Source: Pseudomonas nunensis (lineage in GTDB: Bacteria; Pseudomonadota; Gammaproteobacteria; Pseudomonadales; Pseudomonadaceae). From it: DNA of 64,000 nt. Under the pieces are notes generated by a model, which saw nothing but the letters and a program-made list of their open reading frames with translations, searched no databases and was not told the origin of the DNA. The translations under genes and the position numbers were made by a program. Every line of letters begins with the position of its first letter. Position 1 is the stretch's first letter. Positions 1 to 64,000 of this stretch are shown piece after piece. The stretch spans positions 6,140,501 to 6,204,500 of the forward strand of contig NZ_CP101125.1 of NCBI RefSeq assembly GCF_024296925.1, given 5' to 3'.

Positions 1-366
1 GGCCAGATGTTCCTGACCCTGGAAGCCATGGGTGTCGAGAACAAGGTTCACGCAGCAGTCTTCAACGCGATCCAGAAAGAACACAAACGCCTGACCGATC
101 CGCAAGAAATGGCTGAGTTCCTGGCCACTCAGGGCGTCGACAAGGACAAGTTCCTGGCCACCTTCAACTCCTTCGCCATCAAGGGCAAGATCGTCCAGGC
201 CAAAGAACTGGCGAAGAAGTATGAAATTTCTGGCGTTCCAACCATGATCGTCAACGGCAAGTATCGCTTTGACGTAGGTTCCGCCGGCGGTGCCGAGCAA
301 GCCCTGCAACTGGCCGACAAACTGGTCGACAAAGAGCGAGCGGCTAACAAGGCTGCCGCCAACTAA
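1..366 (+). CDS. dsbA: DsbA, periplasmic thiol:disulfide oxidoreductase (3' part only)
   Basis: C-terminal 121 residues of a DsbA-family protein; the gene begins before the window, so the CXXC active site and signal peptide are not visible. The visible part has the helical insertion region and the conserved cis-proline loop (SGVPTMIVNGKY), which sits beside the active-site disulfide in thioredoxin folds. DsbA introduces disulfides into exported proteins in the periplasm. Identity is supported by the neighbours: dsbA, an EEP-family protein, a GGDEF protein and ampDh2 occur in this order next to kinB/algB in P. aeruginosa. The tail is rich in Ala/Lys, as in pseudomonad DsbA. Confidence 0.9.
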   Translation, partial: GQMFLTLEAMGVENKVHAAVFNAIQKEHKRLTDPQEMAEFLATQGVDKDKFLATFNSFAIKGKIVQAKELAKKYEISGVPTMIVNGKYRFDVGSAGGAEQALQLADKLVDKERAANKAAAN

Positions 367-380
367 GCGCGGCCCCTGCC

Positions 381-1259
381 ATGCGCCGCTGGGGTACTGA
401 ACGCGTCGTTGGCCTGCATGAACCGCAGGTCAACACGCATCATCTGGAATCGACGGGCCTGCCCGCAGACAGCCGTCTGCGTTTGCTCAGCTTCAATATC
501 CAGGTCGGCATCAGTACCGAGCGCTATCGGCACTACCTGACCCGTGGCTGGCAACACCTGTTGCCGCACACAGGGCGCGCCGACAACCTGCAAAAGATCG
601 GCAATCTGCTGGGCGACTTCGATCTGGTCGCCTTGCAGGAAGCCGATGGCGGCAGCCTGCGATCAGGCTACGTCAATCAGGTCGAACACTTGGCCCAACT
701 GGGCGCCTTCCCCTACTGGTATCAACAACTCAATCGCAATCTCGGTCGCCTCGGCCAGCACAGCAATGGTGTGCTCAGCCGTCTGCGTCCGTGGGCGATT
801 GAAGATCACCCGCTGCCGGGGCCCAAGGGTCGCGGTGCGATCCTGGTGCGCTTCGGCGAAGGTCCGGAGGCGCTGGTCGTCGTGATGATGCACCTGGCGC
901 TTGGCGCTCGTGTGCGCAGCCTGCAACTGGCCTACATCCGCGAGCTGATTAGCGGCTACAAGCACCAAGTGCTGATGGGCGACATGAACACCCACGCCAC
1001 TGACTTGCTGCAAAACTCCCCATTGCGCGACCTTGGCCTGCTGGCCCCGCAACTGGAAGCGACGTTCCCCAGCTGGCGCCCGCAGCGCTGCCTGGACCAT
1101 ATTCTGCTCAGCCCGACCCTGACCCTGGAAAGAGTCGAAGTGCTGGCACATCCGATTTCCGATCACCTGCCGGTCGCGGTAGAGATTCGTTTGCCGGGTT
1201 CGCTCACGGCCGATGCATTCCCCGCGTTGAGTCCTGCCCCTCGCGGATCCCATGAATGA
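381..1259 (+). CDS. Endonuclease/exonuclease/phosphatase (EEP) family protein
   Basis: A 292-residue protein with the EEP fold motifs in order: SFNIQ near residue 38 (Asn), LQEAD (metal-binding Glu), GDMNTH (Asp/Asn) and the C-terminal LDHILL and SDHLP (catalytic Asp-His). These residues form the Mg-dependent phosphodiesterase site of the DNase I/sphingomyelinase superfamily, and all are present, so an active phosphoesterase is likely. The substrate is not predictable. No signal peptide is evident, so it is probably cytoplasmic. The start lies 14 bases after dsbA, and the stop overlaps the next gene by ATGA, so it is probably co-transcribed and translationally coupled with the diguanylate cyclase. 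Confidence 0.88.
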   Translation: MRRWGTERVVGLHEPQVNTHHLESTGLPADSRLRLLSFNIQVGISTERYRHYLTRGWQHLLPHTGRADNLQKIGNLLGDFDLVALQEADGGSLRSGYVNQVEHLAQLGAFPYWYQQLNRNLGRLGQHSNGVLSRLRPWAIEDHPLPGPKGRGAILVRFGEGPEALVVVMMHLALGARVRSLQLAYIRELISGYKHQVLMGDMNTHATDLLQNSPLRDLGLLAPQLEATFPSWRPQRCLDHILLSPTLTLERVEVLAHPISDHLPVAVEIRLPGSLTADAFPALSPAPRGSHE

Positions 1260-3319
1260 GCGACGAAGCACAGCGCTGGAAAGAGAAATACCTTAAAAGC
1301 ATCGAACAACAGGAAAAACTCGAGCGGCGCTGGGACGCCCGGCTCGACCTGTTGCGTCGCGGGCTGGTGCGCAGCACTTTGGCGGCAGAGGGCACTGACC
1401 GCGCTGTTGACCTGTGCATGAAGGAAATGCGCGAAGTCGTGCGCACCGATGACATGGACGCCGGCCTCGCCGCGTTGTTACCGCGCCTGGAAAAAGCCGT
1501 GCTCGACTCCGAGCAGCGCCGCGAAACCCGGGTCGATCAGGTCAGCGCGGCACTGAATGCGCTGGTCTCGCAGCTCCAGGCATTGCCTCTGCCTCGGGAA
1601 GTCAGCCGTCCACTCAAGGCCTTCGCCAAGCAATTGGACGGACGCGTCGGCCAGGCTCGCGAGATTCCATTGCTGCTCAGCGAACTGAGCGGCTTGCAAG
1701 GCAAAGCCCTGAACCAATTGGAAAACCCAGCCGAACCGGGTCGTCCAGGTTTATTGCAGCGGTTGTTCGGCAGCCGGGAAGCGGAAGAGTCAGCGCCACA
1801 GGTCGCTGCCCCCGCCGCACAAACGCCAGTCCAACAGCCCGTTTCTGCACTCGTTGTTGAGGCGCAACAGGCGAAAGCCGAACCCGCCCTGCCGCAAACA
1901 CCGCCAGCAACGGCCCAGGTCGCGCCGGCAGTCGCCATTGCGGAGCCGCTCGCGCCGCAGACAGCACCAGAGCCGGAGATTGTGGCGTTTGTCCCTCCTG
2001 TCGTGGAGCCACAAGCCGCACACACCCAAGCGCCATTGCCAGAGCCAGACCCTGAACCGCTCCAGACACCGACGGCTCCCGCTATTGCGCCTGTGGTTCA
2101 AGTTCAGCCAGACATCAATCCAGACGAACTGATTCCGGCCGCCAATCCCGAGACACCGGTATTCCTCGACAGCCTGCCCCTGCCTCCCGTCATGGCCCAG
2201 GCACTGGCCGCCATCGATCCGGAACACCCCGAGCAAGACATTCTCTACGCGCTGCCGGACTCACCGGAGCCGTCCTACAGCTCCGTGGCCACGCACATTG
2301 AAGAAACACTGCTGGGCCTGCTCGACGACCTGACGCTGCCGGAGCGCCATCGCCCGCAAGCCGAAGCGATGCGCGAGCGCCTGCAAAATGGGTTGAACTG
2401 GTACGAATTGCTGCCGATCCTCGATGATCTGGCCACCTTGATGTTGGCCATTACGGACAGCGGCCAACACGAATTCGAAGCGTACTTGCAGCAACTCAAC
2501 GAACGCCTCGAGTCGTTCCAGAGCAATCTGCAAGCGGCCAGCGCCGGACATGCCGATAACCGCTCCGCTGCGCGGGAGATGGACACGCAGATTCGCGAAC
2601 AAGTCGACGGCCTGCAAACCAGCATGCAGGACGCGGCCAACCTGCAAGACCTCAAGCACGTTCTGGAGAACCATCTCGAAGGTCTGCTGGGCACCATGGA
2701 TCAGCATCAGAAGCAGCGCGATGAACGTGAGCAGGAAGTCGCCGCCCGCCTGCAAGGCTTGGCCGAACGGGTTGCGCACATGGAGCAGGAAGCCATGGGC
2801 TATCGCGAGCACTTGGAAGAACAACGTCAAAAGGCATTGATCGACCCGCTGACCGGCCTGCCCAACCGCGCCGCCTGGAGCGAACGGCTGGAACACGAAA
2901 TCGCTGAGTGGCAGCAGCACGGCAACACACTGATGCTGGCCATGCTCGACCTCGACCATTTCAAACGCATCAACGATAACTACGGCCACCTGGCAGGCGA
3001 CAAGGTGCTGAAGATCATCGCCAGCGTGCTGCGCAAGCGCCTGCGCGGCTCGGACTTCATTGCCCGCTTCGGTGGTGAGGAGTTTGTGCTGTTGATGCCC
3101 GCCACCGTGCCGGCCGTCGGGGCAAAATTGCTGGAAACCCTGCGCGCTTCGATTGAAGCCTGCCCGTTCCACTTCAAGGGTGAGCGAGTGACTGTCACCA
3201 TTTCCATGGGGCTCGCCGCGTTCAAACCGGGTGAACACAGCGATATGGTGCTTAAAAGAGCCGATCAGGCGCTGTACCGTGCCAAAAACGCCGGACGTAA
3301 CCGGGTCGAACTGGGCTGA
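1256..3319 (+). CDS. dgcH: GGDEF diguanylate cyclase (DgcH-like)
   Basis: A 687-residue protein ending in a complete GGDEF domain (from about residue 525: DPLTGLPNRAAW, LDLDHFKRINDNYGH, then GGEEF at 606-610). An RxxD inhibitory site (RGSD, 597-600) lies five residues before the active site, so c-di-GMP synthesis with product feedback is expected. There is no obvious membrane segment. The long N-terminal part contains a basic helical start, an Ala/Pro/Gln-rich low-complexity linker at about 180-290 and a coiled-coil-like stretch at about 390-525 that could dimerise the cyclase. It starts inside the stop of the preceding EEP gene (ATGA). It occupies the position of PA5487 (dgcH) of P. aeruginosa. 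Confidence 0.88.
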   Translation: MSDEAQRWKEKYLKSIEQQEKLERRWDARLDLLRRGLVRSTLAAEGTDRAVDLCMKEMREVVRTDDMDAGLAALLPRLEKAVLDSEQRRETRVDQVSAALNALVSQLQALPLPREVSRPLKAFAKQLDGRVGQAREIPLLLSELSGLQGKALNQLENPAEPGRPGLLQRLFGSREAEESAPQVAAPAAQTPVQQPVSALVVEAQQAKAEPALPQTPPATAQVAPAVAIAEPLAPQTAPEPEIVAFVPPVVEPQAAHTQAPLPEPDPEPLQTPTAPAIAPVVQVQPDINPDELIPAANPETPVFLDSLPLPPVMAQALAAIDPEHPEQDILYALPDSPEPSYSSVATHIEETLLGLLDDLTLPERHRPQAEAMRERLQNGLNWYELLPILDDLATLMLAITDSGQHEFEAYLQQLNERLESFQSNLQAASAGHADNRSAAREMDTQIREQVDGLQTSMQDAANLQDLKHVLENHLEGLLGTMDQHQKQRDEREQEVAARLQGLAERVAHMEQEAMGYREHLEEQRQKALIDPLTGLPNRAAWSERLEHEIAEWQQHGNTLMLAMLDLDHFKRINDNYGHLAGDKVLKIIASVLRKRLRGSDFIARFGGEEFVLLMPATVPAVGAKLLETLRASIEACPFHFKGERVTVTISMGLAAFKPGEHSDMVLKRADQALYRAKNAGRNRVELG

Positions 3320-3422
3320 AGGGCAATTGTTCCATTTTGTTTAAAGTGGCTCTTTTGCCCTCAACGCGCGAGGCATTACGTTACACTGTTGCATTATTGT
3401 CTTGCGCGTACTGCCTTCTACC

Positions 3423-4202
3423 ATGAAATTTCTTACTCTCGTTGTGTCGCTTCTGCTGCTGGCCGGTTGTGCCAGCGGTCCACGTATCGACACCAGTCAC
3501 CCGTCCGCCAACTTCGACAGCCGCGTGCAGTTCGTGGTGGTGCATTACACCAACGCATCCCTGGAACGTTCGCTGCAGTTGTTGACCCACGGCGAAGTCA
3601 GCGCCCATTACCTGATCGGTGACGATAAGGGCGCGACCATCTACAAACTGGTGGATGAAAACCAGCGCGCCTGGCACGCCGGGGAAAGCGAGTGGCAAGG
3701 CCGGACCTGGCTGAATTCGAGCTCCATCGGCATCGAAATCGTCAATCCAGGTTTCAGCGACACGCCGAACGGTCGTCTCTGGTACCCGTACAGCGAAGCC
3801 CAGGTGCAGTCCTTGATCGTCCTGCTCAAGGACATCAGCAAACGCAATGGCATCAGCCCTCGGCACATCATCGGTCATAGCGACATCGCTCCACTGCGCA
3901 AACTCGACCCCGGCCCGCTGTTCCCCTGGAAACGCCTGGCCGCCGAAGGCCTGGGTATCTGGCCGAACGAACAGGCCGTTGCGAGTCGGCAAGTACAGTT
4001 TGCCGCCGAACTACCGAGCGTCGGATGGTTCCAGGAACAACTGGCACGCCTGGGCTATGCGACGCCGCAAACCGGCGAACTGGATGTGGCGACGCGGCAT
4101 GTGCTGGCGGCCTTCCAGATGCATTACCGCCCTTCCCGATTCGATGGCACCCCGGACGCGCAAACCGCCGCCCTGCTGCTGGTGCTCAATCAGACAAAAT
4201 AA
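3423..4202 (+). CDS. ampDh2: AmpDh2-type N-acetylmuramoyl-L-alanine amidase (lipoprotein)
   Basis: A 259-residue zinc amidase. The N-terminus is a lipoprotein signal (MKFLTLVVSLLLLAGCAS, lipobox LAGC), so it should be anchored in the envelope. The amidase_2 domain has the VVVHYT zinc histidine, the HIIGHSDIAPLRKLDPG block with the second histidine and the catalytic region, and ends in a peptidoglycan-binding-like helical domain at about 200-255. It cleaves the amide between MurNAc and the stem peptide. A TTG at 3402 would add seven residues before the signal; the ATG at 3423 was chosen because it starts the lipoprotein signal exactly. The position next to kinB matches P. aeruginosa ampDh2. 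Confidence 0.87.
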   Translation: MKFLTLVVSLLLLAGCASGPRIDTSHPSANFDSRVQFVVVHYTNASLERSLQLLTHGEVSAHYLIGDDKGATIYKLVDENQRAWHAGESEWQGRTWLNSSSIGIEIVNPGFSDTPNGRLWYPYSEAQVQSLIVLLKDISKRNGISPRHIIGHSDIAPLRKLDPGPLFPWKRLAAEGLGIWPNEQAVASRQVQFAAELPSVGWFQEQLARLGYATPQTGELDVATRHVLAAFQMHYRPSRFDGTPDAQTAALLLVLNQTK

Positions 4203-4278
4203 TGACGCCCGCCCGACGGTCCGCGCTTTTTCTCAATCAGCAGCTATAACTCATTGGTAATTCTTCGGATGTTCCCAA

Positions 4279-5892
4279 ATGGCTGCTACTCGAGAGAGGT
4301 TGCGTAGTTGGTTCTATCGCCCATGGTTTTTGGCGATGCTGGCTGCTGCCTTGAGTGCAACCCTGCTGATGGCTGCCAGCCTGTACATCGCGATGAATCA
4401 GGTCGAGCAGAACGAAAGTCGGGAAATGAATGCGCAGGGCGAGCGTTTCCTCGCCCGTCTTGAGCAGATGTTCGGGCAACTGCGCGAAAGCCTCGATGAC
4501 CTGGAAGCCCAACCGTTGCGAACGTGCAACGACGAAATGATCGCCACTTTGCAGCAGATCAGCTTCAGTTATCGCTTCGTCTACGAAGCTGCTTTTATGG
4601 AGGGGAATCGAATTTGTTCCAATCGGCCCCGCCAGGAAGGACTGGCAATGATCCGACCGGCGGACCTCCGGGGCCCCACCTATAGTTACTGGCTCAACAC
4701 CACCACCGAACCCGATGAAAATCGCGCCGCACTAATGCTGAGTCGAGGCAATTTCCGCGTGGCAACTTCTCGCGGGCATTTGACTGACATGGTCGACCTC
4801 TCGCCGGGCAGCAGCCTGCTAGTGGTACTCGATCATGGGAAGCGGGCGATTCCGGTTTTGGGTGTCGAGCAGGCCTGGCCACCGACGGAACCCTGGCCAC
4901 CGACCAGCAGCGATTCGCTGCAAGTGACCCAAACCCGTCTGATTTACCGTATGCCCACCAACAACCCGGAATATCAGCTGGTGCTGATCACCCCGCGCAA
5001 CGCCATGCATGTACCGGCGGTCTGGTGGTGGCTGCTGCCGGCGAGCCTGGCGCTGGGCATTATCGTCGGCATCCTGGTGTTTCTGCTGGTGCGCCAGCGT
5101 CAATCTCTGGATGCCGAACTGCAAGGCGCGATACGCCGTGGCGAGTTGCAGGTGTTGTATCAACCGATCTTCGACCTCGACAGTCGCAACTGTGTCGGCG
5201 CTGAAGCCCTGCTGCGCTGGCGCAGGCCGGACGGCACGCTGACCAGCCCTGACCTGTTCATTCCGATGGCGGAAAACACCGGGCAGATCCGCCAGATGAC
5301 CGACTTCGTCTTGCAGCGCCTGCTCGAACAGTTGGGGCAATTGCTACGAGCGAATCCGCAGCTGTACATCTCGGTCAACCTGGCAGCCTGCGATGTGATG
5401 GTGCCGCGTATCGGCCAAGTGATGGCGCGACTGTTGACCTTGCACCGGGTCGCGGCCAAACAGATTGCCTTCGAGGTGACTGAGCGCGGGATGATCGACG
5501 TGGTGGTGGCCCGGGAAAACCTGCAAGCCTTGCGCGATGTCGGGCATCAAGTGCTGATCGACGACTTCGGCACCGGCTATTGCAGCCTCGCCTACCTGCA
5601 AACCCTGCCGGTGGATTGCCTGAAAATCGACAAGGCCTTTATCGATGCCTTGGGCCATGACGCCGCCAGCAGTGGCGTGGCCCCGCATATCATTCACATG
5701 GCCCAGGCCCTGCAGCTCAAAGTGATCGCCGAGGGCATCGAACATGAAGCCCAAGTCGCATTCCTGAGCAGTGAAGGCGTGAAGTTCGGTCAGGGCTGGC
5801 TGTTCGCCCATGCGCTGAGCGCGGTGCAGTTCATCGAACTGATCACCCGTGGCCGACGACTGGCGGGCCGTCGTATGGATGACGAGGCGTAA
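4279..5892 (+). CDS. CSS-motif / EAL c-di-GMP phosphodiesterase, membrane bound
   Basis: A 537-residue protein with a transmembrane helix at about 15-38, a periplasmic CSS-type sensor region (residues 40-240, with conserved cysteines in RTCNDEM and NRICSNR), a second helix at about 248-272 and a C-terminal EAL domain. The catalytic set looks intact: EALLRW, SVNLAACD, FEVTERG, DDFGTGYCSL, KIDKAFID and IAEGIE. It should therefore hydrolyse c-di-GMP. Members of this family are gated by periplasmic cysteine redox state through Dsb proteins, and dsbA lies in the same stretch, but a functional link here is inference. It is convergent with kinB, with only six bases between the stops. Confidence 0.87.
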   Translation: MAATRERLRSWFYRPWFLAMLAAALSATLLMAASLYIAMNQVEQNESREMNAQGERFLARLEQMFGQLRESLDDLEAQPLRTCNDEMIATLQQISFSYRFVYEAAFMEGNRICSNRPRQEGLAMIRPADLRGPTYSYWLNTTTEPDENRAALMLSRGNFRVATSRGHLTDMVDLSPGSSLLVVLDHGKRAIPVLGVEQAWPPTEPWPPTSSDSLQVTQTRLIYRMPTNNPEYQLVLITPRNAMHVPAVWWWLLPASLALGIIVGILVFLLVRQRQSLDAELQGAIRRGELQVLYQPIFDLDSRNCVGAEALLRWRRPDGTLTSPDLFIPMAENTGQIRQMTDFVLQRLLEQLGQLLRANPQLYISVNLAACDVMVPRIGQVMARLLTLHRVAAKQIAFEVTERGMIDVVVARENLQALRDVGHQVLIDDFGTGYCSLAYLQTLPVDCLKIDKAFIDALGHDAASSGVAPHIIHMAQALQLKVIAEGIEHEAQVAFLSSEGVKFGQGWLFAHALSAVQFIELITRGRRLAGRRMDDEA

Positions 5893-5898
5893 AACGCG

Positions 5899-7689
5899 TT
5901 ATACCGCCAGCGCCATATAGAACTGTGTGCCCTGCCCCGGCCGCGAATAAACCCCCATCCGCCCGCCGTGCAATTGCACGATTTCCTTGCACAACGCCAG
6001 GCCAAGCCCGGCCCCGCCCTTTTTGCGACCCACCTGCACGAACGGCTCGAAAATCCGTCCTTGCTGGCCATAGGCAATGCCTTCGCCGTTGTCCTCGACG
6101 CTGATAATCACCCGTTCGCCATGGCGCCGGGCCTGCAATCGGATCTGCCCGTCCGCAGCGGTATGACGCAAGGCATTGTCGATCAGGTTGTCGAGCACTC
6201 GATCCAGCTGCGCCTGGTCCGCTTGCAAGCGCGGCAGCGGCCCCTGTACTTCCACCAGCAACTCGATGCCCCTCTGCGCGGCCTCCCCCGCAAATCGGCC
6301 CTGTGCCTGCTCGAGCAAGTCTTCGATGACGCACGGCCCCAGCGTGAGTTTCTGCAAGCCGTTCTGGTAGCGGGAGAAATTCAGCAAGTCGTTGATCAGT
6401 TGCATCAAACGCTGCATTTCTTCATTTACGGTATCGAGCAAGTCGGCTTCGCGGGAGTCCGGGGCAAATTTCGCGCGCTCGCGGAACAGGCCGAAGGCCA
6501 TGTGCATCCCGGTCACCGGCGTGCGCAACTCGTGAGAAGCTCGCAGGACGAACTCGCTGCGCACCCGTTCGAACGCCCGCTGTTCAGTGACGTCATGCAA
6601 CACCATCACCGCACCGAGAATGTGTCCTTGGGTATGGCTGACCGGGGTCAGGCTGTAGGTCAACAGCCGCGATTCCCCATCGACTTCCACACTCAAGTCT
6701 TCCGGCGCCCGCTCCAGCGTGCCGCCGCGTAAAACCAATTGCAGTTGCGCATCCAGTTCAGGTCGTTCGAGCGCCGAGCCCAAACCCTGGCCGAGCCGGT
6801 CAGTGTCCCAGCCCAATTGGCGCTGCGCCACCGGGTTGAGGTGCTCCAGATGACCTTCTCGGTCGATCATCAACAAACCGTCGTCGATGCTGTCGAGTAC
6901 CGCTTGCAGGCGTTGTTGACCGGCGAGCAGTTCATCGACATTGGTCGCCTGATGCTCGCGCAAGGCCTCGGCCATGATCCCGAAACGCTTGGTCAGTTGG
7001 TTCATTTCCTCGGCCGAGGAAATCGGCAGGGTCACTTCGAAATTGCCTTGCCCAATGTTGTCCGCAGCCTGGGCCAACGCCTCGATCGGCGCGCCGAAAC
7101 GCCGGGCAATTGCATGCGCAGTGACGAAGCCGATAATCAGCACCGCCAGCCCGACCAGTCCGAGCAGGCCGGCGATCAGCAGCGCCCGATCACGGGCCTT
7201 GCGCTGGGTGTCGTTGATGTTATCCAGAGCGCGCTTGTGTTCAGCGATCAAGCCGTTGCGCAGCTGATTGAACTTAGCCGTTACGTCATCGTTGCCCGTC
7301 AGTACACGGGCAGGATCGTGAGACTGGTCCAGCGCCTGGAGAAAACTCTGGTAGTCGGCCTTGGCCTGTTGGAAGCCATACTGGCCTTCCACCACGCCCT
7401 GCTCATGGGCGACGCCTTCGTCGAGCAGTTCCAGGTAATGCTGCTTCGACGCGGCAAACTGCGCAGGGTCCGGTTTTTCGCTGAGCATGATGATCAGTTG
7501 ATCACCCAGGGTCTGGCGCAGCTTCAGACCCAGATCCAGAGTAACGAAGTTATTGCGGACCAGCGCTTCCTGACTGCCGGCCATTTGCATAACGCTGATC
7601 AGCCCGAGCAACAGCCCAAGCAGCGCGACGGTGATGAGTGCGGAAATACTCAGGAACAGTCGGGTCCGCAACTTCATCGCCAATTTCAT
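5899..7689 (-). CDS. kinB: Sensor histidine kinase KinB
   Basis: A 596-residue kinase. It has two transmembrane helices (about 8-30 and 155-178) around a periplasmic helical sensor domain, then HAMP, PAS (about 255-370), HisKA with the phospho-acceptor SHELRTP, and HATPase with DNLIDNALRH, DNGEGI and GAGLGLAL. The sequence closely follows P. aeruginosa KinB, including MKLRTRLFLSISALIT at the start. KinB controls the phosphorylation state of AlgB, acting mainly as a phosphatase in P. aeruginosa, and affects alginate, virulence and biofilm. The start at 7689 was preferred over a longer form at 7743, which would overlap algB. An ATG at 7677 is also possible. It lies ten bases downstream of algB in one operon. 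Confidence 0.93.
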   Translation of the reverse strand: MKLAMKLRTRLFLSISALITVALLGLLLGLISVMQMAGSQEALVRNNFVTLDLGLKLRQTLGDQLIIMLSEKPDPAQFAASKQHYLELLDEGVAHEQGVVEGQYGFQQAKADYQSFLQALDQSHDPARVLTGNDDVTAKFNQLRNGLIAEHKRALDNINDTQRKARDRALLIAGLLGLVGLAVLIIGFVTAHAIARRFGAPIEALAQAADNIGQGNFEVTLPISSAEEMNQLTKRFGIMAEALREHQATNVDELLAGQQRLQAVLDSIDDGLLMIDREGHLEHLNPVAQRQLGWDTDRLGQGLGSALERPELDAQLQLVLRGGTLERAPEDLSVEVDGESRLLTYSLTPVSHTQGHILGAVMVLHDVTEQRAFERVRSEFVLRASHELRTPVTGMHMAFGLFRERAKFAPDSREADLLDTVNEEMQRLMQLINDLLNFSRYQNGLQKLTLGPCVIEDLLEQAQGRFAGEAAQRGIELLVEVQGPLPRLQADQAQLDRVLDNLIDNALRHTAADGQIRLQARRHGERVIISVEDNGEGIAYGQQGRIFEPFVQVGRKKGGAGLGLALCKEIVQLHGGRMGVYSRPGQGTQFYMALAV

Positions 7690-7699
7690 CGGATGTTGC

Positions 7700-9046
7700 T
7701 CACAGGTTGTACTGCTTGCGTTTGCGGTACAGGGTCGAGGCATCGATGCCCAACGTTTTCGCTGCCTGGTCGAGAGTTCCTGCGGTGGCTAGCACGGCGC
7801 CGATGTGGGCTTTTTCCAGCTCATCCAGGCTCAGCGCGGCACCCACTCGCGGCGAGTTATTCGCCGGTTGTTCGGCCATGCCCAAGTGAACGATCTCGAC
7901 GCGCTCCTGTGGACAAATAATGCTCGCCCGCTCCACTACGTTACGCAGCTCTCGAATATTGCCCGGCCATCGGTAGCTGAGCAGCGCTTCCCGGGCCTCA
8001 TCGCTGAAACCCCGCGCCGGACGCGCATATTCTTTGACGAAACGGGCCAGGAAGCGATCAGCGAGGGTCAGGATGTCTTCGCTGCGCTCGCGCAGCGGCG
8101 GCAGGTGCAAGGTGATGACGTTCAGGCGATAGAGCAAATCTTCGCGGAAACGTCCGTCGCGGACCATGTCTTCAAGATTGAGGTTGGTCGCCGCAAGGAT
8201 CCGCACATCGGCGCGTCGTGTGACCGGGTCGCCGACCCGCTCGTATTCCTTGTCCTGGATGAAACGCAGCAACTTGGGTTGCAACGTCAGCGGAAAGTCG
8301 CCGATCTCGTCCAGAAACAGCGTACCGCCATCCGCTTGGTTGACCCGACCCAGCGTACTTTCGCTGGCACCGGTGAACGCGCCTCGGCTGTGGCCGAACA
8401 GTTCGCTTTCCATCAATTCGGCGGTCAGCGACGGGCAGTTGATGGTGACGCAGGATTTCTTCTCGCGCTTGCTCCAGCCGTGAATCGCCCGGGCCAGTTC
8501 ACCTTTACCCGTCCCGGACTCACCGAGGATCAGGATGTTGGCGTCTGTGCCGGCCACTTGGCGGGCCGTCTCAAGTACTACTTTCATCGCCGGGCTGTGG
8601 GAATCCAGGCCATCCTTGGTTTTACGCACTTCGCCTTCGAGGGCTTCCAGACGCGCCGAGAGCTGGCGCACTTCCAGTTGCTTGGCGGTGGCCAGACGCA
8701 ATTGATCCGGGCTGCAGGGTTTGACCAGGTAATCGGCGGCGCCGGCCTGAATCGCATCGACGGCGGTATCCACGGCGGAATGCGCGGTGACGATAACCAC
8801 CCGCATCCACGGCGCCTGAATACGCATCTGCGCCAAGACATCGAGGCCATTGTCCTCACCCAGACGCAAATCCAGGAAGCACAGGTCGAACACCTGACGC
8901 TGCAACAGTGCATCGGCCTGGGCGGCGCTGTTGGCGGTGGCGACGGTATAGCCTTCATCTTCGAGGCAATAACGGAAGGTACGAAGGATGGCGGACTCAT
9001 CGTCTACCAGCAGAATGCGGCCTTGATGCTCAGTGGCTGATTCCAT
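7700..9046 (-). CDS. algB: AlgB, NtrC-family response regulator
   Basis: A 448-residue regulator with a receiver domain (phospho-acceptor Asp at about residue 59 in CFLDLRLGED, Lys in LVKPC), an AAA+ central domain (Walker A GESGTGKGE, sigma-54 contact loop GAFTGA, Walker B GGTLFLDEIGDF) and a Fis-type helix-turn-helix (LDQAAKTLGIDASTLYRKRKQ). It is nearly identical in pattern to P. aeruginosa AlgB, which activates algD and alginate production and represses quorum-sensing traits. The retained GAFTGA loop means it could also activate sigma-54 promoters; one lies in the divergent region next to it. It is first gene of the algB-kinB operon. Confidence 0.95.
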   Translation of the reverse strand: MESATEHQGRILLVDDESAILRTFRYCLEDEGYTVATANSAAQADALLQRQVFDLCFLDLRLGEDNGLDVLAQMRIQAPWMRVVIVTAHSAVDTAVDAIQAGAADYLVKPCSPDQLRLATAKQLEVRQLSARLEALEGEVRKTKDGLDSHSPAMKVVLETARQVAGTDANILILGESGTGKGELARAIHGWSKREKKSCVTINCPSLTAELMESELFGHSRGAFTGASESTLGRVNQADGGTLFLDEIGDFPLTLQPKLLRFIQDKEYERVGDPVTRRADVRILAATNLNLEDMVRDGRFREDLLYRLNVITLHLPPLRERSEDILTLADRFLARFVKEYARPARGFSDEAREALLSYRWPGNIRELRNVVERASIICPQERVEIVHLGMAEQPANNSPRVGAALSLDELEKAHIGAVLATAGTLDQAAKTLGIDASTLYRKRKQYNL

Positions 9047-9252
9047 TTTCCTACGCTCCTTACTGAATGATTTTGGTTAGTCCCGAGAAAATCGGGCAAG
9101 TTGCATGGTTGATTCTGATCCATTCCAGCCCCGGCAGTGTAGCTATCTACTGCCCGTCTCGTTAATAGGCTGATTTCGTTGGTTTTTTACTAAAAATTCA
9201 ACATTTCGACGATTGTCTGCTTGAACGTCTGACATCTGCGCCCTCCTCGCAA

Positions 9253-9300
9253 TTCAAAAAATTTGAAAGTTCCTTTGAATCTTTCGTGCATTACGCACGA
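9253..9300. promoter_or_regulatory. Two dyads, candidate enhancer-binding sites
   Basis: TTCAAA-AAA-TTTGAA (9253-9267) and TCGTGC-ATTAC-GCACGA (9284-9300) are perfect inverted repeats about 95-140 bases upstream of the -24 element of the sigma-54-like promoter. That is the usual distance of enhancer sites for NtrC-family activators. The first is A/T-rich and could be a chance palindrome. Which protein binds is unknown; AlgB, encoded next door, is one candidate. Confidence 0.4.
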
Positions 9301-9393
9301 CCGTCAGGGCCCCATCGTGCAGGATGCGTGTGGAACGATTTTCATCACATACATAACATACTGATTTAATTGATTTTTTTTCATTCAAAAAGC

Positions 9394-9409
9394 TGGCATG
9401 CAGTCTGCA
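9394..9409 (+). promoter_or_regulatory. Sigma-54 (-24/-12) promoter candidate
   Basis: TGGCATGCAGTCTGCA matches the sigma-54 consensus TGGCAC-N5-TTGCW. The invariant GG (9395-9396) and GC (9407-9408) are separated by exactly ten bases. It lies 77 bases before the start codon at 9487 and points to the ivy operon. Confidence 0.6.
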
Positions 9410-9486
9410 ATAGTCTGATTAACGCCAGGGCATTCACGGAATGAGCGCCCTCAACAAGATGACCACTCAGGTGGAGGAGCTACAGG

Positions 9487-9774
9487 ATGAATCGCCAACG
9501 TGCCGCCCAATTGCGTATCTCGCCACTGCATATCCAGCAGGGTTTGTTCGCGATGCTCGCCCTTACGATCACATTGATCGCTGGCCAGCAGTTCGCCCGT
9601 TGGGAGCAGAGCCAGCAGCCAGAGTCGCCGCGCCTGTCGATTCAACACGCCACCCAGACCCACTTCAGCGCCGTCAGCAGCAAAATCGCCGACAGCGCAC
9701 CAATGCGAATGATGGACGTCGACCAGGCACAGCCTGTGGATCAGATGCCGCGTCAGGAACGTTGGGTGTTCTAA
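9487..9774 (+). CDS. Small single-pass membrane protein, unknown function
   Basis: A 95-residue protein that I do not recognise as a named family. The start follows a strong ribosome site (GGAGGAGC, seven bases upstream). The N-terminus is basic and is followed by one hydrophobic segment at about residues 20-36, then a polar Gln/Ser-rich tail, so it is probably an inner-membrane protein with a periplasmic tail. It is the first gene downstream of the sigma-54-like promoter and precedes the DUF1328 peptide by 81 bases and the ivy gene, which suggests an envelope-related role. Overlapping reading frames on both strands were rejected because they lack a ribosome site. Confidence 0.65.
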   Translation: MNRQRAAQLRISPLHIQQGLFAMLALTITLIAGQQFARWEQSQQPESPRLSIQHATQTHFSAVSSKIADSAPMRMMDVDQAQPVDQMPRQERWVF

Positions 9775-10020
<246 letters not shown>

Positions 10021-10022
10021 AT

Positions 10023-10487
10023 ATGAGCGTTCTGTTTAAGACACTGGCAGCCGCCCTGCTTCTGGGCGGTAGTGCCATGGCGATGGCGGCCAATGATGGC
10101 CAGACGCGGGCCAACGAGTTGTTGAACTCTGACCCGCAATACCGTGAAACCTGGACCAAAGTCGTGAAGAAGGAAGAACGACTGCCGGAATGGGTGATGA
10201 ACCTCACGGGCGATGCCGAACAAATGAATGCTGTCCAGGAGGATGGCGACAAGTACTTGGTCGGGCCGCTGTGCGAAGCACAACAGACATGCCTGAACAA
10301 ACGCTTGATCGTGGCATTCAGTTTCGACAAAAAGGACGCCTACGCGATGCTGGTCGAAGTGCCTGCGGGCTTGCCCGCCGACAAATCACCAACGCGACAT
10401 GCCGACTACCGCTTCCTCGGGAAGCCGAATCAGGGCATGCAGGACTTGTTGATGGAACAACTCAAGAAAGATCCGAACTGGTACTGA
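10023..10487 (+). CDS. ivy: Ivy-family inhibitor of vertebrate lysozyme
   Basis: A 154-residue exported protein with a Sec signal peptide (cleavage probably after AMAMAA, about residue 23). The mature part follows the Ivy pattern: RLPEWVM, then a cysteine pair CEAQQTC, matching the short disulfide loop that plugs the active site of C-type lysozyme, then an RLIVAFS beta strand. Ivy proteins sit in the periplasm and protect peptidoglycan from lysozyme and possibly from the cell's own lytic transglycosylases. The loop has five residues between the cysteines rather than the four of E. coli CKPHDC. It corresponds to the second pseudomonad Ivy paralogue beside algB. It starts two bases after the DUF1328 peptide. 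Confidence 0.82.
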   Translation: MSVLFKTLAAALLLGGSAMAMAANDGQTRANELLNSDPQYRETWTKVVKKEERLPEWVMNLTGDAEQMNAVQEDGDKYLVGPLCEAQQTCLNKRLIVAFSFDKKDAYAMLVEVPAGLPADKSPTRHADYRFLGKPNQGMQDLLMEQLKKDPNWY

Positions 10488-11190
10488 GTTTGAAACACGA
10501 GAGGAGCAGCCTTGCTTCTCTCCAGTGCGCCACCCGAGGAAGGCAGGCGCATGACCAAGGGGTCGGGACGCTTTGACTGCTTCAGGGTCGGAGTGACCTA
10601 CGGGCACATGGAGTGCTTGCGCAAGGGCCGGGTCAGGTCAGTAAAGCTGCGACGCAAGTTCGCCGGCCCTCAGTGGCTCGACGGACTTGCGAAGAGCTTC
10701 CAACGTGCAAAACGTTGATCTAGAGCACTTCGCTTGTTCCCTTCTGCTGCATATTCCCCGCAAAACCGTTTCGCGGTGTTTCTTCACGACCGTATATCGA
10801 GAAACCTCCGACTTTCGTCGCGGGAGTTTTCGCTATCAAACGTGGGCTTTTTCCCAAGTTTTGCCATGAATTCAACTGTTTAAAAAACAACCAACCTGCT
10901 CTGAAATGGCCGGTTCACGGCACTTATGCCTGCCGAAATGTCGTATTCGAACCGGTTGGGACGCCAGTTTCATTTGAAAAAGCTCATGCCGATTCGGCAT
11001 AGGGTAGGCGTTTACGGCATTAGACGTCGCTTCCTTGCATCGGAATAGTTGCGCCTTTTTTCGCCTGCCGAAGAGCCGTAATTACGCGCTTGCGGGGCAC
11101 CTTATACGGGGGCAGATGCACAGACTTTTCCGCCACTGAGCGTTCCAGTTCGCGCATCTGCCCGAGTCAAACTGAAGTAAGGGTAATGAT
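10488..11190. other. Long intergenic region before gltP
   Basis: This is 700 bases with no convincing gene; the short open frames lack ribosome sites and protein-like composition. An imperfect hairpin at 10499-10522 lacks a T-run. A bulged hairpin followed by TTTT at 10802-10831 may terminate the ivy operon. A perfect dyad ATGCCG-ATT-CGGCAT (10986-11000) lies about 190 bases before gltP and may be an operator. The rest may be the gltP promoter and leader or an unrecognised small RNA. Confidence 0.5.
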
Positions 11191-12522
11191 ATGAAGAAGG
11201 CAAAGCTTAGCCTCGCCTGGCAGATCCTGATCGGTCTGGTATTGGGGATTGCAATCGGTGCGCTGCTCAACCATTTCAGTGCCGAAAAAGCCTGGTGGAT
11301 CAGCAACGTCCTGCAACCTGCGGGCGATATCTTTATCCGTCTGATCAAGATGATCGTGATCCCGATCGTCATCTCCTCGCTGGTGGTCGGTATTGCCGGC
11401 GTCGGTGATGCGAAGAAGCTCGGGCGCATCGGTCTGAAGACCATTCTCTACTTCGAAGTCGTCACCACCATCGCCATTCTGGTCGGTCTGGTGCTGGCCA
11501 ACGTGGTTCATCCGGGCACCGGCATCGACATGAGCACCCTGGGTACCGTGGATATTTCCAAGTACCAGGCGACGGCGGCCGAGGTTCAACATGAACACGC
11601 CTTCATCGAAACCATCCTCAACCTGATCCCGTCGAACATCTTCGCGGCCATGGCGCGCGGCGAGATGCTGCCGATCATCTTCTTCTCCGTGTTGTTCGGC
11701 CTCGGTCTGTCGAGCCTGCAATCGGACCTGCGCGAGCCGCTGGTGAAGATGTTCCAGGGCGTCTCCGAGAGCATGTTCAAAGTCACCCACATGATCATGA
11801 ACTACGCCCCGATCGGCGTGTTCGCCCTGATCGCGGTGACCGTGGCCAACTTCGGTTTTGCCTCGCTGCTGCCACTGGCCAAACTGGTGGTGCTGGTTTA
11901 CTTCGCCATCGCCTTCTTCGCCTTCGTGGTGCTGGGCCTGATCGCCAAGCTGTTTGGCTTCTCGGTGATCAAGCTGATGCGCATCTTCAAGGATGAGCTG
12001 GTGCTGGCTTACTCCACCGCCAGTTCCGAAACCGTGCTGCCGCGTGTGATCGAGAAGATGGAAGCCTACGGCGCGCCGAAAGCCATTTGCAGCTTCGTGG
12101 TGCCGACCGGTTACTCGTTCAACCTCGACGGTTCGACCCTGTACCAGAGCATCGCAGCGATCTTCATTGCCCAGCTCTACGGCATCGATCTGTCGATCAG
12201 CCAGCAATTGCTGCTGGTGCTGACCCTGATGGTCACCTCCAAAGGCATCGCCGGCGTACCGGGCGTGTCCTTCGTGGTGCTGCTGGCCACCCTGGGCAGC
12301 GTGGGTATTCCGCTGGAAGGCCTGGCGTTCATCGCCGGTGTCGACCGCATCATGGACATGGCGCGTACCGCATTGAACGTGATCGGCAACGCCTTGGCCG
12401 TGCTGGTTATCTCTCGCTGGGAAGGCATGTACGACGACGCCAAGGGCGAGCGCTACTGGAACTCCCTGCCGCACTGGCGCAGCAAGGAAAAACTGCCGGC
12501 CGGTGAAATTTCCAAAGGCTGA
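11191..12522 (+). CDS. gltP: Glutamate/aspartate:proton symporter GltP
   Basis: A 443-residue dicarboxylate/amino acid:cation symporter (DAACS family) of normal length. It has eight predicted membrane helices and the family signatures: KMIVIPIVISSLVVGI, the serine-rich reentrant loop ASSETVLPRVIEKM, PTGYSFNLDGSTLYQS (NMDGT-like motif) and the second loop TSKGIAGVPGVSF. It imports glutamate and aspartate with protons across the inner membrane. The start is preceded by AAGTAAGGGTAATGAT. It is a single gene with a long upstream region, followed by a REPIN and a rho-independent terminator. C4-dicarboxylate specificity cannot be excluded. Confidence 0.9.
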   Translation: MKKAKLSLAWQILIGLVLGIAIGALLNHFSAEKAWWISNVLQPAGDIFIRLIKMIVIPIVISSLVVGIAGVGDAKKLGRIGLKTILYFEVVTTIAILVGLVLANVVHPGTGIDMSTLGTVDISKYQATAAEVQHEHAFIETILNLIPSNIFAAMARGEMLPIIFFSVLFGLGLSSLQSDLREPLVKMFQGVSESMFKVTHMIMNYAPIGVFALIAVTVANFGFASLLPLAKLVVLVYFAIAFFAFVVLGLIAKLFGFSVIKLMRIFKDELVLAYSTASSETVLPRVIEKMEAYGAPKAICSFVVPTGYSFNLDGSTLYQSIAAIFIAQLYGIDLSISQQLLLVLTLMVTSKGIAGVPGVSFVVLLATLGSVGIPLEGLAFIAGVDRIMDMARTALNVIGNALAVLVISRWEGMYDDAKGERYWNSLPHWRSKEKLPAGEISKG

Positions 12523-12534
12523 TGCATAACCCCT

Positions 12535-12625
12535 TGTGGGAGCGGGCTTGCTCGCGAAGAGGCCGGTACATTCAACATCTATGTTGATTGACACACCGCC
12601 TTCGCGGGCAAGCCTCGCTCCTACA
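12535..12625. repeat. REPIN (paired inverted REP)
   Basis: Two inverted copies of the core TGTGGGAGCGGGCTTGCTCG about 60 bases apart; the right copy is the variant with GGGCAAGCCTCGCTCCTACA. It is typical of non-autonomous REPINs mobilised by RAYT transposases in P. fluorescens. Confidence 0.9.
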
Positions 12626-12654
12626 GGGTTCAGGTGCTACCAGCGCGCGTCAAA

Positions 12655-12682
12655 ACAAACCCCGGAGAAATCCGGGGTTTGT
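12655..12682 (+). terminator. Rho-independent terminator, gltP
   Basis: A 12-base perfect stem (ACAAACCCCGGA / TCCGGGGTTTGT) with a GAAA tetraloop, followed by CGTTTCT. It lies 133 bases after the gltP stop and 53 bases before the next start. Confidence 0.75.
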
Positions 12683-12734
12683 CGTTTCTGGCGACCCCGC
12701 TATCATTCGCCGCATTCTTCGGGGGATTTAACTG

Positions 12735-13964
12735 ATGCTCAATGGCCTGTGGCTTGGCTTCTTCATCGTGGCAGCCGTGTCGGCAATGGCGCAGTGGCTG
12801 ATCGGCGGCAATGCCGGGATCTTCGCAGCGATGGTGGAAAGCATCTTCGCCATGGCCAAGCTGTCGGTGGAGGTCATGGTCCTGCTGTTCGGCACACTGA
12901 CCCTGTGGCTGGGCTTCCTGCGGATCGCCGAGAAGGCCGGGATCGTCGAGTGGCTGGCCAAGGCGCTGGGCCCGCTGTTCCTGCGCCTGATGCCGGAAGT
13001 CCCGGCGGGTCACCCGGCCATCGGCCTGATCACCCTGAACTTCGCCGCCAACGGCCTGGGCCTCGACAACGCCGCGACGCCGATCGGCCTCAAGGCCATG
13101 AAGGCGCTGCAAGAGCTCAACCCCAGCGCCACCATCGCCAGCAACGCGCAGATCCTGTTCCTGGTACTCAACGCCTCGTCCCTGACCCTGCTGCCGGTGA
13201 CGATCTTCATGTACCGCGCCCAACAAGGTGCGCCGGACCCGACCCTGGTGTTCCTGCCGATCCTGCTCGCCACCAGTTGCTCGACCATCGTCGGCCTGTT
13301 GTCCGTGGCATTCATGCAACGCCTGCGCCTGTGGGACCCGGTGGTGCTTGCCTATCTGATTCCCGGTGCGTTGGCACTGGGTGCCTTCATGGCGCTGCTG
13401 GGGACGCTCTCAGCCACGGCGTTGGCGGGGCTGTCCTCGATCCTCGGCAACCTGACGCTGTTCGGGCTGATCATGGTGTTCCTGATCATTGGCGCGATGC
13501 GCAAAGTGAAGGTCTACGAAGCGTTCGTCGAGGGCGCCAAAGAAGGCTTCGACGTGGCGAAGAATCTGCTGCCATACCTGGTGGCGATGCTCTGTGCGGT
13601 GGGCGTACTGCGGGCGTCCGGCGCGCTGGACTTCGGCCTGGATGGAATTCGGCACCTGGTGGAGTGGGCCGGTTGGGACACGCGCTTTGTCGATGCGCTG
13701 CCGACCGCGATGGTCAAGCCGTTCTCCGGCAGCGCCGCCCGGGCGATGCTGATCGAAACCATGAAGACTTCCGGGGTGGACAGCTTCCCGGCGCTGGTGG
13801 CGGCGACGATTCAGGGCAGTACCGAAACCACGTTCTATGTATTGGCGGTGTACTTCGGCGCGGTCGGCATCCAACGGGCGCGGCATGCGGTGGGGTGTGC
13901 GTTGCTCGCGGAACTGGCCGGGGTGCTGGGTGCGATCGGGGTTTGCTACTGGTTCTTTGGTTAA
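12735..13964 (+). CDS. Nucleoside-recognition (SpmA/SpmB-like) membrane protein
   Basis: A 409-residue membrane protein with two Gate (nucleoside recognition) domains, corresponding to a fusion of Bacillus SpmA-like and SpmB-like halves. The first half carries NFAANGLGLDNAATPIGLKAM, typical of SpmA; the second carries MVKPFSGSAARAMLIE and ATIQGSTETTFYVLAVYFG, typical of SpmB. About ten membrane helices are predicted. In non-sporulating bacteria the function is unknown, and transport of a small solute is plausible. The start follows TTCGGGGGATTTAACTG. It is flanked by REPINs and appears monocistronic. It corresponds to PA5478, which is beside gltP (PA5479) in P. aeruginosa. Confidence 0.85.
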   Translation: MLNGLWLGFFIVAAVSAMAQWLIGGNAGIFAAMVESIFAMAKLSVEVMVLLFGTLTLWLGFLRIAEKAGIVEWLAKALGPLFLRLMPEVPAGHPAIGLITLNFAANGLGLDNAATPIGLKAMKALQELNPSATIASNAQILFLVLNASSLTLLPVTIFMYRAQQGAPDPTLVFLPILLATSCSTIVGLLSVAFMQRLRLWDPVVLAYLIPGALALGAFMALLGTLSATALAGLSSILGNLTLFGLIMVFLIIGAMRKVKVYEAFVEGAKEGFDVAKNLLPYLVAMLCAVGVLRASGALDFGLDGIRHLVEWAGWDTRFVDALPTAMVKPFSGSAARAMLIETMKTSGVDSFPALVAATIQGSTETTFYVLAVYFGAVGIQRARHAVGCALLAELAGVLGAIGVCYWFFG

Positions 13965-13992
13965 CCACAAAACCACTGTGAAATAAAAACCC

Positions 13993-14082
13993 TGTGGGAG
14001 CGGGCTTGCTCGCGAATGCGGTGTATCAGTCAACATCATTGCTGAATGACACACCGCATTCGCGAGCAAGCCCGCTCCCACA
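13993..14082. repeat. REPIN
   Basis: Perfectly matched inverted pair: TGTGGGAGCGGGCTTGCTCG at the left and its complement at the right, each extended into a matching GCGGTGT/ACACCGC stem. It lies between the convergent spm-like gene and the lipid transport operon and may serve as a terminator hairpin for both. Confidence 0.9.
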
Positions 14083-14099
14083 TTGGTTTTGTATGGGGT

Positions 14100-14726
14100 T
14101 CAGGGTCTCAGTGGCGGGACGACTTTCTGTCCTTGTTCCACCGCCCAAGCGACCACCTGCGCGGTCAATTGATCGCTGGCCTGGCCAAACCCGGCCACCA
14201 CCGACGGCACCTTCACGTCGCTCAGCGGCTGGCGCACTTCAAAGCGGTGGCTGGCGAGGATTCGCTGGTCATAACCGCGCACCAATAACGCATCCAGGCG
14301 AACCACCACACTCGCGTTCGAGCCCTGATATTCGGTCTGGAACGCTTGCAGGTTACCGCCCAGTTCCAGATCCGCCTGGAAATTGCTGTCATCGGTGCTC
14401 AACAACGACACCCGACCATCACGCTGAAAACCATCCAGCAGACGATTACGCAGCAACACCGGGGCCGGATCACTCCAGCGCGACGCTTTGTAGCTGCTGA
14501 TCAAATCACCCTGCGGGATCACCGCGATTTTCGGACTGTTCAACGCTTCGCTGGCCTGAGGCTTGGCCAGGCGCAGCGACCAATGCTGCGGCGTGCCATG
14601 ACTGGCCGCTGCGCCGCTCTGGGTCGAGGGCAAGCGATAGACATCGGATGGCTCAGCCTTGGGCAAAATCGAGCAGGCGCTGACCAGCGCAAAACTAGCG
14701 AGGAGGGTGAGGTGAGTCAGCTTCAT
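14100..14726 (-). CDS. ABC-type transport auxiliary lipoprotein (PqiC/DUF330-like)
   Basis: A 208-residue lipoprotein, last gene of the leftward Mce/Mla-type operon. The signal MKLTHLTLLASFALVSAC has a lipobox (VSAC), and the following residues (SILPKAEPSDVYRLP) match the ABC-type transport auxiliary lipoprotein family that includes PqiC. Such proteins sit at the inner leaflet of the outer membrane and receive or pass lipids carried by the MCE protein. The start overlaps the stop of the MlaD-like gene by four bases (ATGA), so translation is coupled. The cargo is unknown. Confidence 0.85.
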   Translation of the reverse strand: MKLTHLTLLASFALVSACSILPKAEPSDVYRLPSTQSGAAASHGTPQHWSLRLAKPQASEALNSPKIAVIPQGDLISSYKASRWSDPAPVLLRNRLLDGFQRDGRVSLLSTDDSNFQADLELGGNLQAFQTEYQGSNASVVVRLDALLVRGYDQRILASHRFEVRQPLSDVKVPSVVAGFGQASDQLTAQVVAWAVEQGQKVVPPLRP

Positions 14727-15661
14727 GGCGTGAATTCCTTGTTCTTGTCGCTGCCCAGCAGGTAACCGCTGGGGTTGGCTTCCAGTCGCTGGGAAATCGC
14801 CCGCAGCGAACTCAGGGTGTCGCGCAATTCACGCACCGCCGGCGCCAGGCCATTGAGGCCCTGCATGCCGCTGTTCAGGGAGTCTTGGTTAGTGGTCAGC
14901 AGTTTGTCGATGGTCGCAGTGGTCTGTTCCAGCGACTTCATCGCTTGCCCGGCGCTGCCAAACATCTGCTTGCCCTGATCGTTGAGCAAGCCGTTGGCAT
15001 TGCGCATCAGCGCGGTGGTTTGCTCAAGGGTGGCGCTGGCCTGTTTACCGATCGAGGCCAGTTGCTGCATGGCCTGGCGGATATCACCGCGCTGCTCGGC
15101 GATGGTGCCGGTGGTTTGCTCCAAGTGTTCGAGTGTTTTGCTGATGCGCTCGACGTTGTCCGCCGAAAACATCTGATTGGCGTTGTGCATCAGCGTGCTC
15201 ACACCGGCCATCAGGTCGTTACTGTCATTCAGCAGCCGGGCGATAGGCGAGGGCGCGGCGATGATGGTCGGCAACTCGCCGTCCTTGCCCTTGAGCTTGG
15301 GACTTTGCGGCGTGCCGCCACTGAGCTGGATGATCGAAGTGCCGGTGATCCCGGTCAGCGCCAGTTTGGCCTCGGTATCTTCCTTGATCGGCGTGTCGCC
15401 ACCGAGGCGAATCCGCGCCAGCACCCGGCGCGGATCTTTCGGGTCCAGGCGCAGGCTGACGACATCGCCGACCTTGATCCCGCTGTACTGCACGGCGCTG
15501 CCCTTGGACAAACCGCTGACCGCCTCATTGAAGACGATTTCGTAGTCCTTGAACTCGGTATCCACGCTGGACTTGGCCAGCCACAAGCCGAAGAGCAGGG
15601 CGCCCGCCACCACAATCACGGTGAACAGGCCGATCAATACATGATGGGCTCGGGTTTCCAT
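14723..15661 (-). CDS. MCE-domain (MlaD-like) lipid transport protein
   Basis: A 312-residue protein with a short cytoplasmic start, one membrane anchor (about 7-27), a single MCE domain (about 38-118, with SGLSKGSAVQYSGIKVGDV and TGITGTSIIQLSGG) and a long alpha-helical C-terminal region rich in Gln/Ala/Thr. Single-MCE proteins form hexameric rings that bind lipids in the periplasm; the long helices could form a needle or tunnel, as in PqiB/LetB-type systems. It is one base downstream of the ATPase gene. It is longer than E. coli MlaD (183 residues) and belongs to the class found with a separate auxiliary lipoprotein. Confidence 0.87.
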   Translation of the reverse strand: METRAHHVLIGLFTVIVVAGALLFGLWLAKSSVDTEFKDYEIVFNEAVSGLSKGSAVQYSGIKVGDVVSLRLDPKDPRRVLARIRLGGDTPIKEDTEAKLALTGITGTSIIQLSGGTPQSPKLKGKDGELPTIIAAPSPIARLLNDSNDLMAGVSTLMHNANQMFSADNVERISKTLEHLEQTTGTIAEQRGDIRQAMQQLASIGKQASATLEQTTALMRNANGLLNDQGKQMFGSAGQAMKSLEQTTATIDKLLTTNQDSLNSGMQGLNGLAPAVRELRDTLSSLRAISQRLEANPSGYLLGSDKNKEFTP

Positions 15662-15662
15662 G

Positions 15663-16466
15663 TCAGACCTCGTTTAACTGTTGGGCGGCCGTCAGCGCCG
15701 CGCGGCCGCGAGGGCCATGGAAGTATTCGTGAATCCACGGATCGTCGGTTTCAGACACCTTGTCGATGGCGTCCGCCACCAGCACTTTTTTCTGCGCCAA
15801 CACCGCCACCCGATCGGTGATGGTGTAGAGCGTGTCGAGGTCGTGGGTCACCAGGAAAACGCTCAGGCCCAAGGCATCGCGCAGGGTCAGGATCAGTTGA
15901 TCGAAAGCGGCGGCGCCAATCGGGTCGAGGCCAGCGGTGGGTTCGTCGAGGAACAGGATGTCCGGATCCAGCGCCAGCGCCCGGGCCAGCGCCGCACGCT
16001 TGATCATGCCGCCGGACAAGGACGCGGGGTATTTGTCCGCCGCCGACAACGGCAGCCCGGCCAGCGCCAGTTTCACCGCCGCCAGGTGCTCGGCGTCGGC
16101 GCGGCTGAGGCCGGCGTGTTCGATCAGGGGCAGGGCGACGTTCTCGGTCACTGTCAGCGACGAGAACAGCGCGCCTTTCTGGAACAGCACGCCGAAGCGC
16201 CGTTCGACCATCGAACGCTCATGTTCCGACAGCGTCGGCAGGTTCTTGCCGAAGACTTTCACCACGCCTTCACTGGGCTGGCGCAAGCCGACGATGCTGC
16301 GCAGCAACACCGATTTGCCGCTGCCGGAGCCGCCGACCACCGCAAGGATTTCGCCCTTGTACAAATCCAGGTCAAGGTTCTCGTGCACGCTCTGGCTACC
16401 AAAACGGTTGCACAGCCCACGGACTTCGATCACCGCCTCGGAGGGCGCTCGGGGTAGACGACTCAC
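15663..16466 (-). CDS. ABC transporter ATPase (MlaF-like)
   Basis: A 267-residue ATP-binding subunit with Walker A (GGSGSGKS), signature (LSGGMIKRAALARALA), Walker B (ILFLDEPTAGLDP) and the switch histidine (LVTHDLD). The signature LSGGM is characteristic of Mla/Mce-type ATPases. It drives lipid movement through the MlaE-like permease in the inner membrane. It overlaps the permease gene by four bases and is followed one base later by the MCE gene, so the four genes form a single operon. Confidence 0.92.
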   Translation of the reverse strand: MSRLPRAPSEAVIEVRGLCNRFGSQSVHENLDLDLYKGEILAVVGGSGSGKSVLLRSIVGLRQPSEGVVKVFGKNLPTLSEHERSMVERRFGVLFQKGALFSSLTVTENVALPLIEHAGLSRADAEHLAAVKLALAGLPLSAADKYPASLSGGMIKRAALARALALDPDILFLDEPTAGLDPIGAAAFDQLILTLRDALGLSVFLVTHDLDTLYTITDRVAVLAQKKVLVADAIDKVSETDDPWIHEYFHGPRGRAALTAAQQLNEV

Positions 16467-17611
16467 CAGCCTATCTCCATGAAAAACAACGCGGCCACGG
16501 CATCCAGCACGATCACCACGAAAATCGACTGGACCACGCTGGACGTGGTGTGGGCGCCGACGGATTCGGCGCTGCCGCTGACTTTGAAGCCTTCGAGACA
16601 GCCAATCGCGGCGATCAGAAACGCGAAGATCGGCGCTTTAACGATCCCCACCAGAAAGTGCTGAACGCCAATGTCGGTTTGCAGCAGCGAGAGGAACATC
16701 GCCGGCGAAATCCCCAGCGACACCGCGCACACCACGCCGCCACCGACAATCCCGGAGATCATCGCCAGAAAGGTCAGCATCGGCAGCGCCACCAGCAGCG
16801 CCAGGACTCGCGGCACCACCAGCAACTCCATCGGATCGAGGCCCAAAGTGCGGATCGCGTCGATTTCTTCGTTGGCCTTCATCGAACCGATCTGCGCGGT
16901 GAATGCACTGGCGGTGCGCCCGGCCATCAGGATCGCGGTGAGCAACACGCCGAATTCGCGCAGGAACGAGAACGCCACCAGGTCCACGGTAAAAATGCTC
17001 GCACCGAAACTCGCCAGCACCGTCGCCCCGAGAAACGCCACCACCGCGCCCACCAGAAAGGTCAGCAGGGCAACGATGGGCGCGGCGTCGAGGCCGGTCT
17101 GTTCGATGTGCGCGACCATCGGCGTAATGCGCCAGCGCTTGGGCCGGAACAGCCCACGGGCGATGGTTTCGAGGATCAGGCCGACGAAGCCCAACAGTTG
17201 CAGAGTGTCTTGCCAGACTGTGTCAACGGCACGACCGATGCGGGTCAGCAGTTGAATGCCGGTGCCGATTTCCGGTTCCTTTAACGGGACGCAGAAGTCG
17301 CTCAGCGAGCAGTAGACGGTTTGCAGCAACGCGCGATCGGCGTTGGAAAGGGTGCATTCGGGGTGTTCGGCGGAGCGACCGAGGCGTTCTGAACCCAGCA
17401 ACTCCACCAGCAACGAAGCCCCGGCAGTGTCGAGGGCGCCGAGGCCGTTGAGGTCGATGTGGGTGCTGTCGTCGTACTGGCCGCGAAGCTTGTCGCCCAG
17501 GCGCTTGAGGTCAGCGTAATGGGCAAGCGTCCAGTCACCCGTGACCCGCAATTGAGCAGGGGTGTGCGAGGTGTCTAACTGGGCATTACCGGCCAATGTG
17601 CTGCTGGTCAT
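16463..17611 (-). CDS. MlaE-like permease with N-terminal STAS domain
   Basis: A 382-residue protein fusing an N-terminal STAS domain (residues about 15-110, with HIDLNGLGALDTAGASLLVELL) to an MlaE-type permease (about 150-382, with LREFGVLLTAILMAGRTASAFTAQIG and MKANEEIDAIRTLGLDP). In E. coli the STAS protein MlaB is a separate subunit that stabilises the ATPase; here it is built into the permease. It is the first gene of the lipid transport operon. It is an inner-membrane component moving phospholipid or another lipid between the membranes. Confidence 0.92.
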   Translation of the reverse strand: MTSSTLAGNAQLDTSHTPAQLRVTGDWTLAHYADLKRLGDKLRGQYDDSTHIDLNGLGALDTAGASLLVELLGSERLGRSAEHPECTLSNADRALLQTVYCSLSDFCVPLKEPEIGTGIQLLTRIGRAVDTVWQDTLQLLGFVGLILETIARGLFRPKRWRITPMVAHIEQTGLDAAPIVALLTFLVGAVVAFLGATVLASFGASIFTVDLVAFSFLREFGVLLTAILMAGRTASAFTAQIGSMKANEEIDAIRTLGLDPMELLVVPRVLALLVALPMLTFLAMISGIVGGGVVCAVSLGISPAMFLSLLQTDIGVQHFLVGIVKAPIFAFLIAAIGCLEGFKVSGSAESVGAHTTSSVVQSIFVVIVLDAVAALFFMEIGW

Positions 17612-17665
17612 AAGCTCCGTGCTTGTTCGGCTGTTAAGCAGGATTACGTAATAGCACGAACCGCA

Positions 17666-18694
17666 TTACTTTTCTTTGGTCGGTGTGCTGTCCTTGACCA
17701 CGAAGCGCAGCACGCCAATCACCTGGCCGTCCTCGGTCAACACGCGGACCTGCCATTTGCCCGCCGGGTTGCCGGGGAAGTTCTGCTTATGGGTCCAGGC
17801 CCGGTAGCCTTCCTTGCGCCCGCCATGAATATCCAGCGGGATGCGGTCGACTTCCTGGCCGTTGAACTGCCAGACGTGATAAATCCGCTCATCCAGACCG
17901 CGCGGGGCGTTGATCGCGGTGTAGGCATAGAGCCCGCCGCCGCGAATCTGCTCGGCGCTGACTTCATCCAGGCTATCGCCGGGGGTGCGGTCCTGCATTT
18001 CAGTGCTGATGGCCACGTCGGTCATCCACAGCGTGGCCGGCGGCACCCACGAACGCAGGACCCAACCGAGGGCGCCAATGCCCAGCGTGATACTGAGAAT
18101 CGCCAAAGCGTTGCGCACGGTGCGAATCGGGAAGATCGACGCCAGACTCGGGAACGACAACAACACCGAGATGCCCAGGGCCAGTTTGAAGCTCTGGGAA
18201 GTCGTCAGGTGCAGGATGACCGGCAGGGCGGTGAGCAGGGCGGCGAACAACGTCAGGGTATGCAACGCCAGGAACGCCCAGCGCCGGGGCGCTAGCCATT
18301 TGTAGTAGAGCGGATCGGTGATGGAAATCAGCGCCGCGATGCTCAACAACCCGGTGAAAAACAGTTGGCCGCTGTTCCAGGTGGTGGTGATGAAGAAAAA
18401 CGGCAGGACGAAAAACAGGCTTTCCTGGTGGATCATCTGCGTCGCGTAACGCAGCAACGGCTGGGGGATTTCGCGTTTGAAGACCCGGGTGAACAGCTGC
18501 GTCAGACTGTTTTCCAGCATCAGCCAGACCCAACTGATCAGCATGATGGTAGTGATCCACGTCGCCAGGCCCTGTTGGCGATCCACCAGCATGAAGCTGC
18601 CGACACCCGAGACAAAACCACCGAGCGCAATGACCCCGGGATAGCGCTTCATCAATTCAAGGATGCGCTGGACGATGAGGGGCAGGTTAGGCAT
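17666..18694 (-). CDS. DUF5924/DUF2914 membrane protein
   Basis: A 342-residue protein with about seven membrane helices in the first 220 residues and a C-terminal soluble domain (about 250-340) of DUF2914 type, with AYTAINAPRGLDERIYHVWQ, GREGYR-like and WQVRVLTEDGQVIG segments. The C-terminal domain resembles a periplasmic beta-sandwich and could bind a ligand or sugar; the function is not established. An ATG at 18694 was chosen; a GTG at 18706 would add four residues. Neither has a strong ribosome site. It is upstream of the Mla-like operon with a 54-base gap on the same strand, so co-transcription is possible. Confidence 0.75.
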   Translation of the reverse strand: MPNLPLIVQRILELMKRYPGVIALGGFVSGVGSFMLVDRQQGLATWITTIMLISWVWLMLENSLTQLFTRVFKREIPQPLLRYATQMIHQESLFFVLPFFFITTTWNSGQLFFTGLLSIAALISITDPLYYKWLAPRRWAFLALHTLTLFAALLTALPVILHLTTSQSFKLALGISVLLSFPSLASIFPIRTVRNALAILSITLGIGALGWVLRSWVPPATLWMTDVAISTEMQDRTPGDSLDEVSAEQIRGGGLYAYTAINAPRGLDERIYHVWQFNGQEVDRIPLDIHGGRKEGYRAWTHKQNFPGNPAGKWQVRVLTEDGQVIGVLRFVVKDSTPTKEK

Positions 18695-18765
18695 TCGGCG
18701 GTTCACACTAGTCGTAGGAAAAATCCTCGACAGGGTAGCGCTGGCGAGTCCGTGTGGCGAGAGAA

Positions 18766-18987
18766 CTGCGTTCGACTCATGTACTCATGTAGCAGCGGCG
18801 TTTGACTCATGTAGCAGCTGCCGAGGCACGAGGCTGCGTTTGACTCATGTAGCAGCTGCCGAGGCACGAGGCTGCGTTCGGCTGCGAAGCAGTCGTAAAA
18901 CCTTAGCACGCAATCTTCCTGAATCACCGCATCGCCTGATCTCGCGACTGCTTCGCAGCCGAACGCAGGCTTCGCCAGCTGCTACAC
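18766..18987. repeat. Dispersed repeat with 38-bp tandem duplication and long inverted ends
   Basis: It contains two perfect tandem copies of a 38-base unit (18803-18840 and 18841-18878; unit begins TGACTCATGTAGCAGCTGCC) and a shortened, degenerate copy just upstream. The following GCGTTCGGCTGCGAAGCAGTCG (18874-18895) is inverted perfectly at 18945-18966, and TGTAGCAGCTG recurs inverted at 18977-18987. This is a second palindromic repeat family, unlike the GTGGGAGCG REPINs. Confidence 0.85.
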
Positions 18988-20370
18988 AGGTCGCGGTGTC
19001 CGGTGGTGAACACGCCAGGCGAGCAACCCAAGAAGCACCAACCCAAATACCCCGGCAATCGCCCACAACAACTGGTCATCACTGATCAACGGCTTCTCGA
19101 TCCGCAAATACCCCGGCTGCAGCAGCAACTCGCGCATGGCCTTGTTCGCTTCTTCCAGGGTTACGCCTTGCAGTTCCTTGGCCGGGTCGGTGAAACGGCC
19201 GTCCTCATAATCGCCCAGGGCACCCCAATAATAATCGGCCAAGGCGCTGTTACCTTGAACGGCCCACGACTGACGGGCGATGGCGGCTTGTTTGAGGCGG
19301 TCAAAGGTCTCGACATCTAGGCCGTTCTTGAGCAACTCGGCCTTCATGTCCTCCAGCACCTGCTCGGCTTCGGCGACGTTTTCGCGCTCTAGGTCGGCAT
19401 TCAGGCTCATGAAACCAACGCTGCCGAACAACTCGCGCTCAGCCCAAGGGCCGTAGGACAAGCCATGGGCCAGGCGCATCTGCCGATACAGCGCCCAATC
19501 CAGATAGTCCTTGAGCAAGTCGAAAGTCTGGTCCGGTATGTCTTCCAGCACCGGCTCCGGGACCAGCCAGTGCAACTTCGCGCCACCACCGACAAAACCG
19601 TGAATCAGGCTGCGTTCATGAGCGGCGCTGGCGTTGATTTCTGGCAGCGGCAAATGGTCGGTGGGGTCGACCGCTTCCAATGCGCCATAGGCCCGTTCCA
19701 GATAGGCCGGCAGCAATTTGTCGAGGTCACCGACCACGATCAGCGTCATGTTATTCGGCGCGTACCAGGCCTTGCGCACCGTCTCCAGTTGCTCGCTCGT
19801 CAGGTGACCGACTTCCGCACGCTCGGGGCATTTGAGGCCCAGTTCCACGGCAAGTTGATTACTGGCGGTGTGGCCCAGGTCCTGACGATCCATCCAGCGC
19901 TGCAAGTGTGAGTAGTGACCGCCATCTTCGCGCTCGACCACTTGCTTGGCGGCGTTGATCGCGTTGTCGTCGATGCGGGTCTGGGTCAGCAGCGCCAGCA
20001 GCAGGTCGAGGACCTTGCGCTGGTTTTTCGCCGGGGCTTCGATGACGAACGTGGTGTCGGCGTTGCTGGTGTAGGCGTTCCATTCACCGCCCAACGCCTG
20101 CATGCGCTCCTCCAAGCCACCTTCGCCGCTGGCGTCGATGCCGCTGAACAGCAAATGTTCAAGCAGGTGCGGCAGCTCTTTGTCAGCGCATTTGAAGTCA
20201 TCGAAACCGACGCCGACCACCAGGCGAATTGCCACGTGTCCGCGATCAGTGCCGGGCTTGAGCATCAATTGCAGACCGTTGGGCAGCGCATAGCCTTCGA
20301 CCTGGAAACGATCCAGGGCAAACGAAGGAAATGAACCGAGCAACAGACAGGCGAATAACAGACAATGCAT
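18982..20370 (-). CDS. M16-family zinc metallopeptidase, exported
   Basis: A 462-residue M16 (pitrilysin/insulinase-like) protein. A signal peptide (residues 1-18, cleavage after SFA) is followed by the inverted zinc motif HLLEH (His68, Glu71, His72) in KELPHLLEHLLFSG and the downstream acidic region. A C-terminal hydrophobic segment (about 433-455) followed by basic residues anchors it in the inner membrane, with the protease domain in the periplasm. The upstream in-frame extension to 20526 runs through a REPIN and was rejected; the ATG at 20370 has GGAAG seven bases upstream. The TAG stop lies inside the repeat element at 18766-18987, so the last residues may have been altered by its insertion. 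Confidence 0.85.
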   Translation of the reverse strand: MHCLLFACLLLGSFPSFALDRFQVEGYALPNGLQLMLKPGTDRGHVAIRLVVGVGFDDFKCADKELPHLLEHLLFSGIDASGEGGLEERMQALGGEWNAYTSNADTTFVIEAPAKNQRKVLDLLLALLTQTRIDDNAINAAKQVVEREDGGHYSHLQRWMDRQDLGHTASNQLAVELGLKCPERAEVGHLTSEQLETVRKAWYAPNNMTLIVVGDLDKLLPAYLERAYGALEAVDPTDHLPLPEINASAAHERSLIHGFVGGGAKLHWLVPEPVLEDIPDQTFDLLKDYLDWALYRQMRLAHGLSYGPWAERELFGSVGFMSLNADLERENVAEAEQVLEDMKAELLKNGLDVETFDRLKQAAIARQSWAVQGNSALADYYWGALGDYEDGRFTDPAKELQGVTLEEANKAMRELLLQPGYLRIEKPLISDDQLLWAIAGVFGLVLLGLLAWRVHHRTPRPV

Positions 20371-20415
20371 AACGAGCTTCCATACGGCTGATTGGAGATC
20401 CGTGTCGTCAGTCAG

Positions 20416-20491
20416 GGCCTCTTCGCGAGCAAGCCCGCTCCCACAGGAGTACGCATTCCAATGTGGGAGCGGGCTTGCTCGCGAAGAGGCC
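20416..20491. repeat. REPIN (short spacer)
   Basis: GGCCTCTTCGCGAGCAAGCC at the left and its exact inverted copy at the right, 30-base arms around a 16-base centre. It lies between the Na/Pi cotransporter and the M16 peptidase genes, which read the same way. Confidence 0.92.
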
Positions 20492-20536
20492 TGAATGGCT
20501 GAACCATTGTTACTGACTGACCACACTGCCAGACGT

Positions 20537-22195
20537 TCAAGGCGAATGTGTGATGTCCGCCAAATCGTCAGCCGCCAGTGCCCCTGTGTCGGCGGTTTCC
20601 AGGACCGCGTAGGCGCTGCTGCAAAACAGCGAATTCAGGCGTTTCATGTCGGCAATCAGCTCCAGGTGCAGCGAACTGGTTTCGATACTTTGCACGATCT
20701 TACGTTGCAATCGGCTGACATGAGCATGGGCCAAGCGGCGTTCCTGTGCGCGAAAGCGACGTTTCTCACGCAGCAACTGGCGCGCACTTTCCGGGTCGCT
20801 GCTGAGGAACACCGACAACCCCAGGCGCAGGTTGGAAATCAACTGACTGTGCAGCCCCGCCAGCTCTTCCAGGCCCACCTCGGAAAACGACCGGCGCTGC
20901 GAGGTTTTCTGCTGCTGGACCTTGCGCAGCATGCGTTCGATCAGGTCGCTGGCGAGTTTGAGGTTGATCGCCAGTTCGATAATTTCCGCCCAACGGCGGC
21001 TGTCCTGATCACTGAGATCTTCGCGAGGCATCTGCGCCAGGTAGAGCTTGATCGCGCTGTACAGCGCCTCGACATCATCGGTCAGGCGGCGCATTTCCTG
21101 GGTCACGGCAGTCTGTTTGCCATGCAGCACGTCGAGCATGGCTTCGAGCATGTTGTCGATCAGGTCGCCGATGCGCAGGGTTTCCCGGGCGGCGTTGGCC
21201 AGTGCCAGACTCGGGGTGACCAGCGCAGTGGCGTCGAGGTGCCGGGGCTTGGCCATGCCGTTGAGTTCCGGACGTTCCGGCAACAGCCACGCGCAAAGCT
21301 TGGCCATCGGCCCGACGCTCGGCAGCAGGATCAGGCAGCGCGCGGTGTTGTAGAGCAGGTGGAAGCCGATGACCATTTCCTGCGAGCTGAAGTCCAGGCT
21401 GTCGATCCAGTGCACCAGCGGATCGAGCACCGGGATGATCAGCAGCAAGCCGATCAACTTGTACAACAGGCTGCCCAGCGCCACTTGGCGGCCGGCCGCG
21501 TTTTGCATGCTGGTGCTCATGAACGCCAACACGCCGCTGCCGATATTGGCGCCGATCACCAGGCCGATGGCGACTGGCAGGCTGATCACGCCGGCACCGG
21601 CCAAGGTCGCGGTCAGCAGCACGGCCGCCAGGCTGGAGTAGGAAATCATCGCGAACAGCGCGCCAATCAGCGCATCGAGCAGGATGTCGCCGGTCAGGGA
21701 GGCGAAGATCACCTTCACTCCCTGAGCGTGGGTGATCGGCGCAGCGGCTTCGACAATCAGTTGCAGCGCCAGGATGATCAGCCCCAGGCCGATCGCCACC
21801 CGGCCCATCTGCCCGACGCGGGTCTGTTTGCGCGACAGAAAGAAAATCACCCCGAGGAAGATCAGCAGCGGCGACAGCCACGACAGGTCAAACGTCAGCA
21901 CCCGCGCCATCAGCGCCGTACCGACGTCGGCGCCGAGCATGGTTGCCAGGGCCGGGGTCAGCGCCATCAGGCCCTGACCGACGAAGGAAGTGACGAGCAT
22001 GGCTGTGGCGTTGCTGCTCTGGACCATGGCGGTCACGACGATGCCGGCGATGAACGCCAAGCCACGCTTGGACATGTTCTGGCCAATCACATGGCGCAGG
22101 TTGGAACCGTAGACCCGCAGGATGCCGGTTCGGACGATGTGCGTGCCCCAGATCAGCAAGGTCACGGCAGATAGCAAATTGAGCAGGGTCAGCAT
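20537..22195 (-). CDS. Na/Pi cotransporter family protein (NptA/YjbB-like)
   Basis: A 552-residue protein with the duplicated Na/Pi-cotransporter membrane domain (GMVQSS-type repeats: VVTAMVQSSNATAML and a second SYSSLAAVLLTATLAGAG) in residues 1-310 and a C-terminal helical PhoU-like region (about 330-540). It would move phosphate, probably as an exporter, with the PhoU-like domain regulating it. The start at 22195 (MLTLLNLLSAV) was chosen over one ten residues upstream because an AGGGGG ribosome site precedes it. It is monocistronic or leads into the M16 gene across a REPIN. Confidence 0.88.
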   Translation of the reverse strand: MLTLLNLLSAVTLLIWGTHIVRTGILRVYGSNLRHVIGQNMSKRGLAFIAGIVVTAMVQSSNATAMLVTSFVGQGLMALTPALATMLGADVGTALMARVLTFDLSWLSPLLIFLGVIFFLSRKQTRVGQMGRVAIGLGLIILALQLIVEAAAPITHAQGVKVIFASLTGDILLDALIGALFAMISYSSLAAVLLTATLAGAGVISLPVAIGLVIGANIGSGVLAFMSTSMQNAAGRQVALGSLLYKLIGLLLIIPVLDPLVHWIDSLDFSSQEMVIGFHLLYNTARCLILLPSVGPMAKLCAWLLPERPELNGMAKPRHLDATALVTPSLALANAARETLRIGDLIDNMLEAMLDVLHGKQTAVTQEMRRLTDDVEALYSAIKLYLAQMPREDLSDQDSRRWAEIIELAINLKLASDLIERMLRKVQQQKTSQRRSFSEVGLEELAGLHSQLISNLRLGLSVFLSSDPESARQLLREKRRFRAQERRLAHAHVSRLQRKIVQSIETSSLHLELIADMKRLNSLFCSSAYAVLETADTGALAADDLADITHSP

Positions 22196-22502
22196 GCTGG
22201 GCCCCCTGTGGTGGTAGCGTCCCAAAGGGACAAGTTGACGGTACCGCGCGACGTTCTACGTTCTGTACTTAAGCTGTAGTTGGCTAACGGTCTGGGCGCC
22301 AGCATCGCATAGCTAAAGAAGTGATTGAAACAAAACTGTCATAAAAACAGCTTGATTCGATTGAGAAAAAGCACCGCAAAACCAAATGTGGGAGCGGGCT
22401 TGCTCGCGAAAGCGTCGTATCAGGCAACATTGATGTCGACTGATATTCCGCCTTCGCGAGCAAGCCCGCTCCCACAGGGTACGCAGGGCTACAGCATTCG
22501 GG
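22196..22502. other. Intergenic region with REPIN
   Basis: This is 307 bases between terC (stop at left) and the Na/Pi cotransporter start. It contains a REPIN (listed separately) and, close to the cotransporter, about 100 bases that should hold its promoter. No gene is seen. Confidence 0.7.
22387..22476. repeat. REPIN
   Basis: TGTGGGAGCGGGCTTGCTCG at the left and its inverted copy ending in CCCACA at the right, about 50 bases apart, with partly matching inner flanks. Confidence 0.9.
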
Positions 22503-23270
22503 TTACTGCCCAGGAATGTCCTTGCGCAGTTTCACCGGGTCCTGCTGTTTTTTCTTTTTCGCGATCGCGGTGCGCATTTTGATGTTGATCGCTTCCACCG
22601 CCAGCGAGAACGCCATGGCGAAGTAGACGTAGCCTTTTGGCACGTGCACATCGAAGGATTCGGCAATCAGCACCGTACCGACGATCAACAGGAACGACAG
22701 CGCCAGCATCTTCAGCGACGGGTGTTTGTCGATGAATTCGCTGATGGTGCCGGACGCCCACATCATCACCAGCACGGCGACGATGATCGCCGCGACCATG
22801 ACCGGTACGTGGGAAACCATGCCGACAGCAGTGATCACCGAGTCCAGCGAGAACACGATGTCGATGATCGCAATCTGGATGATCGTGTAGAGGAATTTGC
22901 CGCCCTTGCCGCCCGGCTCCTCATTGGTTTCGTCTTCACCTTCCAGTGCGTGGTACATCTCTTGCGAGCTCTTCCACAGCAGGAACAGGCCACCGAAGAA
23001 CAGAATCAGGTCACGCCCGGAAATCCCCTGGCCGAACACTTCGAACAGGTCGGCAGTCAGGCGCATGACCCAAGTGATCGACAGCAGCAACAGGATCCGC
23101 GTGACCATGGCCAGCGCCAGGCCGAAAATCCGGGTGCGCGCCTGCATATGCTTGGGCATACGGCTGACCAGGATCGAGATCATGATGATGTTATCGATGC
23201 CCAGGACGATCTCCAGGGCAGTCAGGGTGAAGAAGGCAACCCAGATTTCAGGGTTGGTCAGCCATTCCAT
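22503..23270 (-). CDS. TerC-family integral membrane protein
   Basis: A 255-residue membrane protein with seven predicted helices and the TerC hallmarks: LEIVLGIDNIIMISIL in the first helix and IDIVFSLDSVITAVGM in the fourth (the paired acidic residues D and DS). The family is implicated in metal ion (Mn, Ca) export and tellurium resistance phenotypes. It lacks the extra CBS/transporter-associated domain of the longer YoaE/YegH type. The lysine-rich C-terminus (AKKKKQQ) is cytoplasmic. A strong ribosome site (AAGGA) lies eight bases before the ATG. Confidence 0.9.
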   Translation of the reverse strand: MEWLTNPEIWVAFFTLTALEIVLGIDNIIMISILVSRMPKHMQARTRIFGLALAMVTRILLLLSITWVMRLTADLFEVFGQGISGRDLILFFGGLFLLWKSSQEMYHALEGEDETNEEPGGKGGKFLYTIIQIAIIDIVFSLDSVITAVGMVSHVPVMVAAIIVAVLVMMWASGTISEFIDKHPSLKMLALSFLLIVGTVLIAESFDVHVPKGYVYFAMAFSLAVEAINIKMRTAIAKKKKQQDPVKLRKDIPGQ

Positions 23271-23355
23271 GTTTTTTCCTTTGAGCGAGTGTTAAACCAC
23301 AAAGGGCCCGGGCTTCAAACTGCAAAGCCTGGACCCGCCATGGTGAGTCTTGGGC

Positions 23356-24663
23356 TTACAGCGTGCTGAATACCGGGAAGATCCCCATCAGCAACGCTGC
23401 AACCAATATGCACATGCACACCAGCACTGCCCACTTGAGGGTAAAGCGCTGGTGATCACCAAATTCGATACCGGCCAGGGCCACCAACAGGTAGGTCGAT
23501 GGAACCAGCGGGCTCAGCAAGTGGACGGGCTGACCGACGATCGAGGCACGTGCCATCTCTACGGCGGTTATACCGTAGTGACTGGCGGCTTCGGCAAGCA
23601 CCGGTAACACGCCGTAATAAAATGCATCGTTCGACATGAAGAAGGTGAACGGCATGCTCACCAACGCCGTAATCACGGCCAGGTACGGGCCGAGGAAATC
23701 CGGGATCACCGCCAGCAGGCTTTTCGACATCGCATCGACCATGCCGGTGCCCGACAGGATACCGGTGAAGATACCCGCCGCGAAGATCAAACCGACCACT
23801 GCCAGCACGCTACCGGCGTGGGCCGCCACACGATCCTTCTGCTGTTGCAGGCAAGGATAGTTGACGATCATCGCAATACTGAACGCCACCATGAACAACA
23901 CAGGCAGCGGCAACAGGCCGGCGATCAGGGTGCACATCAGGGCAATGGTCAACGCGCCGTTGAACCAGATCAGCTTCGGACGACGGGCATCCGGGAACTG
24001 CGAAACGCTGATTTCACTGTGGTCCACTTCGTCGCCGGCCAGGTGCAATTCACCCAGGCGAGCACGCTCACGTTTACCGTAGAAGTAGGCAATCGCCAGG
24101 ATCGCCACCACGCCGGCCAGCATCGCCGGAATCATCGGCACGAAAATGTCGGACGGGTCGACGTGCAGCGCACTCGCGGCACGGGCCGTCGGGCCACCCC
24201 ACGGGGTCATGTTCATCACGCCGCCGGCGAGGATGATCAGGCCAGCCATGATTCGCGGGCTCATGCCGATGCGGCTGTAGAGCGGCAGCATGGCGGCCAC
24301 GCAGATCATATAAGTGGTCGCGCCGTCACCATCGAGGGAGACAACGAGCGCCAGAACGGCGGTGCCGACCGAAACTTTCAACGGGTCGCCCTTGACCAGT
24401 TTTAGGATCTTGCGCACGGCCGGGTCGAACAGGCCGGAGTCGATCATCAGGGCGAAGTACAGAATGGCGAACATCAGCATCACGCCGGTCGGCGCAAGCT
24501 TGGTGATGCCTTCGAGCATCATTGGGCCGATCTTCGTTGCAAAACCGCCGAACAGGGCAAAGATGATTGGAATAATGATCAAAGCGATCAGCGCGGACAG
24601 GCGCTTGGTCATGATCAGGAACATGAACGTGATGACCATGGCGAAGCCAAGGAAAGTCAGCAT
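23356..24663 (-). CDS. CitMHS-family citrate:cation symporter
   Basis: A 435-residue transporter with about twelve membrane helices of the CitMHS family (Bacillus CitM/CitH type), with signatures SLDGDGATTYMICVAAMLPLY, GGVMNMTPWGGPTARAA and FFMSNDAFYYGVLPVL. It imports citrate complexed with a divalent cation (Mg, Ca or others) with protons. A GGAG site lies eight bases before the ATG. It is monocistronic; no two-component CitAB-type sensor is adjacent. Precise metal preference cannot be read from the sequence. Confidence 0.88.
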   Translation of the reverse strand: MLTFLGFAMVITFMFLIMTKRLSALIALIIIPIIFALFGGFATKIGPMMLEGITKLAPTGVMLMFAILYFALMIDSGLFDPAVRKILKLVKGDPLKVSVGTAVLALVVSLDGDGATTYMICVAAMLPLYSRIGMSPRIMAGLIILAGGVMNMTPWGGPTARAASALHVDPSDIFVPMIPAMLAGVVAILAIAYFYGKRERARLGELHLAGDEVDHSEISVSQFPDARRPKLIWFNGALTIALMCTLIAGLLPLPVLFMVAFSIAMIVNYPCLQQQKDRVAAHAGSVLAVVGLIFAAGIFTGILSGTGMVDAMSKSLLAVIPDFLGPYLAVITALVSMPFTFFMSNDAFYYGVLPVLAEAASHYGITAVEMARASIVGQPVHLLSPLVPSTYLLVALAGIEFGDHQRFTLKWAVLVCMCILVAALLMGIFPVFSTL

Positions 24664-25059
24664 GGGAATACTCCAGGCGTAGCGCGGCTAGGGAATGGGC
24701 GAACCGGGTGGGGTCAGCGCAGAACGGGAAGCACTAGGCGTACGGGGGGAGTTGCGGCAAAGCGGCGGGTAGCAGAGGACATCAGAATCACCATTGTTGT
24801 TGTTAATTGGACCGTACCAGCGATAAAACACAGGCATTGGCCAACCGGTCTGTTGCCGGTAGTGGGGGCGATCCTAATGGGCAAAGCTTTCATCAAGCTT
24901 TCGTTGCTGAAAGCATTGACCGGGTGTGCGACCGGTCGTCGGACGGATGGTAAGCCGAGTTGAAGCATTCGCGAGCAGGCTCGCTCCCACAGGGATACGC
25001 ATTCCAATGTGGGAGCGAGCCTGCTCGCGAAGCGGTCAACACTGATGAGGAGTGAACAC
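24664..25059. other. Divergent intergenic region with REPIN
   Basis: This is 396 bases between the citrate transporter (leftward) and the GFA-family gene (rightward). It should hold both promoters. It contains the REPIN at 24968-25031, which lies just upstream of the GFA start. Open frames reading through it run through the REPIN and were rejected. Confidence 0.65.
24968..25031. repeat. REPIN (short spacer, GAGC variant)
   Basis: TTCGCGAGCAGGCTCGCTCC and its inverted copy, with only 16 bases between the arms. The core is the GGGAGCGAGCCTGCTCGCG variant rather than GGGAGCGGGCTTGCTCGCG. Confidence 0.9.
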
Positions 25060-25461
25060 ATGGGCGATATTCATACAGGCGGCTGTCATTGCGGCCATCT
25101 GCGCTATCAATTCAGCGGGCCGTTGCACGACATCGCCCACTGCCATTGCTCGATTTGCCGACGGGTCAGTGGCGGGATCGTGACCACCTGGATCACCGTG
25201 CCCGCCTCACACTTCGAATGGCTGGGCGGGATACCCGCGCGGTACGACTCTTCTGAACATTGCGCGCGATATTTCTGCCCGACCTGTGGGGCCCAGGTTG
25301 CGCTCATAACCCAGCTCAGCCCCGAGAGCATCGACCTGACCATCGCCACGCTCGATCACCCTGAAGACGCCCCGGCCGACCGGCACATCTGGACCGACAG
25401 CCGCTTGCCCTGGCTGCACCTGGACGAACATTTGCCCGGTGAAGCCGAGGAAAGCATCTGA
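25060..25461 (+). CDS. GFA-family (Mss4-like) zinc protein
   Basis: A 133-residue protein of the glutathione-dependent formaldehyde-activating enzyme (GFA)/CENP-V family. The zinc ligands are present: GGCHCGHLRY, HCHCSICRR and YFCPTCGAQV. Family members bind one or two structural or catalytic zinc ions and glutathione; most are of unknown substrate. The ATG at 25060 follows ATGAGGAGTG. A longer frame from 25009 runs through the REPIN and was rejected. It is convergent with the next gene, whose stop directly abuts. Confidence 0.85.
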   Translation: MGDIHTGGCHCGHLRYQFSGPLHDIAHCHCSICRRVSGGIVTTWITVPASHFEWLGGIPARYDSSEHCARYFCPTCGAQVALITQLSPESIDLTIATLDHPEDAPADRHIWTDSRLPWLHLDEHLPGEAEESI

Positions 25462-25788
25462 TCAGAAAATAGAAAGGTTCAGCGGCCGGATCGCGCCCAT
25501 CCATACCGCGTGCTCGGTGTGGTCGAGCAGATCATCGCCGGTGTCCGGGTGCAGGAACACCACCAGGCCGTTGCGATTGAGCACCAGCCACGGCAGCACC
25601 TCACCGATGAGCTCCGGCCCGAATGCCAGTTGGCAACTCCAGTCCGGGTGCGGACCGACCGGGCGCTCGTGCACGCGGCCCATCTTCAGCGGGAATACCT
25701 TGGCCGCCTGCTCACACAAGGCCCGTGCCTGGTCGATGGTGCTGGCGTCGAAATAGACGTGGGCGTGGTAGCCAGTGATCTGTTGCAT
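25462..25788 (-). CDS. DOPA 4,5-dioxygenase-family protein
   Basis: A 108-residue protein matching the DOPA 4,5-dioxygenase (DOPA_dioxygen) family: GYHAHVYFD near the start, GPHPDWSCQLAF in the middle and LVVFLHPDTGDDLLDHTEHAVWMG near the end, with several conserved histidines that could bind iron. Fungal relatives open the ring of DOPA in betalain-type pigments; the bacterial substrate is unknown. The start at 25788 was chosen because the family begins with this YHAHVYFD region. Stops of this gene and the GFA gene are adjacent (tail to tail). Confidence 0.82.
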   Translation of the reverse strand: MQQITGYHAHVYFDASTIDQARALCEQAAKVFPLKMGRVHERPVGPHPDWSCQLAFGPELIGEVLPWLVLNRNGLVVFLHPDTGDDLLDHTEHAVWMGAIRPLNLSIF

Positions 25789-25871
25789 TTGAACCTCTCG
25801 AAATCCCGGTCGAACCCTCACCGTTCCCTACAGGTCACACGCCATATACGTAGGAAATAAGGAACTCAGCC

Positions 25872-26537
25872 ATGAAAAATGCCGAAACCCCGGTGGTGAA
25901 AGTGGTGCTCTATGGTGCCATGAGTAGCCTGGGCAGTGCGCTGATGGCTGAAATGCTGCGGCGTCAGCATGAAGTGATCGCGATTCTCGATGACCTGACG
26001 GCGCTGGCGCCACGACCGGGCTTGCGCACCAAGAACGGCGACCTGTTCGACGCCGAACGGGTCAAGCAAAGCGTGGCCGGTGCTTCGGCAGTCATCTGTT
26101 TACTAGACGCACCAGGGCTGCCGCTCAACAGTGAACACGTGGAAAAAACCATCGTGCCCGGCCCGGTCGAGCAAGTGCTGGCGGTGGATGCGCTGATCGA
26201 CGGCATGCAAGCCGCGCAAATTAGCCGCTTGTTTGTGGTGGGGCATTTTGAGGAGCTGGACGAGCCGGAGGTGGAGGATGACCTTCAGCACCACGCCGCC
26301 GAAGAAATTCTCGACGCCTTGCAAAGCAGCGGGCTGCAATGGACGTTGGTGGACGCCCCGCGTGGGGTTGCCGGGTTGACCATCGAGCATTTCAGCCAAG
26401 TCAGCAGCAGCCTGGAGACGGGATTGGCCGAGCCGCTTGAGCGGTTGAACCGGGTCGCCGTGGGGATTGCCGATGAGCTGCGTTTGAACCTGCATGTGGC
26501 TGAGCACGTAAATTTTGTCGCGGCTACACCGCAATAG
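25872..26537 (+). CDS. NAD(P)-binding atypical SDR (NmrA-like) protein
   Basis: A 221-residue Rossmann-fold protein. The N-terminal VVLYGAMSSLGSALMAEML resembles the GxxGxxG nucleotide loop of atypical SDRs but with serines replacing the central glycines. It is followed by the DD acidic region, VICLLD (strand with end motif) and SRLFVVGHFEEL. The C-terminal region, AEEILDALQSSGLQWTLVDAPRG, matches the NmrA/YwnB-type pattern. No clear YxxxK catalytic motif is present, so it may be a redox sensor or a reductase of unknown substrate. Its 3' end overlaps the convergent LysR gene by 14 bases. Confidence 0.75.
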   Translation: MKNAETPVVKVVLYGAMSSLGSALMAEMLRRQHEVIAILDDLTALAPRPGLRTKNGDLFDAERVKQSVAGASAVICLLDAPGLPLNSEHVEKTIVPGPVEQVLAVDALIDGMQAAQISRLFVVGHFEELDEPEVEDDLQHHAAEEILDALQSSGLQWTLVDAPRGVAGLTIEHFSQVSSSLETGLAEPLERLNRVAVGIADELRLNLHVAEHVNFVAATPQ

Positions 26538-27474
26538 AAGGGAAGGGCAAACCGGTCAACGATTGCGCACTGCTGGCCTGCTCCTCCATCAGCCAGTCCA
26601 CAAACTGTTGAATCAACACGCCACGGCGTTTGCGCTGGGGCAGTACCACGTAATAACCCAACCGGGAAATCACCGTGTCGGCAATCGGCCGACACAACAA
26701 ACCCTGGGCCAGCAAATCATCTACAAGGTGCCGCCAACCGATAGCCACGCCCTGACCGCCAATCGCGGCCTGGATCAACAACGTGTAATTGTCGAACCGC
26801 AGTTGCCCCGGCGCGGGTGCCGAAGTGATCCCCAATTCCCGGAACACACCACTCCAGTCGAACCAGTTGCTGCTGTTTTCACCGCGCAAATGCAGCAGCG
26901 GCAAATCGAGCAGGGCCTGAACCGGCAAGGGCAGGGCGCGATCCTTTAATAACAGCGGACTGCACACCGGGAACACTTCTTCGCTGAACAGCCAGTGGCT
27001 TTCGCCTTGTTTAAAGCGCCCATCGCCAAACAGGATCGCTACATCGATATCCGTGCGCAGCATGTTGTGATTGCGTTCACTGGTGACCAGGCTGACGTCG
27101 ACCTGCGGATTGGCTTCGTGAAAGCGGTGCAGGCGCGGCATCAACCAATAAGCGGCGAAGGCAAAATCGGTAGCGACTTGCAGCACTTCATGGGATTGCT
27201 GTGCGCTGATAGCGGTCAATCCGGCGTCGATATTCTGCAAACCGAGCTGAACCTGCTCGAAAAGGATCATTCCGGTCTCGGTCAGTTCGATGCCGCGATA
27301 GATCCGATCAAACAACCGCGTGCCCAGTTGTTCCTCCAACCGTTTGATCTGCTGGCTGATCGCCGGCTGCGTGGTCCCCAGCTCTACTGCAGCGGCAGTG
27401 AAGCTGTGCTGACGCGCCGCCGATTCGAAGGCGCGCAGCAAATCCAGAGACAAATCACCGAGGGCGTCATACAT
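26524..27474 (-). CDS. LysR-type regulator of choline-O-sulfate use
   Basis: A 316-residue LysR-type regulator with an N-terminal winged helix-turn-helix (SFTAAAVELGTTQPAISQQIKRLEEQLGTRLFDR) and a C-terminal periplasmic-binding-like effector domain. It is divergent from betC, with 114 bases between the start codons. That arrangement, followed by betC, choX and a SulP permease, is the conserved choline-O-sulfate locus of pseudomonads, so it most likely regulates betC-choX. The inducer (choline or choline-O-sulfate) is inference. Confidence 0.88.
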   Translation of the reverse strand: MYDALGDLSLDLLRAFESAARQHSFTAAAVELGTTQPAISQQIKRLEEQLGTRLFDRIYRGIELTETGMILFEQVQLGLQNIDAGLTAISAQQSHEVLQVATDFAFAAYWLMPRLHRFHEANPQVDVSLVTSERNHNMLRTDIDVAILFGDGRFKQGESHWLFSEEVFPVCSPLLLKDRALPLPVQALLDLPLLHLRGENSSNWFDWSGVFRELGITSAPAPGQLRFDNYTLLIQAAIGGQGVAIGWRHLVDDLLAQGLLCRPIADTVISRLGYYVVLPQRKRRGVLIQQFVDWLMEEQASSAQSLTGLPFPSIAV

Positions 27475-27588
27475 AAGCTGTGCTTATCCTAGTCATTGCC
27501 TTGCGTGGGCTTTACCACAAAGAGCATGGCCTACATGCTCGGTCGCAGCACTCTCGCATAAATATTCACTATGGAATGCCGCGATCAC
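27475..27588. promoter_or_regulatory. Divergent promoter region lysR/betC
   Basis: A 114-base region between divergent start codons. LysR-type regulators normally bind such regions at a T-N11-A dyad to control both genes. The segment around 27527-27575 is A/T-richer (CATAAATATTCACTATGG), but no single operator stands out clearly. Confidence 0.45.
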
Positions 27589-29103
27589 ATGAAGCGCAAG
27601 AATATTCTTTTCATCATGGCCGATCAGATGGCCGCGCCAATGTTGCCGTTCTACGGTCCTTCGCCCATCAAACTCCCGAATCTCAGTCGCCTCGCCGCCG
27701 AAGGCGTGGTGTTCGACGCCGCGTATTGCAATAGCCCGTTGTGCGCGCCGTCGCGGTTTACTCTGGTCAGCGGTCAGTTGCCGAGCAAGATCGGCGCCTA
27801 CGACAACGCGGCCGATTTCCCCGCCGATGTACCGACCTATGCCCACTACCTGCGTCGCCTTGGCTACCGCACCGCGCTGTCGGGCAAGATGCATTTCTGC
27901 GGCCCGGACCAACTCCACGGCTATGAAGAACGCCTGACCAGTGACATCTACCCGGCCGATTACGGCTGGTCGGTGAACTGGGATGAGCCGGACGTGCGCC
28001 CGACCTGGTACCACAACATGTCATCGGTCCTGCAAGCCGGCCCATGCGTGCGCACCAATCAGCTGGATTTCGATGAAGAGGTGGTGTTCAAGGCGCAGCA
28101 GTACTTGTTCGATCACATCCGTGAGGATGGCGATCAGCCGTTTTGCCTGACCGTGTCGATGACTCACCCACACGACCCGTACACCATTCCCAAGGCTTTC
28201 TGGGATATGTACGACGACGCCGACATCCCTTTGCCTACAACGCCGGCCCAGACTGAACTCGACCCGCATTCCCAGCGTTTGCTCAAGGTCTACGACCTGT
28301 GGGACAAGCCGTTGCCTGTGGATAAGATTCGCGATGCCCGCCGTGCCTATTTCGGTGCGTGCAGCTATATCGACAGCAACGTCGGCAAACTCCTGCAAAC
28401 ACTCGAGGAAACCGGGCTGATCGATGACACGATTATTGTGTTCTCCGGCGACCATGGCGACATGCTTGGCGAGCGTGGCCTTTGGTACAAAATGCACTGG
28501 TTCGAAATGGCCGCCCGCGTGCCCCTGTTGATCAGTGCACCGGGGCAGTTCGGTGCGGGACGGGTCAGCGCCGCCGTTTCCACGGCGGACCTGCTGCCAA
28601 CCTTCGTCGAACTGGCCGGCGGTTCGCTCGAGCCTAGCTTGCCGCTGGACGGCCGCTCACTGGTTTCGCACCTGCAAGGGCAGGGCGGTCACGACGAGGT
28701 GTTCGGCGAATACATGGCCGAAGGCACCATCAGCCCGTTAATGATGATTCGTCGCGGCGCCTACAAATTCATCTACAGCGAAGACGACCCATGTCTACTC
28801 TTCGACGTACACAACGATCCGCGTGAACAGGAAGAACTCAGCCAGTCGCCGCAACATCGGCAGCTGTTCGACGATTTTCTGGCCGAAGCCCGGATCAAAT
28901 GGAATATTCCGGCGATCCACCAACAGGTCCTCGAAAGTCAACGACGCCGGCGTTTTGTTGCCGACGCCCTGACGATCGGCAAGCTGAAGAGCTGGGATCA
29001 CCAGCCGCTGGTAGACGCCAGTCAGCAGTACATGCGCAACCACATCGACCTTGATGATCTGGAGCGCAAAGCACGTTATCCACAACCCTGCCAAAACCAA
29101 TAA
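27589..29103 (+). CDS. betC: Choline-sulfatase BetC
   Basis: A 504-residue type I sulfatase. The sulfatase signature with the cysteine converted to formylglycine is at residues 52-56 (CAPSR), metal ligands are in the start MADQM and in FSGDHGDMLGERGLWYK, and the choline-sulfatase-specific C-terminal extension is present (residues about 460-504, with RRRRFVADAL). It hydrolyses choline-O-sulfate to choline and sulfate in the cytoplasm, giving sulfur and a glycine betaine precursor. The start at 27589 was chosen because the sulfatase core begins there. It is followed by choX 16 bases later. Confidence 0.95.
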   Translation: MKRKNILFIMADQMAAPMLPFYGPSPIKLPNLSRLAAEGVVFDAAYCNSPLCAPSRFTLVSGQLPSKIGAYDNAADFPADVPTYAHYLRRLGYRTALSGKMHFCGPDQLHGYEERLTSDIYPADYGWSVNWDEPDVRPTWYHNMSSVLQAGPCVRTNQLDFDEEVVFKAQQYLFDHIREDGDQPFCLTVSMTHPHDPYTIPKAFWDMYDDADIPLPTTPAQTELDPHSQRLLKVYDLWDKPLPVDKIRDARRAYFGACSYIDSNVGKLLQTLEETGLIDDTIIVFSGDHGDMLGERGLWYKMHWFEMAARVPLLISAPGQFGAGRVSAAVSTADLLPTFVELAGGSLEPSLPLDGRSLVSHLQGQGGHDEVFGEYMAEGTISPLMMIRRGAYKFIYSEDDPCLLFDVHNDPREQEELSQSPQHRQLFDDFLAEARIKWNIPAIHQQVLESQRRRRFVADALTIGKLKSWDHQPLVDASQQYMRNHIDLDDLERKARYPQPCQNQ

Positions 29104-29119
29104 TGTGAAGGGGAAGTCC

Positions 29120-30043
29120 ATGCAAAGGTTATCCACAGTACTGACGGTCGGGCTTCTGGCCCTTGGCAGTGCATCGGTTTACGCCGCCGATCAAAGCTGC
29201 GAGACGGTGAAAATGGCCGATCCGGGATGGAGCGACATCGCCGCGACCAACGCCATCACCGGGTTTCTGCTGGACGGCATGGGCTACAAAGCCAAAGTCG
29301 ATACCCTCGCGGTGCCGATTACCTTTGGCGGTTTGAAGGACGGCCAGGTTGATGTCTTTTTGGGTAACTGGATGCCGGCGCAGCAGGGCTTCTACGATAA
29401 ATTCGTCGCCACTGGCGATGTCACGCAACTGGCCAAAAACCTCGACGGCACAGAGTTCACCCTGGCGGTCCCGGATTATGTGTGGGACGCGGGTGTGCAT
29501 AACTTTGCCGACCTGAATAAGTACGCCGATAAGTTCGACAAGAAGATCTACGGCATCGGCTCTGGCGCCCCGGCGAACATCTCGCTGCAGGACATCATCA
29601 AGAAGAACGACTTCGAACTGGGTCAGTGGAAACTGGTTGAGTCCAGCGAGCAGGCGATGCTGGCCGAAGTGTCTCGCGCAGTGAAGAAACAGAAGTTCGT
29701 GACCTTCCTCGGCTGGACTCCGCACCCGATGAACGTGCAGCTGAAAATGCATTACCTGAAGGGCGGCGAGAAGTACTTCGGCGACACCGGCGCGGTTTAT
29801 ACACTGACCCGTAAAGGTTATGCACAGGCCTGCCCGAACGTCGGCAAACTGCTCACCAACCTGAGTTTCACCCAGGAAATGGAGAACAGCATCATGGCCG
29901 AGGTGGTGAACAAAAAAGTCAGCAATGCCGAGGCGGTGAAGGCGTGGATCAAGGCCAATCCGGCAGTGCTGGATAAATGGCTGGATGGCGTGAAGACCGT
30001 GGATGGCAAGGATGCGTTGGGGGCGGTGAAGGCCAAGCTGTAG
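29120..30043 (+). CDS. choX: Choline ABC transporter substrate-binding protein
   Basis: A 307-residue periplasmic binding protein with a Sec signal (residues 1-22, ending ASVYAA). It has the OpuAC/ProX type II fold with family segments ADPGWSDIAATNAITGFLLDG, VDVFLGNWMPAQ, YGIGSGAPANI and FLGWTPHPMN. The aromatic residues in these segments form the quaternary-ammonium cage in ChoX. No permease or ATPase gene is adjacent, so it probably uses the ChoV/ChoW proteins encoded elsewhere. The ATG follows GAAGGGGAAG. A DnaA box overlaps the start of the gene. It is an operon with betC. Confidence 0.92.
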   Translation: MQRLSTVLTVGLLALGSASVYAADQSCETVKMADPGWSDIAATNAITGFLLDGMGYKAKVDTLAVPITFGGLKDGQVDVFLGNWMPAQQGFYDKFVATGDVTQLAKNLDGTEFTLAVPDYVWDAGVHNFADLNKYADKFDKKIYGIGSGAPANISLQDIIKKNDFELGQWKLVESSEQAMLAEVSRAVKKQKFVTFLGWTPHPMNVQLKMHYLKGGEKYFGDTGAVYTLTRKGYAQACPNVGKLLTNLSFTQEMENSIMAEVVNKKVSNAEAVKAWIKANPAVLDKWLDGVKTVDGKDALGAVKAKL

Positions 30044-30049
30044 AACCCA

Positions 30050-30139
30050 TGTGGGAGCGGGCTTGCTCGCGAATGCGCCGGGACAGTCGACATCTTTGTT
30101 GAATGACCCACCGTATTCGCGAGCAAGCCCGCTCCCACA
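30050..30139. repeat. REPIN
   Basis: TGTGGGAGCGGGCTTGCTCG at the left and its inverted copy at the right, separated by about 50 bases. It lies between choX and the SulP gene and may weaken read-through between them. Confidence 0.92.
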
Positions 30140-30187
30140 ATGTTTCGTCCTGTTACCCTTTGCGCAAATTCCCACCCGAGAGGACCC

Positions 30188-31756
30188 ATGGCCTTCCCCA
30201 GCCGCCATTCACTCTTCCCTTTTCTGACCTGGCTGCCGCGCCAGACCCGCGCCAGTGTCGGCCGCGATTTGATCGTCGGCCTCAGCGGCGCAATTCTCGC
30301 GCTGCCGCAATCCATTGCCTACGCATTGATTGCCGGTCTCCCACCGGAATACGGTTTGTACGCCGCGATCATCCCGGTGCTGATCGCCTGCCTCTGGGGT
30401 TCGTCGTGGCATTTGATCTGCGGTCCTACGGCGGCGATTTCCATTGTCCTGTACGCCAGCGTCAGTCCTCTGGCCGTGCCGGCGACCCAGGACTACATCA
30501 CGTTGATCCTGCTGCTTACGCTGCTGGCCGGGATTTTCCAGTGGTTGTTGGGAATGCTGCGGTTCGGCGCACTGGTGAATTTCGTCTCGCACTCGGTGGT
30601 GCTGGGCTTCACCCTCGGTGCCGCCGTGGTGATCGCCATCGGGCAGATGCCGAACCTGCTGGGGCTGGACCTGCCCAACCAGGCCACGGCACTCAACAGC
30701 CTGATGACCTTGCTCACTCACCTCGGGGCTGTGGATAAACCGTCGTTGGTGCTGGGCCTGGCCACAGTAGTGGTCGGTATTGTTCTGAAACTGCTACTGC
30801 CACGCTGGCCGACGCTGTTGATCACGTTGGTCCTGAGCGGGTTGTTGGTGTGGCTTTGGCCCGCGATGTTTGGCCATGTGAAATTGGTCAGTGCGTTTTT
30901 TGGACGGTTGCCACCCTTCAGCGCAGTGCCGCTGGATCTGGAGTTGATCCTGCGTTTGCTGCCTAGTGCGGTCGCGGTCGGCATGCTTGGGCTCGTTACC
31001 AGTCTATCGATTGCCCGCTCGTTGTCGGCCCGTTCGCAGCAGTTGCTCGATGCGAACCAGGAAGTCCGCGCCCAAGGCTTATCAAACATGGTCGGTGCGT
31101 TTTTTTCCGGGTCGCTGTCGGCCGGTTCCTTTACCCGCTCGGGCCTGAGCTACGAAGCGGGCGCCTGCTCGCCGCTGGCCGGAGTGTTTTCGGCGTTGTG
31201 GGTAGCGCTGTTCGCAATCTTCGGCGCCGGATTGATCGCGCACATTCCGATCCCGGCCATGGCCGGCAGCATTCTGTTGATCGCCTGGGGGTTGGTGGAC
31301 CATCGCGGCATTCGCGCCTTGTTGCGGGTCAGCCGCGCCGAATTTCTGGTCATGGCTCTGACTTGCGTCGCCACGTTGCTGCTGGAATTGCAGACGGCGA
31401 TCTACGCCGGGGTGCTGGCCTCGCTGTTCTTCTATCTCAAGCGCACCTCACAACCGCGAGTGCAGCACTGGCGCGATGGCGATGAAGACGTTCTGCGGGT
31501 CGGCGGTTCGATCTTCTTTGGCGCCAGCCATTACCTGCAAGTGCGCCTGCAACGCATGCATGGCGTGCGCGTGGTGATCGAGGCGCAGCAGATCAACTTC
31601 ATCGACTATTCGGGGGTGGAGATGCTGCACCAGGAAGCGCGGCGGCTACTGCGTCAGGATCGCAGCCTGACCTTGCGCGGCGCGCGGCCGCCGGTGGTGG
31701 AGGAGTTGCGCAAGCTGGAAGGGGCGGAGAAATGCCCAATCCGTTTCGAAGATTGA
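30188..31756 (+). CDS. SulP-family anion permease with STAS domain
   Basis: A 522-residue SulP transporter: about twelve membrane helices in residues 20-400 (family segments ALPQSIAYALIAGLPPEYGLYAAI, GPTAAISIV, NMVGAFFSGSLSAGSFTRSGLSYEAG) and a C-terminal STAS domain (about 430-520, with VVIEAQQINFIDYSGVEMLHQ). It moves sulfate or a related anion. Location directly after choX suggests import of choline-O-sulfate or movement of the sulfate released by BetC, but this is inferred. The start at 30188 has GAGAGGA upstream; an in-frame ATG at 30140 directly after the REPIN was rejected. Confidence 0.9.
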   Translation: MAFPSRHSLFPFLTWLPRQTRASVGRDLIVGLSGAILALPQSIAYALIAGLPPEYGLYAAIIPVLIACLWGSSWHLICGPTAAISIVLYASVSPLAVPATQDYITLILLLTLLAGIFQWLLGMLRFGALVNFVSHSVVLGFTLGAAVVIAIGQMPNLLGLDLPNQATALNSLMTLLTHLGAVDKPSLVLGLATVVVGIVLKLLLPRWPTLLITLVLSGLLVWLWPAMFGHVKLVSAFFGRLPPFSAVPLDLELILRLLPSAVAVGMLGLVTSLSIARSLSARSQQLLDANQEVRAQGLSNMVGAFFSGSLSAGSFTRSGLSYEAGACSPLAGVFSALWVALFAIFGAGLIAHIPIPAMAGSILLIAWGLVDHRGIRALLRVSRAEFLVMALTCVATLLLELQTAIYAGVLASLFFYLKRTSQPRVQHWRDGDEDVLRVGGSIFFGASHYLQVRLQRMHGVRVVIEAQQINFIDYSGVEMLHQEARRLLRQDRSLTLRGARPPVVEELRKLEGAEKCPIRFED

Positions 31757-31785
31757 AACCCCATAGTGATGACAACCGCATAACC

Positions 31786-31925
31786 TGTGGCGAGGGAGCT
31801 TGCCCCCGTTCGGCCGCGAAGCGGTCGTAAACCCGGCAACCGAGGTGTGTCAGACAAATCTTGGGGGGCTGCTGCGCAGCCCAACGGGGGCAAGCCCCCT
31901 CGCCACAGCAAGCTCCCTCGCCACA
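31786..31925. repeat. Composite palindromic repeat (TGTGGCGAGGGAGC family)
   Basis: Left arm TGTGGCGAGGGAGCTTGCCC, a GCCGCGAAGCGGTCGTAA segment, an inner hairpin (GGGGGGCTGCTGCGCAGCCC), right arm GGGGGCAAGCCCCCTCGCCA, and an extra partial arm (AGCAAGCTCCCTCGCCACA) at 31907-31925. This is a third repeat family of this genome, lying between convergent sulP and aroE. Confidence 0.85.
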
Positions 31926-31930
31926 AAAGT

Positions 31931-32752
31931 CTACAGTCCCAATTGGCGGCGAAGTTCAGCCAACACCGGCGCTGTATCCGGTCGCACTCCGCGCCACAGG
32001 TAGAAGGCTTCCGCCGCCTGTTCGGCCAGCATCCCCAAACCATCCATCACCGCCACCGCGCCGTGTTCGCTGGCCCAGCGGCAGAACGAGGTCGGTTCCT
32101 TGCCGTACATCATGTCGTAGCACAGCGTCCTGCCCGGTTCGATCAAGCTTCCGGCAATCGGCGGTACATCGCCTGACAGGCTGGCAGACGTCGCGTTGAT
32201 GATCAGGTCTACCGGCTCCTGCAACCAATCGAAACCACTGGCGGACACCGGTCCCAGATCGGCGAACAGTTGCGCGAGCAACTCGGCTTTTTCCACCGTG
32301 CGGTTGGCGATGATCAGCGACGCCGGTTGTTCCGCCAGCAAGGGTTCCAGCGCACCGCGCACCGCACCGCCGGCTCCCAGCAGCAGGATGCGTTTGTCCT
32401 TGAGGCTGAAACCGGCGTTGACCGTCAGGTCGCGCACCAGCCCGGCGCCGTCAGTGTTGTCGCCCAACAACGTGCCATCGGCCAGTTTGCTCAAGGTGTT
32501 GACCGCACCGGCACGCTGCGCGCGCGGCGTCAGGCTGTCGGCCAGGCGATAGGCCTCTTCCTTGAACGGTACCGTGACATTTGCCCCACGCCCTTCAACG
32601 AAAAATGTCCGGGCAAATTCGGAAAAGTCATCGAGCGGCGCCAGCGAAGTGCTGTAGTCCAATTGTTCACCGGTCTGCTCGGCAAACAGGCGATGAATCA
32701 GCGGCGACTTGCTGTGGCCAATCGGGTTACCGAATACGACATAACGATCCAT
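31931..32752 (-). CDS. aroE: Shikimate dehydrogenase
   Basis: A 273-residue NADP-dependent enzyme reducing 3-dehydroshikimate to shikimate in aromatic amino acid synthesis. It has the substrate loop ([13 protein letters not shown]), catalytic lysine and partners in [26 protein letters not shown], the nucleotide loop [12 protein letters not shown] and NRTVEKAE. Length is normal. A GAGGAATCC ribosome site precedes the ATG, which lies 11 bases after hemF on the same strand, so the two are co-transcribed as in other pseudomonads. Confidence 0.97.
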
Positions 32753-32763
32753 CAGGATTCCTC

Positions 32764-33702
<939 letters not shown>

Positions 33703-33842
33703 CTACGCGGCGCTCCATCGGAGCGGGGGCCGGCGCAAATGGGCGCGTAGCATAACATTGCAGCAACGCCCGCCGCAGTTGACGAAGATCAAGCTTAGGA
33801 GTTCGATAGGGAGCTTCGTAAAACGATGTTAGGAGAAGGCAG

Positions 33843-34820
33843 ATGGCAAAGCGTATTCAGATCCGCGCCCATGGCGGCCCCGAAGTGCTCGAGTATGTCG
33901 ATTACCAACCCGCCGAACCCGGCCCGCATCAAGTGCGCGTCACCAACAAGGCCATCGGCCTGAACTTCATCGACACCTATTTCCGCAGCGGCCTCTATCC
34001 GCCGCCTGCCTTGCCGTCGGGCCTGGGCTCTGAAGGCGCGGGCGTGGTGGACGCGGTGGGCAGCGACGTTACCCGCTTCAAGGTCGGCGATCGCGTGGCC
34101 TACGGCAGTGGCCCGTTGGGTGCCTACAGCCAGGTTCACGTGTTGCCGGAAGCCAATCTGGTGCTGCTGCCGGACGCCATCAGTTTCGAACAGGCCGCCG
34201 GCGTGATGCTCAAGGGCCTCACCGTGCAGTACTTGTTGCGTCAGACGTATGAACTCAAGGGTGGCGAAACCATCCTGTTCCACGCGGCGGCCGGCGGTGT
34301 CGGTTCCCTGGCGTGCCAGTGGGCCAAGGCATTGGGCGTGAAGCTGATCGGCACCGTCAGTTCAGCGGAGAAGGCCGCACTGGCCAAGGCCAACGGCGCC
34401 TGGGCGACCATTGATTACAGCCACGAAAACGTCGCGCAACGGGTGCTGGAATTGACTGACGGGAAAAAAGTCCCGGTGGTGTACGACGGCGTAGGCAAGG
34501 ACACTTGGTTGACATCGCTCGATAGCGTGTCGCCTCGAGGCCTGGTGGTGAGCTTCGGCAATGCGTCGGGCGCGGTGGATGGCGTGAATCTGGGGATTCT
34601 GGCGGCGAAAGGTTCGCTGTACGTGACCCGTCCGACCCTGGGTACCTACGCCAACAACGCCGAGAACTTGCAGCGCATGGCGAATGAGCTGTTCGAGATG
34701 ATCATCAGTGGCAAGTTGACGGTGGACATCAGCCAGACGTTTGCACTGGCTGATGCGGCCAAGGCGCAGACTGAATTGTCGGCGCGGCGGACTACCGGTT
34801 CGATTGTTTTGTTGCCGTAA
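33843..34820 (+). CDS. qor: NADPH:quinone oxidoreductase
   Basis: A 325-residue medium-chain dehydrogenase/reductase of the zeta-crystallin type. It has the GroES-like N-terminal domain (GLNFIDTYFRSGLYPPPALPSGLGSEGAG), the nucleotide loop HAAAGGVGSLACQWAKALG and no structural zinc cysteine cluster, as expected for quinone reductases. It reduces quinones with NADPH. It is divergent from hemF, with 164 bases between, and its ATG follows AGGAGAAGGCAG. This order (qor beside hemF) is conserved in pseudomonads. Confidence 0.95.
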   Translation: MAKRIQIRAHGGPEVLEYVDYQPAEPGPHQVRVTNKAIGLNFIDTYFRSGLYPPPALPSGLGSEGAGVVDAVGSDVTRFKVGDRVAYGSGPLGAYSQVHVLPEANLVLLPDAISFEQAAGVMLKGLTVQYLLRQTYELKGGETILFHAAAGGVGSLACQWAKALGVKLIGTVSSAEKAALAKANGAWATIDYSHENVAQRVLELTDGKKVPVVYDGVGKDTWLTSLDSVSPRGLVVSFGNASGAVDGVNLGILAAKGSLYVTRPTLGTYANNAENLQRMANELFEMIISGKLTVDISQTFALADAAKAQTELSARRTTGSIVLLP

Positions 34821-34828
34821 CGCCGCAC

Positions 34829-34858
34829 TGTGGCGAGGGAGCTTGCTCCCTCGCCACA
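34829..34858. repeat. Perfect palindrome between convergent qor and tsaC
   Basis: A 14-base arm TGTGGCGAGGGAGC, two-base TT centre, and its exact complement. It is the same core as the repeat at 31786-31925. It lies 8 bases after the qor stop and 13 before the tsaC stop, so it could act as a bidirectional terminator hairpin, although no T-run follows. Confidence 0.85.
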
Positions 34859-34871
34859 AGTCACTCAGGTG

Positions 34872-35429
34872 TCAGCCCTGGCGCACTACATGCCCGGTCG
34901 CCACATCCCGAATCACACTCGGGTTCTTGCGCCCACCCAGATTGCCGCCGAGCACCAGATCAAGCTGCCCACGGAAATACTGCTCGATGCGCAGCCGCGT
35001 TCGCGCCGCCGGCCGGCCCTGTGGGTTGGCGGAGGTGGACACCAATGGCCCGACCAACGCACACAAGTCCCGCACCAACGGATGATCGCTGACCCGCAGC
35101 GCCACGGTTTCATGCACGCCGGTAATCCATTGCGGCAACAGATTCTGGTGTGGCACCAACCATGTGTTCGGACCCGGCCAGGTGCTGGCCATGCGGTCCA
35201 TCCACAGTTCAGGGAAGTCTTCGAAGAGGAAGTCGAACTGGCGAATGTTGTCCGCCACAAGGATCAGCCCCTTACTCACTGACCGGCCCTTGAGCATCAG
35301 CAGACGATCCACTGCCTCTTCGTCCCACGGGTCACAACCCAGGCCCCAGACGGCTTCGGTTGGGTAGGCAATTACCGCTCCTGCGCGAATTGCTTGTGCG
35401 GCTTGTTGCACCCGCCAGCTGTTGACCAT
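34872..35429 (-). CDS. tsaC: Threonylcarbamoyl-AMP synthase TsaC
   Basis: A 185-residue YrdC/TsaC (RimN) protein that makes threonylcarbamoyl-AMP from threonine, bicarbonate and ATP for t6A37 modification of tRNAs reading ANN codons. Family segments are [44 protein letters not shown] and [13 protein letters not shown]. It is the short form without a Sua5 C-terminal domain. It is downstream of dprA on the same strand, as usual in gammaproteobacteria. Confidence 0.95.
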
Positions 35430-35483
35430 GAAAAACTCTCCGGAATAAGGCTCTGCGCAGTTTACCGATCTTCCTTATAAAAC

Positions 35484-36584
35484 CTAGCTCACCCGCGCAA
35501 ACCAGCGTCCGCTTTCGCACACCGCCCGGCCATCCATTTCCAGTTCAGTCAATGCCGCCAACACTTTGGGCAAGGCCCAGCCACTGCTGTTTGCCAGCGC
35601 TTCACTGGTGTGAGGCGCCGCGTGCAGCAACATCAGCAAGGGATGAGTCGCTGGCGGCGCGTTCATGGACAACGGCAACTGCTGCCAGCCGCGCAAGGCT
35701 TCGAGGATGTGCTCGATGGTTTCCACCAGCATCGCACCGTCGCGGATCAGCTGATGACAGCCCTTGGCGCCGGGATGATGAATCGATCCTGGAATCGCAT
35801 AAACCTCGCGACCTTGCTCCGCTGCGAGCCTGGCGGTAATCAACGAACCACTGGCGACACTGGCCTCGACCACCAGCACGCCGAGGGACAAACCGCTGAT
35901 GATCCGGTTGCGCCGGGGGAAGTTGCTGGCGGTCGGGCCGGCGTCCAGCGGAAACTCCGAAAGCACTGCGCTGCCCGATGCAATCATGGCGTCCGCCAGC
36001 CGCCGGTTGCGCTGTGGATAAAACTTTTCAAGTCCCGTGCCAAGTACCCCGACCGTTTGGCCGCCCACGTCCAAAGCCGCTTGGTGCGCGGCAGCATCAA
36101 TGCCCAGGGCCAGACCACTCGTAATGACGAATCCGGCGCCCGCCAAACTGCGGGAAAAGGCAGCCGCGGTGTCCATGCCCGGCCTCGATGCGCGGCGACT
36201 GCCGACCATCGCCAATTGCGGTTTTTCCAGGATGCCCGGATCGCCGGCAACAAATAACAGTGGCGGTGCATCGCTGATTTCTGCCAGCAACGCCGGGTAC
36301 TCCGGCTGGTCCCACATCAGCAAATGCTGACCCGGACGCTCTAGCCAGGCCAATGCGTGGCTCGCGCCGTCGCGGATTTCACTGGAGCGTCGAGCCTCGG
36401 CACTGGCCGCCGGCAAACCCAACGAACGCCAGGCACTGGCCGGCGCGCTGATAGCTTTTGATGCCGAGCCAAACGCTTCGAGCAGTTTCTTGAATCGCAT
36501 CGGTCCCAGTTCGGGCAAGCGGTGCAGACGTAAACGCGCCTCCAGTTCCGCAGGGGAAACCGGGGTAAAAGCGGAAAGCGACAT
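35484..36584 (-). CDS. dprA: DNA-processing protein DprA
   Basis: A 366-residue DprA (Smf) protein. It binds incoming single-stranded DNA and loads RecA during transformation. It has an N-terminal SAM-like region (LRLHRLPELGPMRFKKLL), the central Rossmann-like core with AMVGSRRASRPG, SGLALGIDAAAHQAAL, GTGLEKFYPQRNRRL and FPRRNRIISGLSLGVLVVEA, and a C-terminal winged-helix (DML1-like) domain (about 305-365). The order LysM protein, dprA, tsaC is conserved near the origin in Pseudomonas. Confidence 0.96.
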   Translation of the reverse strand: MSLSAFTPVSPAELEARLRLHRLPELGPMRFKKLLEAFGSASKAISAPASAWRSLGLPAASAEARRSSEIRDGASHALAWLERPGQHLLMWDQPEYPALLAEISDAPPLLFVAGDPGILEKPQLAMVGSRRASRPGMDTAAAFSRSLAGAGFVITSGLALGIDAAAHQAALDVGGQTVGVLGTGLEKFYPQRNRRLADAMIASGSAVLSEFPLDAGPTASNFPRRNRIISGLSLGVLVVEASVASGSLITARLAAEQGREVYAIPGSIHHPGAKGCHQLIRDGAMLVETIEHILEALRGWQQLPLSMNAPPATHPLLMLLHAAPHTSEALANSSGWALPKVLAALTELEMDGRAVCESGRWFARVS

Positions 36585-36663
36585 GGATCATCCTTGATCG
36601 TTATGAGCCCCGTTCAAACGGGAATAAGCTGTGGATAACTCTGTTGGTAACTTGTGGAGCAGG

Positions 36664-37689
36664 CTAAGGATTCCGCACCTTATCCAGGACCGCCAGTGAG
36701 CGCGATGCGTTGAGAACCAGCCCGTAACTGAGTTTGTCGTAAGTGCGGAAAACCATCAGCAGACCCGCGCGCTCATCGGGGATTTTCAGCGGCTGGCCGG
36801 TGACCCGGTCACGCACGGTTTCACCGGTTTTCATCACCACCAGCACGTTGCCTTCGGCTAATCCGTCGCGTTGTCCCTTGTTCAGCGTGACCACGTCCAT
36901 CGCGCCAATCTGCGTGACCCCGCGTGGCACATCGATGATCAAGCCATTGATGTCGGTTTTCGGCGCGCTGGGCATGAAAGTCGAATTGATCGCTCGCTCT
37001 TCGCCGCTGAACAAACGGTCGCCGAGGCGGACTTCCTGGGTGGTGCGTTGCAGCGCCAGGGTGGCGACATCGCCTTCGGTCGCGACAATCTCGCCGCCGC
37101 CAATGTCGTCGGCGTTGATCCCCAGGAACTCCTTGCTCTGCGGATCGGTGTAGACCTTGCCCTGGCGGAAGATGCCGTACACCGGCTGGTTGGGGTCGAA
37201 ATGCCCGCGCGCGAAAATCCGGTCGCCGGTGCCGCTGAGCACTCGCTCGGCATCGCCGGCGACGATGTAGGGCGCCTTGTCGAAGTCCTCGACCTTGTCG
37301 ACGATGCGGTTGCTCAACAGAAAGCTGTTGATCGATTGCAGCGGGATGCTCGGGATCGCATCGGCCACCGGGCTGCTGCGGATACGGGGCGAGAGCTTGA
37401 TGGTGCCCCGGGATTCGCCGCGATTGAGGGTCAAGCGCGGCTGGCCGTCGACATAGACCAGCGTCAACGTGTCGCCGGGATAGATGAGATTGGGGTTCTG
37501 GATTTGCGGATTGACCTGCCACAGCTCGGGCCATTTCCACGGCTCACGCAGGAATTTGCCGGAGATGTCCCAAAGTGTGTCGCCCCTTACCACTGTGTAT
37601 TGCTGCGGAAAACCTTCCTTGAGTTGCACTTGCCCGTGCGCCAAACCGGCCGAGGCCAGAAGGAGCAAGGCGAGTAGTGATTTCCTCAT
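36664..37689 (-). CDS. Exported LysM-domain protein
   Basis: A 341-residue protein with a Sec signal peptide (1-19, ending AHG) and one LysM domain at about 30-80 (YTVVRGDTLWDISGKFLREPWKWPELW, NPNLIYPGDTLTL). It therefore probably binds peptidoglycan in the periplasm. The remainder (about 100-340) is beta-rich and has a conserved family pattern with GERI/GDRLF segments, of unknown function. It is divergent from def and upstream of dprA, corresponding to PA0020 in P. aeruginosa. Confidence 0.92.
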   Translation of the reverse strand: MRKSLLALLLLASAGLAHGQVQLKEGFPQQYTVVRGDTLWDISGKFLREPWKWPELWQVNPQIQNPNLIYPGDTLTLVYVDGQPRLTLNRGESRGTIKLSPRIRSSPVADAIPSIPLQSINSFLLSNRIVDKVEDFDKAPYIVAGDAERVLSGTGDRIFARGHFDPNQPVYGIFRQGKVYTDPQSKEFLGINADDIGGGEIVATEGDVATLALQRTTQEVRLGDRLFSGEERAINSTFMPSAPKTDINGLIIDVPRGVTQIGAMDVVTLNKGQRDGLAEGNVLVVMKTGETVRDRVTGQPLKIPDERAGLLMVFRTYDKLSYGLVLNASRSLAVLDKVRNP

Positions 37690-37856
37690 GCGGTGAATCC
37701 CTTTATTATGTGCGTTCGCGTAAAACGCCAGAGCCCCCGTGGCTCGCTCCTCGCTCTTCTTGAAGAAAGGAGCTACGTTTTACAACGGTAGCCTGCATCT
37801 TCGGACCCGCCAGGCCATCGACCCGACTTTACCTCACATGTGCAGCAATTAAGCTT

Positions 37857-38363
37857 ATGGCCATTTTAGACATCCTCGAATTCCCCGACTCGCGCCTGCG
37901 CACTATCGCCAAACCTGTGGCCGTAGTGGACGACGAAGTGCGTCAGTTGGTCGATGATATGTTTGAAACAATGTATGAAGCGCCAGGCATCGGCCTCGCC
38001 GCGACCCAGGTCAACGTGCACAAACGTATCGTCGTGATGGACCTCTCCGAAGACCGCAGCGAACCGCGGGTGTTCATCAACCCCGAGTTCGAAACCCTGA
38101 CCGACGAGATGGAGCAATACCAGGAAGGCTGCCTCTCGGTGCCGGGCTTCTACGAAAACGTCGATCGCCCGCAGAAGGTCAAGATCAAGGCCCTGGACCG
38201 CGACGGCCAACCTTACGAACTGATCGCCGAAGGTCTGCTCGCCGTGTGCATCCAGCATGAATGCGACCACCTCAACGGCAAGTTGTTCGTCGATTACCTG
38301 TCCAATCTCAAACGCGACCGAATCAAGAAGAAACTGGAAAAGCTCCATCGCCAGAACGCTTGA
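37857..38363 (+). CDS. def: Peptide deformylase
   Basis: A 168-residue metalloenzyme that removes the formyl group from the N-terminal methionine of new proteins. The three family motifs are intact: [19 protein letters not shown] (metal Cys) and [14 protein letters not shown] (HEXXH metal site). It begins the def-fmt-rsmB-trkA gene run, which is conserved in order in gammaproteobacteria. A terminator hairpin directly follows, so fmt probably has its own promoter or relies on read-through. Confidence 0.97.
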
Positions 38364-38375
38364 TGCCCTCCTTTC

Positions 38376-38404
38376 AAAGGCTTGCTGCGGCAAGCCTTTT
38401 TCTT
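38376..38404 (+). terminator. Rho-independent terminator between def and fmt
   Basis: A perfect 10-base stem (AAAGGCTTGC / GCAAGCCTTT) with a TGCG loop and a run of Ts, 12 bases after the def stop. Confidence 0.85.
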
Positions 38405-38432
38405 TGCGACTGCTTTGTAATAGAGAGTTTCC

Positions 38433-39392
38433 ATGACTGAGCCACTGCGCATCGTTTTTGCCGGCACCCCGGAATTCGCCGCCGAACACCTCAAGGCCCT
38501 GCTCGCCAGCCCTTACGAGATCGTCGCGGTCTACACCCAACCGGACCGTCCGGCGGGCCGTGGGCAAAAACTGATGCCGAGCCCGGTCAAGCAGTTGGCT
38601 CTGGAAAACAACATCCCGGTCATGCAACCGCCGACCCTGCGCAACGAAGACGCCCAGGCTGAACTGGCCGCATTGAAACCCGACTTGCTGGTGGTGGTCG
38701 CCTACGGTCTGATCCTGCCGCAAGTGGTGCTGGATATTCCGCGCCTGGGTTGCATCAACAGCCACGCCTCGTTGCTGCCACGCTGGCGCGGTGCGGCGCC
38801 GATCCAGCGCGCCGTTGAAGCGGGCGACAGCGAAAGCGGCGTGACCGTAATGCGCATGGAACTGGGCCTCGACACTGGGCCGATGCTGCTGAAAGTCACC
38901 ACGCCGATTACCGGCGAAGACACCGGCGGCAGCCTCCACGACCGTTTGGCGGAAATGGGTCCACCGGCTGTGGTTGAAGCGATTGCCGGCCTCGCTGCCG
39001 GCACGCTGGTAGGCGAAGTGCAGGACGACAGCCTCGCCACTTACGCACACAAATTGAACAAAGACGAAGCACGCATCGACTGGAGTCGTCCGGCGGTAGA
39101 GCTGGAACGTCTGGTCCGCGCCTTCAACCCATGGCCGATCACCCACAGCACGCTGAACGGCGAAGCGCTGAAAGTATTGGCCGCGAACCTCGCCGAAGGG
39201 CTGGGCGCACCAGGAGAAATCCTCAGCGCCAGTAAGGACGGCTTGATCGTCGCTTGCGGTGAGCAGGCCCTGTGCCTGACCCGTCTGCAATTGCCCGGCG
39301 GCAAGGCGCTGAACTTCAGCGACTTGTTCAACAGCCGTCGTGAGAAATTCGCCGTCGGCACCGTGCTCGGTCAAGCGGCGGACGCTCAATGA
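38433..39392 (+). CDS. fmt: Methionyl-tRNA formyltransferase
   Basis: A 319-residue enzyme that formylates initiator Met-tRNA. Signatures are [12 protein letters not shown], the formyl-tetrahydrofolate site with [25 protein letters not shown], and DTGPMLL; the C-terminal tRNA-binding domain follows from about 205. The ATG follows AGAGAGTTTCC. Its last codon overlaps rsmB by ATGA, giving translational coupling. Confidence 0.97.
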
Positions 39393-40699
39393 ACCCGCGT
39401 CTGGCCGCCGCCAAGGCACTCGCCGCTGTCCTGAACGGAAAAGCCTCACTCAACAGTTCATTGCCGACGCAAATGGACAAGGTTGAAGACCGCGATCGCG
39501 GCTTCACCCAGGACCTGGCGTTCGGCACCGCGCGCTGGCAGCCACGTTTGTCGGCGCTGGCAGCGAAGTTGTTGCAGAAGCCGTTCAAAGCCGCCGACGC
39601 CGATGTCGAGGCGTTGTTGCTGGTCGGCCTCTATCAACTGCTCTACACCCGCGTCCCGGCCCACGCCGCCATTGGCGAAACCGTCGGTTGCGCCGACAAG
39701 CTGAAGAAGCCTTGGGCCAAAGCCTTGCTCAACGCCGTGCTGCGCCGCGCCCAACGGGAAAGCGAAGCGCTGCTGGCGGAGCTGGAACACGACCCGGTGG
39801 TGCGCACTGCCCACCCGCGCTGGCTGCAAAAATCCCTGAAGGCGTTCTGGCCTGAGCAGTGGGAAGCCATTTGCGCTGCGAACAACGCGCATCCGCCGAT
39901 GATTCTGCGGGTCAACCGTCGCCATCAGACCCGCGACGCGTATCTCGGTTTGCTGAGTGAAGCCGGCATCGCCGCCAGCCCCTGCGTTTACAGCCGCGAC
40001 GGCATCATCCTCGACGCTGCCGCCGATGTGCGCAGCCTGCCGGGTTTTGCCGAAGGCTGGATCAGCGTGCAGGACGAAGCCGCGCAACTGGCCGCCGACT
40101 TGCTGGATTTGGCACCGGGCCAGCGGGTGCTGGACGCCTGCTGCGCACCGGGTGGCAAGACCTGCCACATCCTCGAAGCCGAGCCTGCACTGGCCGGCGT
40201 GGTGGCGGTGGACCTCGAAGCCAAACGTCTGGTGCGGGTGCGGGAAAACCTCGCACGCCTGGGCCTGAGCGCCGAACTGATCGCCGCCGACGGCCGCGAC
40301 ACTGCGACCTGGTGGGACGGCAAACCTTTCCAGCGCATTCTGCTGGACGCGCCATGCTCGGCGACTGGCGTGATCCGTCGTCACCCGGACATCAAGTTGA
40401 CGCGCCAACCTGACGACATCGCCGCGCTCGCGGTGCTGCAGGGCGAGTTGCTCGACGCCATGTGGATAACTCTGGAGGTCGGCGGGATCCTGCTTTACGC
40501 CACCTGCTCGACATTGCCGACCGAGAACACTGAAGTCATCGAAGCCTTCCTCGCCCGCACGCCGGGCGCGCGTGAGCTGGACCTCGCCATCACGGCCGGG
40601 ATCAAACAGCCGCATGGTCGCCAATTGCTGGCCCAGCAGGGCGGTCACGACGGGTTCTACTACGCCAAACTGATCAAGATTGCCGCCGCGCGCGGTTAA
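39389..40699 (+). CDS. rsmB: 16S rRNA m5C967 methyltransferase RsmB
   Basis: A 436-residue methyltransferase with an N-terminal NusB-like RNA-binding domain (about 5-135) and a C-terminal SAM-dependent domain: [15 protein letters not shown] (SAM loop), [15 protein letters not shown] and [19 protein letters not shown], with the two catalytic cysteines. It methylates C967 of 16S rRNA. It begins within the fmt stop and is followed by trkA after 23 bases. Confidence 0.97.
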
Positions 40700-40722
40700 C
40701 CGGATTTCAAGGGAGTGACTGG

Positions 40723-42096
40723 ATGAAAATCATCATCCTCGGCGCGGGGCAGGTGGGCGGTTCGCTGGCGGAACACTTGGCCAGCGAAGCCAACGACATC
40801 ACCGTGGTCGACACCGATGGCGAACGCCTGCGCGATCTCGGCGATCGGCTGGACATCCGCACCGTGCAGGGCCGCGCGTCGTTCCCGACCGTGCTGCGCC
40901 AGGCCGGTGCCGATGACGCCGACATGCTGGTCGCGGTGACCAACAGCGATGAAACCAACATGGTCGCCTGCCAGGTCGCCCACACCCTGTTCCACACCCC
41001 GACCAAGATCGCCCGGGTCCGCGAAGCCGCGTACCTGACCCGTGGCGGGCTATTCAACAACGACGCGATCCCGGTGGACGTGCTGATCAGCCCGGAACAA
41101 GTGGTCACCAACTACATCAAGCGCCTGATCGAACACCCCGGCGCCTTGCAGGTGATCGACTTCGCCGAAGGCAAAGCCCAACTGGTGGCGGTGAAGGCTT
41201 ACTACGGCGGGCCGTTGGTGGGGCAGCAACTGCGGCAGTTGCGCGAACACATGCCGAATGTCGAAACCCGCGTAGCGGCGATTTTTCGTCGCGACCGACC
41301 GATCCTGCCCCAGGGCGATACGGTGATCGAGGCCGACGACGAAGTATTTTTCATCGCCGCCAAGGCGAATATTCGCGCGGTGATGAGCGAAATGCGCCGC
41401 CTCGATGAAACCTACAAACGCATCGTCATCGCCGGTGGCGGACAGATCGGCGAACGCCTGGCCGAGGCCATCGAAAGCCGTTATCAGGTGAAGATCATCG
41501 AGATGAACCCGGCGCGCTGCCGCTATCTCTCGGACACCCTCGACAGCACCGTGGTGTTGCAGGGCAGCGCGTCGGACCGCGACTTGTTGCTGGAAGAGAA
41601 CATCGCCGACGCGGATATCTTCTTGGCCCTGACCAACGACGACGAAGCCAACATCATGTCGTCGTTGCTGGCCAAACGGCTGGGCGCGAAGAAGGTGATG
41701 ACGATCATCAACAACCCGGCTTACGTTGATTTGATCCAGGGCGGCGACATCGACATCGCCATCAGCCCGCAACTGGCGACCATCGGCACCTTGCTGGCCC
41801 ACGTGCGCCGTGGCGATATCGTCAGCGTGCACTCACTGCGCCGAGGCGCGGCGGAAGCCATCGAGGCGATTGCGCATGGCGATGCGAAGTCGAGCAAGGT
41901 GATTGGCAAGGCCATCGAGAACATCGGTTTGCCGCCGGGCACCACGATTGGCGCGATCATTCGTGATGAACAAGTGATCATCGCCCACGACGACACCGTG
42001 ATTGCGGCGGGCGACCATGTGATTCTTTTCCTTGTGGATAAGAAGCATATTCGGGATGTGGAGAAGCTGTTTCATGTGGGGTTGAGCTTCTTCTGA
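40723..42096 (+). CDS. trkA: Trk system potassium uptake protein TrkA
   Basis: A 457-residue peripheral membrane protein that gates the TrkH/TrkG K+ channel. It has two RCK modules: N-terminal NAD-binding loops ([15 protein letters not shown] and [15 protein letters not shown]) each followed by a TrkA-C domain. The length and duplicated structure are typical. The ATG follows CAAGGGAGTG. It is the final gene of the fmt-rsmB-trkA run. Confidence 0.97.
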
Positions 42097-42122
42097 TCCA
42101 GCATTTGCGTTGACTGGACTGA

Positions 42123-42220
42123 CCTCTTCGCGAGCAAGCCCGCTCCCACAGGGGATCTCGGCCGTACACAAAAACTGTGGCCACTGAATATCCACTGTGG
42201 GAGCGAGGCTTGCCCGCGAA
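42123..42220. repeat. REPIN
   Basis: Left arm TTCGCGAGCAAGCCCGCTCC, right arm TGTGGGAGCGAGGCTTGCCC, about 45 bases apart. The right arm is the GAGGCTTGCC variant, so the two arms belong to different sub-types. It lies between trkA and the TPR gene. Confidence 0.85.
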
Positions 42221-42260
42221 GGCGATCTCGAAACCACTCATCACTCAAAGGAATCCACCC

Positions 42261-42575
42261 ATGATCGAATCCCTGGAAAAAATGCTCGCCAAGGGTGTGG
42301 ATAACTCACTGCTGCGCTTTGGCTTGGGCAAGGGTTATCTGGATCTTGGGGAAAACGCCAAGGCCGCCGAGCATTTCCAGCGCTGCGTTGAGTTCGATCC
42401 AAAGTATTCGGCAGCCTGGAAGCTGCTGGGCAAGGCGCATCTGGCGCAGGCGGACGTTGCTGCCGCGCGTCAGGCCTGGGAGCAAGGCCTGGAAGCTGCT
42501 CGCGCCCATGGCGACAAGCAGGCGGAGAAGGAAATGACGGTGTTTCTGAAGAAGCTTGAGCGTCAGGCCCACTGA
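42261..42575 (+). CDS. Small TPR-repeat protein
   Basis: A 104-residue, all-helical protein with about two tetratricopeptide repeats (SLLRFGLGKGYLDLGENAKAAEHFQRCVEFDPKYS and AAWKLLGKAHLAQADVAAARQAWEQGLEAAR, shown as two separate helix pairs). It probably mediates protein contacts in the cytoplasm; no specific partner is known. The ATG at 42261 follows AAAGGAATCCACCC. A longer frame from 42177 runs through the REPIN and was rejected. The stop directly abuts the stop of the convergent PilZ gene. It has a DnaA box within its coding sequence. Confidence 0.82.
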   Translation: MIESLEKMLAKGVDNSLLRFGLGKGYLDLGENAKAAEHFQRCVEFDPKYSAAWKLLGKAHLAQADVAAARQAWEQGLEAARAHGDKQAEKEMTVFLKKLERQAH

Positions 42576-42818
42576 TCAGAGATAGCGCAGACCAATCCCT
42601 TCGGCATCCACCAGCACCACTTCCATGCGCACTCGCGGCGCGCCGCCTGTGGGTAAGTCTTGCACCTGACCGTAGACCACCGCGCCCTTGGGCAATACCG
42701 ACAGAGTCGGGTGCTTGACGTAGACACCCGTCGTCGACAGGTTACGGGTTTGCCCCAGACACTCACCGAAGCTTTCGTGGCTGATCTTGATGCGAAATGA
42801 TTTGCGGAGTTCGGACAT
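42576..42818 (-). CDS. PilZ-domain c-di-GMP-binding protein (single domain)
   Basis: An 80-residue protein consisting of one PilZ-like domain. The c-di-GMP contact motifs are partly recognisable: RKSFRIK (RxxxR) and TRNLSTTGVYV (N/DxSxxG). It may therefore bind c-di-GMP and act on a partner protein. Its position between trkA/TPR and the LpxL-type gene matches PA0012, a PilZ protein, of P. aeruginosa. Short length means it has no effector domain of its own. Confidence 0.85.
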   Translation of the reverse strand: MSELRKSFRIKISHESFGECLGQTRNLSTTGVYVKHPTLSVLPKGAVVYGQVQDLPTGGAPRVRMEVVLVDAEGIGLRYL

Positions 42819-42857
42819 CTACTGCGCCCTTGAATGAACGTGTTGTGGATAACTTGA

Positions 42858-42939
42858 CCTGTGTAGGAGCGAGGCTTGCCCGCGAAGGCGTCCTCAATAA
42901 CGCTAAAAGCTTCGCGGGCAAGCCTCGCTCCTACACAGG
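42858..42939. repeat. REPIN flanked by inverted DnaA boxes
   Basis: CCTGTGTAGGAGCGAGGCTT at the left and its perfect inverted copy at the right, 35-base arms around about 12 bases. Immediately outside lie TGTGGATAA (42844-42852) and TTATCCACA (42944-42952), extending the inverted symmetry. Confidence 0.9.
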
Positions 42940-42968
42940 CAGGTTATCCACAGAGCGTGCCAATTACT

Positions 42969-43856
42969 TCAGTACCAGCGTTCTTCGCCCGGTGGACGCT
43001 TCTTGAAGCGCTTCATGCTCCACATGTACTGACTCGGGTAAGCCCCGACATAGCGTTCCACGACTTTGCTCATCGCGGCGCAGGATGTCTCGGTATCCGT
43101 GCTGTACATGGCTTCCGGCGCGGCTTCGAGGATAACTTTGTACCCCGAGCCGTCCGGCAGCCGCAGGGCATGCAGGAACACGCCGACCGCTTTGCCGCCC
43201 GCCAACATGTTCGGCACAAATTTGCTGGTCAGCGCCTGGGTGGCGAAGAACGGCACGAAGATCCCGGCGGATTCGGCCGGTTCCGGGTCAGCGGGAATGC
43301 CCACTGCACCACCTTTGCGCACTTCCTTGATCACACTGAGGATGCCTTCCTTGGTGGAGGCCGCCACGCGGTTGCCCAATTGCACGCGCTGTTTGCGCAG
43401 CAAATCATCCACAGCCTTCAATTTCGGCGGACGGTAGAAAATGATCGGTTTGCACTGGCTGCAATAGAAGTGGTTCAACACTTCCCAGTTGCCGAGGTGG
43501 CTGGTGATGCCGACCACACCTTTGCCGGACGCCAACGCATCCTTCAACACGTCGAGGCCTTCGACTTCGCGCACTAGGTCGATGGAGCGCTGGGCCGGCC
43601 AGATCCAGGCGCAGGCGCTTTCGGTCAGGGACTTGCCAATGTCTTTCAGGCTCTGACCGACCAGACGCTCGCGTTCGGCAGCGTCCATCTCCGGGAAGCA
43701 CTTGGCGAGGTTGATCCGCACCACGTCGCGGGAACGGTTGGGGGTTTTCCACATGACCCAGCCAATCGCCGAGCCCACCGCTTGCACTGCTCGCCACGGA
43801 AGCAAGGCAAACAGCCGCAGAGCGCCTACCAGCAAGGCGCCTTTAAACTTATCCAC
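42969..43856 (-). CDS. LpxL/HtrB-type lipid A acyltransferase
   Basis: A 295-residue membrane-associated acyltransferase of the LpxL/HtrB family: N-terminal membrane anchor (about 8-25), the catalytic HX4E motif in GITSHLGNWEVLNHF, and IPADPEPAESAGIFVPFF (the family's AxDxxxxxxxGxxxxFFG region in altered form). It adds a secondary lauroyl (or 2-hydroxylauroyl) chain to lipid A at the inner membrane. It corresponds to PA0011. A DnaA box overlaps its start codon. Confidence 0.9.
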   Translation of the reverse strand: MDKFKGALLVGALRLFALLPWRAVQAVGSAIGWVMWKTPNRSRDVVRINLAKCFPEMDAAERERLVGQSLKDIGKSLTESACAWIWPAQRSIDLVREVEGLDVLKDALASGKGVVGITSHLGNWEVLNHFYCSQCKPIIFYRPPKLKAVDDLLRKQRVQLGNRVAASTKEGILSVIKEVRKGGAVGIPADPEPAESAGIFVPFFATQALTSKFVPNMLAGGKAVGVFLHALRLPDGSGYKVILEAAPEAMYSTDTETSCAAMSKVVERYVGAYPSQYMWSMKRFKKRPPGEERWY

Positions 43857-43896
43857 AGGTCACTCCTGATCTTGTGCTGTGTGCGAGGCGGCCATT

Positions 43897-44454
43897 CTAA
43901 CCGCCGTTCGCCAGCGTCGCGTAGCGATCGCAGTCCCGGGTGTGGTCCATGACCATGCCCGAGGCCTGCATCAGCGCATAGCAAATGGTCGGACCGACGA
44001 AGGTGAACCCGGCCTTTTTCAGGCCTTTGCTCATCTCCACGGCGACCGGCGTGACCGCCGGCACTTCGCTGCGATCCTTGAAATGATTGATCAGCGGTTT
44101 ATCGCCGACGAAGGACCAGAGAAATTTCACCGGGTCCTCCAGCGCCAGCCAGGCCTGGGCGTTGCGCCGGGCCGCGTTGAGTTTGAGACGATTACGGATG
44201 ATCCCGGGGTCGAGCATCAATTCATCGATTTCGGCGTCGCTCATTTGCGCCACGCGCTGTACGTCGAAGCCGAACAACACCTCGCGATAACGCTCACGTT
44301 TACGCAACACGGTGATCCATGAGAGGCCGGCCTGGAACCCTTCGAGCAAAAGCAACTCGAACAATCCCTGCGCATCGCGTAGCGGCGTGCCCCACTCCTG
44401 ATCGTGATAAGCCATGTACAGCGGATCTTCGGAACACCAAAAGCAGCGTGGCAT
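43897..44454 (-). CDS. tag: DNA-3-methyladenine glycosylase I
   Basis: A 185-residue Tag protein. It excises 3-methyladenine from alkylated DNA. Typical start [22 protein letters not shown] with a zinc cysteine, active-site region [20 protein letters not shown], and C-terminal HTRDCDRY with the zinc His/Cys. It is divergent from glyQ. A much longer frame through it on the same strand is antisense to glyQ and is not used. Confidence 0.97.
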
Positions 44455-44535
44455 AAGGCTCCAGGGGGCGTGCGCAGCAACGAATCGGGTATACTCCCGC
44501 TCTTTAAATCGCAGCCCAAGAAACAGGTGAATTTC

Positions 44536-45489
44536 GTGAGCCAGCCTACGCCAGCCGTGCGTACCTTCCAAGACTTGATCCTCGCGCTCCAGCAATACTG
44601 GGCCGAGCAAGGTTGCGTGGTACTTCAGCCCTACGATATGGAAGTAGGCGCCGGCACTTTCCACACAGCCACGTTTCTGCGTGCCATCGGCCCGGAAACC
44701 TGGAACGCCGCTTATGTGCAGCCCAGTCGTCGCCCGACTGACGGCCGCTACGGCGAAAACCCGAACCGTCTGCAGCACTACTATCAGTTCCAGGTAGTCC
44801 TGAAGCCGAACCCGGACAACTTCCAGGAACTGTACCTGGGCTCCCTCAAGCACGTCGGCCTGGACCCATTGGTCCACGACATTCGCTTCGTCGAAGACAA
44901 CTGGGAATCGCCGACACTGGGCGCCTGGGGTCTGGGCTGGGAAGTCTGGCTCAACGGCATGGAAGTGACGCAGTTCACTTACTTCCAACAAGCGGGCGGC
45001 ATCGAGTGCTACCCGGTGACCGGCGAGATCACTTACGGCCTCGAGCGTCTGGCCATGTACCTGCAAGGCGTGGACTCGGTCTACGACCTGGTCTGGGCGG
45101 ACGGTCCGATGGGCAAAGTGACCTACGGCGACGTGTTCCATCAGAACGAAGTCGAGCAATCGACCTACAACTTCGAACACGCCAACGTCGAGAAGCTGTT
45201 CGAGCTGTTCGATTTCTACGAAAGCGAAGCCAAGCGCCTGATCGAACTCGACCAGCCGCTGCCGTTGCCGAGCTACGAAATGGTGTTGAAGGCGTCCCAT
45301 ACCTTCAACCTGCTGGATGCGCGCCGGGCAATCTCGGTGACTGCGCGTCAGCAATACATTCTGCGTGTTCGCACCCTGGCGCGTTCCGTTGCGCAAGCCT
45401 ACCTGCTGGCTCGCGCCAAGCTGGGCTTCCCGATGGCGACCCCGGACCTGCGTGACGAAGTGTTGGCTAAGCTGGAGGCTGCACAATGA
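44536..45489 (+). CDS. glyQ: Glycyl-tRNA synthetase alpha subunit
   Basis: A 317-residue class II synthetase alpha subunit. The start is GTG at 44536 (protein [20 protein letters not shown]), matching pseudomonad GlyQ, with AGGTGA upstream; an ATG further upstream lies in the tag promoter region and was rejected. Class II motifs are [23 protein letters not shown] and [18 protein letters not shown]. The enzyme works as an alpha2beta2 tetramer with GlyS. A TATACT -10-like box is at 44490-44495. It overlaps glyS by ATGA. Confidence 0.98.
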
Positions 45490-47540
45490 GTGCTCTGGAT
45501 TTCCTGGTTGAATTGGGCACCGAAGAACTGCCACCCAAAGCCCTGAACACCCTGGCCGACGCGTTTCTGGCCGGTATCGACAAGGGCCTGCAAGCTGCCG
45601 GCCTGAACTACGAGACCAAAACCGTCTACGCCGCGCCACGTCGCCTGGCCGTGCTGATCACCGCGCTGGCCACCCAGCAACCGGATCGCAGCATCAACCT
45701 CGACGGCCCGCCACGTCAGGCCGCGTTCGATGCCGACGGCAACCCGACTCAAGCAGCCTTGGGTTTTGCCAAGAAGTGCGGCGTCGACCTGAGCGAAATC
45801 GATCAGAGCGGTCCGAAACTGCGTTACAGCCAGAGCATCGCCGGCAAGCCGACCGCGAGCCTGCTGCCGACCATCGTCGAAGATTCCCTGAACGACCTGC
45901 CGATCCCGAAGCGCATGCGCTGGGGTGCTCGCAAAGAAGAATTCGTGCGTCCGACCCAATGGCTGGTGATGCTGCTCGGTGACCAGGTCATCGATTGCAC
46001 GATCCTCGCCCAGAAGGCTGGCCGTGACTCCCGTGGTCACCGCTTCCACCACCCGGAAAGCGTGCGCATCACCGCGCCGGCCAACTACTTGGCCGATCTG
46101 CGTGGCGCCTACGTGCTGGCCGATGCCAACGAGCGTCGCGCGCTGATCAGCAAGCGCACTGAAGAACTGGCGACAATGCAGGAAGGTACTGCGATCGTTC
46201 CTCCAGCCTTGCTCGACGAAGTGACCGCGCTGGTTGAATGGCCGGTGCCGCTGGTGTGCTCGTTCGAGGAACGTTTCCTCGATGTGCCGCAAGAAGCCCT
46301 GATCACCACCATGCAGGACAACCAGAAGTACTTCTGCCTGCTGGATGCCGACGGCAAGTTGCTGCCACGTTTCATTACCGTGGCCAACATCGAAAGCAAA
46401 GACCCGCAGCAGATCATCGCCGGTAACGAGAAAGTGGTTCGCCCACGCCTGACCGACGCCGAGTTCTTCTTCAAGCAAGACAAGAAGCAGAAACTCGAAG
46501 ACTTCAACCTGCGCCTGCAGAACGTGGTGTTCCAGGAAAAACTCGGCAGCGTCTACGACAAGGCCGAGCGCGTTTCCAAACTGGCGGCGTACATCGCGCA
46601 ACGCATTGGCGGCAACGCAGCCTGGGCTTCCCGTGCCGGCCTGCTGTCCAAGTGCGACCTGTCGACCGAGATGGTCGGTGAGTTCCCGGAGATGCAAGGT
46701 GTCGCCGGTTACTACTACGCCCTCAACGATGGCGAGCCGGAAGAAGTCGCTCTGGCGCTGAACGAGCAGTACATGCCGCGCGGTGCCGGCGCTGAACTGC
46801 CGACCACCCTGACCGGTGCGGCCGTGGCCATTGCCGACAAGCTCGACACCCTGGTCGGCATCTTCGGTATCGGCATGTTGCCAACCGGTAGCAAAGACCC
46901 GTATGCCCTGCGCCGTGCAGCATTGGGCGTGTTGCGCATCCTGATCGACAAGAAACTCGACCTCGACCTCAACGAAGCCGTGGCGTTTGCCGTGAATGCG
47001 TTCGGTACCAAGGTGAAGGCTGCCGGCCTGAATGACTCGGTGCTGGAATTCATCTTCGACCGTCTGCGTGCGCGTTATGAAGACGAAGGCGTGGATGTCG
47101 GTACTTACCTGTCGGTGCGTGCCCTGAAGCCGGGTTCGGCGCTGGACTTCGACCAACGCGTACAAGCGGTAGAAGCGTTCCGCAAGTTGCCGGAAGCTGC
47201 GGCACTGGCGGCCGTGAACAAGCGCGTGTCGAACTTGCTGAGCAAGGTTGAAGGCTCCGTGCCGACGGTCGTTGAAGCCAAGTACTTCGACAATGCCAAC
47301 GAGTTCTCCCTGTACTCGGCGATCCAGCAGGCTGACCAGGCTGTTCAGCCGATGGCTGCTGCCCGTCAGTACAGCGAATCCCTGGCGCGTCTGGCGGCCC
47401 TGCGCGAGCCGGTCGATGCCTTCTTCGAAGCCGTGATGGTCAATGCGGATGACGCCAATGTGCGCGCCAACCGGTATGCACTGCTGTCGCGTCTGCGTGG
47501 GCTGTTCCTCGGCGTCGCCGATATTTCGCTGTTGGGGTAA
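45486..47540 (+). CDS. glyS: Glycyl-tRNA synthetase beta subunit
   Basis: A 684-residue beta subunit, normal length, with the anticodon-binding domain at the C-terminus. The first residues ([17 protein letters not shown]) and [27 protein letters not shown] segments are family hallmarks. It overlaps glyQ by ATGA, ensuring equal synthesis. The long open frame antisense to it (45399-47885) is a codon-usage shadow. gmhB follows after six bases. Confidence 0.97.
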
Positions 47541-47546
47541 GACTGT

Positions 47547-48080
47547 TTGAAACTGCTGATTCTCGATCGGGACGGGGTGATCAACTACGACTCCGACGCT
47601 TACATCAAGTCGGTGGAGGAGTGGATTCCGCTCCCCGGTTCGATCGAAGCCATCGCGCAGTTGAGCAAGGCTGGCTGGACGGTGGCAGTCGCTACCAACC
47701 AGTCGGGCATCGCTCGCGGCTATTACGACATCGCCACCCTGGATGCCATGCACGAGCGCTTGCGCACGTTGGTGGCGGAGCAGGGCGGTGAAGTCGGGCT
47801 GATCGTCCATTGCCCTCACGGCCCGGACGATGGCTGCGATTGCCGCAAGCCGAAACCCGGGATGTTGAAAACCATCGCCGCGCATTACAACGTCTCGCTG
47901 ACTAATCTATGGTTTGTCGGCGATTCCCTTGGTGACCTGGAAGCCGCAAAAGCCGTCGATTCTCAGCCAGTTTTGGTAAAGACCGGGAAAGGCGAAAAGA
48001 CTCTGGGTAAAACCCTACCGGTAGGCACCTTGATTTTTGACGATCTGGCGGCGATTGCCGCAGAACTTATCCACAATTAG
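47547..48080 (+). CDS. gmhB: D-glycero-D-manno-heptose 1,7-bisphosphate phosphatase
   Basis: A 177-residue HAD-superfamily phosphatase that removes the C7 phosphate in synthesis of the ADP-heptose precursor of the LPS core. It has the nucleophile motif LDRDGVINYD, the T/S motif ATNQSGIARG, the zinc-binding loop CPHGPDDGCDCRKPKPGM (four Cys/His) and VGDSLGDLEAAK. It starts with TTG at 47547, six bases after glyS; the start fits the usual MKLLILDRDGVIN. A DnaA box overlaps the 3' end. Confidence 0.93.
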   Translation: MKLLILDRDGVINYDSDAYIKSVEEWIPLPGSIEAIAQLSKAGWTVAVATNQSGIARGYYDIATLDAMHERLRTLVAEQGGEVGLIVHCPHGPDDGCDCRKPKPGMLKTIAAHYNVSLTNLWFVGDSLGDLEAAKAVDSQPVLVKTGKGEKTLGKTLPVGTLIFDDLAAIAAELIHN

Positions 48081-48161
48081 AGCGTTTCGAGATTCCTGAC
48101 CAAGGATTGATCGGGATTGCGCTTTATATAGACGGGCAGAGCCCGCACGGTAAACGTCACC

Positions 48162-48941
48162 ATGTCGATACTGCAGGCCATCAGAACATTCCTCTTTTAT
48201 CTGTTGCTGGGCACCAGCTCTTTGCTTTGGTGCAGCCTGAGCTTTTTCATCGCGCCTTTTCTACCGTTCAAGGCCCGATATCGCTTCATTAATGTGTACT
48301 GGTGCCGCTGCGCCTTATGGCTGAGCAAAGTGTTTTTGGGCATCAGCTACGAAGTCAAAGGCGCTGAAAACGTGCCTGACCAGCCGTGCGTGATTCAGTC
48401 GAACCATCAGAGCACCTGGGAGACGTTCTTTCTCTCGGCTTACTTCGAGCCGCTGAGCCAGGTCCTCAAGCGTTCATTGCTATTCGTGCCCTTCTTCGGT
48501 TGGGCGATGGCCATGCTGCGGCCGATCGCCATCGACCGTGATAATCCCAAAGCCGCGCTCAAGCATGTGGCGAAGAAGGGCGATGAGTTGTTGAAGGATG
48601 GTGTCTGGGTCCTGATCTTCCCGGAAGGCACTCGTGTTCCTTACGGCACCGTTGGCAAGTTCTCGCGCGGTGGTAGCGCTTTGGCGGTCAACGCCGCACT
48701 TCCGGTGCTGCCGATTGCACACAATGCGGGCAAGTTCTGGCCGAAAACCGGTTGGGCGAAGAAGCAGGGTGTGATCACTGTAATCATCGGCGAACCGATG
48801 TATGCCGAGGGCAGCGGGCCGCGAGCCGTCGCTGCATTGAACGATCGGGTCCAGGCCTGGAATGAGCAGATGCAGCGAGATATGGGTTCGTTGCCACCGG
48901 CGCCTCAAGCACCTGCCGAGACGGATCAGGTGGCTGTCTGA
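48162..48941 (+). CDS. 1-acyl-glycerol-3-phosphate acyltransferase (PlsC family)
   Basis: A 259-residue membrane acyltransferase with an N-terminal helix (about 8-30) and the PlsC motifs: IQSNHQSTWET (motif I, NHX4E rather than the usual NHX4D), IAIDRDN (motif II), FPEGTRVPYG (motif III) and VLPIAHNAG (motif IV). It transfers an acyl chain to lysophosphatidate or a related lysophospholipid in phospholipid synthesis or remodelling. It follows gmhB as in P. aeruginosa, where the homologue is called lptA. A strong terminator follows. Confidence 0.92.
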   Translation: MSILQAIRTFLFYLLLGTSSLLWCSLSFFIAPFLPFKARYRFINVYWCRCALWLSKVFLGISYEVKGAENVPDQPCVIQSNHQSTWETFFLSAYFEPLSQVLKRSLLFVPFFGWAMAMLRPIAIDRDNPKAALKHVAKKGDELLKDGVWVLIFPEGTRVPYGTVGKFSRGGSALAVNAALPVLPIAHNAGKFWPKTGWAKKQGVITVIIGEPMYAEGSGPRAVAALNDRVQAWNEQMQRDMGSLPPAPQAPAETDQVAV

Positions 48942-49070
48942 GATTCTGTGGATAACCTGTGTACCGTTTTGTTGAAAAACGTCGTATTTAGTTTCTAGGC
49001 TTATGATTTATATACATATTTCTTAAGCTCATAAAATCCGGAAAAAGGTGCATAAGTTTTTTTCGGACGT

Positions 49071-49101
49071 AAAAAAACCGGCTGATATAGCCGGTTTTTT
49101 T
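49071..49101. terminator. Bidirectional rho-independent terminator
   Basis: AAAAAACCGGCT-GATAT-AGCCGGTTTTTT: a 12-base stem with A- and T-runs on both sides, between the convergent plsC-like gene and the histidine kinase gene. It should stop transcription from both directions. Confidence 0.9.
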
Positions 49102-49112
49102 ATGCCCGCATT

Positions 49113-50645
49113 TTATTCATGCAGCAGGGGGAAATGAAGGCTGAAACAGGTGCCTTTACCGACCTCACTTAAACATTCGATCCGGCCATCGTGGTGATCC
49201 ACCACAGCCTTGACCATCGACAATCCCAACCCAATACCATCGATACCTTGAGCCGAAGTAAACCGGCGATATTGGCTAAACAGCTCAGGCAATTCGTTGG
49301 CAGCGATGCCTTTGCCCTGATCGGTAAGCTCGCACGTCAGCCAACCCTCGCGACTGCTGACTTGCAGGCTGATACGCGTTCCGGCATCGCTGTACTTGAT
49401 AGCGTTTTCCAGCAAATTGAACAACGCCCGGGTCAGCAAGCCCTGATCGGCCATGATCAAACTTTCCTGGACATCGTCTTCGAGGTGGTGGACTAACTCG
49501 ATCTGCTTCAACTGCGCAATGCTCAAGGACTGGTCGAACACGTCCAGTACCAGCATCGCGAACAGGGTGGGCTGGAATTCATAGGCCTCAGACTCGGCCC
49601 TGGCCAATAATACAAAGCCGTCCGTGAGGTCCAAGGCCCGCCGCACCTGACGCTCAATCTGATCGAACAACTGCGTGTCGCCGCCCACCTGGTGCCGATG
49701 CACATCGAGCAAGGCCAAAATCGCCGAATGCGGCGCCCGCAGGTCGTGGGACAAAAAGCGTAGCAGCACACCACGTTGCTCCTCGGCATCACGTTCGACA
49801 CTAAGGTCGGTCAGACTCAGCAGCCAGCCGATCGGCGTTTCTCCGTCCACGGGCAACAATGCCGCGCGCTCCAGGCGCAGACTGCGTCCTTTGATATCCC
49901 TGAACTCCAGCAGGGCCAACGTCGATAAAAGCGGGCGCGCGCCATTCAGCAATTCCGGGTAGCCCAATCGCGCCAGTTGCTCAAGGATGTCATCGCCCAC
50001 CAGATCGGCGCCGAACAAGTCTCGGGCGTTACGATTGCCGAGCAATATCCGGCCTCGCGGATCACTGATCAACGTCGCTACCGGTAGATACTCCAGTCCA
50101 TCGGCGATAAAGCGCCGGGTATCGCGGGTCCGACTCATGGCTTGTTCCAGCGCCATGATTTGCCCCTGCAAATGATCGCCGGTGGGAAACTGCACCCGTC
50201 GGCGTTCCGGGAAGACTTTCGGTTCGTTGTCCAGTCGCGCCAGTTCCCAGCCGAAATAGCTCAGCACCACACTCAGGCGCCGCCAATTCCAGATCAGGTA
50301 GCCCAGCAGCATGCCCATCAGGCTCGCCGCCGGGGACCACCACCAACGCAGTTCTGCCAGACAGGCGCTGATCAGCAGCGCGCAGCTCATGCCACCCAGC
50401 GTCAGCCACAACGCCAGGCGCGGGCGCAGTAACAGCAAGCCGAGCACGCAAGCGACTAGACTGACTGACAACAACGCCTCCAGCGCTCCCGAACCCTTGA
50501 GCTCACTGGACTGGGCGCTGTACGAGAGCAGGGCAGTCAGGGGCAGCAGGATCAGACTTATCCACAACCACTCCCTGACTAACTGCCGGAATAAACGCTG
50601 GACCTGAGTCGGTTCACGGCTTTCACGACGGCGCTGAATTGTCAT
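49113..50645 (-). CDS. Membrane sensor histidine kinase
   Basis: A 510-residue kinase with four predicted membrane helices in the first 130 residues (LWISLILLPLTALLSYSAQ; VSLVACVLGLLLL; LWLTLGGMSCALLISACLA; SLMGMLLGYLIWNW), a PAS domain (about 185-285), HisKA with LRFLSHDLRAPHSAIL and HATPase with LLENAIKYSD, DQGKGI and GIGLGLSMVK. It has little periplasmic sequence, so it may sense a signal within the membrane. The ATG at 50645 was chosen; a TTG six bases upstream is possible. It is divergent from its probable partner, the response regulator at 50821, with 175 bases between. Confidence 0.9.
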   Translation of the reverse strand: MTIQRRRESREPTQVQRLFRQLVREWLWISLILLPLTALLSYSAQSSELKGSGALEALLSVSLVACVLGLLLLRPRLALWLTLGGMSCALLISACLAELRWWWSPAASLMGMLLGYLIWNWRRLSVVLSYFGWELARLDNEPKVFPERRRVQFPTGDHLQGQIMALEQAMSRTRDTRRFIADGLEYLPVATLISDPRGRILLGNRNARDLFGADLVGDDILEQLARLGYPELLNGARPLLSTLALLEFRDIKGRSLRLERAALLPVDGETPIGWLLSLTDLSVERDAEEQRGVLLRFLSHDLRAPHSAILALLDVHRHQVGGDTQLFDQIERQVRRALDLTDGFVLLARAESEAYEFQPTLFAMLVLDVFDQSLSIAQLKQIELVHHLEDDVQESLIMADQGLLTRALFNLLENAIKYSDAGTRISLQVSSREGWLTCELTDQGKGIAANELPELFSQYRRFTSAQGIDGIGLGLSMVKAVVDHHDGRIECLSEVGKGTCFSLHFPLLHE

Positions 50646-50820
50646 GGGCAAGTCTGATAGGGCAGGGGGAAGGCGTTAGATTCATGAGTCAGGAGTCTGA
50701 TTGGAAGATTGAACCCGAAGAATCATAGCGGACGATGACCGACGCAGGTTTGCTTACTTTCACTCCGCCAGTCGAGCCGGTATCGTCTACCGCCCACCCG
50801 CCCTCAAGGAATTGCCGCAC

Positions 50821-51540
50821 ATGCGTGTCGCGATACTGGACGATGAACCCGCCGAACTGCGCCGGGTCGAACAGACCCTGCACCAAATGGCCGAACCGGG
50901 CGAACAGCCCTGGCTATTGCACAGCTTCGAGCGCGCGGAAGATCTGTTGCGCCAGCTACGCCGGGAAACCTTCGACCTGCTCATCCTCGACTGGCAACTG
51001 CCGGACCTCAGCGGCCTCTCGCTGCTGCGCTGGACCCGCGAACACATGGATGCGCCGCCTGCCGCCATCATGCTCACCAGCCGCGACGCCGAGAGTGACA
51101 TCGTCCAGGCACTGAATGCCGGGGCCGACGACTACGTCAGCAAGCCGTTCCGTCCCAACGAATTGAAAGCCCGTGTCGCTGCTGTATTGCGCAGGCACGG
51201 CCAGCAACGCGCGACGGCTACCGAAGTACTGAGTTTCAATGACCTAGTGTTTGATGACGCTGAACTGACCGTCACCCGCGCGGGTATCCCCATCGCCATG
51301 ACCGAACGGGAATACAGTCTGGCGCGGTGTTTATTCACCAACCTGGGCCGGCCGTTATCTCGGGAATATCTGTATGGACGATTCTGGAGTCATGAAGAGA
51401 TGGTGTCTTCGCGACCTCTGGACACTCACATCTATCGCCTGCGCAATAAGCTCGGGCTGACGGCTGATCGGGGTTGGCAGCTGCTGACGATTTATGGGTA
51501 TGGGTATCGGTTGGAGAGTGTGGGGGCGGTCGGCGAATAA
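50821..51540 (+). CDS. OmpR-family response regulator
   Basis: A 239-residue regulator with a receiver domain (acidic DDE at the start, phospho-acceptor Asp57 in LLILDWQLPD, Lys in VSKPF) and a C-terminal OmpR-type winged helix (about 140-235, with TEREYSLARCLFTNLGRPLSREYLYGRFW and DTHIYRLRNKLGL). It probably pairs with the divergent kinase. Its target is unknown; it stands at the edge of the accessory region and may regulate it, but this is speculation. The ATG at 50821 follows AAGGAATTG. It ends in a hairpin that may be its terminator. Confidence 0.9.
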   Translation: MRVAILDDEPAELRRVEQTLHQMAEPGEQPWLLHSFERAEDLLRQLRRETFDLLILDWQLPDLSGLSLLRWTREHMDAPPAAIMLTSRDAESDIVQALNAGADDYVSKPFRPNELKARVAAVLRRHGQQRATATEVLSFNDLVFDDAELTVTRAGIPIAMTEREYSLARCLFTNLGRPLSREYLYGRFWSHEEMVSSRPLDTHIYRLRNKLGLTADRGWQLLTIYGYGYRLESVGAVGE

Positions 51541-51554
51541 AGATCAACAGATCG

Positions 51555-51599
51555 CAGCCTTCGGCAGCTACATTTGTTAGGCGGAGCTGCCGAAGGCTG
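51555..51599 (+). terminator. Long hairpin after response regulator, terminator-like
   Basis: CAGCCTTCGGCAGCT at the left is inverted perfectly at 51585-51599, with a 15-base loop, followed by AGATTTTTTGAT. It lies 14 bases after the stop. The stem is related to a repeat common in pseudomonads (GCAGCCTTCGGCAGC), so it is both repeat and probable terminator. Confidence 0.8.
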
Positions 51600-51666
51600 A
51601 GATTTTTTGATGTTCAGGGCGCTGTCTAGTCCTGAAATAGGTTTACATCTGTTTCACATAATAATT

Positions 51667-51682
51667 GGTTCCACGTGGAACA
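51667..51682. other. parS centromere-like site (ParB binding)
   Basis: GGTTCCACGTGGAACA, whose complement TGTTCCACGTGGAACC is an exact match to the perfect 16-base parS palindrome described for Pseudomonas. ParB binds such sites near oriC to organise chromosome segregation. I see no other full site in this window. Confidence 0.88.
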
Positions 51683-52041
51683 GGGCACGGCAACTCATCG
51701 CTTTGAAGCGTGGAAGAAGGCAGGTGGCCTCGATCGCGAGAAGCTTCCCCCTGAACTGAGTAATGACGAAATGACCAGCGCTGCCTCCCAGGGCCAACTA
51801 GTCATTGTTTCCCGAGAAGTGAGTTGCCATGCCCAGTCCAGAGGACTCACCAACCTTCTAGGTGCGCTACTGAGCTGTTGACGCCGACGCCGAATTTACC
51901 CACGTGTAGAGGCAAGACTGATCCATCTCTAAACCTGCACAAATCCAGCACAGACAATGATTCGCGAGAGGAGTCAGACTGGATCAGTGAAATCCCGGCA
52001 GCTGGGTCAATTCCTCATCCGCGCCAGCAGACCAGGTTCCC

Positions 52042-53127
52042 TCAAAGCGCAAATCGTATCCGGGATTCACGGCGTTGTGCCGGAGGTAACGCTTCTCCCC
52101 GTCTCACGGCGGCTAGTAGCTGATCGACTCCGATATGCACGGCATCGGCTTGCACGTTGGACGGCTTGAAATTCGCTGCATTATCGAGACCTTGCCGGTG
52201 CGCCTGAATGATTTTCACGTCCTGACGGATAACAATACGGGTGTACAGATGAATGAACGGACGCAACAGGCGTAGTACCCAGCGGGGTAGCCGGAAGCGG
52301 TAGGCGATGTAGGTGTAGACGCGCGACTGTCTTGAATCTATGGGTGTGATCTGGCTGATGATGAAGAACGCCGAACAGTCGCCCCAGCGGTAGTCGCAGC
52401 GCGTGACGTTGGGTGCGAAAAAACGATCCGTGTGCACCAATGGCTCGCCGTCGGGATTACTGAGCCAGTTCAAGAAACCGATCTTGTCGCCGTTCTCGTG
52501 ATAGGTCACTTCAACGCTCTGCGCTTTACACGCGAGCGTAGCCTCCATTGTTCGCCCCGTGCTGGATCTGAAGATGCCTTCGTGCACAAACACGGTGTGC
52601 GGTACGTCCATGAAGTTCTGCACGAGGCTGCCGACATCTGCCTCGAACGTGTTAATCATGAAATAGGACTGCCAGGGTTTTTCGCCGTAGACCGGTAGCT
52701 TGAACACAGGTTTTTCCTGCGGGTTGCCCGTTCCGGTGTAGACCCAGACAAGTCCGTCCTGTTCTTGCACCGCAAAGTGACGCTGGCGGTATCGATACGC
52801 GGGCGAAGTCGATGAACATGGCATATCGCCGACGCTGGGGATGTGCACCACTTGCCCCTGAGCGTCGTAGCGCCAGCCGTGGTAAGGGCACACCAGGCAA
52901 TCGTCGGCAATCTTACCCGCCGATAAGCGCGTTCCGCGGTGCACGCACTGGTCGAGCAACGCCGCTGCCCGGCCGTCGCGCTGGCGGAAGAGCACCAGGT
53001 TCAGGCCCAGAATCTTCGCCCGGTAAGGTTTGTTTTTGCGCAGTTCTTTCTGTGCGCACGCCACATACCATTGTTCGAGGGTGCCATCGTCCGGCGTCTC
53101 AAGAAGGTTGTTCAAAGGTGCCGACAT
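52042..53127 (-). CDS. Rieske-type aromatic/alkyl hydroxylating oxygenase
   Basis: A 361-residue oxygenase alpha-subunit-like protein. The Rieske [2Fe-2S] ligands are Cys61-x-His63 and Cys80-x2-His83 (spacing CVHR...CPYHGW) and the mononuclear iron site is Asp174-x2-His177-x4-His182 (DVPHTVFVH). The overall pattern matches single-component-type Rieske oxygenases that hydroxylate or desaturate lipid-like or alkyl substrates, needing an electron-transfer partner not found here. It is last in a leftward operon: its start overlaps the GH3 stop by 16 bases. It may carry out hydroxylation or N-oxygenation of the product made by GH3; the substrate is unknown. Confidence 0.85.
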   Translation of the reverse strand: MSAPLNNLLETPDDGTLEQWYVACAQKELRKNKPYRAKILGLNLVLFRQRDGRAAALLDQCVHRGTRLSAGKIADDCLVCPYHGWRYDAQGQVVHIPSVGDMPCSSTSPAYRYRQRHFAVQEQDGLVWVYTGTGNPQEKPVFKLPVYGEKPWQSYFMINTFEADVGSLVQNFMDVPHTVFVHEGIFRSSTGRTMEATLACKAQSVEVTYHENGDKIGFLNWLSNPDGEPLVHTDRFFAPNVTRCDYRWGDCSAFFIISQITPIDSRQSRVYTYIAYRFRLPRWVLRLLRPFIHLYTRIVIRQDVKIIQAHRQGLDNAANFKPSNVQADAVHIGVDQLLAAVRRGEALPPAQRRESRIRFAL

Positions 53128-54713
53128 GAGCTTTCCGTAAGAGCGAGAAGGGCTTCGGCTGTCTCCAGCCGATTGATAAGTGAACGCGGCTTGAAGTCGC
53201 CCGCACGGATGCCGCTCAACTCCGCCGCCTGCTGCAATACATGCGCGAGCTGATCAGCACCGCCGTCGAGCAGGCGCACCTGCACAAGTCCCAGTTGCCC
53301 TAGTCGGCGTGCCAGGCAGTAATGAAAGGCGTCGGACAGTGCCGTCTCGATCGTCAGCGCCAAGGCACTGGCATCAAGGTGGCGGGATGTCGCAACCAGC
53401 GCCGTGTAATGCGGTGGCGACGCGTAGGCATTGGGGATCAGGCAGGCGGCGCCTCTTGTGGCCAGGCAACGGTCGAACAGGTTCTGCACGGTTTGCTCAT
53501 CGAGTTTTTCTCCGACCAGATCACTGGTTCCCGTGGCACGTCCCACGAACTCGACCCGTGGCGTGGCCCCCGACATGCCGACGACGCGGACCCGATCGCC
53601 CAATGCATAGCGGTACAAGCCGCCACCGGTGGTCAGCAGGACCTGCGCCGTTTCTCCCAGGCGTAACGAATGAGAATGGCGCAGAGCGCCGTCTTCGCAG
53701 AGAAATTCCAGATAATGACTGCCGATCGCCAATGGGCATCCAGGCCCGTCGCCGAATGGAATGCTCACGACGCCTTCGGTGGCAAAAAGACTTTTCGGCA
53801 GCCACTGCGTTTGCGGAAAACGCACGGCCAGTTGCGTGAAATAGTGGCGGCTGGGGCCCTCCATCCAGCAACTGACGGCGGCCAGTCGTGGCCATAATTC
53901 GGTGCATACTCCTTGGGATCTCGCTCGGCGCAATGCTGACTGGCGCGACGCTGGAAGCGCGGCTTCCAGCCATGCAAACGTCTGCACATGTTCGGGCGTT
54001 TCGCCGTCGAACAGTGGCTGCAACAGGCTGGTCAGGAAGGTCGGGCTCCACACACTGATAAAGCTCAGATCGGCATCGGCCAGCAAGGCGAGGAGGGTCT
54101 GTCGGCGCCATTGCGACAACTCACCGCTGAACTCGGGAATCAACAAAGTCCCTGCCAGACCGGCGAGATGACTGCCGTGCAAATACGCCAGATCACTGGC
54201 CGACCCGATGCGAATGCCATTGGGTCCCGCCACTGGCATTTGCAAGGGCGGCGACATCGACCAGTAGCTTGATCCGTGGCTTATTCCGGGCACCTGACGA
54301 TGCATGTCGGCTAGCCACACGGTCAGCGCGCTATGCATTTCTGCGAGGAAGGCGCGCGTATAGGGAATCGCTTTCTGCAGCGCGCTGTTTCCGCTCGTAC
54401 GCTCGAAGAACAGCGGAGGGGAGGAGGTCAGAATCGCTTCGGATTCATTTTGCGCGCGCTCGATCCACGGCTGCAGTTGCGCGTAATCGTGGATCGGTAC
54501 GTTATCGCGAAACTGCGTCGAGTCATGCAGCCGAGCAAAGTGGTGGGCGCGGCCGAATGCGCAATCACTATTGGCTTCGAGCAGTCGCAGCAATGCCCGC
54601 TCTTGCGTCGATTGCGGTTGCTCGAGTTGCGTGAGCCATTGATCGAGCGTGGGCTTGGCGCTCTCCAGGAAGGTCTGCCACAGCGCGCGTTTGACATCCA
54701 TGTGGGCGCTCAT
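53112..54713 (-). CDS. GH3-family acyl-adenylating amide synthetase
   Basis: A 533-residue protein with the GH3 fold: the ATP motif ERTSGNSALQKAIPYT (residues 104-119), SLFATEGVVSIPFG, GGLYRYALGDRVRVVG and GRATGTSDLVGEKLDE. GH3 enzymes (plant auxin/jasmonate conjugation, firefly-luciferase superfamily) activate a carboxylic acid as acyl-AMP and join it to an amine, usually an amino acid. Bacterial members are uncommon and of mostly unknown use. The start overlaps the desaturase stop (TGATG), and the stop overlaps the Rieske start, so all three genes are coupled. The likely product is an acyl-amide. Confidence 0.87.
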   Translation of the reverse strand: MSAHMDVKRALWQTFLESAKPTLDQWLTQLEQPQSTQERALLRLLEANSDCAFGRAHHFARLHDSTQFRDNVPIHDYAQLQPWIERAQNESEAILTSSPPLFFERTSGNSALQKAIPYTRAFLAEMHSALTVWLADMHRQVPGISHGSSYWSMSPPLQMPVAGPNGIRIGSASDLAYLHGSHLAGLAGTLLIPEFSGELSQWRRQTLLALLADADLSFISVWSPTFLTSLLQPLFDGETPEHVQTFAWLEAALPASRQSALRRARSQGVCTELWPRLAAVSCWMEGPSRHYFTQLAVRFPQTQWLPKSLFATEGVVSIPFGDGPGCPLAIGSHYLEFLCEDGALRHSHSLRLGETAQVLLTTGGGLYRYALGDRVRVVGMSGATPRVEFVGRATGTSDLVGEKLDEQTVQNLFDRCLATRGAACLIPNAYASPPHYTALVATSRHLDASALALTIETALSDAFHYCLARRLGQLGLVQVRLLDGGADQLAHVLQQAAELSGIRAGDFKPRSLINRLETAEALLALTESSCRHL

Positions 54714-55642
54714 CAGAAGTAAGTCTTGTCCAGTTGCGTCAAGTCATCGGGTAACCGCTGGGGCGGCAGAAAAACCTGCAGCCAGCCATACCAGAGCGGC
54801 CGCGTTTCTTTCAGGTTAGAGGCTTCATGCATCTGCTGCCAATGCATGGCCGAGTGCCGATGATGGGTCAGGTTGTAGTTGAAGTTCAAAAACGCCCAGC
54901 GCACCAGATGCGGGGCCCGCATGTTATAGGCGCCCTCTACGACATCCAGCGGCGTGCGCATGTGGTACACCCACTGCAGCGACGACCAGGAAAATGCAAA
55001 AGCGAGATAGGCGATGAGCACAACGTGCCACGTCCATCCCAGCAAGAGTCCGATCGATAACCACGCGGCGACGCCGGCAATGACTTCCCGGCGGATGCGT
55101 TTGAAGTCGGCGCTGGAGAAATCCTTGAAAGCCGCGGCATAAGTATTGACCTCTGCGGTTTGCGACCACTTGTCCGTGATGCGGGCCGGCAGCACCGGCA
55201 ATAAAAGACTGCCGACAAACGCCGCCAGCCAGATACCGCCGAGCACCGCAAAGTAGTACTCGATACGCTTGCGCCACAGCGACTCATCCGCGACCGCGAA
55301 GTCGGCCAGTTCTGCGCGTGTGCGATTGCGCACATGATGCCCGAGATGGTTGATATGGATCAGCGTGGCCGAGGCGCCAAAAAGCGTAGAAGCCCACCAC
55401 ATGACGAAGTAGTTGAGTGATTTGCGACTGTGCGCCAAGCCATGGAAGGACTCGTGCATCATCGAGAAGACACCTTGCATGACCAGACAGAAAGGAACGA
55501 GCACCAGCCATTTGAGCCAACCCGCATCAGTATGGGAAAGCCAGGTCAGGGTCGCGCCCCAAAACAGCGTCTGCAGCGCCAGAACACACAGATTGCTCAC
55601 GTCGAAACGACGCGTTTGCGAAATGTCACTGGAACTGCGCAT
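54713..55642 (-). CDS. Fatty acid desaturase family protein
   Basis: A 309-residue membrane desaturase/hydroxylase with the three histidine boxes: HESFH (63-67), HLGHH (99-103) and a C-terminal HH/H cluster in YNLTHHRHSAMHW (about 256-268). Two hydrophobic pairs (about 17-62 and 150-230) form the membrane domain. It introduces a double bond or a hydroxyl group using a di-iron centre and O2. The amino terminus is polar. It is the first gene of the leftward operon with GH3 and Rieske, and divergent from the PF10118 gene. Its position relative to GH3 suggests it acts on an acyl chain that is later joined to an amine. Confidence 0.85.
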   Translation of the reverse strand: MRSSSDISQTRRFDVSNLCVLALQTLFWGATLTWLSHTDAGWLKWLVLVPFCLVMQGVFSMMHESFHGLAHSRKSLNYFVMWWASTLFGASATLIHINHLGHHVRNRTRAELADFAVADESLWRKRIEYYFAVLGGIWLAAFVGSLLLPVLPARITDKWSQTAEVNTYAAAFKDFSSADFKRIRREVIAGVAAWLSIGLLLGWTWHVVLIAYLAFAFSWSSLQWVYHMRTPLDVVEGAYNMRAPHLVRWAFLNFNYNLTHHRHSAMHWQQMHEASNLKETRPLWYGWLQVFLPPQRLPDDLTQLDKTYF

Positions 55643-55747
55643 ATGGGCTCCTTGAGAAAGGTCGAGTCAAAAAGTATACCGCCCTGACCGCTTCACTAAC
55701 GATCAATTGCTGGCGCGTCGGGGCAACGAGGAACCGCAGAAAACTTT
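55643..55747. promoter_or_regulatory. Divergent promoter region, desaturase / PF10118 gene
   Basis: A 105-base intergenic region between divergent starts, with A/T-rich parts near each gene (e.g. AAAAAGTATAC at about 55670). It should hold the promoters of both operons. No operator motif was recognised. Confidence 0.4.
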
Positions 55748-56626
55748 ATGTCGTATTTAAAACGTCTCTTAACCAGACGCTCGCCGGCGAAACCTGTTTG
55801 CGCAGATATCCCCCGGCGCAATGTGCGCTTTTCACTCGATGAGCAGACTCCTCGCTATTGGTATCGTGGCTGGCCGCACGTAACGCGCTTTTTCGATGGC
55901 CTGTCGATCATGTTTCCACTCGGCGAAAAACTCTTCATCGACAGTGTCGTGCACTTTCGAAAAGCGATCGAAAACGATTCGGCGCTGGCCGAAGCCGTTG
56001 ACGCGTTCGTTTATCAGGAAGCGTCGCATATTCGCGAACATCGTTCGTATAACCAGCAACTCGCGGCACAAGGCGCACCTATCGATGCCCTCGAACAACT
56101 GCTGTTGCGCCGTCAGGAGGTGGGCAACAAGTTTTCGCCGGCGATGCGTCTGGCCATGACGGCCAGCCTGGAACATTTCACCGCGATTCTCTCCGATCAA
56201 CTCCTGCGCAATCCTGCGGTCCTCAAAGGTGCCGATGGAAAGATGGCCATGCTATGGCGCTGGCATGCGATCGAAGAAACCGAACACAAGGCCGTCGCCT
56301 ACGATGTGCTGGGCGTGGTGGTTAGCAATCCGCTCCGGCGATACCTGATGCGATGCGGGGTCATGCTGATCATGACCGGCTACTTTGCAATCGATGTCAT
56401 GTACTTCATTTATCGACTTGCCGGCAATGACGGGCAACTCCGCAACGGGCGCGAGTGGCTGCGTTTGCTCGGCTGGTTATTCGTAAGTCCCGGTCCGCTG
56501 ACCCGTGTGTTTCCTAGATGGCTGGCCTGGTTCATTCCGGGGTTTCATCCCAACCGCCTCGACACCCATGAAGCGCTGGAAGCGGCGCGGCAAACGCTGG
56601 ACGAATATGCTGGGCGCACACCATGA
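55748..56626 (+). CDS. PF10118 putative metal-dependent hydrolase (di-iron-like)
   Basis: A 292-residue protein of the PF10118 'predicted metal-dependent hydrolase' family. Two clusters of acidic/His residues, YQEASHIREH (about 97-106) and AIEETEHKAVAYD (about 175-187), resemble the ExxH pairs of ferritin-like di-iron carboxylate enzymes. That makes an oxygenase as likely as a hydrolase. Weakly hydrophobic segments follow near 205-225. It is paired by ATGA overlap with the alpha/beta hydrolase. Confidence 0.78.
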   Translation: MSYLKRLLTRRSPAKPVCADIPRRNVRFSLDEQTPRYWYRGWPHVTRFFDGLSIMFPLGEKLFIDSVVHFRKAIENDSALAEAVDAFVYQEASHIREHRSYNQQLAAQGAPIDALEQLLLRRQEVGNKFSPAMRLAMTASLEHFTAILSDQLLRNPAVLKGADGKMAMLWRWHAIEETEHKAVAYDVLGVVVSNPLRRYLMRCGVMLIMTGYFAIDVMYFIYRLAGNDGQLRNGREWLRLLGWLFVSPGPLTRVFPRWLAWFIPGFHPNRLDTHEALEAARQTLDEYAGRTP

Positions 56627-57534
56627 TGCGACTTTCGGCGATAACACAAGCCTGGACGCCGAAGGGGTTTGACGACTGGCCACTGCATTTTCCGGCAACC
56701 GAATTCGCAGCGCCCGAGGCACGGCTGGACTGGACAGAACAATTTATCGCGTCCTGGCACAAGCCCATACCCAGCCTTCCCCCAGGCACGTTGGTGGTAC
56801 TGGTTGCCGGACTGTTTTCCGAATGGTTGCCCGGCTGTTTTCAGGATTGTGCGCGGACGTTGCGGCGCCTGGGCTATCCGGTTCTGCGCATGCCCGTGCG
56901 TTCATCTCGGGGCGTCATGGCGCAGGGGCGGCATATCAGCAAGGTGCTCACGGCCGAACTCACGCAGGGGCAACGATTTGTCGTGTTGGCGCACAGCAAG
57001 GGTGGCCTCGACGCGCTCGCGGCATTGGCACAGAACAAGGCATTAAGCGAGGCATGTGATGGCGTGGCGCTGGTGCAACCGCCGACAGGTCCGTCGACGG
57101 TCATGGATGACGTGTTGGCTGGCAGCGCAGGGCAGTCGAGCATCAACTACCCGTTTGATCGCGTTCGCCGCGTGCTGGCGAAAACCCCCTGGGTAGCCGA
57201 TGGCGCGCGGGATATCAGCAGTCTGCGCGACCCGCACATTACCCACCTGCTCAAACACCTGCCCGCCGCCGTGCGGTGCGTGCACGTCGTCAGTTGGAGC
57301 GCTGCCCCCAGTTCGCGCCTCGATACCCATCATGCCCGCCTCAATGCCCGGCGACCCGGTTGGGCTCATGACGGGCAGTTTTACCTCGAGCATCAACGCA
57401 TCGAGGGCATGCCGCAGATCTGTCTGCCCCGGCTCGATCATGGTCAACCGGTGCTGGGCGGCGGTGGCTTTGACGCCACACGTTTCTGGCTGACGCTATT
57501 GGCTGTCGTGCACGGACGCGCTCAGACGAGATAG
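56623..57534 (+). CDS. Alpha/beta hydrolase (lipase/esterase-like)
   Basis: A 303-residue protein with the alpha/beta-hydrolase elements LVVLVAGLFSEW (oxyanion strand), LAHSKGGLDALAAL (nucleophile Ser125 in AHSKG) and late candidate acid and histidine residues (e.g. RLDHGQPVLG). It probably releases an acyl chain or acts on an ester. No signal peptide is obvious. It overlaps the PF10118 gene (ATGA) and converges on the GNAT gene with a 13-base tail overlap. Confidence 0.8.
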   Translation: MMRLSAITQAWTPKGFDDWPLHFPATEFAAPEARLDWTEQFIASWHKPIPSLPPGTLVVLVAGLFSEWLPGCFQDCARTLRRLGYPVLRMPVRSSRGVMAQGRHISKVLTAELTQGQRFVVLAHSKGGLDALAALAQNKALSEACDGVALVQPPTGPSTVMDDVLAGSAGQSSINYPFDRVRRVLAKTPWVADGARDISSLRDPHITHLLKHLPAAVRCVHVVSWSAAPSSRLDTHHARLNARRPGWAHDGQFYLEHQRIEGMPQICLPRLDHGQPVLGGGGFDATRFWLTLLAVVHGRAQTR

Positions 57535-58637
57535 ATTTCGAAGCCTGGGATGCGCTCGGCGTCCTGCGCCGTCAACGCTTCGGCATTCCCCACACAGGGC
57601 GCCGTGTACAGGTCCATTGGAATGGACACGGCGCGATAGCGCGTCATGGCCATCCAGAGCGGGTCACGGTCATACAGACACATTTGCATCAACGCGTACT
57701 GACCGCGAACGCGCATCCACGCCGCATCCAGCAGTGCCGCAAAGATCTGCGGGTCGCGCTGTCGTACGTGCAAGTGGGTCAGGTAAACGTCGCGCAATGC
57801 CTCGCCGGGCGCGGCAATGGCAGGGCGCCCCAACAGCGGCGCACAGGTATTGAACGCGAGGCGAAGGGCCTGGTGCGCCAAGGGCAATGTTTCAAGCACC
57901 ACCCGTTTGATCCGCCCGGCATCCCAAGGCGCGACACAGCCCAGCAGATTGTCTTGGGCGTCCAGTGCCAGTAGAAATGACGAGAGGCCGAAGTCCGGCC
58001 AGGTGTCCAGACGCCGTGTAAACTGCGCTTCACTGAACACGCTGCCGAAGGGTTGACCTGCCGATTCGCGGTCGAGAAATGCGCGCAGCGCATCAGCGTG
58101 GCACGGCTGCGCTTGTACGATACGCACGTTGTCCGGCGCTCGCGGAGTGCTTCGCCACCCACGCTGGGCATACACGGCTACGTTGCTGTAGCCCCGCCAG
58201 TGCGCAAGCTTGAGCGGATTGGCGCGCCGTCCGCCCAGCAGCGACTGCGTCGCGAGACGGTTGGCGCGGATGACACAGCAATAGGCGTGCTGGACACCTG
58301 TTTCATCGGCCAGCGCTTCGAGCCTGACTTTGACCTCGGCCATCCACGACACCGACAGACGCCTATCAGGTACCAGCCGCAGATCCCCCAGATAGGCCAC
58401 GGGCTGAATGTCACCCTGAAGATAACCCTCGCGCACCACCAGGCTGGCAATGCCCTTCAGATCACCGACCTCGTTCTCGGCGATCCAGGTGCGATGGTCC
58501 AAGGCATGACAATGGTGCAGCGCAAAATAGTCAGGCCCGCGATCAAAACGCATTGGCAAGCCGCCCTGCATGGCCCGCTGCGCCTGAAAGTCGAGCAGTT
58601 GCCGATTGTCCGCAGCGCTGGCCTGGCGGATCAGCAT
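57522..58637 (-). CDS. GNAT-like acyltransferase (two-domain)
   Basis: A 371-residue protein whose beginning (MLIRQASAADNRQLLDF, then MRFDRGPDYFA) matches an N-acyl- or acetyltransferase (GNAT) start; a second GNAT-like half is apparent from about residue 170 (NVRIVQAQPCHADALRAFLD). The substrate is unknown. Its start overlaps the stop of the upstream gene by seven bases, so both acyltransferase-like genes form one leftward operon. It probably transfers an acyl group to an amine in the same pathway as GH3. Confidence 0.65.
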   Translation of the reverse strand: MLIRQASAADNRQLLDFQAQRAMQGGLPMRFDRGPDYFALHHCHALDHRTWIAENEVGDLKGIASLVVREGYLQGDIQPVAYLGDLRLVPDRRLSVSWMAEVKVRLEALADETGVQHAYCCVIRANRLATQSLLGGRRANPLKLAHWRGYSNVAVYAQRGWRSTPRAPDNVRIVQAQPCHADALRAFLDRESAGQPFGSVFSEAQFTRRLDTWPDFGLSSFLLALDAQDNLLGCVAPWDAGRIKRVVLETLPLAHQALRLAFNTCAPLLGRPAIAAPGEALRDVYLTHLHVRQRDPQIFAALLDAAWMRVRGQYALMQMCLYDRDPLWMAMTRYRAVSIPMDLYTAPCVGNAEALTAQDAERIPGFEIYLV

Positions 58638-59350
58638 GGTTGCGCGGCGGCAAACAGACGCAGCGCCATCGGCCGCAGGTTGTCGGGGTGCAGTTCACAC
58701 AGACAGACCAGCTCATTGCCCGACGCGTAATGAGGATTCTTCTGCAGAAAATAGGCGACGTTTGCCAAGCGCAGGTGAGGGGCAGGGACTTGCGCCAGTT
58801 CCGTCGTCAACCGACCTTGAGGCACTTTGAAAGACAGCACGCCCGTTGCCGGATCATAGGCCTCGCCGAAACGATCCACTGCAAGATGATCCGCCAACGC
58901 CTGCACCGTAGGATCCGTCACCACGCCGGCGCGGGGGACGTAATTCAACGCCATGGCGCCCAGATAACGGTAGGTGCGGTGACCCTTGCAGATCAGAAAC
59001 CAGTACAGAGGCACGTTCGGCTGCTCCTGCCAGATCTCACCGGCCAAGCGCATCCACGCGAATGCCAGTTGCTGGCTGCCCCAGTGTTCGCGGTCAATGA
59101 TGGTGTCGCCGGAAAAAATCACCCTGATCGGTTGGCCTGACCACGTGCGCTCATACTGTTTGAGGGTGGTGAAACCGACGATGGTTTCATCTGCACAACG
59201 CAATACGATGCAATGCGTCTTGTCTTGGAAATCCTGATCGAATCGCGGACGGGAGGTATCGCAGTAGGATGCGGAATAAATCTCGAACATCCGATCGATT
59301 TCATGTGGATGCAGATCGCAGCATTCAACGGACGTTGCGCTCAAACGCAT
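58631..59350 (-). CDS. Putative GNAT-like N-acyltransferase
   Basis: A 239-residue protein that I recognise only as GNAT-like: RFDQDFQDKTHCIVLRCADETIVGFTTLK resembles the substrate strand region, VIFSGDTIIDREHWG a core strand, and the conserved VPLYWFLICKGHRTYRYL resembles the acyl-CoA region. No membrane segment is seen. Of three candidate starts (59407, 59365, 59350) the last follows CGAGGATCTCC and was chosen. It is upstream of, and overlaps, the two-domain GNAT gene. Confidence 0.6.
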   Translation of the reverse strand: MRLSATSVECCDLHPHEIDRMFEIYSASYCDTSRPRFDQDFQDKTHCIVLRCADETIVGFTTLKQYERTWSGQPIRVIFSGDTIIDREHWGSQQLAFAWMRLAGEIWQEQPNVPLYWFLICKGHRTYRYLGAMALNYVPRAGVVTDPTVQALADHLAVDRFGEAYDPATGVLSFKVPQGRLTTELAQVPAPHLRLANVAYFLQKNPHYASGNELVCLCELHPDNLRPMALRLFAAAQPC

Positions 59351-59533
59351 GGAGATCCTCGGCATCGCAAGCAAGATGTTTGGAGTTTGGCGAGTTGAAA
59401 GGGCCAATGCAACGTAGACTTCCTTTCGTCCCTGCCATTTTCTGACGGTGCAAACCTTGAATAACCGAGCAGAAATCGCCGTTCATGGCGGTATGGAAAT
59501 TGAGTTTGTTCTGACCCATCAGGCGCCTTATTC
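59351..59533. promoter_or_regulatory. Divergent region, GNAT-like gene / PAP2-desaturase gene
   Basis: A 183-base region between divergent start codons that must drive the two outer units of the cluster. No strong consensus promoter could be assigned by eye. Short leftward open frames within it were rejected. Confidence 0.4.
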
Positions 59534-60994
59534 ATGTCATCCACGTTTGCCAGTCATCACCTTAATACCTCGATCGTGACGCGGCCCTTCAGTTGGCTGG
59601 TGATCTACACCGTCGTGACGGGCGCGCTGTACTTTCTCGTCACGCACTTCCCGATGGGCGCGGTACGGGTGATTCAACCGACGGGGTTTGATTCGCACAT
59701 TGCTCGCCTGCCTTACACGTTGCCGCTGTACCTGAGCTATGTACTGATCATGCCGGCACTGGTGCTGCTGGGGCGGCGCCGCGAATGGCTGTTGCCGGCC
59801 TTTTTTGCGGCGGCCGTGGCTTCCGGAACCTGCCTGCTGAGCCACTTGTTGTGGCCGACCATGATCGAGCGTACGGACAGCACGTCGCAGTGGCTCGCAT
59901 GGTTCTACCAGGTCGACTCACCGTTGGCCGCCTCGCCCAGCGGGCATGTGGCTTTGCCGGTGGCGATCAGCGTTGTCCTTGCTTGCCTGCGCGTCCGTGC
60001 GGCATGGCTCTTCAGTCTGTGGAGCGTGATGCTGTGGATTACCGTGTTGACGACGGGTCAGCACGTGCTGCTCGACGTGGTGTATGGCGCCGCGATCGGC
60101 GGCGCGGCGGGCCTGTTCACCGTCATGCTCAAGCGCCTGAAAGTGGATCTGCGCACCATGGCAGCGATCCTGCTGGAATGGCTGTGCATCATCGTGACGC
60201 TGCGCATCGCACTGTACGTGGGGGACTGGCGACTGTATGGCGTGGCCTTCGTGGTGATTGCCGCGCGCCAACATGCGCTGTTCATTCTGTACCACGACGC
60301 GACGCACTATCACCTGACCCGTCATCGTACGCTCAACGACTTTCTGATTAACCTGGCGATCGGTGTGCCGGGATTGGTTCCCGTGGAATTCTATCGGCCC
60401 CTGCACCTCCAACATCACCAACAGACCGGAACCGCGAACGACCCGGAGCGGCGTTTTCTGTATCACCGGCAGCCCTGGGATTTCCGCCCGCTGAGCGGGA
60501 AGTTGTTGCTGCGGCAATTGCTCGGGGATCTGTTCTTGATCAACACGCTGCGCAACCTGCGCGCCTACAAGGCGGCGGGCGGAGCATCACCGAAGATGAC
60601 CCGGCCGGCATTGGCTGCCGGTGTGATCTGGCTGGTCCTTTTATCTTTCATCGCTTGGCAAACGTCCGCCCAGACGCTCTTGCTGATGGTGTTTTTCTGG
60701 TTTGTGCCACTGGCCACGCTGGGCACCCTGCTGCAGAAAATCCGCAGCATTGCCGAGCACAGTGGCGGACCTGACGTCACCCCCGGTTGGCGTGAATGGA
60801 CATATGCCTGGAAAGTCGGGTGCGCAGGGCGGTTTTTCATTTGGCCTTATCACATCAATCTGCACCTGCATCATCACCGCAGTGCCAACCATCCCTGGCA
60901 TGTTCTCCCGCGTTTGGTGACGGCGGATGACGCGTTGCTGGACTCTCGGACGCTGCCCTCGCTGCTCTGGACGGGGATGAACAAGAACCGTTGA
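59534..60994 (+). CDS. Fusion of AUR1/PAP2-type phosphotransferase and fatty acid desaturase
   Basis: A 486-residue membrane protein with two enzyme domains. Residues about 20-200 are a PAP2_3/AUR1-type domain: SPSGHVALP (134-142) and TTGQHVLLDVVYGA (173-186) are the two histidine motifs of lipid phosphatase/phosphotransferases, without the KX6RP motif of classical PAP2. Residues about 205-486 are a desaturase with all three histidine boxes: HDATH (254-258), HLQHH (291-295) and HLHHH (444-448). About ten membrane helices in total. AUR1 relatives move a phospho-headgroup between lipids, so this protein may both exchange a lipid head group and oxidise the chain. I know no named homologue. Confidence 0.82.
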   Translation: MSSTFASHHLNTSIVTRPFSWLVIYTVVTGALYFLVTHFPMGAVRVIQPTGFDSHIARLPYTLPLYLSYVLIMPALVLLGRRREWLLPAFFAAAVASGTCLLSHLLWPTMIERTDSTSQWLAWFYQVDSPLAASPSGHVALPVAISVVLACLRVRAAWLFSLWSVMLWITVLTTGQHVLLDVVYGAAIGGAAGLFTVMLKRLKVDLRTMAAILLEWLCIIVTLRIALYVGDWRLYGVAFVVIAARQHALFILYHDATHYHLTRHRTLNDFLINLAIGVPGLVPVEFYRPLHLQHHQQTGTANDPERRFLYHRQPWDFRPLSGKLLLRQLLGDLFLINTLRNLRAYKAAGGASPKMTRPALAAGVIWLVLLSFIAWQTSAQTLLLMVFFWFVPLATLGTLLQKIRSIAEHSGGPDVTPGWREWTYAWKVGCAGRFFIWPYHINLHLHHHRSANHPWHVLPRLVTADDALLDSRTLPSLLWTGMNKNR

Positions 60995-61045
60995 TCCAGC
61001 CTGCTTCCCGGGCAGCACCGCTGGCGCAAAGAACGCCCCACGTTT

Positions 61046-61306
61046 TTAACTTGCAGCTTCACCCTTGGGATTGCTGGCAATCAGGCTGGCGCCGCATGCG
61101 GTTTTCATCCCGTGAAGCGCCACCGCGATGCCGCCGACATCCAGCAGGGCGCTGCCCTGCGTAATAGGGAAAACCCCTTTGCACAGCGGGCAAACCACCT
61201 TATGGCCAACACCGGACATGGGTTTGCCGTTCAGGTCAGTTTGGTTGAAAGCTTCAAGAACGGTACCACCGTGACTGGTGGAGTCGCCGAGCCGAATGAT
61301 GTCCAT
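61046..61306 (-). CDS. PAAR-domain protein (T6SS spike tip)
   Basis: An 86-residue PAAR protein: IIRLGDSTSHGGTV near the start, then a VCPLCKG cysteine pair and GIAVALHGMKTACGASLI, typical of the zinc-binding PAAR cone. It sharpens the VgrG spike of a type VI secretion system. The ATG at 61306 follows AAGAGGCC; a longer frame to 61432 overlaps tla3 and was rejected. It is 13 bases after tla3 and convergent with the PAP2-desaturase gene. Confidence 0.85.
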   Translation of the reverse strand: MDIIRLGDSTSHGGTVLEAFNQTDLNGKPMSGVGHKVVCPLCKGVFPITQGSALLDVGGIAVALHGMKTACGASLIASNPKGEAAS

Positions 61307-61319
61307 GTCAGCAGGCCTC

Positions 61320-62900
61320 TTAGAGATCGTCCATCCAGTTGGTTTTCGGTTTCTGGTCGGCGAGGAATTCTTCCAGCGTGTGATCCTGCTCGATGACCGG
61401 CATTTTTGGCCCCGAATGCGCTGAAGGCACAACTGGCGGTCCCTCGGTACTTGCGGTTTGAGGCATCAGGTTGACGCCGAAATGATCATTGCCTGAAGGC
61501 TTCTTGCCGGGCGTTGGCGAGGTCACGGCAATGATCGTCGCCTGCTCCGGGCGGCGCATCGGCATGACCACGCTGGTGTCCGCGTTCAGGTAACTGGCCA
61601 TCGTCGCCAGGGTGAGGCCGACAAACGGCGAGGCCGAGCCGATGTCACCCAAGCGCTGAGTCAAATCGTAGCTCTCGCGCGAATCAAGCAGGTCCAGCGG
61701 ACTGTGGGCGGCGGTGAGCGCCGGCAGCAGTTCAGCCAGAGGTGTGGTGTTCAAGCCACCATCAAAGAACACTCGAACCGGTTTCTGCGCCAGGCCGTCG
61801 GTGGCCTCTTTCCAGCCGGCGGCCAGTTTGACGGTCAGGGCGTCGCGCTTGAGTCGTTCGCCATTGTCTGGCCGCAACAGTGACACGGTGACTGGTCGAT
61901 GCAGTTTGGCCAACACTGGCAGCGCGTCCCATTGCTCGAACGCGCGCTGGGTCCAGGGTTGAGGAATGAACGTCGATGGCTGGAACTCCACGGCGGGTTT
62001 CCTCGCGCCCCAACCGGTGAACTCCGGGTCGATTTTGTTCTCGTTGACCTTGGCAAACTGCGCGTAGTAACGCAGCCATTCGACGCGCTCGGGGCGACCG
62101 ACAACCATGGCGACCATGGCGTCGGTGAGTTCGCCCGGCTTGCGCGGGCCAGGCCCACCAATCAGCGGCGCCTTTTTAGCCGACAAGGCAAACGACATGC
62201 TGAACCCTTCTACGTTGTAGACCAGTACAGCGGGGAGGTCAGGGTTCTGTTCGAACAGGTTGAACAGGTTTTCCACCAGGCCTTCGGGGGTGTCACTGCA
62301 GACCACGCCATCTTGCAGATTGCGCACGCGATGCCAGTGCAGGCCCGCTTCCGTGCGGTAACTGTTGACCATGCCCGAGAGCATTTCCCGGGTTCTTTCC
62401 GGGGAATAACGCAGGTTCGGTGTATCGGGACTCCAGCCACGAACGACCGTGATGGTCGGGATCGGCCACTTCTCCATGAAGTCGCGCAAGCCCAGTTCCA
62501 GAGCATCGGCCTTGCGCTTGTCATAGGCCAGGTCTTTGTCGTCGCCATCCACCGGATACTTTTTCGGATCCGTGGGCAGGATGCTGCCCACGTGGAGGGC
62601 TTCGGTCTGTTTTGCATTCTGCTCCTGCAAGGCTTTCCAGGCCTGGCCCTGACGGAATACGTCGAGGCTCAGGCCAATGGCGAGCACATCCAGAGTGTCC
62701 AGATGGGGCGAGGTGGCAGGGGCGCGGTAACGAGCATCAACAGGCATGGTGGCGGCCTCCTTGGCCGAGGTATAGGCAGTCACGGGTGAAGCCGCGCTGG
62801 CAAAGCAACGGCTGACCGTCGATGGATGTTCAGCCGCTTGAACCAGAGGGCTGGTCAGGAGCAGGCCGGTGAAAAACAGACAAGCAATATCGAGGCGCAT
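61320..62900 (-). CDS. tla3: Tla3-like type VI lipase adapter (DUF2875)
   Basis: A 526-residue DUF2875 protein, the family of P. aeruginosa Tla3, which hands the lipase Tle3 to a VgrG spike for export. The family core runs from about residue 60 to 450 (VVRGWSPDTPNLRYSPERT, LVYNVEGFSMSFALS, GGPGPRKPGELTDAM, FIPQPWTQRAFEQWD). The N-terminus (MRLDIACLFFTGLLLTSPLV) reads as a signal peptide or membrane anchor. Its start codon overlaps the tle3 stop (TGATG). It works with the adjoining lipase. Confidence 0.85.
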   Translation of the reverse strand: MRLDIACLFFTGLLLTSPLVQAAEHPSTVSRCFASAASPVTAYTSAKEAATMPVDARYRAPATSPHLDTLDVLAIGLSLDVFRQGQAWKALQEQNAKQTEALHVGSILPTDPKKYPVDGDDKDLAYDKRKADALELGLRDFMEKWPIPTITVVRGWSPDTPNLRYSPERTREMLSGMVNSYRTEAGLHWHRVRNLQDGVVCSDTPEGLVENLFNLFEQNPDLPAVLVYNVEGFSMSFALSAKKAPLIGGPGPRKPGELTDAMVAMVVGRPERVEWLRYYAQFAKVNENKIDPEFTGWGARKPAVEFQPSTFIPQPWTQRAFEQWDALPVLAKLHRPVTVSLLRPDNGERLKRDALTVKLAAGWKEATDGLAQKPVRVFFDGGLNTTPLAELLPALTAAHSPLDLLDSRESYDLTQRLGDIGSASPFVGLTLATMASYLNADTSVVMPMRRPEQATIIAVTSPTPGKKPSGNDHFGVNLMPQTASTEGPPVVPSAHSGPKMPVIEQDHTLEEFLADQKPKTNWMDDL

Positions 62901-64000
62901 CAGGGGTTGCCACCAAAACGGACAGGCTCGCCTTTTCTGAGCTCAGTGCGGGTCTGGGTCGCTACCAGGCTCGGCATGTTGTCGCTGATGGCGGGTAACG
63001 TGCCGGTCTTGCGATACGCCACTGTGGAGTCAATCAGCTCGCGGTTCTTACCGTCCTCTTGCTGATAGTGCTGATCCACGGAATCGTCCGGATCTTCATT
63101 CTCCGCCTGGAATTGCGCATTGGCGCCGCCATCGGTCTTTTTCCAGTCCAGGCGCCAATCTGCCACTCGACACAGATACGCATAGAACGACCCCTCATCA
63201 ACGCATTCGCCGGCACCGATCGCCACGTCATAGGCCAGCACTTGTCGGCTGTGTTCAGGGTTGTTGGGAATGGATGAGTGGAAGGACAGAGCCTCCGAGT
63301 ATTCCTCGCCTTGCAGACGCATACGCGCGTCGTACGGTGTTTCCCCGCGAGTGATGAGGACCTTGCCGTTACCTTGAGCCCGAGCGACAAACACATGGGC
63401 GCATTCCGAGGCTTCCTTGCCCTCGTTGCGGGCCTTTTCGACGCTTTGGATGTCTTGTCCATATTTGAAAGCCAGGGCTTCGTCCAGTGTCTCCTGTTTG
63501 GCGTAGCGTGGGTTTTTCGGCTCCCAGCCGCCATTGGCAACGCCGATCGAGGCATCGACAGGGTCCAGTTTGTCCTTCATCTGGTACACCCCGCTTTTGG
63601 AGGCTTCTCCCGGGGCGGTGATAACGCCATCGTTGGTAAAGTTCACGTCGCCCGGCACCGGCAATTGAGGCGCGGTCAAGACCACGGTGGCGCCCTTGTC
63701 CAGGCTGCCATTGGGTATCCGGTCCATGAAGCCCAGGCCGGTGTCTTCCCAGGGTTGCTCGCTGTCCTGGCGCAACAGGTAGACGTAGGGAGGAACGTGT
63801 TTGCCGACGGGTTCTTTCTCGCCGTTTCGCTTGCGCACGGTAAATACGCGTTGGTGGAAACGTTGTGGAAGAAGTTTGCGCGCAGGCTGACCATCTACCT
63901 CTTCGCCGATCCCCTGCCAGCCGATACCCTGGACGTTCTTGAGGCCAACCGTCTGATCCTGAGGGGTGAAGTAAAGAAAGGTGCAGCCGCGGTTGTCGCG
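62900..64000 (-). CDS. tle3: Tle3-type T6SS phospholipase effector (3' part only)
   Basis: The frame is open to the right edge of the window, so only the last 366 codons are seen; a GTG at 63838 is an internal codon, not a start. The segment just inside the edge (YFTPQDQTVGLKNVQGIGWQG) and the rest match the C-terminal DUF3274 region of Tle3 antibacterial phospholipases, which kill rivals from the periplasm. The alpha/beta-hydrolase catalytic core would lie beyond the edge, as would an immunity gene and probably a vgrG. It overlaps tla3 by one base. Confidence 0.83.
   Translation of the reverse strand, partial: RDNRGCTFLYFTPQDQTVGLKNVQGIGWQGIGEEVDGQPARKLLPQRFHQRVFTVRKRNGEKEPVGKHVPPYVYLLRQDSEQPWEDTGLGFMDRIPNGSLDKGATVVLTAPQLPVPGDVNFTNDGVITAPGEASKSGVYQMKDKLDPVDASIGVANGGWEPKNPRYAKQETLDEALAFKYGQDIQSVEKARNEGKEASECAHVFVARAQGNGKVLITRGETPYDARMRLQGEEYSEALSFHSSIPNNPEHSRQVLAYDVAIGAGECVDEGSFYAYLCRVADWRLDWKKTDGGANAQFQAENEDPDDSVDQHYQQEDGKNRELIDSTVAYRKTGTLPAISDNMPSLVATQTRTELRKGEPVRFGGNP

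Follow-up and report, generated by a model that had tools for sequence, protein, structure and literature searches.

The eight-gene locus

The window, the whole 64,000-nucleotide stretch of DNA analysed in this study, covers positions 6140501-6204500 of the Pseudomonas nunensis genome, which is a single contig of 7.33 Mb. Within it lies a block of eight genes with two divergent intergenic regions (window coordinates):

52042-53127, minus strand: Rieske non-haem iron oxygenase, tailoring (PF00355, E 1.6e-25; PF19112)
53112-54713, minus strand: GH3-family acyl-amide ligase, core (PF03321, E 2.6e-37; PF23571)
54713-55642, minus strand: membrane enzyme of the fatty-acid-desaturase family (PF00487, E 7.1e-23)
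55643-55747, no strand: intergenic region from which the desaturase and PF10118 operons diverge (gap between ORFs; -10-like TATACT facing the desaturase)
55748-56626, plus strand: PF10118 protein, probable ferritin-like di-iron enzyme (PF10118, E 9.5e-78)
56623-57534, plus strand: alpha/beta-hydrolase-like protein, hydrolase or O-acyltransferase (weak match to esterase 5d8m)
57522-58637, minus strand: GNAT1, putative double-GNAT N-acyltransferase of the N-myristoyltransferase (NMT) type, core (predicted fold)
58631-59407, minus strand: GNAT2, putative single-domain GNAT-fold acyltransferase, core (predicted fold)
59408-59533, no strand: intergenic region from which GNAT2-GNAT1 and the PAP2-desaturase gene diverge (gap between ORFs)
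59534-60994, plus strand: PAP2-like/desaturase-family membrane fusion (PF01569 in the N-terminal half; PF00487 in the C-terminal half)

An initial annotation claimed nine genes, but the ORF list gives eight, as does that annotation's own enumeration. The overlaps it described are present in the sequence: the Rieske and GH3 genes share 16 bases and GNAT1 and GNAT2 share 7, while starts and stops are coupled as TGATG between GH3 and the desaturase and as ATGA between the PF10118 and hydrolase genes. The hydrolase and GNAT1 genes are convergent, with 13 bases in common. The proposed position near the origin agrees with a DnaA_N match at genome position 6217113, 16-25 kb from the block; the distance from dnaA is 1.07 Mb in a relative (G236), and the block of Burkholderia sp. 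MS389 (L029) is on chromosome 2. Pfam backs the Rieske, GH3, desaturase, and PF10118 assignments and, as had been claimed, finds zero NRPS or PKS domains among the eight block proteins, in which neither an acyl carrier protein nor a Rieske reductase was found either. A compositional island is ruled out (GC of 0.596 in the block vs 0.600 in the rest of the window), as is a known defence system (PADLOC gives no match in the eight proteins). A histidine kinase/regulator pair lies in the window at 49113-51540 and also adjoins the block in one relative (L107); a pair near the Burkholderia block resembles it weakly, and the pair was left out of the block.

The suggestion of two shared divergent promoter regions holds in part. 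Both gaps exist, but a sigma-70 consensus scan of 51500-61320 found 0 promoters, where shuffled sequence averaged 2.7. A TATACT stretch precedes the desaturase start by 23-31 bases in 11 of the 12 Pseudomonas sequences compared, the window among them; many of the 12 are close relatives. Conservation of the 59408-59533 region among relatives is partial.

Conservation of the block and of a wider core

A species-genome collection scanned with a GNAT2 alignment gave 282 relatives, the best 80 of which were kept as loci and scored for the other genes by tblastn at 1e-6. Among these best 80 of 282, GH3 is found in 65, GNAT1 in 51, the Rieske gene in 48 and the desaturase in 39 (the Rieske and desaturase counts may contain second copies of other subtypes), the PAP2-desaturase gene in 25, the hydrolase in 24, and PF10118 in 20; several loci are short contigs, in which missing genes mean little. 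All eight genes recur jointly in 20 of the 80 loci, nine from Pseudomonas, nine from Burkholderia, and two from Cupriavidus, and the Burkholderia and Cupriavidus blocks have the same gene order and strands at a protein identity of 52-75%, so the arrangement is not due to chance. As had been proposed, the eight genes behave as a single unit, probably a biosynthetic one, whose conservation is evident from these comparisons. The best PF10118 match of L023 sits away from its usual place in the block. Robbsia andropogonis (L027) has all of the genes except PF10118, that is seven matches, and two gammaproteobacterial bins match seven (L032) and six (L031), with the PAP2-desaturase matched over about half its length. 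In the 49 loci with both flanks of about 10 kb, GH3 is present in 42 and GNAT1 in 36, leaving seven in which GNAT2 has no GH3 within about 10 kb; by simple arithmetic, a single GH3 in a 7.3-Mb genome has a chance of about 0.3% of lying 10 kb or less from any one gene.

Within the genus, GNAT2 occurs in 11 of 298 genomes and GNAT1 in the same 11, and coordinates place GH3 beside them in every one. GH3 is otherwise matched in three genomes with a distant GH3 and two with short pieces, and the hydrolase is found in eight genomes, plus two short weak matches. The block is thus rare in the genus (8 of 298 genomes) yet kept together. Its sequence was directly confirmed in five (the window, L009, L106, L107, and L108), and the remaining carriers G236, G250, and G060 correspond to loci with all eight genes (L012, L013, and L015). 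The other three GNAT carriers (G062, G308, and G133) have GNAT2-GH3-GNAT1 with HlyD-family and MFS genes. The initial annotation had looked to co-occurrence in Pseudomonas and Burkholderia, and the outcome in the 80 loci and the 298 genus genomes favours its proposal. GNAT1 was found in five of 349 genomes of the phylum: its own genome, G133, two counterparts of L052 and L053 (G396 and G420), and the new G506. In G133 and G506 its neighbours include GH3; in G396 it stands near a radical-SAM gene, a SnoaL gene, and a match to the desaturase, and G420 likewise has a desaturase match.

The core is GNAT2-GH3-GNAT1 alone, and it reaches far beyond Pseudomonas and Burkholderia, being found in proteobacteria, cyanobacteria, Desulfovibrio, Synergistales, and one Planctomycetota bin. 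Outside the block clade (57 loci), GH3 is near GNAT2 in 42 loci, at 1.2 kb or less in 33, and GNAT1 is present in 28, every time with GH3. In the 25 loci with all three ORFs called, the distances of the core proteins are correlated with one another, the pattern that joint inheritance would give. The partners vary, being B12 radical-SAM, Rieske, AurF-like, SnoaL, desaturase, PAP2, or exporter genes. Clustered ORFs and a Pfam scan of one representative per cluster give four arrangement types:

Type A: Rieske, GNAT2, GH3, GNAT1, RnfD/NqrB-FG-GAP protein, desaturases, SnoaL, PAP2-like
Type B: GNAT2, GH3, B12-type radical-SAM genes, GNAT1, SnoaL, desaturase, PAP2-like
Type C: AurF-like, FA_hydroxylase, SnoaL, amidohydrolase with Mpo1-like part, PAP2-like, GNAT2, followed by second Rieske, SDR, ferritin-like, GH3, hexapeptide protein, Rieske
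Type D: GNAT2-GH3-GNAT1 with HlyD-family and MFS genes

The type D pair is presumably EmrAB-like, and in the Acinetobacter record of this type GH3 and GNAT1 are separated by an outer-membrane efflux gene. Citrobacter portucalensis plasmid NZ_CP134684 is of type B, with annotated GH3, radical SAM, N-acetyltransferase, PAP2, and desaturase genes. In three alphaproteobacterial loci (L041, L043, and L070), all without GH3, a gene from one ORF cluster adjoins GNAT2, the representative of that cluster having a PF00501 (AMP-binding) match.

Features of the core and tailoring proteins

The window GNAT1 has zero Pfam matches, to the Pfam NMT family as to any other; among 32 relatives, eight have weak GNAT matches and one reaches PF02799 (Pfam NMT) at E 0.0037. 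Its sequence search gives NMT2 at an insignificant E of 0.39. The predicted fold is a double GNAT of the NMT type with a C-terminal extension, and in a structural alignment of the model, at 8-10% identity to NMT, the last residue aligns with the catalytic last residue of NMT. The tandem GNAT MAB_4324 scores Z 22.5, less than one Z unit from NMT, in an alignment that ends at residue 348. An E-x4-stop ending is present in 74 of 77 outside homologues. By its model, GNAT1 would share with NMT a double-GNAT fold whose C-terminus lies at the active site. The window GNAT2 also has zero Pfam matches. Its listed start is TTG; translation may instead begin at an ATG 14 or 19 codons downstream. An enzyme resembling a FeeM-type N-acyl amino acid synthase, the family we take PF13444 to be, was rejected as a candidate for GNAT2, PF13444 being absent from the seven families listed for 57 members at E 0.05. 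The earlier description of two GNAT-like proteins agrees with the GNAT folds predicted for both and with the weak matches of GNAT1 relatives.

GH3 scores 129.1 bits for PF03321 (cut-off 23.6), with plant GH3 structures among its matches (E about 1e-14). It has the motif stretches T106SGNSALQK (motif 1), ATEG, and GGLYRYALGD; in comparison with the motifs quoted in part of PMC12493201, motifs 1 and 2 diverge, a trait shared with OlsH. PF03321 and the three nucleotide-binding motifs place the protein, as far as sequence indicates, in the GH3 acyl-amide ligase family. The OlsH model (NF052613) is its sole NCBIfam match at E 0.001, but identity as OlsH is rejected, with 39.6 bits vs an equivalog cut-off of 620 and a match to residues 7-125 only.

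The nearest solved structures to the Rieske protein are SxtDIOX (E 8.9e-27, within a broad family), SxtT, and DdmC. Its C61/H63/C80/H83 and iron-site D174/H177/H182 are at least 95% conserved in 31 sequences, and these CxH/CxxH and mononuclear-iron D/H/H residues place it among the Rieske oxygenases. A constant C-terminus is not peculiar to GNAT1, as the Rieske family has one as well. At least 95% conservation also holds for the desaturase His boxes H63/H67, H99/H102/H103, and H260/H261 (19 sequences), for E60, E91xxH94, E142, and E177xxH180 of the PF10118 protein (10 close sequences), and for S125 (in HSKG), H273, and several Asp of the hydrolase (17 sequences). The hydrolase has no Pfam match and no NCBIfam match at E 0.001, and its match to esterase 5d8m is weak (E 0.0041); PHROGs, tried on the hydrolase, GNAT1, and GNAT2, gave one weak match of unknown function. 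In the fusion protein the C-terminal half matches PF00487 at E 2.9e-23, its nearest NCBIfam model being GntB (65.8 bits vs a cut-off of 380), and the N-terminal half scores 26.3 bits for PF01569 (PAP2; cut-off 27.2); the PAP2-type H138 and H177 and the desaturase His boxes are at least 95% conserved in 19 sequences.

Proposed pathway and comparison with known systems

The NMT-type N-acyltransferase and the GH3 ligase probably make a lipid-like acyl amide that is then modified by oxygen-dependent enzymes. A lipid-like product is proposed because many of the neighbouring enzymes in the variants belong to lipid-related or oxygen-dependent types (desaturase, FA_hydroxylase, Mpo1-like, PAP2-like, Rieske, and AurF-like). 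For substrates, step order, C-terminal catalysis, product class, and location, we infer a scheme in which the N-terminal GNAT domain of GNAT1 would hold a fatty acyl thioester and the acyl group would pass to an amine, with the C-terminal carboxylate as the base deprotonating that amine, as in N-myristoyltransferase. Many double GNATs use acetyl-CoA as donor, which leaves room for a short acyl group. GH3 would use ATP to turn a carboxylate into an acyl-adenylate and then couple it to an amine; jointly, GNAT1 and GH3 could give an amide with two acyl or amine moieties, and GNAT2 may add or exchange a second acyl group. In the Pseudomonas and Burkholderia version the desaturase, the desaturase half of the fusion, the Rieske protein, and the PF10118 protein would modify the product at the membrane. 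The hydrolase or O-acyltransferase would act on it as well, and a PAP2-type phosphatase or transferase might do so too. The order of steps suggested initially, and head-group transfer by the PAP2 half, drew no support from the analysis. A membrane-located lipo-amide or amino-lipid had been suggested initially: GH3 with acyltransferases does point to an acyl amide, but membrane location is no general rule, since some related cores carry exporter genes, which point to possible export of the basic product. A more tentative proposal, which we hold with some reserve, is that the core defines an ancient class of acyl amides in which GNAT1 would be a true bacterial counterpart of NMT, with a C-terminal carboxylate as base and a metabolite as substrate, onto which different bacteria would have grafted exporter, radical-SAM, Rieske, di-iron, and PAP2 functions for a family of lipids or signals.

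Those same exporter genes (HlyD-family and MFS at the Acinetobacter and three Pseudomonas core loci, with the additional outer-membrane efflux gene in Acinetobacter) would also suit a small diffusible non-lipid alkaloid or amide, a signal or antibiotic, in whose synthesis the GNATs would transfer acetyl or other short acyl groups, with the desaturase-family and Rieske enzymes hydroxylating a polar scaffold. The nearest relatives of two tailoring enzymes are consistent with this, as GntB is an arginine hydroxylase and SxtDIOX and SxtT are saxitoxin enzymes; both the GntB and the SxtDIOX matches are distant, however, and the PAP2-like, Mpo1-like, FA_hydroxylase, and FA_desaturase genes that cluster with the core in relatives favour a lipid, which makes a non-lipid product unlikely. 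The nearest known chemistry is that of the GH3/OlsH ornithine lipids. GH3 enzymes adenylate an acid and couple it to an amine, bacterial OlsH yields N-acyl ornithine for ornithine lipids, and OlsI is an alpha/beta-hydrolase-fold O-acyltransferase acting after OlsH, according to excerpts of PMC12493201. If GH3 acted as OlsH, forming the N-acyl amino acid from a free fatty acid, and the hydrolase as OlsI, attaching the second fatty acid, as their pairing in the window and the sole NCBIfam match of GH3 would allow, then the product would be an ornithine-lipid-like or N-acyl amino acid lipid decorated by the other enzymes; but that match is partial and far under the cut-off, the hydrolase is present in 24 of the 80 loci while GNAT1 (51) and GH3 (65) are steadier partners, and the two GNATs would be superfluous, so this is rather doubtful. 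Alternatively, two or three independent functions might happen to adjoin one another close to the origin, comprising desaturation of membrane lipids, a catabolic Rieske system, and acetyltransferases; several transcription units in both directions and a consensus scan without promoters would fit this. This reading is largely refuted, and very improbable, given the joint recurrence of the eight genes in three genera, the persistence of the block away from dnaA (G236) and on a second Burkholderia chromosome (L029), and the coinciding presence of GNAT1, GNAT2, GH3, and the hydrolase in the block carriers among the 298 genomes.

The acyl amide proposed for GNAT1 and GH3 belongs with a known kind of biosynthesis in one respect, as GH3-based acyl-amide formation has been described; the novelty lies in the wider GNAT2-GH3-GNAT1 core, and the NMT-type GNAT1 is its most surprising part. 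The claim that the cluster is undescribed stands for open-licence PubMed Central, where no paper on such a cluster was found. GNAT1 and GNAT2, two of the three core proteins, are without a Pfam match and are therefore mostly annotated as "hypothetical", so such clusters go unseen; searches that use the core can reach a large number of them.

Among known systems, plant GH3 acyl-acid-amido synthetases share the family and motifs of the window GH3, which differs in matching them at E about 1e-14 only and in lying within a bacterial gene cluster. AurF N-oxygenase and other ferritin-like di-iron enzymes resemble the PF10118 protein in its conserved Glu/His set, and AurF-family genes occur in clusters related to the block, but the relation is through one weak double match, an AurF-family protein from a related cluster (L056) that also gives a weak PF10118 match. 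OlsH/OlsI of Singulisphaera acidiphila is alike in having a GH3 ligase with the three motifs beside an alpha/beta-hydrolase-like gene and in its membrane amino-lipid chemistry; unlike it, the window GH3 is far under the OlsH cut-off (39.6/620 bits), and the block adds two GNATs and four oxygen-type enzymes and has no Pfam methyltransferase match among its eight proteins. HisAT/NAT16, MshD, Eis, and MAB_4324, which ties with NMT in Z, have the double-GNAT architecture predicted for GNAT1, but the HisAT chain stops right after the last strand, as an excerpt of PMC12219266 describes, while that of GNAT1 runs 24 residues past it. Eukaryotic NMT, whose human form attaches myristate to proteins, is alike in being a double GNAT whose catalytic C-terminal residue is where the extension of the GNAT1 model ends; unlike it, GNAT1 is bacterial, lies in a metabolite cluster, and has 8-10% identity and an insignificant sequence match. 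In the quoted part of a 2025 study (PMC12219266), bacterial double GNATs of the NMT type appear as predicted structures only, and the core supplies a functional setting for them. Catalysis by a C-terminal carboxylate is called unique to NMT within the GNATs in the excerpted text of PMC4964394, and GNAT1 would make its occurrence in bacteria a testable question.

Relatives of GNAT2 and GH3

The genes beside GNAT2, the single-domain GNAT-fold acyltransferase, differ among its relatives, whose loci come mostly from the best 80 of 282 in a scan of species genomes. Cyanobacterial homologues in L073, L078, and L088 have a neighbourhood common to the three, with neither GH3 (the acyl-amide ligase) nor GNAT1 (the NMT-type double GNAT) beside GNAT2 within the locus stretches examined; GNAT2 may have a different role there. 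Of the six loci L041, L043, L045, L064, L066, and L077, three have a gene of the GlnE family near GNAT2, and the other three have GltB/GltD-like genes of glutamate synthase there. These are either chance housekeeping neighbours or a hint at a glutamate or glutamine substrate. Among 298 Pseudomonas genomes searched, three (G088, G141, and G195) have a distant GH3 gene (approximately 27% identity, frames of 569-578 amino acids), and neither GNAT1 nor GNAT2 matched in these genomes; this GH3 is of a different bacterial type.

Tailoring-gene variants

An additional desaturase-family gene follows the Rieske gene in Burkholderia arboris (L006, 14840-15589) and in two gammaproteobacterial bins (L031 and L032). 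In the relative L108, the match to the Rieske gene (15749-16827) is split into two pieces in differing frames, reflecting either a frameshift or an assembly error.

Adjoining and other features of the window

A gene set for a lipase effector of type VI secretion immediately adjoins the eight-gene cluster:

61046-63838, minus strand: PAAR protein, Tla3 lipase adapter, and Tle3 C-terminal domain

Two further features lie elsewhere in the window:

10552-10643, plus strand: ivy-DE RNA (RF02999, 88.6 bits)
27571-29103, plus strand: choline sulfatase (PF00884 with PF12411)

Around the RNA, ORFs of at least 60 amino acids overlapping 10500-11300 were surveyed; the next large plus-strand ORF downstream (11191-12522) encodes, as judged by eye, a transporter-like protein.
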